In this document: positions 1 to 40,923 of the stretch, one piece after another
Numbering within the stretch: the stretch's first letter is position 1
Layout of the letters: each line of letters opens with the position of its first letter
DNA from: Peptostreptococcaceae bacterium
Lineage (GTDB): Bacteria > Bacillota > Clostridia > Peptostreptococcales > Filifactoraceae
Assembly: GCA_030532905.1 (NCBI GenBank)
Contig: JAUNKE010000004.1
Location: 1 to 40,923 of the forward strand
Direction of reading: 5' to 3'
Length of the DNA: 40,923 nt
Made by a program: the position numbers and the translations under genes
The notes under the pieces: model-generated
What the model saw: the letters and a program-made list of their open reading frames with translations, nothing else
What the model was told of the DNA's origin: nothing
Databases searched by the model: none

Positions 1-13
1 TTTTCATAATCTT

Positions 14-19
14 ATTATA
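14..19 (-). promoter_or_regulatory. Possible promoter -10 element for a gene left of the window
   Basis: The minus strand reads TGATATAAT, an extended -10 element, pointing out of the left edge. No good -35 box is visible at the usual spacing. A perfect 17-base palindrome at 43-59 lies just upstream and could be an operator. The gene it would serve is outside the window. Confidence 0.4.
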
Positions 20-42
20 TCACATCGTTATGTTTTTTAATA

Positions 43-59
43 GGTATTAGTATAATACC
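43..59. promoter_or_regulatory. Perfect palindrome, possible operator
   Basis: GGTATTA and TAATACC form a perfect dyad around a 3-base centre. It sits about 25-45 bases upstream of the leftward -10 element at 14-19, where a regulator could act. It also contains TATAAT on the plus strand, but no plus-strand gene follows. No binding protein can be named. Confidence 0.35.
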
Positions 60-90
60 AAAATCCAATAAACCATAGAATCATATTTAT

Positions 91-112
91 CCCGTTTCAA
101 TGGAGCAACGGG
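91..112 (-). terminator. Hairpin downstream of the SAF oxidoreductase gene
   Basis: CCCGTT and AACGGG pair across a 10-base loop about 65 bases past the stop codon of the gene ending at 176. The tract after it on the minus strand is A/T-rich but has no real T-run, so it is only a weak candidate terminator. Confidence 0.35.
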
Positions 113-175
113 GGCATTATACCATACAAAGTGAGAAGCAAAGAACGGTTATTCAAATACAAATTGACAATCGCA

Positions 176-1468
176 TTACTTATCACTCCACATTTTATCC
201 TGCTCCATTCGAAGCTGATACACCAGCGATTCTTTATCCGGCTCCACCATATCGTAGGTGATGATTTCGCCTTTTTTCACATCTTTTTTCAACTTGGTTT
301 TGGAATTGACCAAACCGAGCGGAAATGAATTTTCTCTTTTCGCATCATCATAGCTTTGGATGGTTCCGTACACCGTAAATCCGCCGATACCGTCCAAATA
401 TTGTCCTTGCTTGAGGTCGATTTTCGCAACGGTTACGGTTTCGGCATAAGGTCGTCCGAGCGGCACGATGGTCGCATTTTTATCCAGTACCGCCATCGCC
501 ACCGAAAGCGGCGTCTCGAGCGATGTCAAATGATATGGTCGGTAGAGCACATAATTCGGCCCGTCTCCCATGCTCAGATATTGCATCTCGTGATTCACAT
601 CGGGCAAAGGACTGGACACGATGACATACACGCCGGGCGCAACGCCGTTTACATAGTCCACCGTTTGATAGCTGCTCAGAATTCCGCCTTCCGATTTGAG
701 CGAGAATATTGCCGGCAATTCTTTGACACTTGCCGACGGACCATGCGCTCCCGTTATATCGGGCAAAAATCCGGTCGCATTGCACATCGCCGTCATTTCG
801 ACCATGGTCTTGGTTCCGTCTTTGAACGATGCGAGCATCTTCGGACTCATTTGTTTTCGGGTCGCTTCCTCAAGCACCGAATCCGGATTGGCAGAATAGT
901 CAAGTTTGTTGTTCTTTCCTTTGCCGAAAGCCTTTACCTCGAAGCCCAACGCACTCGCAAAATCGTAGAGCTCCATCACCGCGCCGGGTTCATCGCCCGC
1001 CGAGCCGGTGTAAATAACCCCCGCATCATCCGCCTTCTTCTTAAGCAAGGAGCCGATGACAATGTCGGTTTCAACATTGAGCATGATGATATGTTTTCGA
1101 TTTTTTATGGCATCGAGTGCAATTCGCGCGCCGACTTCGGGCACGCCGGTCGCATCGACGACCGCATCAATCGCTTTTGTCTCGCAGGCAATTTCAGCTC
1201 GAGTCGCAATGACATATTGCCCCTTCTCCAGCGCCTGTTCCGCCTGCTCAACGCTATCCGCGATGATATAATTATTTATTTTTGCATTTTCGTACGCTCT
1301 TTTCGCAAGCTCGATGTCCAAATCGACGATGATGGACGGTCGCATCCCTTTCATCAGCACCATTTGGCTGACCAATCCTCTGCCCATCTGTCCCGTTCCG
1401 ACGATGGCGCACAAAATCGGTTTTCCCTGCTCTTCCAGCGCAGCCAATCTTTTATTCAATCCCCACAT
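176..1468 (-). CDS. Homoserine dehydrogenase-like NAD(P) oxidoreductase with C-terminal SAF domain
   Basis: This 430-residue protein has an N-terminal Rossmann fold with the dinucleotide-binding motif VGTGQMG near residues 23-29. A central catalytic region of the homoserine-dehydrogenase-like superfamily follows. The C-terminal part (from about residue 340) resembles the SAF domain of antifreeze/FlgA-like proteins, with PLGRPYAETVTVAKIDLKQGQYL and a KKGEIITYDMV segment. Proteins of this build often sit in sugar or polyol operons, usually with PTS genes. The substrate of this one is unknown. The ATG has GAGG a few bases upstream and lies 8 bases after the stop of the IIA-like gene, so the two are co-transcribed. 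The fold assignment is confident; the reaction is not, and it should not be read as a biosynthetic homoserine dehydrogenase. Confidence 0.75.
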   Translation of the reverse strand: MWGLNKRLAALEEQGKPILCAIVGTGQMGRGLVSQMVLMKGMRPSIIVDLDIELAKRAYENAKINNYIIADSVEQAEQALEKGQYVIATRAEIACETKAIDAVVDATGVPEVGARIALDAIKNRKHIIMLNVETDIVIGSLLKKKADDAGVIYTGSAGDEPGAVMELYDFASALGFEVKAFGKGKNNKLDYSANPDSVLEEATRKQMSPKMLASFKDGTKTMVEMTAMCNATGFLPDITGAHGPSASVKELPAIFSLKSEGGILSSYQTVDYVNGVAPGVYVIVSSPLPDVNHEMQYLSMGDGPNYVLYRPYHLTSLETPLSVAMAVLDKNATIVPLGRPYAETVTVAKIDLKQGQYLDGIGGFTVYGTIQSYDDAKRENSFPLGLVNSKTKLKKDVKKGEIITYDMVEPDKESLVYQLRMEQDKMWSDK

Positions 1469-1476
1469 GGCAACCT

Positions 1477-1839
1477 CTATCGCTCGGAGCGAACAATTAC
1501 AAATTGGTCGCCTGCTTTCACATGCGGAATCGTGCCGCGAAGCTGAATTTCTCCCGGCAAGGTCGCAACGCTCATTCCGTCAAAACGCAGCGTACAATGC
1601 CCCATACTTTTGAAGGTGGTATTCGCTTCATCACCCACCGCCGTCACTTCAAATGAGTTTTCGCCGATGACGATTCGATCGCCGACCGCGATATCCTCTT
1701 CCAATTCGCTCGGCCAAAGCAGTACCGCAATTTCCGCAAGCTGAATCGGTGCATTGTCATTAAAAAGTACCATCATATTTTCCTGCCAAAGTTCCGGCGC
1801 CATTTCGCCGCAACCCGTTATCGTCGATTGATATATCAT
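1477..1839 (-). CDS. Glucitol/sorbitol PTS IIA-like protein lacking the usual phospho-histidine
   Basis: This 120-residue protein matches the length and fold pattern of the GutA/SrlB family (PTS glucitol-specific IIA). The segments VTAVGDEAN and GHCTLRFDG are close to the family pattern. In classical members the phosphorylated histidine lies in a motif like HSHGEL just before the central strand. Here the aligned stretch reads LLWPSEL, with no histidine; the only histidines are in GHCTLRFDG and TIPHVKAG. No IIB, IIC or GutM gene is in the visible neighbourhood. It precedes the SAF oxidoreductase in one operon. I infer either a non-phosphorylated accessory role or a degenerate PTS protein. The ATG has GGAGGG five bases upstream. 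The His comparison relies on my recollection of the family. Confidence 0.7.
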   Translation of the reverse strand: MIYQSTITGCGEMAPELWQENMMVLFNDNAPIQLAEIAVLLWPSELEEDIAVGDRIVIGENSFEVTAVGDEANTTFKSMGHCTLRFDGMSVATLPGEIQLRGTIPHVKAGDQFVIVRSER

Positions 1840-1901
1840 GTTCCCTCCATTTTGCGATGTATGTCAAGCAGAGATTTCGTCCAATCGGGCATATTACTCA
1901 T
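1836..1901 (-). CDS. Possible 21-residue peptide ahead of the IIA-like gene
   Basis: An ATG at 1899-1901 opens a 21-codon frame beginning MSNMPDWTKSLLDIHRK. Its TGA stop overlaps the ATG of the IIA-like gene as ATGA, the arrangement of translationally coupled genes. The composition looks protein-like (DWTKSLLDIHRK). However, no clear ribosome site precedes it, and the IIA-like gene has its own GGAGGG. It could be a real small protein, a coupling leader, or the 3' remnant of a lost upstream gene. Confidence 0.3.
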   Translation of the reverse strand: MSNMPDWTKSLLDIHRKMEGT

Positions 1902-1960
1902 GCTTTTGATTTTATTCTTTTATATCATAGCAAATAAATTTGATTATGCCAACTGAAATT

Positions 1961-2034
1961 CAAGATAAAACGCCGAGTCGCCGGAAGAAATCAATTTGAA
2001 ATCAACCGACAAATCGGCGTTTTGAACTATCTTG
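1961..2034. repeat. Long imperfect inverted repeat in the gap between cutC and the IIA-like gene
   Basis: CAAGAT-AAAACGCCGA (1961-1976) pairs with TCGGCGTTTT (2014-2023) and ATCTTG (2029-2034), with a 5-base bulge. The 37-base interior has further partial pairing (GTCG with CGAC). The rest of the 306-base gap from 1902 to 2207 shows no gene, only a small hairpin (CAACGA/TCGTTG, about 2178-2193) at the end of cutC. The repeat may act as a distant terminator for the cutC operon or be a small mobile repeat. A -10-like TGATATAAA for the IIA-like operon lies near 1918-1930. Confidence 0.5.
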
Positions 2035-2207
2035 GATTAAGCTTTTTAGAAAAACCGATACGGAAGCGTGAAAATCATCGACCAACTCCCGAAATTTATC
2101 TCGTCATGAGTTTTTTACGGATTGCACAATCGTCGCATCGGATTCTACCGGACAATAGATTTCAACCATTCAACCATCAACGACTTATTCGTTGAGCAAA
2201 TCGCAAG

Positions 2208-2936
2208 CTATTCGAAGATTTTGCGCACCGCTCGGATTTTTTGCGTTGCCGTTTCTTCTATTATATATTCATCCCTCGCGTCGCTCTTCCCCATCTGAAC
2301 CGACGGGTTGCGGTACAGCATTTTGCTCGGAATTTGAGTTTTGCCTGATAAATGAATTTCCCGGATGCCGATTGCTTCAAACAGCTTTGCATTCTCCGCG
2401 CTTATTCCGGAGCCCGCCATAATCGTAACGGGCGATTGTTTTTGCACAAGTTTTTTCAGATTGTCGATGCCGTCCGTCGCCAAATTCATCCCGCCGGAAG
2501 TCAGCACGCGCGTAATGCCGAGAGAAGATAAATCGTCAAGCGCCTCGCTGAGATTTTTTGTCATGTCAAAGGCGCGATGAAAAACGACCTCCATCCCTTT
2601 TGCCGCTTCCATTACCTGTTGCATCCGCTTCTTGTCCACTCGTCCGTCGGCACTCAGCATGCCCGTCACGATGCCAACAACCTGAAGCTTCTTCATTCGC
2701 CGGATATCCTCCATCATAACTTCAAATTCGTATTCGTCATAGCAAAAATCGCCGCCGCGCGTTCGTATCATCACGACAATCGGTTTGTCAATCGCTCGCA
2801 TCGTTTGGACGACCAATCCCTCGGACGGCGTCATTCCGCCAATCGCCAAATCCTGACAAAGCTCAATTCTGTCTGCTCCGCCCGCCACCGCATTGACGGC
2901 GGATTGTACTCTATCCACGCATACTTCGATTAACAT
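2208..2936 (-). CDS. cutC: CutC family TIM-barrel protein
   Basis: The 242-residue protein carries the CutC family hallmarks in order: an N-terminal LIEVCVD strand, GADRIELCQDL, MIRTRGGDFCY, VVFHRAFD, RVLTSGG and IMAGSGIS. The length is typical. CutC was named for copper homeostasis, but that role is disputed and its enzymatic activity is not established, so a function should not be read from the name. The start has AAGGAGG seven bases upstream. It begins 12 bases after the stop of the importer ATPase gene at 2949, making it the last gene of the riboswitch-controlled importer operon. That placement suggests a role related to the imported ligand or metal, which is inference. Confidence 0.88.
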   Translation of the reverse strand: MLIEVCVDRVQSAVNAVAGGADRIELCQDLAIGGMTPSEGLVVQTMRAIDKPIVVMIRTRGGDFCYDEYEFEVMMEDIRRMKKLQVVGIVTGMLSADGRVDKKRMQQVMEAAKGMEVVFHRAFDMTKNLSEALDDLSSLGITRVLTSGGMNLATDGIDNLKKLVQKQSPVTIMAGSGISAENAKLFEAIGIREIHLSGKTQIPSKMLYRNPSVQMGKSDARDEYIIEETATQKIRAVRKIFE

Positions 2937-2948
2937 GTTTCCTCCTTG

Positions 2949-3716
2949 TTAAAAGCGCTCTTCATACGACAGATGATTTGCCGCATCGCCCATCAATTTT
3001 TTGGTAATCGGACTCGTGATGACCAGATTGTTCATATCCGCAAGCTCTTCGACCACTTTTCCGCTGTCCATTACAATCATTTTATCACAAATATAGTAAC
3101 AAGCGCCAAAATCGTGAGCGATAAACAGATAGGTCAGCTTGAATTTCGCTTTCAAATCCCCAAGCAGTTGGAGCATTTGCCTCTGCACCAGAGGGTCGAG
3201 ACCACTCAAAGATTCATCGAGAATCAGCACCTCCGGCTCAAGCATCAGCGCTCGCCCGATGCACACTCTTTGGAGCTGCCCGCCGCTGAGCTGTCTTGCA
3301 GGCTGTGAAAGCTGAATCTTCTCCAAGCCGACCCGAGCGAGCATTTCCTTCGCACGAGCGATTTTTTCATCTTTGGACAAATTGAATCCGCAAATATTCA
3401 GCGGCTCCACCAGCACATCATATACGGAGAAATTCGGATTGACCGCACCGAGCGCATTTTGAAACACGAGCTGGATATTTTGTTTTCGATTTTTGATCTG
3501 CATTCTGTTCATCTGATGATAGGCGACATCGTTGAAGAAAATATCGCCGTCGTCATATTTTTCCAATCCGGCTATCAATCTCGCCATCGTACTTTTTCCC
3601 GAGCCGCTTTCACCCATCAGCGCCAAGCAGCTCCCTTCTTCCAGCCCAAAACTGATTTTATCCAGCACGAGATTTTTGCCGTAGCGTTTGGATACATTCT
3701 TCGCCGTCAGTTTCAT
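2949..3716 (-). CDS. Nickel/peptide-type ABC importer ATP-binding subunit (second ATPase)
   Basis: This 255-residue ATPase has Walker A GESGSGKST, signature LSGGQLQRVCIG and a Walker B region VLILDESLSGLD, followed by the H-loop histidine in FIAHDFG. It is shorter than typical OppF/DppF and resembles NikE. I chose the ATG at 3716, giving MKLTAK. It has GGGAAGG at proper spacing, and its ATG overlaps the stop of the preceding gene as ATGA. An in-frame start 15 bases upstream would place the ribosome site inside the gene. It powers transport together with the ATPase at 3713-4498. Confidence 0.88.
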   Translation of the reverse strand: MKLTAKNVSKRYGKNLVLDKISFGLEEGSCLALMGESGSGKSTMARLIAGLEKYDDGDIFFNDVAYHQMNRMQIKNRKQNIQLVFQNALGAVNPNFSVYDVLVEPLNICGFNLSKDEKIARAKEMLARVGLEKIQLSQPARQLSGGQLQRVCIGRALMLEPEVLILDESLSGLDPLVQRQMLQLLGDLKAKFKLTYLFIAHDFGACYYICDKMIVMDSGKVVEELADMNNLVITSPITKKLMGDAANHLSYEERF

Positions 3717-4498
3717 TTTGCACCTTCCCATCTCGAATATTTTTTCGGCAAAAGCAATTCCTTGCCGTAATCGGTTTGCGGATTTTCCAAAATGGATTCG
3801 GCAGCGCCCCGCTCGACAATATTTCCGTCCTTCAAAATAATCACATCGTCCGCCAACTGCTTGACCAATTCATAATCATGCGTAATGACAATCAAGCTCG
3901 TGCCTTCGCCCTGACATTTTTTGAGCGTGTCGATAATCGTCTGCGTATTGTATTCGTCGAGCGCCGAGGTCGGCTCGTCCGCAATAATCAGCACCGGCGA
4001 TAATTCCATCATCATCGCGAACATAATTCGTTGCAACATACCGCCGCTGAGCTGAAAAGGATATTTCTTTGCGATAATCTCCGGATTTTTCAGATTGAAA
4101 TTTGAAAGCGCATGAACCAATTTCTTCATGCTCTGCTCCCGATTGAGTGACAATCTGCTGTTGAACAATTCGTATGCGTGCGACTCGATGCTTTGATTCG
4201 GATTAAAAAGCGCCATCGGATTCTGCGCGATGTAAGCGATGCTGATTCCGCGATATCGGCTCCACATCTTATTGCTCATCGTGAGCAAATTGTTTTCGTC
4301 AAACATAATTTCGCCGGTAATTTCAGAAACATCTTCCGGTCTTTGTCCAATCAACAGGCGAGAGAGCATGGTTTTTCCCGAGCCGCTTTCGCCGATGATG
4401 ACCAAGGTCTTGCCGATGGCGAGCTCGAAAGAAATTTCGTTGAGATAAATTCTTTCGCCGATGCGCACCATCAAATCTTTCACTTCTAATTTTCCCAT
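3713..4498 (-). CDS. Nickel/peptide-type ABC importer ATP-binding subunit (first ATPase)
   Basis: This 261-residue protein has Walker A GESGSGKT, a Q-loop in YIAQNPMALFNPNQS, signature LSGGMLQRIMFAM and Walker B LIIADEPTSALD. The H-loop is VITHDYE. It is of NikD/DppD type. It overlaps the permease gene upstream by 13 bases and the second ATPase gene by 4 bases, so all are translated from one message. The two ATPases probably form the heterodimeric motor of the importer. Confidence 0.88.
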   Translation of the reverse strand: MGKLEVKDLMVRIGERIYLNEISFELAIGKTLVIIGESGSGKTMLSRLLIGQRPEDVSEITGEIMFDENNLLTMSNKMWSRYRGISIAYIAQNPMALFNPNQSIESHAYELFNSRLSLNREQSMKKLVHALSNFNLKNPEIIAKKYPFQLSGGMLQRIMFAMMMELSPVLIIADEPTSALDEYNTQTIIDTLKKCQGEGTSLIVITHDYELVKQLADDVIILKDGNIVERGAAESILENPQTDYGKELLLPKKYSRWEGAK

Positions 4499-5298
4499 AG
4501 CTTTTTCAATCCTTTTTTATCAAAATTCTCACCGAGCAAATTAAAGGTCAGCACCGTCACAAAAATCGCCAAACCGGGATACATCACCAAGCCGGGAATT
4601 GTACGATAGTACGATTTTGCGTCGTTGAGCATCATGCCCCATTCGGAAATATTGGGTTGAACGCCGATTCCCAAAAACGAGAATCCCGATATCATCAGAA
4701 TAATGCTTCCGATATTCATTAACGCGATGATAAGAATCGGCTTGAACACGAAAGGCAGGATATGTTTTCGAATGATGTAAAACGGAGAAGCGCCCATCGA
4801 CTGCGCCACCTGAACATATTCATTGTTCTTGACGGTCAGCACCATGTTGCGCAAGATGCGGGCATAGTAAACCCATTCCACCATCGTCACCGCGATGACG
4901 ATATTATCGATGCCCTGCCCGAGAATGCCGGCAAATGCCATCGACAGCAAAAAACTCGGAAAAGCCATGACGATGCCGGAGAACCAGCTGAACACTTTTT
5001 CGACGCGTCCGCCGAACCAACCGACATACAGACCGATTGGAAAGCTGATGAGCAGCGTGAGAATCGTAATCGCCATCGAGATGGACAAAGAAAGTCTGGT
5101 GCCGTAGAGCAATCGGGAAAGTACATCCCGTCCCAAATGGTCGGTTCCCAGCGGATGAAGCTCGCTCGGCAATTTCAATTTATTGGACAAGTCGATATAT
5201 TGCGGGTCGTAAGGGGCAATCATCGGTGCGAAAATCGCAATCAAAATCAGAATAATCTCCAAGACCAATGCGACATAGAACAATTTATTCTTCTTCAC
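4486..5298 (-). CDS. Nickel/peptide-type ABC importer permease, DppC/NikC type
   Basis: This 270-residue integral membrane protein has one N-terminal helix (residues 6-28) and a domain of about five helices. After the first helix it has the family pattern PLGTDHLGRDVLSRLLYGTR, diagnostic of DppC/OppC/NikC permeases. The EAA-like loop that contacts the ATPase is VAQSMGASPFYIIRKHILP. The C-terminal region contains SGFSFLGIGVQPNISEWGMML. It overlaps both neighbours by about 13 bases. It partners the permease encoded at 5285-6250. Confidence 0.88.
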   Translation of the reverse strand: MKKNKLFYVALVLEIILILIAIFAPMIAPYDPQYIDLSNKLKLPSELHPLGTDHLGRDVLSRLLYGTRLSLSISMAITILTLLISFPIGLYVGWFGGRVEKVFSWFSGIVMAFPSFLLSMAFAGILGQGIDNIVIAVTMVEWVYYARILRNMVLTVKNNEYVQVAQSMGASPFYIIRKHILPFVFKPILIIALMNIGSIILMISGFSFLGIGVQPNISEWGMMLNDAKSYYRTIPGLVMYPGLAIFVTVLTFNLLGENFDKKGLKKLWEN

Positions 5299-6250
5299 GA
5301 TACACCTCCTGCGTTCTCATTCTCGTGTGCGGATCCAAAAACCGAACGAGCGATTGCGTCAGACCGTTCACGGTAATCGCCAAAATACCGAACATCAAAA
5401 GCGATGCCTGAATGATTGGAACATCCCCGCCTTTGACCGCCGCAACAAACATCTTGCCGACGCCCGGCCATGCAAACACCTCTTCAATCAACACCGAGCC
5501 GGTGATGAGATACAAGATATTCGAGCTGAGCACCGTAATAATCGGAATCGCCGCATTTTTGAGCAGATGATTGCCGATGACGAATTTCTTGTTCACCCCA
5601 CGCAATATCGCATTGCGCACATGGGGCGAGCTCATCTGCTCCATCATACTCTTTCGAATCAGCAGACTCGTTTGCCCCACCAAAGGAGTGATCAGCGTCA
5701 GACTCGGCAGGATATAATTTACGAAGGTTCCCCTGCCGGATGGCGGAAGGAATTTGTTCATCACCGCAAAATAAATAATCAGCATATAGCCGAGCCAAAA
5801 AGTCGGAACCGATACGCAGGCGAAACAAAAGCTCTGCACCAGATAATCCCACAATTTGTCATGTAAGAGCGCGCTCGTGATTCCGAGAAAAAGAGATATC
5901 AGCAAAAGTGCGCCGAAAGATACCGCGCCCAACTGCAGAGTCGGCACGACCGCTTTGGCAATCACCTCTTTGACGGGCGTCTTTTTCAAATAGGATTTTC
6001 CGAGATTTCCTTTCATCACACCGAGCAACCAATCCGAATATTGTTTTACAATCGGCTTATCCAATCCCAATTCCAGCCGCGCCTTTGCCAAAGTTTCATC
6101 CGTAATCGCGACATGCGACGCGCGAAGGTAATTCGCCGCCGGGTCGCCGGGTGATAATTTGACCAACAAAAAGGTCAGTATCGATATCATAAATAAAGTG
6201 AGAAAAAACAGCGCTATTTTTTTCCCCCATTCCATCAATGATTGATTCAT
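5285..6250 (-). CDS. Nickel/peptide-type ABC importer permease, DppB/NikB type
   Basis: This 321-residue membrane protein has an N-terminal helix (about residues 11-31) followed by SPGDPAANYLRAS. That stretch is typical of NikB-like permeases and somewhat closer to metal than oligopeptide members. The later pattern IEEVFAWPGVGKM is the standard DppB/NikB signature. It is preceded by GAGAGGA. A 75-base gap with a hairpin separates it from the binding-protein gene. With the DppC-type partner it should form the membrane channel. Confidence 0.88.
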   Translation of the reverse strand: MNQSLMEWGKKIALFFLTLFMISILTFLLVKLSPGDPAANYLRASHVAITDETLAKARLELGLDKPIVKQYSDWLLGVMKGNLGKSYLKKTPVKEVIAKAVVPTLQLGAVSFGALLLISLFLGITSALLHDKLWDYLVQSFCFACVSVPTFWLGYMLIIYFAVMNKFLPPSGRGTFVNYILPSLTLITPLVGQTSLLIRKSMMEQMSSPHVRNAILRGVNKKFVIGNHLLKNAAIPIITVLSSNILYLITGSVLIEEVFAWPGVGKMFVAAVKGGDVPIIQASLLMFGILAITVNGLTQSLVRFLDPHTRMRTQEVYREEE

Positions 6251-6283
6251 TTCAAAAATCCTCTCTATGAGTCGAACAGTAAA

Positions 6284-6316
6284 ACACCGGACTCCAAACT
6301 CGTTGAAATCCGGTGT
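6284..6316 (-). other. Hairpin between the binding-protein gene and the permease genes
   Basis: On the minus strand ACACCGGA and TCCGGTGT pair across a 17-base loop, followed by GTTTTAC. It lies directly after the stop of the binding-protein gene. Such hairpins commonly stabilise or partly terminate the message so that the binding protein exceeds the permeases. The short T-run makes partial termination possible; this role is inferred. Confidence 0.55.
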
Positions 6317-6325
6317 GCATCAAAA

Positions 6326-7969
6326 TTATTTTACCTTTACAGTTTCCCATACCGGCAGACGATTCTCTTCCGGCATAAATTTTACACCTTCCAATTCGCC
6401 TGTACGATATACTGAAACGATTGCCTGATACGAGATCGGAATATATACCGCCTGCTCATGCAATGTCGTAAGCACATATTCGTACATCTCTTTGAGTTTC
6501 GCCTCATCGGACTCCACAAGCAATGCTTTAATCGTCTTGTCCAATTCATCCTTCATCGGCAATCCTTTTTGAGCTTTGTAATCCGGCCCGCCGTTGTCCG
6601 ACGCTTCCGTCATCGAGGTCAAAAACGCATGCGGATCCCACGGCGCTCCCCAAGAGAAGTTCATCATGACATCATAATCTCCTTTGGATGCATTCTCCCA
6701 ATACGCTTTTTCTTCCATCGCTTTGAGCTCCACCTGCACGCCGATTTTTTGCCATTCGCCCTGCACATACTCGCCGACGCTCTTGTCCGTTATTTTGGAT
6801 GCGATATAAGGGAAACTCAAAGTCAGCTTTTCACCGTTTTTCTCACGAATTCCGTCGCTGCCCTTTGTCCAACCCGCTTCATCCAGCATCTTTTCCGCCT
6901 GTGCCAAATCATAAGCATATTTTTCAAGCTTCACATCGGTGTTCGGAACATTCGGTGCAAAAATCGTATCCGCCGCTTTCTCAATGCCGCCGAAAATATT
7001 TTGCGCCACGCTCTCTTTATCCACCGCATGGCTGAGCGCTTGACGAACTTTCAAGTCCCCCAATTTCTTACTCTGAGTGTTCAACATCACCATACGAGTG
7101 GACATCGGCTCGGAACTTGCCGTCGTATAAGTCGAATCCGCTTGATACGCATTGAATCGATCCAAACTGATTAACCCGTTTCCGTAAATCAAATCGATAT
7201 TTCCGGATTCAAATTCCAATGCCAAAGTTTCGCTGTCCGGCAACACTTTGATAACCACTTCCTTAGCCGCCGGCTTCTCTCCCCAGTAATGCTCATTCGG
7301 TACGAATACCGCATACTCATCCTGCTTATGCTCTTTGAGCATCCAAGCGCCTGTTCCGATCGGTGCTTTAATTTCCTTGCCCGTATTATTGTCGTCCGGG
7401 AAACCCGCATCCGCCAAGAAACGAATCGGACGAATCATCGCCAAATCGTACAAAGTTGCGGAATACGCATTGCTCAACTTGATTTCAAAAGTCATATCGT
7501 CAACAGCCTTCCATGACTCCAAATAGTTGGTGAACGCAAACCAAGAGTGATTTCCTTTATTTTCTTCCGCAAAAATCGTGTCGAAATTCTTCACCGCATT
7601 CGCCGCATTAAAAGGAGTTCCATCCGAAAACTTAACGCCCTCACGCAATTTGAAAGTGTAAGTTTTTCCATCCGGTGAAATCTCCCAAGACTCCGCGAGC
7701 TTCGGCTCAATCACTCCGTTTTCTCCATAAGCCACCAATCCGTCATACACCATGTCCTGTGTAATGAACTGGCTCGGCAAATACATGTGCGGATTGAGCG
7801 TTCCCACTGAATCCTCGTTGAATCCGAGCGTCAATTTGCCCGATGCCGTCTGCTCGGCAGTGTTCTCTTTGTTGTCTTTGTTTTCATTTTGCGTTGCAGT
7901 TGGTGACTGGCAAGCTACCAGCAATCCCGCCAACAAAACAATCGCAAATTTTTTCAGCATTCTTTTCAT
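6326..7969 (-). CDS. Lipoprotein solute-binding protein of a nickel/peptide-type ABC importer
   Basis: This 547-residue protein is an extracytoplasmic family 5 (SBP_bac_5) binding protein. It begins with a lipoprotein signal, positively charged MKRMLKK then a hydrophobic core ending LLVAC, so Cys20 should carry the lipid anchor. A short Thr/Gln/Asn-rich linker follows. The mature part shows family features such as GTLNPHMYLPSQ, a LAESWEISPDGKTYTFKLREGVKFSDGTPF segment and VRQALSHAVDKE. Annotation as a nickel-binding protein is common for such sequences, but a cobalamin riboswitch in its leader points to cobalt or a corrinoid-related ligand. I cannot name the ligand from sequence. The ATG has GGGAG at good spacing. 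It is the first gene of an operon ending in cutC. Confidence 0.88.
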   Translation of the reverse strand: MKRMLKKFAIVLLAGLLVACQSPTATQNENKDNKENTAEQTASGKLTLGFNEDSVGTLNPHMYLPSQFITQDMVYDGLVAYGENGVIEPKLAESWEISPDGKTYTFKLREGVKFSDGTPFNAANAVKNFDTIFAEENKGNHSWFAFTNYLESWKAVDDMTFEIKLSNAYSATLYDLAMIRPIRFLADAGFPDDNNTGKEIKAPIGTGAWMLKEHKQDEYAVFVPNEHYWGEKPAAKEVVIKVLPDSETLALEFESGNIDLIYGNGLISLDRFNAYQADSTYTTASSEPMSTRMVMLNTQSKKLGDLKVRQALSHAVDKESVAQNIFGGIEKAADTIFAPNVPNTDVKLEKYAYDLAQAEKMLDEAGWTKGSDGIREKNGEKLTLSFPYIASKITDKSVGEYVQGEWQKIGVQVELKAMEEKAYWENASKGDYDVMMNFSWGAPWDPHAFLTSMTEASDNGGPDYKAQKGLPMKDELDKTIKALLVESDEAKLKEMYEYVLTTLHEQAVYIPISYQAIVSVYRTGELEGVKFMPEENRLPVWETVKVK

Positions 7970-8002
7970 TTATTCTCCCTTCTGTATGCCTGCTAAAAGC
8001 AT

Positions 8003-8030
8003 AAAAAAACTCGCATGATGAATAAGCGAG
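8003..8030 (-). terminator. Riboswitch expression-platform terminator
   Basis: On the minus strand CTCGC pairs with GCGAG over an 11-base loop, and seven T follow immediately. It lies between the cobalamin aptamer and the binding-protein start codon, about 34 bases before the ATG. The loop contains TTCATC, which can pair with GATGAA at 8040-8045. That GATGAA can alternatively pair with another TTCATC at 8066-8071. This gives a plausible terminator/antiterminator switch. Confidence 0.65.
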
Positions 8031-8074
8031 CAATCATACTTCATCCGCTATCTCTCGTAGTCGTTGATGAATCG

Positions 8075-8199
8075 CATTATGGGTAGTTATCCGGCTCGAC
8101 AGTTGCCTTACGGTTGCGGGACAGCGGAAATTCACTTCTCTACCTTTCGACCCGATGTACATAAGCTGTAACAACAGCAAAATCAAGTCCGTCATAATG
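8075..8199 (-). ncRNA. Cobalamin riboswitch aptamer
   Basis: Read on the minus strand, the leader contains the core elements of the cobalamin (B12) riboswitch family: GTGAATTTCCGC, then CTGTCCCGCAACCGTAAG, then GAGCCGGATAACTACCC. CATTATG at the 5' end pairs perfectly with CATAATG at the 3' end and forms the closing P1 stem. At about 125 bases it is shorter than many members, which implies reduced peripheral stems. A terminator follows before the importer genes. Known members repress B12 synthesis or uptake genes when adenosyl- or methylcobalamin binds. That would place the importer and cutC under B12 repression. Confidence 0.85.
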
Positions 8200-8231
8200 A
8201 AATTTATTCTACTTCTATAAGGTATTTTGAC

Positions 8232-8260
8232 AGTATATCACAATTTGATAGACAGCACAA
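8232..8260 (-). promoter_or_regulatory. Promoter of the importer operon
   Basis: TTGTGC and TATACT are separated by 17 bases, with TGA before the -10 giving an extended -10. The predicted transcript starts near 8225 and runs directly into the cobalamin aptamer, consistent with a riboswitch leader. Confidence 0.6.
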
Positions 8261-8367
8261 TACATTCGCTAAAAATTCTATCACTATTCAACTCTAAAAC
8301 AAAATTTCCCATACCGATTGATGATTTTTGTGTAAAATTCCAACGGAGTTGTCAAATTTATGTAACA

Positions 8368-8399
8368 ACAAAGCTCACCGCACAAACGATGAGCCTTGT
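8368..8399. terminator. Hairpin in the intergenic region between the exporter and importer operons
   Basis: ACAA-GCTCA and TGAGC-TTGT pair with a single mismatch across a 12-base loop. The exporter permease gene ends about 210 bases away at 8608 and reads toward it. No strong T-run follows on either strand, so it is only a possible terminator. Confidence 0.35.
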
Positions 8400-8439
8400 A
8401 TTTCGGATTATTGATTGTTTATTTCCCAATATGATTTTT

Positions 8440-8600
8440 CAATTCCGATTTCGAGCTTGGAAATCTATTTTTTTCCAATTTCGAATACCAACTTGGGAAT
8501 TAGATTGTTGTTTTTTCCCGATATTTCCAATGCGAATTCCAACTCGGTTTTAATTTTTGGTTCTTGTCGACTTCGAATGCCAACTCGGAATTCCTATTTT
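8440..8600. repeat. Degenerate short repeats in a gene-free stretch
   Basis: The stretch from 8261 to 8607 has no credible gene. Within it, variants of TTCGAATnCCAACTCGGAATT recur around 8478, 8530 and 8570, at roughly 45-base spacing. A more diverged, partly inverted copy lies near 8441 (CCGATTTCGAGCTTGGAAAT). Spacing and sequence are too irregular for CRISPR. It may be decayed tandem-duplicated intergenic DNA. Confidence 0.4.
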
Positions 8601-8607
8601 CACTTTG

Positions 8608-9753
8608 CTATTCGACAATTCTTTTTTTACGGGCGAAATACAATCCCATCACAAAGAACAGAATGCCGAACAAAATTTGTATTCCCAGATTTCGAATCAT
8701 AAACGAAGCTTCAGGATTGGCGGTTTCATTGATGATAATGAAATAATATAAAGGAAAGCATTTTGCAACCGCCAACACTTTCGCACTCAAAAATGATTGC
8801 GGTAAAAAAACGCCCGATATGAAAGCAACTCCTAATGACAATACCGTAGAAAGCACATTTTTCGCATGTCTGTTGTTGGTAATATTGTTCAGCAAAAAGG
8901 TCAACGCCATTACGACGATCGAATAAACCACCAAATTGATGATGTATTTTCCGATTTGATGCTCGAACAGTTGACTTCCTTTAAAGGCAAAGCATATTCC
9001 CACAAAGAGTGCAGTAATCAACGCGCCCATCAAAAGCTGTGCCATATAGATTTCCATCTGCATTATGGTATCGTCTTTGGACGACATTGCAATTCGATTC
9101 TTCGTTTTCGGCTCGTTGAAGCTGCTCATACTCATGCCGATGAGTGAAATATAAATTGCCATCAAAATATATCCGCTCGTGTTGAAGAAGGTCTTGACCC
9201 ACAATCTTTGCAATTCATGTTCCGGCGTCTGCTCCGTCTTCAGAAATTCCACATTTGCTTCTTTTTTCAAGATTTTTTTGGTGCGTTCCATATCGTATTG
9301 TCCATTTTTCTCCGTTGCCCGATAAATCGTCAGAAACACTTTCATCCGATTGTCGATGATATGGCCTTCAAATCCCATCGGATTGAAAATCACCTGAACC
9401 GTCGGCTCGTCCTTCTCAAAAAGCGCTTTGCTGTTTTCGGGAATTCTCACGATGGCATCGTAGTTGCCCATAAAAATCAGCTCTTTTGCACTGTCCAAAT
9501 CATCAGGCAGCAAATCCAATTTCGCATCTTCTCCCAAATAGTCGCGCAGATATTCTTCCACCGCATCGGCGACTTCATCATCGCTGTTTTTGATGAGTCC
9601 CACGATGGATTTCGTCGGCTCGAATATCGTTCCCTGTCGGTCTATATTTCCTGAGGTGGAGAGAAACAGAAGGATGACGAAAATGAAAATATACATTATA
9701 AAAATGATTTTGTTCGCTCGCACATTTTTGAAAAAATATTTAATCACATTCAT
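8608..9753 (-). CDS. ABC-2 type exporter permease (distal)
   Basis: This 381-residue protein has one N-terminal helix (about 16-33), then a large extracytoplasmic region of about 150 residues, then five or six helices. This is the layout of ABC-2 permeases of the YhgE/DrrB-like wide family. The charged tail KKRIVE is cytoplasmic. The ATG has GGAGGC upstream and overlaps the end of the preceding permease gene by 14 bases. Together with that permease and the ATPase it forms a predicted heterodimeric exporter. The substrate may be a lipid, a peptide antibiotic or another envelope-active compound, given the adjoining envelope-type two-component pair. That is inference. Confidence 0.8.
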   Translation of the reverse strand: MNVIKYFFKNVRANKIIFIMYIFIFVILLFLSTSGNIDRQGTIFEPTKSIVGLIKNSDDEVADAVEEYLRDYLGEDAKLDLLPDDLDSAKELIFMGNYDAIVRIPENSKALFEKDEPTVQVIFNPMGFEGHIIDNRMKVFLTIYRATEKNGQYDMERTKKILKKEANVEFLKTEQTPEHELQRLWVKTFFNTSGYILMAIYISLIGMSMSSFNEPKTKNRIAMSSKDDTIMQMEIYMAQLLMGALITALFVGICFAFKGSQLFEHQIGKYIINLVVYSIVVMALTFLLNNITNNRHAKNVLSTVLSLGVAFISGVFLPQSFLSAKVLAVAKCFPLYYFIIINETANPEASFMIRNLGIQILFGILFFVMGLYFARKKRIVE

Positions 9754-10789
9754 ATTTTCGCCTCCAAAGAATTACAAAACCGACGATAAGCATAATCATC
9801 GCTTGAATGACCAACAGCATCAGGTCTTGTAAAAAATGCTGCGTACTTCCTATCAGGTTGACGCGCATTAAAAGATTCGTGATATTGGCAACCGGATTGA
9901 GCTTTGGAATCCACGGTGAAATTTTCCACAGCATTCTCGGGATTTCGCGTCCCATCATTCCCGCAAAGAAACTAAGCATCAGAGAGAGACCGATTGCCAT
10001 ACTCATTTTGGCATCTTCTTTTATCTTCTTCGGAATTCCGAGCAAAATCCCCAGCGAGATTCCGAAAACATTTCCGCAGGCGATGATTGCAAGACTTTTC
10101 CAAAGATGCGGGAACAGATTGATTCGCAAAACCTTTTGCACATAAAACACCAAGACGATGTTCACCACCATGTTGACCAACAGCCCTAAGAAAAAGTAGC
10201 AGGTGATTCGCGTAGATTTTTTGAACGGGCTGACCGAAATTCTTGAATTGAAGCCATCTTGTTTGGAAATTTGAATGCCCGTAAAAACACTGTATATCGA
10301 TATCATCGCAATCCCCGAATAGAAAGTGATGCGCCAACTGTCTTCGGATTGCTCAATCGTTTCGGTATAGACGGCATCAAATTTCACTTGTTCGAAAGGC
10401 ACACCGCTTTTCATCATTTCGCTGAATTGATTCATCGCATCAAGCACTTCTTTGACGGCGGTTTGCGCCGAATCGGAGCGACCGACGAGCATGTTTCCGT
10501 CCTTTTTGACATAGGCGACAATTTCATCTTCTGCCAAAGCATTTTTCGCTTCTGCTTCATCCATCAAAGAGTATTCGATGATATCAATCTCGCCGAATAC
10601 GGAGGCAAAAGGATGCTCGGGACTCACGCCGATTGGCGCTTTTTCAAACTCTCTGTTCATCACGCCCGAGAATCCGAAGTAAAAAATGGTAATCAATACC
10701 AAAGGATACATAATCGTCCAAAATGCGAAGCCTTTATCTTTGACCGCATTTTTCAGAAAGTATCCGAATGCTGCCAGATTTCTGCTCAT
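9740..10789 (-). CDS. ABC-2 type exporter permease (proximal)
   Basis: This 349-residue paralogue of its neighbour has an N-terminal helix (about 20-40), an extracytoplasmic segment up to about residue 175, and a C-terminal bundle of helices. I chose the ATG at 10789, whose first base overlaps the TGA of the ATPase gene (TGATG). The triplet before it is TTG and is a less likely start. The overlap implies strict co-translation with the ATPase. Confidence 0.8.
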   Translation of the reverse strand: MSRNLAAFGYFLKNAVKDKGFAFWTIMYPLVLITIFYFGFSGVMNREFEKAPIGVSPEHPFASVFGEIDIIEYSLMDEAEAKNALAEDEIVAYVKKDGNMLVGRSDSAQTAVKEVLDAMNQFSEMMKSGVPFEQVKFDAVYTETIEQSEDSWRITFYSGIAMISIYSVFTGIQISKQDGFNSRISVSPFKKSTRITCYFFLGLLVNMVVNIVLVFYVQKVLRINLFPHLWKSLAIIACGNVFGISLGILLGIPKKIKEDAKMSMAIGLSLMLSFFAGMMGREIPRMLWKISPWIPKLNPVANITNLLMRVNLIGSTQHFLQDLMLLVIQAMIMLIVGFVILWRRKYECD

Positions 10790-11718
10790 CAATCTCTCAA
10801 CTCCTTTCCGGTCAGCGCCAAGAAGACATCGTTGAGCGATGGCTTATCGCTGAATAATTTGTTGTACGACAGATTGTTCTTTTCGATAAATTCGATGAGC
10901 GCCAGCAGATTGTTGCGCCCTTTTTCAAAATGCAGATGATATTCGTTGCCCTGTTTATCCATTGAAATTAAACCGTCGAGCTTTTGCAGCGCCTGCTTTT
11001 CTTCTTCGGAGATATGCACGAATTCGACGACGATTTTTTCGCCCGTCGCAATGCTGTCTTTGAGCTCGTTCAAAGTGCCCGATGCAATGCTTCGTCCGCT
11101 GTCGATGATGACGATTCGGGTACAGATTTCTTCCACCTCTTCTAAATAATGGCTCGTATAGACGATGGTGCAGCCTTCTTTATTGAGCTTCTTGATGCCG
11201 TCGAGAATAAAATTCCGGCTCTGCGCATCGACCGCCACCGTCGGCTCGTCAAAGAATATCAGCTTGGGCTTGTGCGCAATACCGCAGGCGATGTTGAGTC
11301 TTCTTTTGAGCCCGCCGCTCAGTTTGGACGGTATGAATTTACGATATTCGCCCAGTTCGACAAAGGCGATCGCATCTTCGACATATTGCTTTCGCGTTGC
11401 CGAATCTTCAATATATAATCCGCAGAAAAAGTCGATATTCTCCTGTACGGTCAAATTTTCGAGCACTGCCACATCCTGAGGCACCAATCCGATTTGTCTT
11501 TTGATATGATTGGTGTTTTGAGTCAGATTTTCACCGAAAACCTGAATTTCTCCTTTGTCATAGCTGAGCAATGCCAAGATGCAGTTGATGAGCGTCGTTT
11601 TACCGGAGCCGTTCGGACCGAGCAAGCCGAGCACCTCACCATCCTGCACTTCCAAATTCAAATGGTTCAATGCCAGCAATTCCTTGTAACGCTTTACCAA
11701 ATTGTTTACCGTAATCAT
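10789..11718 (-). CDS. ABC exporter ATP-binding subunit
   Basis: This 309-residue ATPase has Walker A GPNGSGKTT, Q-loop VPQDVAVLENLT, signature LSGGLKRRLNIACG, Walker B KLIFFDEPT and the H-loop YTSHYLEE. A C-terminal extension of about 90 residues, typical of DrrA/YhaQ-type exporters, follows. I chose the ATG at 11718 (MITVNN), which has AAAGGGG five bases upstream; an in-frame start 27 bases earlier lacks such a site. It is the first gene of the three-gene exporter operon, divergent from the kinase gene. Confidence 0.87.
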   Translation of the reverse strand: MITVNNLVKRYKELLALNHLNLEVQDGEVLGLLGPNGSGKTTLINCILALLSYDKGEIQVFGENLTQNTNHIKRQIGLVPQDVAVLENLTVQENIDFFCGLYIEDSATRKQYVEDAIAFVELGEYRKFIPSKLSGGLKRRLNIACGIAHKPKLIFFDEPTVAVDAQSRNFILDGIKKLNKEGCTIVYTSHYLEEVEEICTRIVIIDSGRSIASGTLNELKDSIATGEKIVVEFVHISEEEKQALQKLDGLISMDKQGNEYHLHFEKGRNNLLALIEFIEKNNLSYNKLFSDKPSLNDVFLALTGKELRD

Positions 11719-11765
11719 ATCTGCCCCTTTCTCATTCACATTCAATATCCGATTATTTATCTTTC

Positions 11766-11794
11766 ATTATAAGAAGAATTCAGATTCCGCGCCA
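11766..11794 (-). promoter_or_regulatory. Promoter of the ABC-2 exporter operon
   Basis: A perfect TATAAT (11766-11771, minus strand) lies 47 bases before the chosen ATG. The hexamer 17 bases upstream is TGGCGC, a poor -35 box. Such a promoter usually needs an activator, which fits control by the divergent response regulator. Confidence 0.5.
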
Positions 11795-11804
11795 GTGAGT
11801 GTAA

Positions 11805-11820
11805 TCACAACCCCTTGTGA
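11805..11820. promoter_or_regulatory. Perfect dyad in the shared promoter region, likely response-regulator site
   Basis: TCACAA-CCCC-TTGTGA is a perfect 16-base palindrome. Its right arm is the -35 box of the kinase promoter. A second dyad, TGACA-TT-TGTCA, overlaps it at 11818-11829. The position is suited to activating the exporter promoter and tuning the kinase promoter. NarL-type regulators bind such dyads as dimers. Confidence 0.5.
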
Positions 11821-11843
11821 CATTTGTCATCTTGTGATATGAT
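11815..11843 (+). promoter_or_regulatory. Promoter of the kinase/regulator pair
   Basis: TTGTGA and TATGAT are 17 bases apart, with TGA before the -10 as an extended element. The expected start is near 11850, leaving a leader of under 20 bases with AAAGGAA before the kinase ATG. Confidence 0.6.
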
Positions 11844-11867
11844 GGCTTCAAGAGAAAGGAAATCAAC

Positions 11868-12896
11868 ATGAGTATTTTTTCCAAAATATTATTTTTGATA
11901 TTCAGCTTGCTGTCCTTTGACATCGCTGAAAAAAATAATATCATTCTGTTTTTGAGCATTGCCATCCTTTTTGTGTTGAGCGATGTCGTTCCCAAACGAT
12001 TTCGATTTATATGTTACATCGGATATATTTTTTTGTGTTTCTATGAGCCGAAAACGACTGCATTTTTGCCTTTATTCATCTATGATTTGTATTCGGACTG
12101 CAATTTTTTTGCCGCCGGAGCATTTTTACTCTGGGGAATTTTGGATAAATCCGCTGTAGTTTTTGCATTTTCCTGTTTCGCATTTTATCTTGCCCATACG
12201 GAAGAACATTATGCTCAAAGTCTCTTGAACAAGACGATTCAACTGGACAATGTGCGTGAGCGGCTTTTTGAGGGGGAAGAAAAGTTTGAGCTTTACAATC
12301 GCGAAATGAGAAATGAAATCGAAATTGCCATTTTGAACGAGCGAAACCGAATCGCACGGGAAATTCACGATTCGGTCGGTCATGCGCTCAGCAGCTGTAT
12401 TTTACAAACGGAAGTTATCAAATTGCAATCCGAGGATGAGGCGCAAATCGGAAAGCTCGAAGTGTTGCAACAGACTTTGCAAAACGGAATGCAGGACATT
12501 CGCTCCAGCTTGCACAATCTGCACGATTCGTCTTTGGATTTGAAGCGCAGCATGGAAGATATTTTAGCCAGCCTGCCGCTGCAATCCTCCTTTGACTTTG
12601 CAAGTAACAGCGAGATGGATTATACGATGAAAATAGGTATTTTATCCGCCTTTAAGGAGATGCTCGCCAACATCGCCAAGCATTCCGATGCCAAAAGCGT
12701 ACGCATTCAGCTGATGGAGCACAAGAATTATTACAGCCTTTCAGTCAAAGACGACGGGACGGTAAAGCATTTGGAAAAAAACTCACTCGGTATCGGACTG
12801 CATTCCATCGCCGACTTTGCCAAAAATTACAACGGCAATCTCCACTACGGTTATGAGCAGGACGGATTCTTTGTGCATATCACTTTATCGAAGTAA
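11868..12896 (+). CDS. Sensor histidine kinase, DesK/NarL-partner type
   Basis: This 342-residue membrane kinase has about four to five N-terminal helices in residues 1-115 and almost no extracytoplasmic domain. A short coiled linker follows. The HisKA_3 dimerisation box NERNRIAREIHDSVGHALS contains the phosphorylated histidine in EIHD, at about residue 165. The catalytic domain has an N-box EMLANIAKHSDAKS, a DDG motif and LGIGLHSI. Kinases with intramembrane sensing and no external domain often monitor envelope stress or the state of a neighbouring transporter. Its partner is the regulator at 12961. The ATG has AAAGGAA at good spacing. Confidence 0.87.
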   Translation: MSIFSKILFLIFSLLSFDIAEKNNIILFLSIAILFVLSDVVPKRFRFICYIGYIFLCFYEPKTTAFLPLFIYDLYSDCNFFAAGAFLLWGILDKSAVVFAFSCFAFYLAHTEEHYAQSLLNKTIQLDNVRERLFEGEEKFELYNREMRNEIEIAILNERNRIAREIHDSVGHALSSCILQTEVIKLQSEDEAQIGKLEVLQQTLQNGMQDIRSSLHNLHDSSLDLKRSMEDILASLPLQSSFDFASNSEMDYTMKIGILSAFKEMLANIAKHSDAKSVRIQLMEHKNYYSLSVKDDGTVKHLEKNSLGIGLHSIADFAKNYNGNLHYGYEQDGFFVHITLSK

Positions 12897-12960
12897 TCCA
12901 CAAAAAAAATGATTTTAAATTTGAATGACATTTAATTTTCTTGTTTTACAAAGGAGTTTT

Positions 12961-13566
12961 ATGAAAATCATTATTATCGATGACGATGCCATCGTGCGCG
13001 AGTCGCTCAAAAATATATTACAAAGCAAGGGCATCGAAGTGTTGGCACTCGGCAGCAGCGGGCGCGAAGCCATCGAGCTCTACGAAAGATATCGACCCGA
13101 CATTCTACTGATGGATATTCGAATGGATGATTTGAACGGACTGGAAGCGACTTCCGAAATTTTGAAGCGGGATGTCGATGCAAAAATTTTGCTTATCACG
13201 ACATTTCAGGATGACGAATATATAAGTAAAGCGATTGAACTCGGTTGTTGCGGGTATATTCTAAAACAAAATATCGCCGGTATTTTACCGGCATTAAATG
13301 CCGTCGCCAACAACCAACTGGTTTACGATTCCAAAATCGTCAACAAGCTTTCACCGTCCAAGTCGCATCATTTGCCGGATTTTTTGTCGGAGCGCGAAAA
13401 AGATATTTTACTGTTGGTGGCGGACGGTTTGAACAACAAGGAAATTTCCGAGCGGCTCTTTCTCAGCGAAGGCACCGTTCGAAACTATATTTCGGCCCTG
13501 CTGGAAAAATTGAATTTGCGCGATAGAACTCAGCTTGCAATTTTTTATTATCGGGGACTGCAATAA
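12961..13566 (+). CDS. NarL/LuxR-family response regulator
   Basis: This 201-residue regulator has a receiver domain (residues 1-120) with acidic pocket DDD, phospho-acceptor Asp in LLMDIRM, Thr in LLITTFQ and Lys in YILKQ. The C-terminal LuxR-type helix-turn-helix (about 138-195) contains LSEREKDILLLVADGLNNKEIS and GTVRNYIS. I chose the ATG at 12961, which follows AAAGGAG; a frame opening 36 bases earlier has no such site. It likely controls the divergent exporter operon and its own operon through the dyads at 11805-11829. Confidence 0.88.
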   Translation: MKIIIIDDDAIVRESLKNILQSKGIEVLALGSSGREAIELYERYRPDILLMDIRMDDLNGLEATSEILKRDVDAKILLITTFQDDEYISKAIELGCCGYILKQNIAGILPALNAVANNQLVYDSKIVNKLSPSKSHHLPDFLSEREKDILLLVADGLNNKEISERLFLSEGTVRNYISALLEKLNLRDRTQLAIFYYRGLQ

Positions 13567-13660
13567 TCAAGCTGAGCGCTCTCGGATATGTGCCGGCATC
13601 TTCAATATCAACATTTCGATTTTATAACAAAGCCGACTTACTTAGGGAACAGGGGTATCT

Positions 13661-14566
13661 ATGCGTTTAAGAACTATTATTTTGCTTATGGTGATGACCT
13701 TTGTGGTATCGAGTGCATCCACCGTATTTTATTTGCGTCATACACAGAAAGACAGTACGATTACTACGAATTACAAAAGCGAAAACAAGGACGACGGATA
13801 TGTTCCGCCGAAGTTTACAGCCAATCGAGTGATTGCGAGCGAAAGCGATTTGGAATATGCCATCGGGCGCGAGCTTGCCGAATTCAACCCGCGTTTTCGA
13901 TTCAAAATCAACACCAATCTGTTGGACGAGTCATCGATTGAGCGCGTCTTTTCGAATTTGATGTCAAGGGGTACGACTTCTTGGCATGTCAGCGGTTATC
14001 GATGGTATTATCCCGATCAGAAGCTTTATACACAATTGACGATTGAAATCCGTTATGTCATGTCTTTGGAAGAAGATTTGGATGTTGAAAAATTTGTCGA
14101 TACTTGGATTGCACAAAATATCCACCAACAGATGAGCGATGAAGAAAAAGTTCGTAAAATTCATGACCATATCGTTTCCACTTATTACTATCAGCTCGGC
14201 GATGATTCCGGAATGATTGACGACACTTCCGCCCATGCGCCCGCTTCGCTGATTAAAAACAAATGCGGTGTTTGTCAAGGCTATGCGGCGCTGTTTCAGA
14301 AAATGCTCACCGAGGTCGGCATTGAAAACCGATTTATCGTCGGCAGCGTCGGAAAAAGCGGCAGCGAAAACCATATTTGGAATCTGGTCAAGCTCGACAA
14401 TGCGTGGTATCATGTCGATACGACTTGGGACGACCCGAGCCCCGATGTACCGGGACGCGTTATGCATCGGTACTATTTGCGCGGCGACTATTATATGAGC
14501 AAAACACATCAATGGGTGAGCGATTTTTATCCGAAGGCTAAAAAAGATTACGAAACAAAAAGATAA
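13661..14566 (+). CDS. Membrane-anchored transglutaminase-like protein, copy 1
   Basis: The 301-residue protein has an uncleaved-looking N-terminal helix (about residues 4-22). A spacer follows, then a transglutaminase/protease-like core. The triad residues are visible: Cys205 in CGVCQGYA, His238 in ENHIWNLVKLDNAWYHVD and Asp253 in the same strand, followed by TTWDDP. In such bacterial proteins the domain may act as a peptidase or peptide-modifying enzyme outside the cell; the substrate is unknown. AGGGG precedes the ATG. It lies 94 bases after the response regulator with no clear terminator between, so some co-expression is possible. The gene at 14680 is its paralogue. Confidence 0.82.
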   Translation: MRLRTIILLMVMTFVVSSASTVFYLRHTQKDSTITTNYKSENKDDGYVPPKFTANRVIASESDLEYAIGRELAEFNPRFRFKINTNLLDESSIERVFSNLMSRGTTSWHVSGYRWYYPDQKLYTQLTIEIRYVMSLEEDLDVEKFVDTWIAQNIHQQMSDEEKVRKIHDHIVSTYYYQLGDDSGMIDDTSAHAPASLIKNKCGVCQGYAALFQKMLTEVGIENRFIVGSVGKSGSENHIWNLVKLDNAWYHVDTTWDDPSPDVPGRVMHRYYLRGDYYMSKTHQWVSDFYPKAKKDYETKR

Positions 14567-14598
14567 GAATTCATTTCGTAAATCCAAAATCAAAATTT

Positions 14599-14625
14599 AA
14601 AATCGCTTTTGTGATTTGCGATTTT
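14599..14625 (+). terminator. Hairpin between the two transglutaminase-like genes
   Basis: AAAATCGC and GCGATTTT pair perfectly across an 11-base loop about 30 bases past the first gene. The 3' arm ends in TTTT. It probably attenuates or ends the upstream message before a new promoter. Confidence 0.5.
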
Positions 14626-14649
14626 CGGTTTATAAAAAAGCTTTATAAT
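14622..14649 (+). promoter_or_regulatory. Possible promoter of transglutaminase copy 2
   Basis: TATAAT at 14644-14649 is perfect; the hexamer 16 bases upstream, TTTTCG, is a weak -35. It lies 30 bases ahead of the second gene, so that gene may be expressed independently. Confidence 0.45.
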
Positions 14650-14679
14650 GGAGATAATCTTTTGGAAAGGGGTTTTCAA

Positions 14680-15714
14680 ATGGGTGGAAAAAAATTTATT
14701 TTACTTATTTTAATTTCGCTGGCGGCCTCCGTCGGCATTACGATGCTCGCACTGTCTTTGACAAACAAAACAGGCAATATCCAAAGAATCGACAATGCGA
14801 ATAAAAAATCGTCCGATAAAGTCGATAGTATTTTGAAGAAGAATCCGAGCGATTTGTCCGATTACACCGAAGAAGAAATCGTCGAATCCGAAGAAAGAAT
14901 TATGGCGATTATTCAGGATAAAGTATCGGAAATCAGTCCGGAAATTAAGATTCGGGTTCATCCCTACCTCGATATTGACAATCGAATCGAAATTCTCATG
15001 GACAAATTGTGGTATCACAAAGATGCAACTTTTACCAGAAGTACCTATTCTTGGAGAACCGAAGATTTTCGAGACTACCACTTGCTGACGCTCCATGTGA
15101 AGTATCATACCAGCAAAGAGGATGATAAAATGGTCAACGACTTTGTAAGCGCTTGGGTAAAGAAAAATATTACGCAGAAGATGAGCGATGAGGAAAAAGT
15201 CCGTAAGATTCATGACCATATCGTTCTATCCTACGAATATGACTTGGGGGATAAAAACAAAGAGGTCAACGGTACATCCGTCCATGCAGCTTGCTCTTTG
15301 ATTAAAGAAAAACGAGGTGTCTGCCAAGGTTATGCAACGCTGTTTCAAAAAATGGCGAATGAGGCGGGCATTGAAAACATTTTGGTTTACGGAATTGCAA
15401 ATGTCAAAAAAGAAGCAATCGAGAATGAAGAGGTAGTGGAGGAAGAAGAGACAACCTATGATGGATATGAAGAAGAGAAACCCAGCTATCATCTTTGGAA
15501 TCTGGTCAAGGTCGAAGGGAATTGGTATCATGTCGATGTGACTTGGGATGATATTTCCGACCCGAGATTTGAAGGATGGATTTTCTACGACTATTATCTG
15601 CGCAGTGACAACGATATGTTCGGCGGGCATGTGTGGGACAATTTCAAATATCCGAAAGCGCCCAATACTTATCCGAATCGACCGCAGATGGTTGAAGGAA
15701 CATATAATCCATAG
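14680..15714 (+). CDS. Membrane-anchored transglutaminase-like protein, copy 2
   Basis: This 344-residue paralogue has a start with AAAGGGG eight bases upstream and an N-terminal helix (about residues 5-25). The core carries Cys215 in RGVCQGYA, His271 in SYHLWNLVK and Asp286 in WYHVDVTWDD. The MSDEEKVRKIHDHIV segment is identical in both copies. It differs by an acidic insertion of about 25 residues (EEVVEEEE, YEEEK) between the Cys and His regions, which would sit near the active site and could change substrate choice. A longer in-frame start upstream lacks a ribosome site and would run through the promoter. Confidence 0.82.
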   Translation: MGGKKFILLILISLAASVGITMLALSLTNKTGNIQRIDNANKKSSDKVDSILKKNPSDLSDYTEEEIVESEERIMAIIQDKVSEISPEIKIRVHPYLDIDNRIEILMDKLWYHKDATFTRSTYSWRTEDFRDYHLLTLHVKYHTSKEDDKMVNDFVSAWVKKNITQKMSDEEKVRKIHDHIVLSYEYDLGDKNKEVNGTSVHAACSLIKEKRGVCQGYATLFQKMANEAGIENILVYGIANVKKEAIENEEVVEEEETTYDGYEEEKPSYHLWNLVKVEGNWYHVDVTWDDISDPRFEGWIFYDYYLRSDNDMFGGHVWDNFKYPKAPNTYPNRPQMVEGTYNP

Positions 15715-15741
15715 TAAAGAAGAAAAATTCCAAACTCGGTA

Positions 15742-15768
15742 TGTGGTACCCCAAAAAATCAGACTTTT
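15742..15768. mobile_element. Probable terminal inverted repeat remnant of an IS3-family element
   Basis: The 27 bases beginning TGTGGTACCCCAAAAAATC and ending GACTTTT resemble the ends of IS3/IS150-group elements (TGTa..cCCCCAAAAgTtAGAC). A terminator hairpin follows directly, as in many such ends. No transposase frame and no second end are found in the remaining 270 bases to 16040, so at most a fragment is left. The identification rests on remembered IS-end patterns. The rest of the 326-base gap holds only the two terminators listed. Confidence 0.35.
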
Positions 15769-15800
15769 AAGCGTAGTAGTTTTATGGCTGCTACGCTTTT
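15769..15800 (+). terminator. Terminator after transglutaminase copy 2
   Basis: AAGCGTAGTAG pairs with CTGCTACGCTT (one G-U) around an 8-base loop, followed by TTTTC. It lies 55 bases after the stop codon and next to the IS-end-like sequence. Confidence 0.65.
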
Positions 15801-15995
15801 CTATGCAGCTTTTTCGTGCTAATCTCTATTAGAAATAAGTCAAGTCTGTATGTTGAATAACCGTTGTTTGCTTTCCGCCCTGTAGGAAACGGTAAGCCTG
15901 CTATTTCGTCATTCCATCGGAACGGAAAGGGCATGATTTTTCTCTACAGTTTATTTTGTATTAGAACTTACAATATGATGCCTTGCTCAAGTTAA

Positions 15996-16037
15996 AAAGG
16001 AACTGCCGAAGAACTTTCATTCTTCAACAGTTCCTTT
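15996..16037 (-). terminator. Strong terminator of the ABC half-transporter operon
   Basis: AAAGGAACTG and CAGTTCCTTT pair perfectly, and inside them GAAGAA pairs with TTCTTC around a short loop. On the minus strand the hairpin begins right after the stop at 16041 and ends in a T-run. It may also act on the plus strand. Confidence 0.8.
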
Positions 16038-16040
16038 CTT

Positions 16041-17762
16041 TTAATATACATAGTCCGCCGTCATATTGGCTTTTTGTATCATCGAATGATAGAGTTTGGA
16101 GCTTTGCATCAAATGGGCATGCGTTCCCATATTATCGATTTTCCCATTGTTCATCACGATGATTTTGTTTGCATTCTCAATGGATTTCAAACGATGCGAA
16201 ACGATGACGACGGTTTTATTTTTAATCAGCGAGTTCAAACTTTCCTGAATCTGCATTTCATTTTCCACATCCAGAGATGCGCTGATTTCGTCCAGCAAAA
16301 TAATCGGCGCATTTTTCAAAAAGGCTCTCGCAATCGAGATTCGTTGACGCTCGCCGCCTGACAATTTGCTGCCGTTTTCTCCGATAATCGTGTCGTATTT
16401 GTCCGGCAGATTTTCAATAAATTGGTGACAATTCGCCATTTTCGCCGCGGCAATCACTTCTTCATCGCTCGCATTTTTATTTCCGATGCGGATATTTTCC
16501 ATCACCGAAGTGTCAAAGAGCGTCACATCTTGAAAAACAATCGATATTTTTTCAAACAGATTTTCCGTATCGACCTTGCTGATATCCTTGCCGTCGATGA
16601 TGATTTCGCCCTTGTCGTAATCATACAATCTCGACATCAGACGAAGTACGGATGTTTTTCCGCAACCTGACGGCCCGACGAGCGCGGTGACTTCATTTTG
16701 TTTCGCAACAAAGGAAATTCCGTCAACGACATCGCGCTCTCCATCGTATGAAAAGCTGACATTCTTAAATTCAATATCGTATTTTGAAAGCTCGCTTTGC
16801 TCGCCTACTTGAATCGGCTCCGTACGAAGCGATCGGATTCTTTCGATTCGTGCATCCATATACATAATCTCCGCCATATTGGCAAAGAGCGCGGTGACCG
16901 CATCGACGATTCGGCAGGATGCGATAATGTAGCCGAGCAGGTAGAGCAGCGATACTTCTCCTTGAATCAAAAGCTTCGTACCGACGACAATCGTCAGTCC
17001 GAGAGAAAATTTGAGAATGGTTCCGATGCCCGAAACCGGAATGGCTTGCTTAAATTCACTTTTAATATGGATTTTCTCGCTCTCGGTGACTTTTTCCATC
17101 AAATCATCTTCGACCTGCTCCGTCAAACCGTAAGCTTTGATCTCCTGCTGCATTTCGATCGCCTGTTGGAAGCTTTCGGAATTCCGTCGGAGTATTTGAT
17201 AATATTCACTCGTGGCATCAATCTGCATCTTCTTCGACATTTGCACCAACAAGAAACAGGTGACAATCGGTAAGACGATGCATAGCCCCATCTGCCAATT
17301 TCCGATGATGAGCATCACCGACACGACGATGAAGAAAACTAAAAATCCGATGAATTGCGGAATGGCATGACAAAGCGCATGCTCGATATCCGCGACATCC
17401 TGCATAACGGTTTGCGAGAGGTCGGAAATATCATGCTTCGTAAAATAGGAAAGCGGCAAATCCTTGAGCACATCGGCAATTTCGATTCGAAGATTGGCGC
17501 TCTCTTTGTAAGTTTCCGTATAATTCGTGTTGTAGTCGATATGTGTAATGATATACATCAGCACCGCGATGATGAGAATGATGACGGTGTAGTACCACGG
17601 AGACTTGGTCGCATCCTCCACCACATTATCGACAAAAAACATAATGAGCATCGCCGGCAACAGAAAGGAGAAGTTTTTGAAAAAAACGGATATACTCGCT
17701 TTGAGAAGTCCCTTCGCCCCGTTCTCCGTCAACGAATAGCGCTCTTGCAATTTCTTAATCAT
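16041..17762 (-). CDS. ABC half-transporter (membrane domain fused to ATPase), second of pair
   Basis: This 573-residue protein has a six-helix type IV (exporter-fold) membrane domain in about residues 1-310, then an ATPase. The ATPase has Walker A GPSGCGKTS, Q-loop VFQDVTLFDTSV, signature LSGGERQRISIARA, Walker B IILLDEISASLD and H-loop VSHRLKS. I chose the ATG at 17762 with GGAGGG upstream; the earlier in-frame ATG would contain that site. It overlaps the first half-transporter by 8 bases, so the two probably form a heterodimer. The pattern of the pair recalls YbtPQ/IrtAB-type transporters, which move siderophores despite the exporter fold. An ordinary multidrug exporter is equally possible. 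Confidence 0.83.
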   Translation of the reverse strand: MIKKLQERYSLTENGAKGLLKASISVFFKNFSFLLPAMLIMFFVDNVVEDATKSPWYYTVIILIIAVLMYIITHIDYNTNYTETYKESANLRIEIADVLKDLPLSYFTKHDISDLSQTVMQDVADIEHALCHAIPQFIGFLVFFIVVSVMLIIGNWQMGLCIVLPIVTCFLLVQMSKKMQIDATSEYYQILRRNSESFQQAIEMQQEIKAYGLTEQVEDDLMEKVTESEKIHIKSEFKQAIPVSGIGTILKFSLGLTIVVGTKLLIQGEVSLLYLLGYIIASCRIVDAVTALFANMAEIMYMDARIERIRSLRTEPIQVGEQSELSKYDIEFKNVSFSYDGERDVVDGISFVAKQNEVTALVGPSGCGKTSVLRLMSRLYDYDKGEIIIDGKDISKVDTENLFEKISIVFQDVTLFDTSVMENIRIGNKNASDEEVIAAAKMANCHQFIENLPDKYDTIIGENGSKLSGGERQRISIARAFLKNAPIILLDEISASLDVENEMQIQESLNSLIKNKTVVIVSHRLKSIENANKIIVMNNGKIDNMGTHAHLMQSSKLYHSMIQKANMTADYVY

Positions 17763-19497
17763 ATACCCTCCAATCATTTGCTTTTGAAAACATATCCTGC
17801 AAATTCTTGTATCTTGTACCCGGTTGCATCAGCTGTTCATCCGTTCCGCGCTCAATAATCTTTCCGTCCTGCACGACCAAGATTTCATCGACCTTACGAA
17901 TGGAGCTCAATCGGTGCGCAATCATCAACACCGTCTTGCCTTTCATCAGATTGGAGAATGCCAACTGAATTTCATACTCATTCTCCGGATCCGCCGCTGC
18001 GGAAGCTTCGTCCAAAATAATGATGTCGGCATTTTTCAAAATCGCGCGTGCAATCGCAATGCGCTGCGTTTCTCCACCGGAAAGATACACACCTTTTGAG
18101 CCGATGACGGTATGCTCTCTATCTTTGAACTTATCCAGAATATCATTGCACTGTGCCAATTTGAGCGCATTCAGAATTTCTTCATCGCTCGCATTCGGAT
18201 TTCCGATTTTCACATTTTCATAGATGCTGGTCTTGAATAATTTACTGTGTTGAAATACGAAGGCGATATTTTTCATCAGGGCTTTTTGTGAATAGCTTTC
18301 GATATTCTTGCCGCCAATCAGAATTTCTCCTTCATCAATCCTGTAAAATCCGGAGACCAACTTGGCAATCGTGGTCTTCCCGCCACCCGAAGCCCCGACC
18401 AGCGCATAGCTCTTGTTGCCGTCCAATCGAAAACTCAAATCGCGGAGCACATATTCGTCCTCGTATTTGAAAGAGACATTTTTGAATTCAATTGAATAGT
18501 CGTCAAAATGTTCTTCATCGCCATATTGCAGTTGGTTTTTCTCCATCTGTGCAAAAAAATTCTCCAACTTATCGACCGCCTGCAAAGCTTTGAATTGAAA
18601 CATCGATACATACATCACCTTCATAATGCAGCTGAACATCGTTCCGGCAAAGCAAATGAAGAAAATGATGCGTGCCAAAGTTTCCGGTACGGACGCACCC
18701 TTATCCATCAGCAAAATTCCGACGGGAATCGTGAAGGTTGCAAACAGATTGAACAGCACTTGAAAACTCACGAACGGCGTGCGACAACTCATTGAAAAGC
18801 TGAGCGCATAATCCGAGTAATCGGTGATGGCTTTGTAAAATGCTTTGATGGAATGCACCTTCGTTCTGAAAATTTTAATGACCTGCATGCCCCGAACATA
18901 TTCCACCGCTTCGGCATTCATTTTCTCAAGCGACGCCATATAATTGGACATAAATTCCTTGTTGCCCGTCATACCCATGACCAAAATCATTCCGATGATG
19001 ACAACGACAACCAGAAATGCACCCAATTTGATATCCACCATGAAGGTCGTGATAATCATCAGAATCGGAGTGAGAATCGCCAATATCAAGTCCGGTATCA
19101 AATGCGCGACAATCATATGCGTTTCACTTGCATTGTCATCGATGATTTTGCGAATTTTTCCGGACGCATTCATATCAAAGAATGAAAAGGACGCCCGCAT
19201 CAGTTGTTTAATGCCCGCTTTTCGCATATTGGTTTCCAATCGGAAAGCCAAAATATGGGATGAAGCGAGCGCGAAGAAATAAGTTAGCGCATTCGCAATC
19301 ATCAGCAATACGATAATCACCGCATAATGCATACCGACTTCCAAGTCCCGATAGACAATCAGCTGCTCCAAAAATTTCCACAGATACCAAAACGGTGCAA
19401 TGGACAAAAATCCGGAGATGATTGAAAAGAAGATTGATACATAGGCATAGACCATACGCTCCGGCGTATATCGAAACAATCTTTTGTAAATATTCAT
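17755..19497 (-). CDS. ABC half-transporter (membrane domain fused to ATPase), first of pair
   Basis: This 580-residue protein has a membrane domain (residues 1-310) with the segment SFFDMNASGKIRKIIDDNASET, of the kind seen in YbtP/IrtA-like transporters. The ATPase has Walker A GASGGGKTT, signature LSGGETQRIAIARA and Walker B IIILDEASAAADPENE. The AADPEN form is also typical of that group. GGAGGG precedes the ATG. It is the first gene after a leader of about 210 bases holding an attenuator. The substrate is unknown; a role in peptide, drug or siderophore transport cannot be separated from sequence alone. Confidence 0.83.
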   Translation of the reverse strand: MNIYKRLFRYTPERMVYAYVSIFFSIISGFLSIAPFWYLWKFLEQLIVYRDLEVGMHYAVIIVLLMIANALTYFFALASSHILAFRLETNMRKAGIKQLMRASFSFFDMNASGKIRKIIDDNASETHMIVAHLIPDLILAILTPILMIITTFMVDIKLGAFLVVVVIIGMILVMGMTGNKEFMSNYMASLEKMNAEAVEYVRGMQVIKIFRTKVHSIKAFYKAITDYSDYALSFSMSCRTPFVSFQVLFNLFATFTIPVGILLMDKGASVPETLARIIFFICFAGTMFSCIMKVMYVSMFQFKALQAVDKLENFFAQMEKNQLQYGDEEHFDDYSIEFKNVSFKYEDEYVLRDLSFRLDGNKSYALVGASGGGKTTIAKLVSGFYRIDEGEILIGGKNIESYSQKALMKNIAFVFQHSKLFKTSIYENVKIGNPNASDEEILNALKLAQCNDILDKFKDREHTVIGSKGVYLSGGETQRIAIARAILKNADIIILDEASAAADPENEYEIQLAFSNLMKGKTVLMIAHRLSSIRKVDEILVVQDGKIIERGTDEQLMQPGTRYKNLQDMFSKANDWRVYD

Positions 19498-19537
19498 TGT
19501 CCCTCCTCGTCTGAGCTTACGGGAAGCTCGTTTTCAT

Positions 19538-19587
19538 AAAAAATACAAAAGGAGAATAAACCCATCTTTTGTATGAGCCATTCTCCT
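19538..19587 (-). promoter_or_regulatory. Transcription attenuator in the ABC half-transporter leader
   Basis: On the minus strand ATACAAAAG pairs with CTTTTGTAT around a 14-base loop, directly followed by a run of T: a rho-independent terminator. An alternative stem, AGGAGAAT with ATTCTCCT, uses the terminator loop and the first bases of its 3' arm. The two cannot form together in the simple form, so this is a classical terminator/antiterminator pair. A further hairpin (GAGCTT/AAGCTC, 19513-19529) precedes the ribosome site. The trigger, such as ribosome stalling or a ligand, is not evident. Confidence 0.65.
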
Positions 19588-19715
19588 GTATAATCGGATA
19601 AATTTGCAAAAGAAATCCAAATCTCAACTCTCCAAATCGATATTCAGCTTCTTCATTTGCACTTAAAACTTTTTGCGTCTCATCCGAGCTGTTGACTTAA
19701 TCAGTACCTGCTCTC

Positions 19716-19744
19716 ACTATACCACAAGTTTCGACTTTTTTCCA
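19716..19744 (-). promoter_or_regulatory. Promoter of the ABC half-transporter operon
   Basis: TGGTATAGT is an extended -10 element, with TGGAAA 17 bases upstream as a -35 box. Transcription would start near 19709, giving a leader of about 210 bases before the ATG at 19497. Confidence 0.55.
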
Positions 19745-19780
19745 CTAAAATCATTTAACCAATAAAAATTTTGTAAAGAA

Positions 19781-19809
19781 AAACCCCTTCCCGTTTTGAG
19801 AAGAGGTTT
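19781..19809 (-). terminator. Terminator of the succinate-to-propionate operon
   Basis: On the minus strand AAACCTCTTC pairs with GAAGGGGTTT (one G-U) around a 9-base loop, then TTCTTT. It lies about 28 bases after the last gene of the ten-gene operon. Confidence 0.75.
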
Positions 19810-19836
19810 CGAATTCTTAATATAAAATTTATCCGT

Positions 19837-21102
19837 TTATCCGAACAGTGTAAGCAGTACACCCGCTGCAACCGCAGAACCGATTACACCTGCCACATTC
19901 GGTCCCATCGCATGCATCAATAGGAAGTTGGTCGGATTATAATCTCTTCCGACTTTATTGGATACACGAGCCGCCATTGGTACTGCGGAAACTCCTGCCG
20001 AACCGATAAGCGGGTTGATTGGATCGGATTTTGAAAGTACATTCATCAATTTTGCAAGCAAAACTCCCGCTGCGGAACCAACACCGAACGCCACTACACC
20101 AAGGAAGATAATCATCAAAGTTTTCGGTGTCAGGAATTGTTCCGCCGTTGCGGATGCGCCTACCGATGTTCCAAGCATAATGGTGATGATATTGATCAAG
20201 TTGTTGGATGCCGTTTCGGAAAGTCTGTCCGTTACCATACATTCTTTGAACAGGTTACCAAGCATCAGCATCCCTACCAAAGTCGCTGCCGCCGGCAAAA
20301 TCAACGATACAACAATTGTAACTACAATCGGGAAAATAATTTTTTCCTTTTTACTGACCGTACGGAGCTGCTTCATAACGATTTTACGCTCTTTGTCTGT
20401 TGTGAGCGCTCTCATAATCGGCGGCTGAATTACCGGTACCAATGCCATATAAGAATACGCAGCTACGGCAATCGGTCCAAGTAGATGTGGTGCCAACTTC
20501 GTTGTAAGGAAGATGGCAGTCGGTCCGTCCGCTCCACCGATAATTCCTATCGATGCTGCTTCTTGTGAAGTAAATCCGAACAAAATCGCTCCTACGAATG
20601 TAAAGAAGATACCGAACTGAGCTGCAGCTCCAAGCAACAAGCTTTTCGGATTCGCGATCAGCGGTGAGAAGTCGGTCATCGCGCCGACGCCCAAGAAAAT
20701 AAGCGGCGGGAAGATACCGAATTTGTTTCCTCTTGAAAGATAGTATAGAAGTCCACCGGGTGATTCTAAAATGCTATGGACATAAAACTTACCTTCTTGT
20801 GCCATCTCCTGCATTTTCACAAGCTCGTCGGGCGAAAGAGAATTCGGATCCAAAAACTGATTGAATATCGGAATTTCCGCAATCGTTTTTGGATAATCCA
20901 TTATTCCGGCAAGTGGAAGATTCACCAGCAACATTCCAAATGCAATCGGAATCAACAACAAAGGCTCAAACCCTTTCGCAATAGCGAGGTAAAGTAGTAC
21001 GCAGGCAATGACTATCATGATCAACTGTTTTGGATCTCCACCTTCAGTAAACATGGAGACAATTCCGGTTGATTGTAGAAACTCTACAAAAATATCCTTC
21101 AT
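19837..21102 (-). CDS. mmdB: Na+-translocating decarboxylase beta subunit
   Basis: This 421-residue, highly hydrophobic protein has about nine to eleven helices and matches OadB/MmdB/GcdB. The hallmark [20 protein letters not shown] is present; its Asp is part of the Na+ and proton path in studied members. Near the C-terminus, [18 protein letters not shown] is also typical. It receives carboxybiotin from the gamma subunit, releases CO2 and pumps Na+ outward. It is the last gene of the operon, 14 bases after the biotin carrier gene. The methylmalonyl-CoA specificity is inferred from the neighbours; the beta subunit alone cannot distinguish substrates. Confidence 0.92.
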
Positions 21103-21116
21103 TTTTTACCTCTTTC

Positions 21117-21521
21117 TTAGCCTATTACTACCAATACATCTCCTGTATTTACCGAAGAACCTTTGCTTACATTAACCGCTTTTACTACGCCGTCAACAGG
21201 ACAAGGCAATTCGTTTTCCATTTTCATCGCTTCAAGCACTACGGCAAGTTGACCGGATTTTACTTGGTCTCCGACATTTACCGCTACATTCAGAATTGTG
21301 CCCGGCATCGGTGAAGAAACCGCCGATTCACCCGCTCCGGCTTTTGCCGCAGGTGCTGCAGGTGCCGCCGGCGCTGCAGCCGGAGCCGGTGCTGCGGCTT
21401 TCGGTGCTGCGGGAGCAGGAGACGCTGCCGGTCTCGGTGCGGAAACTGCGCCATCTTTTACTTCTTCAACTTCAACTTGATATTGAGAACCGTTTACGGT
21501 TACATTAAACTTTTTTATCAT
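21117..21521 (-). CDS. mmdC: Biotin carrier (gamma) subunit of the decarboxylase
   Basis: This 134-residue protein starts with a short beta region and has an Ala/Pro-rich flexible hinge (about 30-65). The biotinyl domain follows, with EAMKMEN; Lys100, 34 residues from the C-terminus, is the expected biotinylation site. PMPG precedes it at the usual distance. I chose the ATG at 21521 with GGAGG upstream; an earlier TTG would include that site. The protein shuttles the carboxyl group from the alpha subunit to the membrane beta subunit. Confidence 0.92.
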   Translation of the reverse strand: MIKKFNVTVNGSQYQVEVEEVKDGAVSAPRPAASPAPAAPKAAAPAPAAAPAAPAAPAAKAGAGESAVSSPMPGTILNVAVNVGDQVKSGQLAVVLEAMKMENELPCPVDGVVKAVNVSKGSSVNTGDVLVVIG

Positions 21522-21538
21522 TTTATCCTCCAATTAGA

Positions 21539-21922
21539 CTATAATCTACTATTCATTTGCTCCAGTAAGCCGGCAGTTCCCCAGCTATCATTGGTTTTGA
21601 CAATATTCTTAATCACGATTCGGCTTCCTTCACCCGAGCTCATCGCATTCACCGCCGCCATTACCGCTGCAATTACTTCGCTTTCATCTTTTGCGGCAGG
21701 AGCCGGTGCGGCAACCGCCGGTGTCGATTTTGTCTCGATCGTCGGCTGCGTTTTCTTTTCCGTGCTGATGAGTTTCAGTCCTTTGATAACGAACATCAAA
21801 ATAACTAAAACACTGAACACGATTGCCATCGCCAACAAGGTAACTCCCAAACAAGCCATCATTTTCTGACTGACCGTCATGTTCGGATCATTTGACGCGA
21901 GCTGTTTTATTAGTTCGTACAT
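21539..21922 (-). CDS. mmdD: Membrane-anchor (OadG-like, delta) subunit of the decarboxylase
   Basis: This 127-residue protein has a single helix (about residues 24-47), then an Ala/Pro-rich linker and a C-terminal SEVIAAVMAAVNAM segment with a short tail. This is the arrangement of OadG/MmdD subunits, which hold the cytoplasmic alpha subunit to the membrane complex. The position between alpha and gamma genes matches the Veillonella mmd order, but no separate mmdE is present. Confidence 0.85.
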   Translation of the reverse strand: MYELIKQLASNDPNMTVSQKMMACLGVTLLAMAIVFSVLVILMFVIKGLKLISTEKKTQPTIETKSTPAVAAPAPAAKDESEVIAAVMAAVNAMSSGEGSRIVIKNIVKTNDSWGTAGLLEQMNSRL

Positions 21923-21949
21923 TTTTTTCTCCCTTCTGTATGAAAAATC

Positions 21950-23494
21950 CTATAGCGGAATATTTCCATGTTTCTTAGGAGGTCTTTGCTCTTTCTTGCT
22001 GCTGAGCATATCCAGTGCATCGATTAAGCGAATTCTTGTGTGCGCCGGCTCGATGACATCATCTACATAACCTCTCTCAGCCGCCTTGTATGGAGTTGCA
22101 AATTCATCCTTGTATTCTTGGATTTTTTCTGCACGAGCTTTTACCGGGTCATCGGCTGCGTCAATATCTTTTTTGAATATGATATTTGCCGCTCCGTCCG
22201 GTCCCATAACCGCGATTTCCGCTGTCGGCCATGCAAGTACCATATCTGCGCCAAGCTCCTTGGAACACATCGCGATATAGGATCCGCCGTAAGCTTTTCT
22301 TGTAATCAAGGTGATTTTCGGAACGGTCGCCTCGGAGAATGCATAGAGCATTTTCGCTCCGTGACGAATGATTCCGCCGTACTCTTGCGAAGTTCCCGGT
22401 AAGAATCCCGGAACATCTTCGATACTTAGAATCGGAATATTGTATGCATCGCAGGTTCTGATGAATTTACCCGCTTTATCGGATGCGTTGATGTCCAATG
22501 ACCCCGCCATCACTCTCGGCTGATTCGCAACGATACCGATTGTTTGTCCGTTCAGTCTTGCATATCCCGTTACAATATTCGGTGCGAACAATTCCTGATA
22601 CTCCATAAAATCGCCGTCATCCACCAATGAGCGAATGATATCTTTTACATCATACGCTTTGTTCGGACTGTCCGGAATAATTGTATTCAATTCTTCGATT
22701 AGTCTGTTCGGATCATCATTGGTTGCATATACCGGCGGCTTCTCCATATTGTTGGACGGAAGGAAGCTGAGCAATCGTCTTACTTCCAAAATAGCCGCCG
22801 TATCGTCGGATGCTTTGTAATGTGCAACACCGGATACGGAGTTGTGTGTCGTCGCTCCGCCGAGTGCTTCCGCCGTTACCACTTCTCCGGTCACCGCTTT
22901 GATAACCTGTGGTCCGGTGATAAACATCTGACTGGTATTTTCAACCATGAAGATAAAGTCCGTAATTGCCGGCGAATAAACCGCTCCACCCGCACAAGGT
23001 CCCATGATGATGGAGATTTGCGGAATAACACCGGAAGAAATTGTATTTCTGAAGAAGATGGATCCATATCCTTTAAGCGCATCCACCGCTTCCTGAATTC
23101 TCGCTCCGCCGGAGTCGTTCATTCCGACGCATGGTGCTCCCATCTTGAGCGCAAGATCCATCACTTTTACAATTTTCGCAGCATGCATTTCACCAAGCGA
23201 GCCGCCCACTACCGTAAAGTCCTGTGCAAAAGCATATACCAATCTGCCGTCCACTTTACCGTATCCTGTGATAACACCTTCAGCCGGGGCATCCAATGAC
23301 GCCATATCAAAGTTTGTACATCTGTGTTTAACAAATGCGTCCAATTCAACAAATGTATTTTCGTCAAAAAGAATGTTCATTCTTTCGCGAGCAGTCAGCT
23401 TTCCGGAATCATGTTGCTTTTGAACTCTTTTTGCTCCACCCGCTTCTTCAATCTTTTGACGCTTTTCAATAAGCTGTTGTAATTTATCAGCCAT
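21950..23494 (-). CDS. mmdA: Methylmalonyl-CoA decarboxylase alpha (carboxyltransferase) subunit
   Basis: This 514-residue protein belongs to the acyl-CoA carboxyltransferase family, like propionyl-CoA carboxylase beta. It has two crotonase-type halves, with GGSLGEMHAAKIVK, a GPCAGGAVYSPAITDF segment, and GGSYIAMCSKELGAD and GPDGAANIIFKK in the second half. It transfers the carboxyl group of methylmalonyl-CoA to biotin. It lies 9 bases after the epimerase gene and ahead of the other decarboxylase subunits. That context favours methylmalonyl-CoA over glutaconyl-CoA or propionyl-CoA carboxylation. Confidence 0.92.
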   Translation of the reverse strand: MADKLQQLIEKRQKIEEAGGAKRVQKQHDSGKLTARERMNILFDENTFVELDAFVKHRCTNFDMASLDAPAEGVITGYGKVDGRLVYAFAQDFTVVGGSLGEMHAAKIVKVMDLALKMGAPCVGMNDSGGARIQEAVDALKGYGSIFFRNTISSGVIPQISIIMGPCAGGAVYSPAITDFIFMVENTSQMFITGPQVIKAVTGEVVTAEALGGATTHNSVSGVAHYKASDDTAAILEVRRLLSFLPSNNMEKPPVYATNDDPNRLIEELNTIIPDSPNKAYDVKDIIRSLVDDGDFMEYQELFAPNIVTGYARLNGQTIGIVANQPRVMAGSLDINASDKAGKFIRTCDAYNIPILSIEDVPGFLPGTSQEYGGIIRHGAKMLYAFSEATVPKITLITRKAYGGSYIAMCSKELGADMVLAWPTAEIAVMGPDGAANIIFKKDIDAADDPVKARAEKIQEYKDEFATPYKAAERGYVDDVIEPAHTRIRLIDALDMLSSKKEQRPPKKHGNIPL

Positions 23495-23503
23495 TGCTCC
23501 TCC

Positions 23504-23914
23504 TTATTTTCTCTCACTTAGTTCAAGCAATATGCCACCGGTTGATTTCGGATGAACAAACGCGATTCTTGCTCCGCCAGCTCCGTATCTTGGAGACTCA
23601 TCAATCATCTGGTATCCTTTTTCTTTCATTTCAGCGATTGCATTTTCGATATTGTCCACTCTGATTGCAACATGCTGAATTCCTGCACGACCACCGTTTT
23701 TCTCGATGTATCTTGCAATCGGTCCGTCCGGAGAAGTAGACTCCAAAAACTCAAGCTCCGTATCTCCAAGCGGGAAGAATGCAACCTTAACTTTTTGCTC
23801 CTCTACAACCTCTGTGCCTTGGCATTTGATACCTAAAACATCTTCATAAAACTTAATCGTTTCATCCAAATTGTTAACCGCAATACCTATGTGGTCCACT
23901 CTACTAACATTCAT
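23504..23914 (-). CDS. mce: Methylmalonyl-CoA epimerase
   Basis: This 136-residue protein of the VOC (glyoxalase) fold has two beta-alpha modules. Metal ligands are visible in VDHIGIAV, in the GIQHVAIRV strand and at the C-terminal GGILLELSE. The length equals that of known epimerases. It interconverts the R product of the mutase and the S form used by the decarboxylase. It sits between meaB and mmdA with gaps of 13 and 9 bases. Confidence 0.93.
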   Translation of the reverse strand: MNVSRVDHIGIAVNNLDETIKFYEDVLGIKCQGTEVVEEQKVKVAFFPLGDTELEFLESTSPDGPIARYIEKNGGRAGIQHVAIRVDNIENAIAEMKEKGYQMIDESPRYGAGGARIAFVHPKSTGGILLELSERK

Positions 23915-23927
23915 TGTGTAAGCCTCC

Positions 23928-24857
23928 TTAAATATTTTTTATTATTTCTTGAGCAACGGAATACGGGTCGGTTTCCTTGCTGGTCGTATCCAAAAGCATC
24001 TCTTCAATTTTCCCTTCTCCAATCAGCTTTGAAATCTTCCCTTCCACATGCTCATGAACAATCTCACTGATTTCCGACTTGTTTCGGTTGAGCTGTTTCT
24101 CCAACAACTTGCCCGATTCTTCCAGAAATTTTTTGTGCGAAAGTATATTTTCCACAACGGTCGGAACGCCTTCGCCCGTTTCTCCGACCGTCATTGAAAT
24201 CGGCGGTCTGAATTCCCAATCTTTTTTGAAATCCAGCATCATGTCGATCTCTCTAAAAGTTTTTTTCGCGCCGTCCTTGTCCGCTTTGTTGATGACAAAG
24301 ACATCGCCCACTTCCATAACGCCGGCTTTGATTGCCTGAATATCATCGCCCAGTCCGGGTACCATTACCATCAAGGTCGTATCCGCCGTTTTTACAATTT
24401 CCACTTCGGACTGACCGACACCAACCGTCTCGACAAAGATAAAATCACAACCGTAAGCATCCAGCACCTTGATGGCTCCCTGGGTCGCCTTGGAGATTCC
24501 TCCAAGTTGACCCCTTGAGCCCATCGAACGAATAAACACGCCCGGATCGAGATACAGATCGGACATTCGAATTCTGTCGCCGAGAATAGCTCCCTTAGAG
24601 AAAGGACTGCTTGGGTCGATGGCAATGATGCCTATCTTTTTGTCTTCTTTTCTCAGTTCCTTTACCAACTTGTCCGTAAGCGTAGATTTTCCGGCGCCCG
24701 GCGGCCCGGTGATACCTATGATATATGCGCCCTGAGTACGACGATACACCTGCTTCAGCACATCATATTGAGGATCTCGTCCATTTTCTACAATACTGAT
24801 GATTCTTGCACAAGCCACTTTATCGCCCTGTACCAGTCTTTCAATAAGTTGCTCCAT
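23928..24857 (-). CDS. meaB: MeaB-type GTPase chaperone of methylmalonyl-CoA mutase
   Basis: This 309-residue G3E-family P-loop GTPase has Walker A GPPGAGKST, the switch region IDPSSPFSKGAILGDRIRM, ETVGVGQSEV and the guanine motif NKAD. It resembles MeaB/ArgK. Known members guard the B12 cofactor of the mutase and help replace damaged cobalamin. It is adjacent to both mutase subunit genes. Confidence 0.93.
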   Translation of the reverse strand: MEQLIERLVQGDKVACARIISIVENGRDPQYDVLKQVYRRTQGAYIIGITGPPGAGKSTLTDKLVKELRKEDKKIGIIAIDPSSPFSKGAILGDRIRMSDLYLDPGVFIRSMGSRGQLGGISKATQGAIKVLDAYGCDFIFVETVGVGQSEVEIVKTADTTLMVMVPGLGDDIQAIKAGVMEVGDVFVINKADKDGAKKTFREIDMMLDFKKDWEFRPPISMTVGETGEGVPTVVENILSHKKFLEESGKLLEKQLNRNKSEISEIVHEHVEGKISKLIGEGKIEEMLLDTTSKETDPYSVAQEIIKNI

Positions 24858-24870
24858 AATCAGCTCCTAT

Positions 24871-25275
24871 TTATTTCTTTACATTTGCACGAATAAAATC
24901 TGCTGTTACACTTGTCGGTGTTCCCGGTGTAAATACTTCCGCGATACCATGCTCCTTCAAGTAAGGGATATCGTCATCCGGAATTACGCCGCCTCCGATT
25001 ACCAAAATTTCATCATACACGCCTTGCTCTTTCAAAAGATCCACCACTTTCGGAAGAAGATGGCTGTGCGCTCCTGACAAAATACTCATCGCTACAACAT
25101 CAACGTCTTCTTGAATCGCCGTCTCAACGATTTGCTCAGGAGTTTGGCGAAGTCCCGTATAAATAACTTCCATTCCTTCATCTCTGAGTGCTCTCGCTAC
25201 TACTTTTGCGCCTCTGTCGTGTCCGTCCAGACCCGGTTTTGCAACTAATACTCTAATAATTTTATCCATTTTCAT
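24871..25275 (-). CDS. Cobalamin-binding subunit of split methylmalonyl-CoA mutase
   Basis: This 134-residue protein is a stand-alone B12-binding domain with the base-off/His-on signature: DGHDRG near residue 19, a central SILSG and the GGG strand in [11 protein letters not shown]. It lacks the catalytic barrel, which is encoded by the preceding gene, so the mutase here is split. The two must join for activity. It is 12 bases after the large subunit gene. Confidence 0.92.
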
Positions 25276-25287
25276 TCCTCCACTTTC

Positions 25288-26970
25288 TTATAGCAATACA
25301 GTTTGCTTGTACTCGCCGAATTCTTCTCTCATTACATTACAGATTTCGCCCAATGTTGCATAAGCTCTTACTGCGTCAAGGATAAACGGCATCAAGTTCT
25401 CATCTGTATTACATGCTCTTCTGAGCTCTGCCAGTCTTTGATTTACCAATTCGTTGTCACGTCTTGCCTTCAATTCCGCAATCTTTTGTGCCTGTCTTTC
25501 TCCAACGGATGGATCCACCTTAAGCAATCCTGTCGGTTTCGGCTCTTCCACTTGGAATTTGTTCATACCGACGATAATGCGTTTTCCGGTTTCAATATCT
25601 TTTTGGTAGCTGTATGCGGAATCCATAATCTCTTGTTGCATGTAACCTTTTTCGATTGCCGCCGGCGAGCCGCCCAATTCATCAATTTTGGTAATCAATT
25701 TCATCGCTTCTTCTTCGAGTGCGGAGGTAAGTGATTCTACATAGTACGAACCTGCCAATGGGTCGATTGTATCGGTTGCTCCGGATTCGTAAGCCACGAT
25801 TTGCTGTGTTCTAAGCGCCGTTCTAACGGATTCTTCCGTTGGAAGAGCAAGCGCCTCGTCTTTTGAGTTGGTGTGTAGAGATTGTGTTCCTCCAAGAACC
25901 GCCGCCAATGTCTGAATCGCAACACGCACGATGTTGTTCTCAGGCTGCTGAGCGGTCAGTGTCGAACCACCTGTTTGTGTATGGAATTTAAGCATCATCG
26001 ACTTATCTTTTTGAGCCTTAAATCTTTCTTTCATGATACGAGCCCAAAGTCTTCTTGCCGCACGATATTTTGCAACTTCTTCAAATAGGTCGTTATGTGC
26101 GTTGAAGAAGAATGAAAGTCTCGGTGCAAAACTGTCCACATCAAGTCCTGCCTGAATTGCCGCATTTACATATGCGATACCGTTGGATAGTGTAAATGCA
26201 ATTTCCTGTGCCGCTGTTGAGCCGGCTTCACGAATATGGTATCCGGAAATTGAAATGGTATTCCACTTCGGTACATTCTTTGAGCAGAACTCAAAAATAT
26301 TTGTTATCAATCTCATGGAAGGATTAACCGGGAAGATGTAAGTTCCACGAGCCACATATTCTTTCAAAATATCATTTTGAATCGTTCCCGCCAATTTATC
26401 AGGAGTTACACCCTGCTTCTCGGCAACTGCAATATACATTGAAAGCAACACGGATGCCGGTGCATTGATTGTCATGGATGTGGAAACTTTATCGAGCGGA
26501 ATGCCGTCAAAAAGAATTTCCATATCCGCCAACGAGTCAATCGCAACGCCGACCTTTCCTACCTCACCTTGCGCAATTCTGTCATCGGAGTCATATCCCA
26601 TCTGAGTCGGTAGGTCGAATGCAACGGATAGTCCCATCGAGCCCTGCTCGATAAGGAATTTATAACGCTGGTTGGATTCTTCCGCAGTCGCAAAACCCGC
26701 GTACATACGCATTGTCCAGAATCGTCCGCGATACATGGTATCCTGAACCCCTCTTGTGAACGGATATACCGCAGGCAATCCGAGGTCATGCATATAATCC
26801 ATATTCTCAACATCCGCCGGTGTATAAAGCCTCTTTACCGTAAATCCTGATGAGTTTACAAATTCACTTTGTCTCTCCGGAAATTTCTCCAGAGCTTTCT
26901 TTACTTTCCCTTCCTCCCAATCGGTTACCGCTTGGTCGATTTGTTTAACATCGTCTTTTTCAAACAACAT
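25288..26970 (-). CDS. Methylmalonyl-CoA mutase large (catalytic) subunit
   Basis: This 560-residue protein is the TIM-barrel catalytic domain of the acyl-CoA mutase family. The substrate region includes [25 protein letters not shown] and [17 protein letters not shown], with [18 protein letters not shown] and [17 protein letters not shown] further on. It ends without a B12-binding domain, which is on the next gene. I chose the ATG at 26970 (MLFEKD) with AAGGAAGGG upstream; the earlier TTG would contain the ribosome site. It rearranges succinyl-CoA to R-methylmalonyl-CoA. A related isobutyryl-CoA mutase is less likely given the epimerase and decarboxylase. Confidence 0.92.
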
Positions 26971-27003
26971 AAATTCCCTTCCTTTCAATTACATAATGGT
27001 ACA

Positions 27004-28497
27004 CTATTTCATACTGCCCGTTTCAACAAATCTCTGGTGCCAAGATAATGCTTCGTTCAGCAAATGCGGCGTATGCTGGAATTTTCCTGCTTTCGCTCTC
27101 TCAAAATAATCTCTGAGCTGCTGCTTGTAGTCCGGATGAGCACAATTTTCAATTATTGCCTCAGCGCGTTCCTGAGGATTCAATCCTCGAAGATCCGCTA
27201 CTCCTTGCTCAGTTACAATAACCATCACATCATGCTCTGTGTGGTCATGGTGAGATACCATCGGTACGATGGAAGAAATCGCTCCACCCTTTGCAATGGA
27301 TTCTGTCGTAAATACAGAAAGGTATGCATTTCGAGTAAAGTCTCCCGACCCTCCGATACCATTCATCATTCTGGAACCCATAATATGTGTTGAATTTACA
27401 TTCCCGTAAATATCACACTCGATTGCCGTATTCAAACTGATAACGCCAAGTCGTCGTGCAATTTCCGGGCTGTTTGAAATCTCTTGTGGTCTCAATACTA
27501 TTTTATCTTTGTAGTTTTCAAATTCCTCATAGAACTTCGGCAACGCTTCCGGCGATAATGTAATCGATGTTCCGGATGCAAATTTTACTTTTCCGGATGC
27601 CAAAAGGTCGAGTGCCGAATCCTGCAATACTTCGGAATACACTTCAAGGTTTTCAAATTTGGAATCATTCAATCCGCCGAGTACCGCATTGGCTACGGAT
27701 CCTACTCCGGATTGCAATGGAAGAAGATTCTTCGGCAATCTGCCCGCTTCCACTTCTTTCTCAAGGAAACCGATCAGGTTCGCCGCCATTTTTTTGGAAA
27801 TTTCATCGACTGCCGCCACCGGTCTGGTCGCGTCCGGAATATCCGTAAATACGACCGCAACGATTTTGCTCGGGTCGCATGGAATATATGTCGTTCCGAT
27901 TCTCTGTGATGCTTCCACCAAAGGCAACGGCTCTCTGTGAGGCGGGTTTTTCGGTAGATAAATATCATGCACCCCTTCCAATGATAGAGGCTGTGACGAG
28001 TTGATTTCAACGATTACTTTGTCCGCATACTGCACAAAAGTTGCCGAGTTACCGACCGATGTGGACGGCACGATACCTCCGTCCGCATTGATAGCCACCG
28101 CTTCAACAATCGCGAAATCCATCTTGCCCATAAATCCATATTCCACGAATTGTGCAACATGGCTCAGATGCATATCCTGATATCTGATAGTTCCGTCGTT
28201 GATTCCGTTTCTGATATCCGAATTTGTCTGATACGGAAATCTTCTTTTAATAACACCCGCTTTCGCAAGCGCACCGTCAAGCTCCGGTCCGACGGAAGCT
28301 CCGGTAATCAATGTGATTCCGATTTGCTCTCCGTTTTCAGCTCTCTTTGCAAGCGCCAAAGGCACCGCTTTCGGATAGCCCGCCGGTGTAAACCCGGAAG
28401 CTCCGATTACCATTTTGTCCTGAATCATCTTTGCCGCTTCTTCAGCCGACATTACTTTTCCTTCAAGTTGACTACATCTTAGTCTGGTATTATCCAT
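27004..28497 (-). CDS. Succinate (propionyl- or acetyl-CoA:succinate) CoA-transferase
   Basis: This 497-residue protein belongs to the acetyl-CoA hydrolase/transferase family, with the active-site strand NTAIECDIYGNVNSTHIMGSRMMNGIGGSGDF; the Glu in AIECD is the expected nucleophile. The C-terminal region GGAISSIVPMVSHHDHTEHDVMVIVTEQG is typical. In succinate-decarboxylating anaerobes this enzyme passes CoA from propionyl-CoA to succinate and so closes the cycle. The choice between acetyl- and propionyl-CoA as donor cannot be made from sequence. AGGAGG precedes the ATG, 9 bases after the permease gene. Confidence 0.88.
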   Translation of the reverse strand: MDNTRLRCSQLEGKVMSAEEAAKMIQDKMVIGASGFTPAGYPKAVPLALAKRAENGEQIGITLITGASVGPELDGALAKAGVIKRRFPYQTNSDIRNGINDGTIRYQDMHLSHVAQFVEYGFMGKMDFAIVEAVAINADGGIVPSTSVGNSATFVQYADKVIVEINSSQPLSLEGVHDIYLPKNPPHREPLPLVEASQRIGTTYIPCDPSKIVAVVFTDIPDATRPVAAVDEISKKMAANLIGFLEKEVEAGRLPKNLLPLQSGVGSVANAVLGGLNDSKFENLEVYSEVLQDSALDLLASGKVKFASGTSITLSPEALPKFYEEFENYKDKIVLRPQEISNSPEIARRLGVISLNTAIECDIYGNVNSTHIMGSRMMNGIGGSGDFTRNAYLSVFTTESIAKGGAISSIVPMVSHHDHTEHDVMVIVTEQGVADLRGLNPQERAEAIIENCAHPDYKQQLRDYFERAKAGKFQHTPHLLNEALSWHQRFVETGSMK

Positions 28498-28506
28498 ATT
28501 GTCCTC

Positions 28507-29808
28507 CTATCCTACGATTCCTATGAAAACTAAAATTGCTCCAAACAACACGCCTCCGAATCCGAGCGCGAGAAGTTGGTTAAAGAATTTTGCTTTATCA
28601 ATGCTCTCATCCGCAGATGCCATCGCAAGTGCACCCAATGTTGAAAGCGGAGAATTGGTCACGAAATGCGCTCCCAAAACGATACCCGTAATCAGCGTCA
28701 TCGCATCCACTCCCAAAGTATCCACCAAGCCCGGTACGGTTGGAATCAGTGTCGGCATAACAACTCCGGATGCTGAAGATACGGACGACATCAATCCGCC
28801 GATGACCGTAAGAATCGCACCCGCCGTCTTCTGATTCATAAACTTGGACAAAGTATCCGTCAACAAATCAATTCCGCCACCGATTTTGACGACATTGACC
28901 AATACACCCACTCCGCAGATGAGCATCAAAGTTGACCAAGGGACGCCCGCAATCGCCTGTTTTTCATCAGCCGCTTTGCAAAGCAACAACACTGCCGCTC
29001 CGACAAATGCCGCAAATCCGATATTCCAGTTTCCGTAGTTCACACCGCCGATGTTAAGAGGCAACATAATCGCCAAGACGACAAATACGATTACACCGAG
29101 CGTCAACTTCTGCATTGTGTTGAACGCATCCGGTTTTGCGTTCTTGCCCGCCTCTCCCTTCGGCAACTTAAAACCGCCAAGCGCGAAATAAAGAACAACT
29201 GCGACGATAACCTGCGCTATCATCATTTGGATAAATACATGATTACCAATGCTAACTCCGATTTCATTGGAAAGTCTTGCCGCAACGATTCCCGTCGGTG
29301 CAATCGGCGATAATCCTCCACCATTTGAACCCGCGATGGTTACTCCCGCCATCAAAAGTGGATTGATTTTCTCCTCATTGGAGATAGCCATTGCAATCGG
29401 CAATAAGAGTGCACAAGTAGCAATATTTCCCGGTCCGATTGCGGCGAGACCCGCAGCCAGGAAAAAGAAAATAATCGGCAACAACTTACGATTGCCTTGA
29501 CTTAAGTACGCCGTCTTTCGCGCGAAAAGCTCCAAAGTTTTGTTCGCTCTCGCAATACTGAACAGCAAAGTCATCCCTAACAACATGAAAAATAATGAAC
29601 TCGGCCACCCCTTAATCAGTGTGGCAGCTTTTGCCGCCTTCGACGAAAGTGGCATCATAACAGCCGGATCTCCGACCCCCTCCATTACAAAAAAGCCTAA
29701 AATAAAGGCGAATGCAATGGAAACAATCCCCGTGTTTACTCCTCGTTTAAATCCGATAAAGATTGCAACAACGAGTGACAATAGTGAGACTAATGCGATT
29801 GGGTTCAT
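28507..29808 (-). CDS. Dicarboxylate-type permease (ion transporter superfamily)
   Basis: This 433-residue protein has about eleven to twelve helices. Two re-entrant-like segments, SNGGGLSPIAPTGIVAARL and SSVSSASGVVMPTLIP, suggest the MatC/SLC13-like branch of the IT superfamily. It is the first gene of the operon for succinate-to-propionate conversion, so succinate uptake or succinate/propionate exchange is the likely job. That substrate is inferred. It lies about 75 bases from the predicted sigma-54 transcription start. Confidence 0.78.
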   Translation of the reverse strand: MNPIALVSLLSLVVAIFIGFKRGVNTGIVSIAFAFILGFFVMEGVGDPAVMMPLSSKAAKAATLIKGWPSSLFFMLLGMTLLFSIARANKTLELFARKTAYLSQGNRKLLPIIFFFLAAGLAAIGPGNIATCALLLPIAMAISNEEKINPLLMAGVTIAGSNGGGLSPIAPTGIVAARLSNEIGVSIGNHVFIQMMIAQVIVAVVLYFALGGFKLPKGEAGKNAKPDAFNTMQKLTLGVIVFVVLAIMLPLNIGGVNYGNWNIGFAAFVGAAVLLLCKAADEKQAIAGVPWSTLMLICGVGVLVNVVKIGGGIDLLTDTLSKFMNQKTAGAILTVIGGLMSSVSSASGVVMPTLIPTVPGLVDTLGVDAMTLITGIVLGAHFVTNSPLSTLGALAMASADESIDKAKFFNQLLALGFGGVLFGAILVFIGIVG

Positions 29809-29894
29809 AATCTACTCCTTTACTTATAAGATTAGCATTTGCTCCATCCGCCTCCAAATATACGGACAGTTTTAATACTTGTCTTTTATTATAC

Positions 29895-29909
29895 GCAAAT
29901 AGCGTGCCA
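29895..29909 (-). promoter_or_regulatory. Sigma-54 promoter of the ten-gene operon
   Basis: On the minus strand the site reads TGGCACGCTATTTGC. That matches the -24/-12 consensus TGGCAC-N5-TTGC exactly, with correct spacing. It lies 86 bases before the permease gene, and the NtrC-type regulator gene is directly upstream. A TATAAT at 29888-29893 overlaps its downstream side but has no -35 partner at normal spacing. Confidence 0.85.
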
Positions 29910-30079
29910 ACAAAATAAATAACGAAGATAAATTATTCCCAAAACGATTGTAAACCAAATTTCATTCTCTCACAAGTCCATTTTTCAATATTTTTAGTTG
30001 CAAACCTTTTCTCATAAAAATTCTACTGAATCCTTTTTTTGTTTTAATATTTGCTTGTTTATTCCTTTATTCATTATGC

Positions 30080-30110
30080 CATCAAAAAATACAGCGCTTA
30101 TTTTTTGATG
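30080..30110. promoter_or_regulatory. Large perfect dyad, candidate activator binding site
   Basis: CATCAAAAAATA and TATTTTTTGATG form a perfect 12-base inverted repeat around CAGCGCT, whose core AGCGCT is itself a palindrome. It lies about 185 bases upstream of the sigma-54 promoter, where enhancer sites for NtrC-family proteins are expected. The gap between 29809 and 30159 holds this dyad, the promoter and a further hairpin, and no gene. Confidence 0.55.
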
Positions 30111-30131
30111 CAAGCGGTAATTATGTAACCG

Positions 30132-30156
30132 GTGCCGGTAAAAAAGTTACCGGCAC
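30132..30156 (-). terminator. Hairpin after the NtrC-type regulator gene
   Basis: GTGCCGGTAA and TTACCGGCAC pair perfectly around a 5-base loop, three bases past the stop codon at 30160. No T-run follows, so it may be a terminator of low efficiency or an mRNA 3' end. Confidence 0.5.
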
Positions 30157-30159
30157 TAA

Positions 30160-31497
30160 TTATCTTTCGAGTGAATATTTTTGGATTTTTTTGCGCAGCG
30201 TCAGACGGGAAATCCCGAGTTTTTCCGCCGTTCTCGTGATGTTCCAATCATTTTCGTCCAGCGCCTTTCTGATAATTTCAGCCTGCGCCAAATCCAATCG
30301 TTCATGATTGATCGGTCCGCCTTCGAAGAAATCGTCCTTGCTTTCCAATTTTAATTCCTCCGGTAAATCATCCTTCGTGATGGATTCACTTTCTTGAAAA
30401 ATCATCACGCGCTCAATCATATTCTTCAGCTCACGAATATTGCCGTGCCATGAATAACTCATCAGCAATTCCATCGCATCGTCATCGACCCCGACGACTT
30501 TTCTATCCAATTTTTGATTGTATTCTTTGATAAAATACTCCGCAAGAAGCGGAATATCGGTTTTTCGCTCGGCAAGATTCGGCAATTTCAGCGGCACGAC
30601 ATTGAGTCGATAAAACAAGTCCTCCCGAAAAGAGCCTTCCCGAATTCCCTTGCGCAAATCTTTATTCGTTGCGGAAATGACGGTTGCCGAAAACTCGATT
30701 TCTTCCAGGCCGCCGACGCGTCGAAATTTCTTTTCCTGTAACACGCGAAGCATCTTCGCCTGTAATTCGATATCCATATCCGCCACTTCATCCAAAAACA
30801 AAGTGCCGCCGTTGGCTTTTTCAATCAAGCCGATTTTGCGTGACTTCGCTTCGCTAAAAGCACCCTTTTCATAGCCGAAAAATTCACTTTCCTGCAAACT
30901 GTGCGGAATCGCCGCGCAGTTGATGGCAACAAAAGGCTTGTTGCTTCCGTTCGTTTTGACTTCATGGATATATTTTCCCAAAATTTCTTTTCCCGTTCCC
31001 GAGCTTCCCTGAATTAAAATCGTCGTGTCCATCTTGACATCGAGCAGCTTTTGAATTTTCCTCTTCAAGTCCAAAATCAGCGGATGTTGACCGATGAAAT
31101 CATCGTCAAATTCCTTGTCCTCGATCGATTTCTTCAGCGAAATATAGTCCGCCGAATCGAGCAACGATTTTTTGATGTCCGTAATCGCAAAAGGTTTCAT
31201 AAAATAATCGTATGCTCCGAGCTTCATCGCACTGACCGCCAGCTTGACTTCACTTCGATAGGTAATCATAATGACCACGACATCTTTGTTTTTCTTTTTT
31301 ATATCGCAAAGCACTTCCAAACCGTCGATGCCGGGCAGATTGATATCCAAAATCACGACATCCGGTTTGAACTTTTCAAAGCGCTCCAAACCTTCTTCCC
31401 CCGTTTCCGCCGTCTGAATATCAAATCCTTCTCCCTTTAGAAAAAATTTCAGCGATGTACGGATGCCTTTTTCATCATCGACCACTAATACCTTCAT
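30160..31497 (-). CDS. NtrC-family sigma-54-dependent response regulator
   Basis: This 445-residue protein has three parts: a receiver domain (1-120, phospho-Asp in VVILDINLPG, Lys in YFMKPF), an AAA+ domain (about 135-370) and a Fis-type helix-turn-helix (ITRTAEKLGISRLTLRKKI). The AAA+ domain has Walker A GSSGTGKE and Walker B GGTLFLDEVAD. The sigma-54 contact loop usually written GAFTGA reads GAFSEA here. Variants such as GAFTDA exist in active family members, so this is unusual but not proof of loss. I chose the ATG at 31497 after GGGAGG. It should activate the operon starting at 29808 through the sigma-54 promoter. Confidence 0.88.
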   Translation of the reverse strand: MKVLVVDDEKGIRTSLKFFLKGEGFDIQTAETGEEGLERFEKFKPDVVILDINLPGIDGLEVLCDIKKKNKDVVVIMITYRSEVKLAVSAMKLGAYDYFMKPFAITDIKKSLLDSADYISLKKSIEDKEFDDDFIGQHPLILDLKRKIQKLLDVKMDTTILIQGSSGTGKEILGKYIHEVKTNGSNKPFVAINCAAIPHSLQESEFFGYEKGAFSEAKSRKIGLIEKANGGTLFLDEVADMDIELQAKMLRVLQEKKFRRVGGLEEIEFSATVISATNKDLRKGIREGSFREDLFYRLNVVPLKLPNLAERKTDIPLLAEYFIKEYNQKLDRKVVGVDDDAMELLMSYSWHGNIRELKNMIERVMIFQESESITKDDLPEELKLESKDDFFEGGPINHERLDLAQAEIIRKALDENDWNITRTAEKLGISRLTLRKKIQKYSLER

Positions 31498-31519
31498 TCG
31501 CAACCTCCCTCCCAGTTAC

Positions 31520-33679
31520 CTACTCCAAAAAGGTAATTATAAAACTCGTTCCTTTCCCCGCAACACTCCCTACCGAGATATACCCTCCGTTTGCTTTGAT
31601 TGACTTATACGCAATCGGTAATCCCAAGCCGGTTCCTCCATCTTTTGTCGTAAAAAAAGGATTAAAAATCCGTTTCACATCTTCTTCCGCGATTCCGATT
31701 CCGTCATCCGAGATGGCGATGTCGATTTTTCCGCTGTTTTTCGTTGCAGAGATGCTGACCACTCCATTTTTACCCACTGCATAAATCGCGTTTTTCAAGA
31801 TATTGGTAAATGCCTGTTTCAACTCCATTCGATTGACGAAGAGAAAAATATCCTCCTCATCCAACAGCATTTCTATGGTAACATCGCGCTTTCTCGCTTC
31901 CAACCGAAAAAGTGCAACGATTTCTTTGATAAATTCGCCGAGGTTGATACTCTCCTTCTCCATTCCCTTGCTGCGCGTGTAGTCCAAAAAGTCGCGCACC
32001 ATTTTGTTCAAATCTTCAACCTCATTATGAATAATACTGTAAGCTTCCTCACGCTCTTCTTGAGAAAGCTTGCCTTCGTGAAGCACTTCAATCAGATTCG
32101 ATATGCCCGCCAACGGATTTCCGATGTCGTGAATGATCGAAGCCGAAAGCTCGCCCAACGCTCGAATCCTGTCCTCACGCATGATTTCATCTTCCAAAAA
32201 CTTGATTTCCGTCAAATCGTCGATGATGATCAGCGTTCCGTCCCGCTCGCCCGAGCCGGTCGTCAGCGGATTCGCATTGACTCGAACCGGCACCAATTTG
32301 CCTTCCTTCGTTTTAATTTCGATTTCAACCTGTGCAAGCGGCTCGCGCAAATCCGATTCCTTGCGCATACTTTTCGGGTCGATGCCCAATCGGTCGTAGA
32401 AATCATCGATGTCGATGCCGATGACTTCATCTTCTTTGAGCAAAGTCAAAGTCAAAATCTTACGATTGATAAAATTGATGGTTCCGTCGTTGCCGCATAC
32501 GATAACACCTAAAATCAGATTCTCAAAAATATCCATCAGTCGTTGGCGCAAGGTCAAAATCTCCGCATTCGCCTGCTCCACATCATGAATCTTGCGGTGG
32601 ATACGATCGCCCATCTGCGCAAAGGCTTCCGACAGCTCCTCCACTTCTAAGAAAGTATTGTCCTTGTACTTCGGAATATGAAAATTGTCGCCGCCGACAT
32701 TTTCCGTATCTTCGACCAATCGCTGAATCGGCTGAGTAATCAGCGACGAAAAAAACACGGTAAAAATAACTGCCATCATCAAGACCAGCAACAGCGCATT
32801 CATAATTTGTCGGTTGAAGATATTCGCCTCAAGCTGCATCGACTTTTCCGTCTGCTCCACGATAATCATCCAGCCGAACTTTTCAAGCATGCGCACCGAG
32901 CTGATATATTTTTCACCTCCGTATTCTCTCATGCCGTCGATATCCATGCGCTGTTCAAGAAGTTGACGATAGTCGTACTTTTCTCCATCCTTCGTTTCAA
33001 TCGTCGGCATTTCCAGCGGCGCAATCAAATTCAATCGCTCGTTGTCGGGATTGATGACCACCGCGCCCGAGGCATCGATTACCCAAACCTTCCCGTCGAA
33101 ATTGTGACGGCTCGTCCGAATAATCTTTTCAATATTTTCAATCGGAATCCCGCAACCGATGAGCCCAATCCAATCTCCCTCGGCAAATACCGGCGATGCC
33201 AACACGAAATGCGGACGATTGAGTATCGTACTCATAAACAATTTACTGACGGTGCTCTTGCGATGCTCCTTCACATAGTCATAATAATCCCGATGCTGAT
33301 AGGTAAATACATCCGTTACGGTTTTGTTCGTCGGTTTGGAGAATTGAATTTTCCCATCGGAATCCATGAAAAAAATCAAATCAAAGTATGAAAAGTTGTC
33401 ATAAATTCGGAAAATCTCATTTTGAATCGACGAGCGATTCCCCGCGGAATCGGATGAAAAAGCCGCCGCGGTATTCACCGTTTCCATCGCATTGCTCAAG
33501 TACAAATCCAAGTTTTCCGCAATGGATTTTGAGATGTACCCGTTCTTTTGGATGGAAGTCGCCATCATTTTTTCCTGCGCCATATTCCGCACAATAAATC
33601 CGCTGAGTGCAACGGATACGATCGAAAATGTGATGACAAAGAGATTTATTCCGGTCTTCAGGCTGATTTTTTTATTCAT
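31520..33679 (-). CDS. Cache-domain sensor histidine kinase, partner of the NtrC-type regulator
   Basis: This 719-residue kinase has a first helix at about residues 11-30 and an extracytoplasmic double-Cache-like sensor to about 285, containing DLIFFMDSDGKI and GDWIGLIGCGIPIENI. A second helix, a HAMP segment and a PAS domain (about 390-500) follow. The HisKA box is LGELSASIIHDIGNPLAGISNL, and the ATPase has NILKNAIYA, DDGIGI and GGTGLGLPIAYK. The layout matches DctB/AtoS-type sensors that report small carboxylates. I chose the ATG at 33679, with GAGG upstream and a promoter 31 bases before it; a longer frame would run through that promoter. The ligand is probably a dicarboxylate by context. 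Confidence 0.87.
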   Translation of the reverse strand: MNKKISLKTGINLFVITFSIVSVALSGFIVRNMAQEKMMATSIQKNGYISKSIAENLDLYLSNAMETVNTAAAFSSDSAGNRSSIQNEIFRIYDNFSYFDLIFFMDSDGKIQFSKPTNKTVTDVFTYQHRDYYDYVKEHRKSTVSKLFMSTILNRPHFVLASPVFAEGDWIGLIGCGIPIENIEKIIRTSRHNFDGKVWVIDASGAVVINPDNERLNLIAPLEMPTIETKDGEKYDYRQLLEQRMDIDGMREYGGEKYISSVRMLEKFGWMIIVEQTEKSMQLEANIFNRQIMNALLLVLMMAVIFTVFFSSLITQPIQRLVEDTENVGGDNFHIPKYKDNTFLEVEELSEAFAQMGDRIHRKIHDVEQANAEILTLRQRLMDIFENLILGVIVCGNDGTINFINRKILTLTLLKEDEVIGIDIDDFYDRLGIDPKSMRKESDLREPLAQVEIEIKTKEGKLVPVRVNANPLTTGSGERDGTLIIIDDLTEIKFLEDEIMREDRIRALGELSASIIHDIGNPLAGISNLIEVLHEGKLSQEEREEAYSIIHNEVEDLNKMVRDFLDYTRSKGMEKESINLGEFIKEIVALFRLEARKRDVTIEMLLDEEDIFLFVNRMELKQAFTNILKNAIYAVGKNGVVSISATKNSGKIDIAISDDGIGIAEEDVKRIFNPFFTTKDGGTGLGLPIAYKSIKANGGYISVGSVAGKGTSFIITFLE

Positions 33680-33709
33680 AAGCAACCTCAAATCAATTTT
33701 ATATTCACC

Positions 33710-33741
33710 ATTATAGCACAAAAGAGAAGAAAAAATCTCAA
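33710..33741 (-). promoter_or_regulatory. Promoter of the Cache kinase/NtrC-type regulator pair
   Basis: TGCTATAAT is a perfect extended -10 on the minus strand, ending about 30 bases before the kinase ATG. TTGAGA lies 20 bases upstream, a long spacing tolerated by extended -10 promoters. Confidence 0.6.
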
Positions 33742-33758
33742 TCCGGCTAAATTGTTTC

Positions 33759-33806
33759 AAAAATAAAAACAAATGCTCTCCCAAAAATTGAGAAAGCATT
33801 TTTCCA
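33759..33806 (-). terminator. Terminator of brnQ
   Basis: On the minus strand AAATGC-TCTC pairs with GAGA-GCATTT with a two-base bulge, followed by GTTTTTATTTTT. It lies just past the brnQ stop at 33821. Confidence 0.65.
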
Positions 33807-33820
33807 TTTAATTTATCGAC

Positions 33821-35164
33821 TTATTCCAAAGCGTCTCCGAGCACTTTTCCTTTTTGCGTCGCCACGCTGAGCATCGTAAAGATCAGCGAGCCCGCCAAAG
33901 CAGGCACAAACCATTCGAAGCCGTATTGTCCGAGCGGCAAAGCCTTTATCATATCCACGGTTTTTTGCAGATGGAGAATATTTTTTGACTCCAAAACCAT
34001 GTGAAGACTCTGTATCAGCGACACGAAGAAAGTTCCTGCAACCGCCCCGGTGTATGTCCAATTGTACTTGATTTTCTTGTCGAAGACGGACATGAAAATC
34101 AGTACGATAATCACCGGATAAATCGCCGACAAAATCGGCACCGCAATCGAAATCAAACGATCCACGCCCACCTGTGATATCACAAAAGACACCGCAATGC
34201 AAACATAGGCGGTATATTTGTACTTTATCTTGCCGTTTGAGATCGTCTCGAAATAATTTCCGCACATCGACACCAATCCCGTCGAAGTCGTCAAACAAGC
34301 AAGCGCCGTCGCAACACCCATCAGGATTTTGCCGTAATTACCCAAAAGCAATTCCACCATATCGATGAGCAATACCGTTCTCTCCACATCCACCTTGCCG
34401 TTGACATGCACATTGTATTTCTCCCCGACGGTTGCCCCCGCGTAAGTCAGCCCGCCATAGACGAGCGCCAACAATACAAAGGCGACCAGCCCGACGAAAA
34501 TACTCGCCTTAAACTGCACTTCCCTGCTCTTGTAACCGCGACGCGCCAAATCCGCAATCACGATTCCCGCCATCAGTGCCGCACTGAGCGCATCCATCGT
34601 CTGATAGCCCTCCGAGAACCCGCGCATAAAGAGTCCCGGAACCGCCGTCGAGACTTTTTCAAAAGGCGGTTTTACAATCGACACCGCAACAATCAAGCCC
34701 AACAACAGAAGCAATAAAGGCGTCAAATATTTTCCGATAAAGTCAATCACTCGACCCGGATTAAAAGTAATATAGAGCGTCAAACCGAAAAACACCAAAC
34801 AGGTGAGCCAAATCGGTACATCGGCGAAAAGCGGTTTAACAAAAATTTCATGCGTCGTCGCACCCGTTCTCGGAATTGCAAAAAGCGGTCCGATAACCAA
34901 AATCGCAATCATTCCGATGGTTTTGGCAAACTTCGGGCTGACTCTTTTGCCGAGGTCATCCGCGCGCCCGCCCAGACTCGCCGTAACAATCACACCCAAA
35001 ATCGGCAACAAAGGGTCGGATAAAATGAATGCAAACATCGCGACATACCATCTGTCGCCCGCCATCACTCCGAGATATGGAGGGAAAATCAAATTTCCGG
35101 CGCCGAAAAAGATTGCAAACAATGCAAATCCACAAATCAAAATGTCTTTTCTTTTGATTTCCAT
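33821..35164 (-). CDS. brnQ: Branched-chain amino acid transport carrier BrnQ
   Basis: This 447-residue protein has about twelve helices and the LIVCS/BrnQ family start FALFAIFFGAGNLIFPPYLG. IGPLFAIPRTGATTHE and YQTMDALSAALMAGIVI further support the call. The family takes up Leu, Ile and Val with Na+. A Na+ gradient from the nearby decarboxylase could drive it, which is inference. AGGAG precedes the ATG. It is a single-gene unit divergent from the fabK-like gene. Confidence 0.92.
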   Translation of the reverse strand: MEIKRKDILICGFALFAIFFGAGNLIFPPYLGVMAGDRWYVAMFAFILSDPLLPILGVIVTASLGGRADDLGKRVSPKFAKTIGMIAILVIGPLFAIPRTGATTHEIFVKPLFADVPIWLTCLVFFGLTLYITFNPGRVIDFIGKYLTPLLLLLLGLIVAVSIVKPPFEKVSTAVPGLFMRGFSEGYQTMDALSAALMAGIVIADLARRGYKSREVQFKASIFVGLVAFVLLALVYGGLTYAGATVGEKYNVHVNGKVDVERTVLLIDMVELLLGNYGKILMGVATALACLTTSTGLVSMCGNYFETISNGKIKYKYTAYVCIAVSFVISQVGVDRLISIAVPILSAIYPVIIVLIFMSVFDKKIKYNWTYTGAVAGTFFVSLIQSLHMVLESKNILHLQKTVDMIKALPLGQYGFEWFVPALAGSLIFTMLSVATQKGKVLGDALE

Positions 35165-35244
35165 CTCTTCTCCTAACTCAATTCTGAATAGTTCACTAAA
35201 AAAAGTTTATAAACTGATTGTCCATATAAAATTATATTTTTCTT

Positions 35245-35253
35245 ATTATATCA
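35245..35253 (-). promoter_or_regulatory. Extended -10 promoter element of brnQ
   Basis: The minus strand reads TGATATAAT 80 bases before the brnQ ATG. No clear -35 hexamer lies 17 bases upstream. Confidence 0.5.
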
Positions 35254-35339
35254 TAGATTGCGCCGAATTCGTTTCGGAAAACTTTATCGCTTTACAAACT
35301 GCTTTTTACAAATATTTTTAGAACATTTATCAACAAAGC

Positions 35340-35367
35340 TTCGAATCGCTTCAACTTGTGATATAAT
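35340..35367 (+). promoter_or_regulatory. Promoter of the fabK-like gene
   Basis: TTCGAA and TATAAT are 16 bases apart, and TGATATAAT makes an extended -10. The ATG with AAAGGAG follows about 50 bases downstream. Confidence 0.6.
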
Positions 35368-35418
35368 ACAAAGAACAGCGAATAAAAGCTTATAACTGCA
35401 ATTCTAAAGGAGATTTAT

Positions 35419-36357
35419 ATGAAAACAAAATTAACCGAATCACTGGGAATAAAATATCCGATTATTCAGGGCGCGATGGCATGGGTGTCCGAAGCCAAGT
35501 TGGCGGCTGCGGTTTCCAACGCCGGCGGACTGGGCACGATTGCAACCGCGAGCCAAACACCGCAATGGGTCGAAGAAGAAATTAAAAAAGCCAGAGCGCT
35601 CACCGACAAACCTTTCGGAGTGAATGTCGTCTTGATGGACGCTGCCAAAGATGAAATCATCGATGTCATTATAAAAGAAAAACCGGCGGTCGTCACATTG
35701 GGCGCGGGCAATCCGGTGCCGTATATGGCGATGCTCAAAGAGGCGGGCATCAAAGTCGTACCCGTCGTGCCGAATTTGAAATTGGCAAAAAGAGTTCAGG
35801 ACAACGGTGCCGATGCGCTCGTCATCGAAGGAATGGAAGCCGGCGGTCACATCGGCGTACTCACAACGATGGCACTGATGACACAGGTCATTCCGGAAGT
35901 GGATATTCCCGTCATCACCGCAGGCGGTTTTGCCGACGGACGCGGATTGGCGGCGGCGCTTCTCATGGGCGCATCCGGCATTCAAATGGGCACCCGTTTC
36001 TACGCTTCGGAGGAATGTGCCGCTCATATCAATGCGAAGAATGCAATTGTAAATGCCGGCGACACCGACACCGCAATTACCGGATATATCACGAACAATA
36101 TGGTGCGCGGTTTGAAAAACGCGATGACCGAAAAATATAAGGAACTCGAAAAAGCATGTGCGCCTCGCGAAGAATTGACGAAACTCGTAGTCGGCACAAG
36201 CCGAAAAGCGCCTTACGAAGGCGATGTCGAGTGGGGATTCGTGCAAGCTGGGCAAAGTCTTTCCGTTATCAAATCGCTGGACAGTGTGGAAAAAATTATT
36301 CAAGACATCGTTGCCGATGCACAAAAAGCATATCGGGATGCAGGCGCTTTGTTCTAA
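35419..36357 (+). CDS. fabK: FabK-type enoyl-ACP reductase II (or nitronate monooxygenase-like flavoprotein)
   Basis: This 312-residue FMN TIM-barrel protein has YPIIQGAMAWV at the start, AVSNAGGLGTI, DKPFGVNVVLM, LGAGNPVPYM, VVPNLKLAKRV, EGMEAGGHIG and GIQMGTRF. These match FabK of Streptococcus pneumoniae closely, including the catalytic-type His in GGHIG. FabK reduces the double bond in the last step of fatty acid elongation using NAD(P)H and FMN. Nitronate monooxygenases share the fold, and the gene stands alone rather than in a fab operon, so the exact reaction is a little uncertain. Confidence 0.83.
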   Translation: MKTKLTESLGIKYPIIQGAMAWVSEAKLAAAVSNAGGLGTIATASQTPQWVEEEIKKARALTDKPFGVNVVLMDAAKDEIIDVIIKEKPAVVTLGAGNPVPYMAMLKEAGIKVVPVVPNLKLAKRVQDNGADALVIEGMEAGGHIGVLTTMALMTQVIPEVDIPVITAGGFADGRGLAAALLMGASGIQMGTRFYASEECAAHINAKNAIVNAGDTDTAITGYITNNMVRGLKNAMTEKYKELEKACAPREELTKLVVGTSRKAPYEGDVEWGFVQAGQSLSVIKSLDSVEKIIQDIVADAQKAYRDAGALF

Positions 36358-36380
36358 ATTTTAACGCTTTAGGATATGTA

Positions 36381-36429
36381 AAAGCAATTTCGACAAAGAT
36401 TTTCAAAACCTTTGTCGAAATTGCTTTTT
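36381..36429 (+). terminator. Strong terminator of the fabK-like gene, probably bidirectional
   Basis: An 18-base perfect stem (AAAGCAATTTCGACAAAG with its complement) closes an 11-base loop, and the 3' arm runs into TTTTT. It lies 24 bases after the stop codon. It would also block read-through from the convergent giant gene. Confidence 0.85.
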
Positions 36430-36523
36430 GATTTCTGTTTTTTATTCTGAATTCCATTTTTGAAGCCTATTTTGAAATTGCTGATTTCGGATTTTGATTT
36501 GCCATTTTTTCATCGACTTTCAT

Positions 36524-36567
36524 TTTCAAAAAAAGTGACCCTTGCTAAAATACAAAGGTCAGCTTTT
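36524..36567 (-). terminator. Terminator of the giant surface-protein gene
   Basis: On the minus strand AAAG-TGACCTT pairs with AAGGGTCA-CTTT around an A/T-rich loop, followed by a T-run. It lies about 15 bases after the stop at 36579. Confidence 0.65.
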
Positions 36568-36578
36568 ACTTTTGGTTT

Positions 36579-39500
36579 TTATTTTTGTTTTTGTTTATCT
36601 TTATCGATTAACTGTACTTCTTTTGCAAAATGTTCCCAGTTGAAATCCACATGTAGCCCCAAATCGACAAGCGCTCTTTGAACATCCGTTATCGGCATCA
36701 ACACGCGTCCCTGAACATTCAACACATCGGCTGTCAGCATTTTTTCTTCTCCGTTGATTTTCATACGCTGTTGTCCCAAAGCCAATTCGATAAGATTTCC
36801 TTGATATTGGAAGTACGCCGTCTTGCTTGCATTGTCAAAATCCACTTCCACATTCAACAACTCCGCAACAACTCGCGCCGGTAACATCGTTCGATTTTCA
36901 TGAATCATCGGTGGAACATCCATCACTTTTGTAACCAACACATCATTTTCAAGTTGGCGGTATTCCCTTTCGCCGATTCTAAGCTCAGCTAACAATTTCC
37001 CTAAAGTCAACGGTTCTTCGGAAGATGCCGCTCCTTCACCGATTATATTTGTCGGATTCAAGTTTTCAGCATTGGATTTCGGTGTCGCTTCGTTCTTCGG
37101 CTGCTCTCCGAGATAGGAATAATTTTGGTTTTCAAATTGGTTTTCAAGCTCTCGTTCACGCTCAATTCGTGCTTGTTCCTCCAGCTGTCTTTGACGCTCG
37201 ATCTCTCGCTGACGCTCCGCCTCTTTTTCACGCTCCATTTGCTCCAACCTCTGTCGCTGAGCTTCATCCTCAGCTGATGAATTATCCGACGGACTCGTTG
37301 TGCCGCTCGACGAAACATTTGACGAACCGGAATTTTCTTCTCCCGTTTGTGTGCCCGTTGATGCATCATTTTTATCTCCCGGATTTTCTGTCGGTTGTGT
37401 TATCGAAGTGGACGGCGTCGAACTGCTGCCCGATGAAGAATCCGGAGGTCCCGTGACTTCTCCCGAGCCGCCAGCTGCTTGCGAGCCGTTCTCGGAAGCG
37501 TTCGGCATTGACGAATTATCCGCCGGCTGCCCGCCGGTTCCCGAATCACTCGGTGTTGATGAATTATCCGATTGACTCGTTGTGCCGCCCGGCGAAACAT
37601 TTGACGAATCATCTTCCGTTTGCACCGAATTATCCGGCTGACTCGGATTCTGTCCGTCTTTGTTTCCGCCACTTTCTCCGCCGATATTGGTGTTCGGATT
37701 TGGAGATGTATTTTCATCGGTTTTCTTTCCACCTCCACCATCACCGTCACCGTCGCCGCTTCCTTTGTCATCTTCGTCTTTACCGCCGCTTGAGTTCCCA
37801 TTGGGATTGTTTTGTGTCGGTGGCAACGCTTGTGCATTATTCGCATTCTTTGACGGGTCGGTTTCAGGTGCTGTTGCTATCTCTTTCCACTGCGCAACGA
37901 AAATTACTTTATCCTTTACAACATACTTCTCGCCTTCTTTATAAATTTCATTGTCAACGGATTGTGAAGTCTGTTTATCCTCTATCTTCCAACCGGCAAA
38001 TTCTTTTCCTGCCGGTGCAACGAAAGGATTTATTATCGGACTGCCGTTTTCAAAATCACTATTCGGCAATGTAATCTCCAATGATTCTTCCCCATTGTAT
38101 TTTTGGTCAAGATTTACTTCGTCACCGATTCCATCTCCCGACCGATATCGGATTCCCCAGTAGAGATTGACCGGCAATGTCAGGGTCACTCCCGAATCGA
38201 TATCCGTGATAATAAAGTTGAAATCACGCTCCAAAGGCATGGAATTCGGATGACTTATTTCAATTCTTTTTGCTGCAAAATCATTAAAATCAATGATTTC
38301 TTCATTCGCATTATTCACAGTCCGCACGATACGCAACACATCCAACACCAAAAATCCGTTCGGGTTAAATTCTTCCGGAAATCCGCCTTTCAATTTCAAA
38401 GTCACTCTGTCTTCCACCTTTATCGGCGCGTCAGAGGACACACCGCTCACATGCAGAACCGTGAGTACATTTCCTTTGCCGAGAATATGATTTTTCTCCC
38501 CGCTCAAAGCAATATTGCCCATTTTCATCGTCAAGCCGTTTTGCTCAAATTGAGCAAAAGGAATCTCATCGCTTGAAGTGCCGTTCGACCAATGCAATTT
38601 AGCGCGGATATCATTTACCGGGAATAAATCTCCCGCGAAATATTTCTCTTTCAGTCCCATGATTTCAATTTGGTTTAATCTCGCCGGCGCCACTTCGATG
38701 TCAAAACTTTGTTGCTTTTGAATTCCGTCTTTGGAATAAGTGACGGTAATATTCTTTTGTCCCGCCACCAATTTCTCGCCCGCTTGAGCATCCATCGTTA
38801 TCGAGTATGTCCCAAAATCTTCGTGCGCAATCCTTACTTCTTCTCCATCCGACATAACCAGAACGACAGCCAGACCATCCAACGAAAGACTTTCTCCCGC
38901 ATTATATTGTTTTTTTGTCGGCGGAGTCAATCTCATATCCTGAACAATTGCCGGCGCCACTTCAATGTCAAAGCTTGTTTGCTTTTGCGTTTCTCCTTTG
39001 GAATAGGTCACCATGATTTGTTTCCTGCCGGCTTTGAGTTTTTCACCCGGTTGTACGCTGAGCGAAATCCCGTTTTCCGCAAACTTTTCGGATTCTATGG
39101 TTCTTACTTTTCGGTTGCCCAAATCCAAAGTGACGGACAATCCGTCTATTGCAAAACTTTCACCTGATTGATAAATTCTTTTGTTCGGCTGCGTAATGCC
39201 GATCGCCTGCACTTCATGCACAATGATTTCTTTGCTTTTTTCAACCTTTGCACTCGCTTTGTCATTTCCTACATAAGCGACGGTCAATTCGCTTGCTCTA
39301 TTCAAAATTTGCTCAGTCGGTGATACAACCAAATTTTCTTGAGCAAAGCTTTCCCTATTTTCATATACAATGCTCTTCTGACTGCCGTCCGTTTTATGAA
39401 TATGAACGATTAAGCCCCGTAAGTTCAGCTCATCACCAATTACGAAATCACGAGGAGGCAGTTCGATTTCAATTCCGTTAACCTTCGCATCGCCTACTGT

Positions 39501-40923
39501 AATCAGAATTTGATGGGTTGTTTGAGTTCCCACATGAGTTATTACAATTTCTCTATCGCTTTTTTGAAGTCCTGTCGGTCTATTTGGCGATATTGTGTAC
39601 TCATTCGATAACGCATTGAGCGATACTTTTTCTTCACTGCCATCCGTTTTTCGAATCACCAGCTTGGCATTTTCAAAATCAATTCTCTCACCCGCAGCAT
39701 ATTGCGTTCTGACTGTTCCCTCGATGGATAAATTATTAACCTTCGCATCGCCCACCGTAATTGGAATTTGGTAAGTTGTTTTCGTTGCTGTATGCGTAAT
39801 TACGATTTCGCTATCGCCTTTTTGAAGTCCTGTCGGTCTATTTGGCGATATTGTGTACTCATTCGATAACGCATTGAGCGATACTTTTTCTTCACTGCCA
39901 TCCGTTTTTCGAATCACCAGCTTGGCATTTTCAAAATCAATTGACTCGCCTGCCGCATAATTTTTCTTAAAATCTCCTTCAATAGATAGGTTATTGACCT
40001 TCGCTTCTTCAACCCGAATCGGAATGCTCACGCTCTGATTGGAATTCGCATGGGTGATTACAATTTCACTGTTATCGGTTGTCAATTGTGCTCCATTTTC
40101 CGGATTTACGGATAAATTATGGTTATCAAACTCCGCATAATTCACTTGTTCCTGTGTCCCGTTATTTTTGTGCAGGGTAACCACCAAATTATTTAAGTCG
40201 AGCAGATTGTTCTCTACATAGTCTTTTTTTATCTCATTGGTTGTCAAAGCTGTTACACTTATCGGAACGACGGTAATGTTATGATTTTTTACTTTTTTGC
40301 TACTCGCATGTCGAATTTCGATTTTATCATTCGATAAGGTCAAAGGAATTCCGAAATTCGGCGTCATTTCAAGTCCATAATTTGCAAGCTCATTCAACGG
40401 TACAATTTCCTCTCTGTCCGACCATTTCAACTTTATCTCCATGCCCTCTTGAGAAATTGTCTGTCCTTCAACATAATTCTGTTTTGTCGGTGGCGTCAAT
40501 TCGATTTCTCTGAGCTGTGCCGCTCCCACATTGATCGTCGTTTCGCCTTCAAAGCTTTCTCCACTCTTCTGATAGCGTACACGAACTCGCTGCTCTCCTT
40601 CTTGCATCAATTTAGTTCCTGCAACCGGCGTTACAAGTTGCAAATGATGAGCTCCGAATTCCGAAAAAGGAATTAGCTGAATACTGCTGCCATCCGTCTT
40701 TTTAAGGGTCGCCATCATTCCGTCCGGAATAAAGATATCTCCCTTGTCGTATATTTTTTTCGTCGGTGGACTCAACAAAAGCTCTCGAGGTTTCGCATCG
40801 CCTACCGTAATTGGAATTTGGTAAGTTGTTTTCGTTGCTGTATGCGTAATTACGATTTCGCTATCGCCTTTTTGAAGTCCTGTCGGTCTATTTGGCGATA
40901 TTGTGTACTCATTCGATAACGCA
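36579..40923 (-). CDS. Giant repetitive Ig-like surface protein (N-terminus outside window)
   Basis: The frame is open to the right edge, so only the C-terminal 1447 residues are visible. From the N-terminal side they hold about nine complete and one partial Ig-like repeats of roughly 86 residues (about 38630-40923, PPTKK-x-Y-x-x-G then DG and ITVTYSK patterns, Big_3-like). A diverged Ig-like segment and an InlB/Flg_new-type repeat (about 37880-38150, FAGWK and FVAQWKE) follow. Next come a Ser/Asn/Gly/Pro-rich linker (37290-37860, with a GDGDGDGGGG run) and a charged helix of Arg/Glu (37130-37275). A copper-amine-oxidase N-terminal-like domain (36600-36960, NRTMLPARVVAELL) ends the protein. 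There is no LPXTG or C-terminal anchor, so attachment is unclear. The role is probably adhesion or cell-surface structure. Confidence 0.85.
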   Translation of the reverse strand, partial: ALSNEYTISPNRPTGLQKGDSEIVITHTATKTTYQIPITVGDAKPRELLLSPPTKKIYDKGDIFIPDGMMATLKKTDGSSIQLIPFSEFGAHHLQLVTPVAGTKLMQEGEQRVRVRYQKSGESFEGETTINVGAAQLREIELTPPTKQNYVEGQTISQEGMEIKLKWSDREEIVPLNELANYGLEMTPNFGIPLTLSNDKIEIRHASSKKVKNHNITVVPISVTALTTNEIKKDYVENNLLDLNNLVVTLHKNNGTQEQVNYAEFDNHNLSVNPENGAQLTTDNSEIVITHANSNQSVSIPIRVEEAKVNNLSIEGDFKKNYAAGESIDFENAKLVIRKTDGSEEKVSLNALSNEYTISPNRPTGLQKGDSEIVITHTATKTTYQIPITVGDAKVNNLSIEGTVRTQYAAGERIDFENAKLVIRKTDGSEEKVSLNALSNEYTISPNRPTGLQKSDREIVITHVGTQTTHQILITVGDAKVNGIEIELPPRDFVIGDELNLRGLIVHIHKTDGSQKSIVYENRESFAQENLVVSPTEQILNRASELTVAYVGNDKASAKVEKSKEIIVHEVQAIGITQPNKRIYQSGESFAIDGLSVTLDLGNRKVRTIESEKFAENGISLSVQPGEKLKAGRKQIMVTYSKGETQKQTSFDIEVAPAIVQDMRLTPPTKKQYNAGESLSLDGLAVVLVMSDGEEVRIAHEDFGTYSITMDAQAGEKLVAGQKNITVTYSKDGIQKQQSFDIEVAPARLNQIEIMGLKEKYFAGDLFPVNDIRAKLHWSNGTSSDEIPFAQFEQNGLTMKMGNIALSGEKNHILGKGNVLTVLHVSGVSSDAPIKVEDRVTLKLKGGFPEEFNPNGFLVLDVLRIVRTVNNANEEIIDFNDFAAKRIEISHPNSMPLERDFNFIITDIDSGVTLTLPVNLYWGIRYRSGDGIGDEVNLDQKYNGEESLEITLPNSDFENGSPIINPFVAPAGKEFAGWKIEDKQTSQSVDNEIYKEGEKYVVKDKVIFVAQWKEIATAPETDPSKNANNAQALPPTQNNPNGNSSGGKDEDDKGSGDGDGDGGGGKKTDENTSPNPNTNIGGESGGNKDGQNPSQPDNSVQTEDDSSNVSPGGTTSQSDNSSTPSDSGTGGQPADNSSMPNASENGSQAAGGSGEVTGPPDSSSGSSSTPSTSITQPTENPGDKNDASTGTQTGEENSGSSNVSSSGTTSPSDNSSAEDEAQRQRLEQMEREKEAERQREIERQRQLEEQARIERERELENQFENQNYSYLGEQPKNEATPKSNAENLNPTNIIGEGAASSEEPLTLGKLLAELRIGEREYRQLENDVLVTKVMDVPPMIHENRTMLPARVVAELLNVEVDFDNASKTAYFQYQGNLIELALGQQRMKINGEEKMLTADVLNVQGRVLMPITDVQRALVDLGLHVDFNWEHFAKEVQLIDKDKQKQK
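39559..39942 (-). repeat. Two adjacent Ig-repeat units with identical DNA
   Basis: About 126 bases at 39559-39684 recur identically at 39817-39942, an offset of 258 bases or 86 codons, which is one repeat unit. Other units in the array are well diverged, so this reflects recent duplication or gene conversion. Confidence 0.85.
40792..40923 (-). repeat. 132-base copy of an internal Ig-repeat segment at the window edge
   Basis: The 132 bases to the right edge match 39742-39873 with one difference (40803 T, 39753 C), at an in-frame offset of 1050 bases. The match probably continues outside the window. Confidence 0.9.

Follow-up and report, generated by a model that had tools for sequence, protein, structure and literature searches.

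A divergent cobalamin-class riboswitch in front of a Nik-type importer operon of a Peptostreptococcaceae bacterium, and the substrate that this importer may carry

Which substrate is brought into the cell by an ABC importer of the nickel/peptide type whose operon is preceded by a cobalamin riboswitch? This question is raised by a locus of a Peptostreptococcaceae bacterium, an oral anaerobe and relative of Filifactor (assembly GCA_030532905.1, contig JAUNKE010000004.1), of which a stretch of 40,923 nucleotides, hereafter called the window, was analyzed. Six genes running in one direction, at the positions assigned to them in the first-pass annotation, make up this locus; a riboswitch and a terminator lie directly 5' of a Nik-type operon (7969-2949), which is followed by cutC. 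All features of this locus are on the minus strand. The first gene of the operon (6326-7969) encodes a substrate-binding lipoprotein (SBP_bac_5; PF00496) whose translation contains the lipobox LLVAC. It passes the NikA model TIGR02294 with 664.3 bits (cut-off 393), and the earlier assignment of an SBP_bac_5/Nik-type importer to the region behind the leader is thus correct; the DppA and OppA models give 148 and 108 bits, respectively. NikA is the only one of the encoded proteins that passes a curated NCBIfam cut-off, while the permeases and ATPases are nearest to NikB/C/D/E or Opp2/Cnt models but stay below them. These are a NikB/Opp2B-like permease (5285-6250; NF045470, 298 bits, cut-off 350; TIGR02789, 272 bits, cut-off 447), a NikC-like permease (4486-5298; TIGR02790, 309 bits, cut-off 358), a NikD/CntD/CntF-like ATPase (3713-4498; NF047576, 232 bits, and TIGR02770, 223 bits, both below cut-off) and a NikE-like ATPase (2949-3731; TIGR02769, 243 bits, cut-off 333). 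The gene for a CutC-family protein (2208-2936; PF03932, 230 bits) starts 12 bases after nikE. As no cutC match was found downstream of nikE in related nik operons, CutC was ruled out as a part of the importer system; the gene is probably a co-transcribed passenger.

The nature of the leader could not be decided by Rfam alone, because the scores for RF01482 and RF00174 both fall below gathering. No Rfam family reached its gathering score anywhere in the window; at a relaxed threshold, RF01482 matched 8170-8035 with 24.9 bits (E 0.016; gathering 50), and RF00174, the family whose covariance search had been proposed as a check, gave 12.8 bits (gathering 31.5). To read this null result at curated thresholds, used alone, as a refutation would be wrong, since it is the homologous leaders that decide the matter. 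A covariance model (R2) built from nine homologous leaders only, with the window excluded, found the window's leader with 123.1 bits (E 1.3e-22). Furthermore, the leader of the Leptotrichia orthologue passes RF01689 (AdoCbl-II) with 39.4 bits (gathering 36.5). By comparative sequence analysis, the window is thus confirmed to contain a cobalamin-class riboswitch (Rfam clan CL00101), whose aptamer (P1-P6) and P13 hairpin extend over 8031-8202 and which, together with its terminator, spans 8202-8003.

The leader and the importer are linked in both directions. All five orthologues recovered by the protein search are preceded by such a leader, each with the same core (GTCCCGCAAC[C/T]GT...AG[C/T]C[G/A]GAT.ACT..CCATAAT), and the RNA search uncovered five further genomes (78-117 bits) in each of which an orthologue (70-74% identity) is present directly downstream. 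In ten leaders from two phyla, the core and seven helices (the P1-P6 junction architecture with P13) are kept; 93.2% of the pairs are formed, versus 27-47% upon sliding, and 12 pairs are changed on both sides, versus 6.1 in shuffles, with none of 500 shuffles reaching as high a count. The closing stem P1 (5' strand CATTATG at 8199-8193, paired with CATAATG at 8081-8075) consists of seven pairs that are 100% paired, without a broken cell, in the ten leaders, and two of these pairs are changed on both sides. The conserved core segment GTCCCGCAACCGTAAG (8107-8122), which comprises the P5/L5 region and the 5' side of P6, shows little or no variation in five leaders, and the P6 pair C102-G136 is replaced by U-A, a change on both sides, in two leaders. 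The P13 hairpin (8040-8071; TTCATC...CTACGAGAGATAG...GATGAA) is found in each of the ten leaders, and the sequence of its loop L13, CTACGAGAGATAG, is conserved; it is expected that this hairpin contacts the L5 kissing loop and acts as the switch, and its 3' strand is able to pair alternatively with the terminator region. The folding energy of the leader is no better than that of shuffled sequences (z -0.46) and was therefore not counted as evidence.

The intrinsic terminator (8003-8031) consists of GCTCGC and GCGAGT separated by 11 nt and followed by seven T's, with a folding energy of about -8 kcal/mol; terminators are present at the equivalent place in at least four other leaders. A simple terminator scan overlooks it because its 11-nt loop exceeds the 8 nt that the scan allows. 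The cobalamin-riboswitch core, the closing stem and the terminator before the importer, all of which the first-pass annotation had read from the letters of the leader, have consequently held up. A scan for consensus promoters and terminators gave no more matches than expected by chance. Just upstream of the riboswitch, the segment TTGTGC-N17-TATACT (8260-8232) suggests a promoter by eye only.

We infer that this leader acts as a corrinoid-sensing riboswitch, at which ample B12 would cause an early end of transcription; when B12 is scarce, the Nik-type ABC importer would be made, and CutC by read-through. Upon binding of a corrinoid, the L5-L13 contact and P13 would be stabilized, which would free the terminator at 8031-8003; without a corrinoid, the 3' strand of P13 (GGATGAA) would pair with a copy of TTCATC that lies in the terminator region, and transcription would go on. 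A P13-antiterminator switch of this type has been established for P. megaterium metE (PMC10653944). The scheme may nevertheless be wrong in detail, because the expression platform of the nikA riboswitch of Sporomusa ovata did not, when mutated, behave according to the P13 model (PMC10653944).

The direction of control bears on a reading in which the importer takes up peptides that feed amino-acid fermentation, the riboswitch tying their uptake to B12-dependent amino-acid breakdown. Most members of the superfamily are peptide importers, an oral anaerobe of the Filifactor group would use peptides, and B12-dependent enzymes are present (25288-26988 in the window). A repressing switch, however, would lower uptake when B12 is plentiful, which is the opposite of what such a role needs, and the binding protein is clearly of the NikA type and not of the DppA/OppA type (664 versus 148 and 108 bits). 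We hence regard peptide import as very improbable.

The first-pass annotation had presented the arrangement as unusual among B12-regulated importers, and it is less so than this suggests. NikABCDE systems preceded by B12 riboswitches in Clostridium tetani and Desulfitobacterium hafniense are predicted cobalt importers and exceptions to nickel specificity (Zhang et al. 2009, PMC2667541, with reference to earlier work); it is this B12-riboswitch regulation that sets them apart from nickel importers. Like the window, they come from Gram-positive anaerobes, and in both cases the first gene of an operon of the NikABCDE type directly follows a cobalamin riboswitch. The window differs from them in an aptamer that scores below the Rfam thresholds and in the additional cutC downstream, and it may also differ in its NikA, which retains one of four discriminating residues. 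In S. ovata, the nikA riboswitch is functional and repressing in a Bacillus subtilis reporter, with several corrinoids being active (Kennedy et al. 2022, PMC9600662; PMC10653944); a corrinoid riboswitch upstream of nikA, predicted in the case of the window, is common to both. The B12-riboswitch-nik arrangement is therefore not new in kind, and the window shows a diverged form of what had been predicted for a few other bacteria. What is new is the divergent aptamer together with a NikA clade common to Filifactor relatives and Leptotrichia-type Fusobacteriales.

In a phylogenetic tree, the riboswitch-associated NikA proteins form a clade with 100/100 support on a long stem. Y402, R137, R97 and H416 of the Escherichia coli protein are the nickel-site discriminators used by Zhang et al. 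(PMC2667541). Three of these ligand residues (R97, Y402, H416) have been lost in the window's clade and R137 is kept, so that the majority of the four residues that define the E. coli-type site is absent; all 21 other homologues retain R137 and Y402, and 19 of them R97. E. coli NikA (1zlq) resembles the window protein by score (413 bits) and shares W100, R137 and W398 with it, but R97 is replaced by N, Y402 by W, T490 by N, T23 by L and M27 by F, and H416 is lost; W100 and W398 are part of the E. coli NikA chelate site. Control differs as well, with NikR acting on E. coli NikABCDE and a B12 riboswitch standing at the window's operon. The nearest solved sequence (639 bits) is that of PDB entries 9pl3, 9pl4 and 9pl6, named 'Peptide ABC transporter, peptide-binding protein', which has N97, W402 and N490 in common with the window's NikA in the printed alignment. 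An AlphaFold2 model of NikA computed from four sequences reached a pLDDT of 43 and was discarded. The loss of H416, R97 and Y402 could point to a ligand of another kind than metal chelates.

CbiD, an enzyme of anaerobic B12 synthesis, was found in the clade genomes tested (G000, which is the window's own, G001, G002, G005 and the Leptotrichia genome G489), and the window's own genome also contains a cbi cluster with CbiM. These genes indicate that the host makes B12 de novo and hence needs cobalt. Eight other cobalamin riboswitches occur in this genome, including ones that precede CbiM and cbi genes and a BtuF/BtuC-like pair. Searches of the riboswitch-clade genomes tested brought up no [NiFe] hydrogenase, and a search of the window's own genome, the only one searched for it, brought up no urease; the search for nickel enzymes covered these two. 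Statements that a gene is absent are based on searches with single families, and the assembly is 96% complete. With CbiD present, no [NiFe] hydrogenase found and R97, Y402 and H416 lost, cobalt is the best guess for the substrate. We therefore favor, with a probability of about 0.6, the reading that the riboswitch-controlled Nik-type importer supplies cobalt, probably in the form of a small chelate, to the anaerobic B12 synthesis of the cell itself. This figure covers the whole explanation, the corrinoid-repressed switch as well as the cobalt importer, whose ligand response, direction of control and substrate we infer. The cobalt or corrinoid role put forward in the first-pass annotation is thus the most reasonable one on the same grounds, but it is unproved: nine of the ten riboswitch-clade genomes also encode CbiM, by which cobalt is usually imported, and this makes a further cobalt importer look redundant and leaves room for a chelate or a corrinoid as the substrate. 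The B12-dependent mutase that had been cited as a match for this role (25288-26988) lies 17 kb from the operon and shows only that the cell uses B12; as the genome needs B12 for the mutase whatever the importer carries, it is too weak to serve as support for any substrate.

The nickel-enzyme searches also weigh on the proposal that a nickel (or mixed Ni/Co) importer of the usual kind came to stand behind a B12 riboswitch by chance, or that the importer takes up metal bound to metallophores of neighboring bacteria, with the choice of metal set outside the cell. NikA is the best family for the binding protein, and R137 is kept. Moreover, the staphylococcal CntABCDF system belongs to the same superfamily, and the scores of its models are substantial (ATPase 232 bits, CntA 414 bits), although they lie below the curated cut-offs (385 and 800, respectively), so that the protein is not assigned to CntA. 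Against this proposal stand the searches that found no [NiFe] hydrogenase in the tested genomes of the clade and no urease in the window's genome, the loss of three of the four discriminators of Zhang et al. 2009, and an opine dehydrogenase (PF10100) that was not found in a search run without a positive control. We consider nickel or metallophore import improbable.

Import of a corrinoid (cobinamide, cobyric acid or a cobamide) instead of cobalt would mean that a peptide/nickel-type binder had become a tetrapyrrole-type one under B12 control. This would fit the controlling corrinoid riboswitch, the CbiM already present in most clade genomes and the lost metal-side pocket residues; heme-binding SBP_5 members (heme-binding protein A) are among the PDB matches, and PMC2667541 cites heme binding by E. 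coli NikA. Three more importers of the SBP_5 superfamily in the window's own genome likewise lie behind cobalamin riboswitches. Yet the binding protein is, by a wide margin, closest to the NikA family (TIGR02294, 664 bits), R137, W100 and W398 of the E. coli chelate site are kept, and the BtuF/BtuC-like system behind a cobalamin riboswitch already exists in this genome, all of which makes corrinoid import rather unlikely in our view. A broader and doubtful idea is that the B12 regulon acquired peptide/nickel-type ABC importers on several occasions, with the NikA clade and its rebuilt pocket carrying a corrinoid or a precursor and not a metal chelate; were this true, it would add a third kind of corrinoid importer to the BtuFCD and ECF systems.

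Returning to the favored cobalt reading, the pocket residues R97, Y402 and H416 offer a testable rule for separating nickel-type NikA from B12-linked NikA, and the leaders represent a riboswitch subgroup that is missed by the Rfam thresholds. If our reading is right, the operon would represent a well-conserved, clade-defining system for the acquisition of cobalt (or a corrinoid) in Filifactor-group oral anaerobes and in Leptotrichia relatives.

The leader at 8202-8003 (-) was read by the first-pass annotation as a cobalamin riboswitch that an Rfam covariance search should detect. No Rfam family matches it at curated thresholds, and at a relaxed threshold there is only a weak AdoCbl match (24.9 bits); homologous leaders were therefore compared. 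The binding protein encoded downstream has orthologues in two congeneric genomes (85-87% identity), in an assembly from a metagenome that carries the label Filifactor alocis (80%) and, in another phylum, in Leptotrichia hongkongensis (73%). The leader is present with 5/5 orthologues from the protein search. All five leaders share P2, P3, P6 and P13 as well as the core and the closing stem, which upholds the two elements last named, seen at first reading. In a plain MAFFT alignment of these five leaders, on which the structure was written by hand, pairing is found in 94.8% of cells and seven pairs are changed on both sides. With ten leaders, the values are 93.2% (against 27-47% in a slid-partner control) and 12 pairs, in an alignment that was fitted to the structure and is hence biased in its favour. 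The Leptotrichia leader passes RF01689, and a covariance model trained on the other nine recovers that of the window with 123 bits (E 1.3e-22), so that the proposed riboswitch stands by homology where the curated Rfam search fails.

The leader and six genes, encoding a NikA-type binding lipoprotein, two permeases, two ATPases and a CutC-family protein, extend from 8202 to 2208 (-). NikA passes TIGR02294 with 664 bits (curated cut-off 393 bits), and the best matches of the permeases and ATPases are NikB/C/D/E-like, Opp2-like or Cnt-like, all below the respective cut-offs. The leader operon and cutC are likely a single transcript, given the overlaps among the genes for permeases and ATPases and the 12 bases that separate cutC from the end of nikE. 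The terminator noted before the importer was located at 8031-8003 (-), after the P13 hairpin (8071-8040), with about -8 kcal/mol. The 3' strand of P13 (GGATGAA) can alternatively pair with a TTCATC that lies in the terminator region; several Leptotrichia-type leaders likewise allow this strand to base-pair with the terminator's 5' arm. Such alternative pairing agrees with the repression mechanism demonstrated for P. megaterium metE (PMC10653944), but in the same study the nikA riboswitch of S. ovata behaved differently; we thus infer that corrinoid would repress the operon.

A model built from the five leaders of the protein search retrieved five more Fusobacteriales genomes (78-117 bits), each with a nikA orthologue (70-74% identity) directly downstream. 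Because the RNA served to find these genomes, the result shows nikA to be predicted by the RNA, but does not prove that every orthologue carries this RNA. The 73% identity across phyla suggests that leader and operon may have moved together by horizontal transfer. In four further genomes (one with two such genes), ordinary RF00174 riboswitches precede more distant relatives of NikA, at three places in the NikA tree; 16 other homologues had none within the flank examined.

In the NikA tree, a riboswitch clade of five members stands on a long, fully supported branch. Compared with E. coli NikA, whose numbering is used, the pocket differs at R97, Y402, H416, T490, T23 and M27, and R137, W100 and W398 are retained; of 26 homologues, only the five members of this clade combine N97 and W402 with the absence of H416. 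We favour cobalt as the cargo, with a probability of roughly 0.6: the genomes tested have CbiD and yielded no [NiFe] hydrogenase, and the window's own genome yielded no urease. The picture is complicated by CbiM, which occurs in 9/10 genomes with this leader, so that the importer would add a second way of taking up cobalt or serve a different form of it. The loss of metal-side residues would also be compatible with a corrinoid, a cargo that we nevertheless consider unlikely, and a foreign metallophore or nickel is slightly less probable still.

The window's own genome holds eight other clear cobalamin riboswitches, three of which (RF00174) directly precede other importers of the SBP_5-type (peptide/nickel) family: L009:1466-6641 (+), L010:1659-4325 (+) and L014:5133-11987 (-), the last with two tandem binding proteins of 72% mutual identity. 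Their binding proteins share only 24-30% identity with the window's NikA. Cobalamin riboswitches of this genome and of others gave 40 genes taken to be the first downstream; eight of these encode binding proteins of the SBP_5 superfamily. The B12 link of this superfamily extends beyond NikA, since SBP_5-type binding proteins at L042:2-1336 (-), L043:2-1411 (-) and L065 lie directly behind cobalamin riboswitches in genomes from other families of the class.

At the locus L012, the genes behind one cobalamin riboswitch (2025-8506, +) encode an S-layer-anchored protein bearing a prenyltransferase-like toroid, another protein that is DUF4430-like by eye, and CbiQ-/CbiO-like ECF transporter parts; a second riboswitch precedes a 2888-residue SLH/LRR/DUF4430 protein (9030-17693, +). 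The pairing of a toroid with DUF4430 is reminiscent of human transcobalamin and suggests that these proteins may capture B12 at the surface. In the window, a very long, repeat-rich surface protein (36579-40778, -; 1399 aa in open frame) ends in a domain that by eye resembles the copper amine oxidase N-terminal type, and the L012:542-1726 protein ends in a similar domain. Another clear cobalamin riboswitch, L005:1501-1661 (+) (= L013:1718-1878; also L068 and L069), has in the window's own genome no same-strand gene of at least 100 codons within about 1.5 kb. It is divergent from a beta-keto acid cleavage enzyme gene, points into opposite-strand genes, is possibly an antisense or small-RNA switch, and has a similar element in each of the two other genomes of the genus. 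About 12-15 cobalamin riboswitches each are present in two small genomes from the same order (G048, G070; e.g., L040, L041, L045, L073), and several of them precede proteins of unknown function that are secreted or surface-located.

Citing earlier work, Zhang et al. 2009 separated the B12-riboswitch NikABCDE systems of C. tetani and D. hafniense from nickel-specific ones (PMC2667541), and Kennedy et al. 2022 tested the S. ovata nikA riboswitch and found that it works (PMC9600662). In the light of these systems, the window is a variant of an already known arrangement, a B12 riboswitch with a nikA operon, and not new in kind; its own features are that the aptamer belongs to a divergent subgroup, that the pocket of its NikA clade is changed, and that the system is spread over two phyla.
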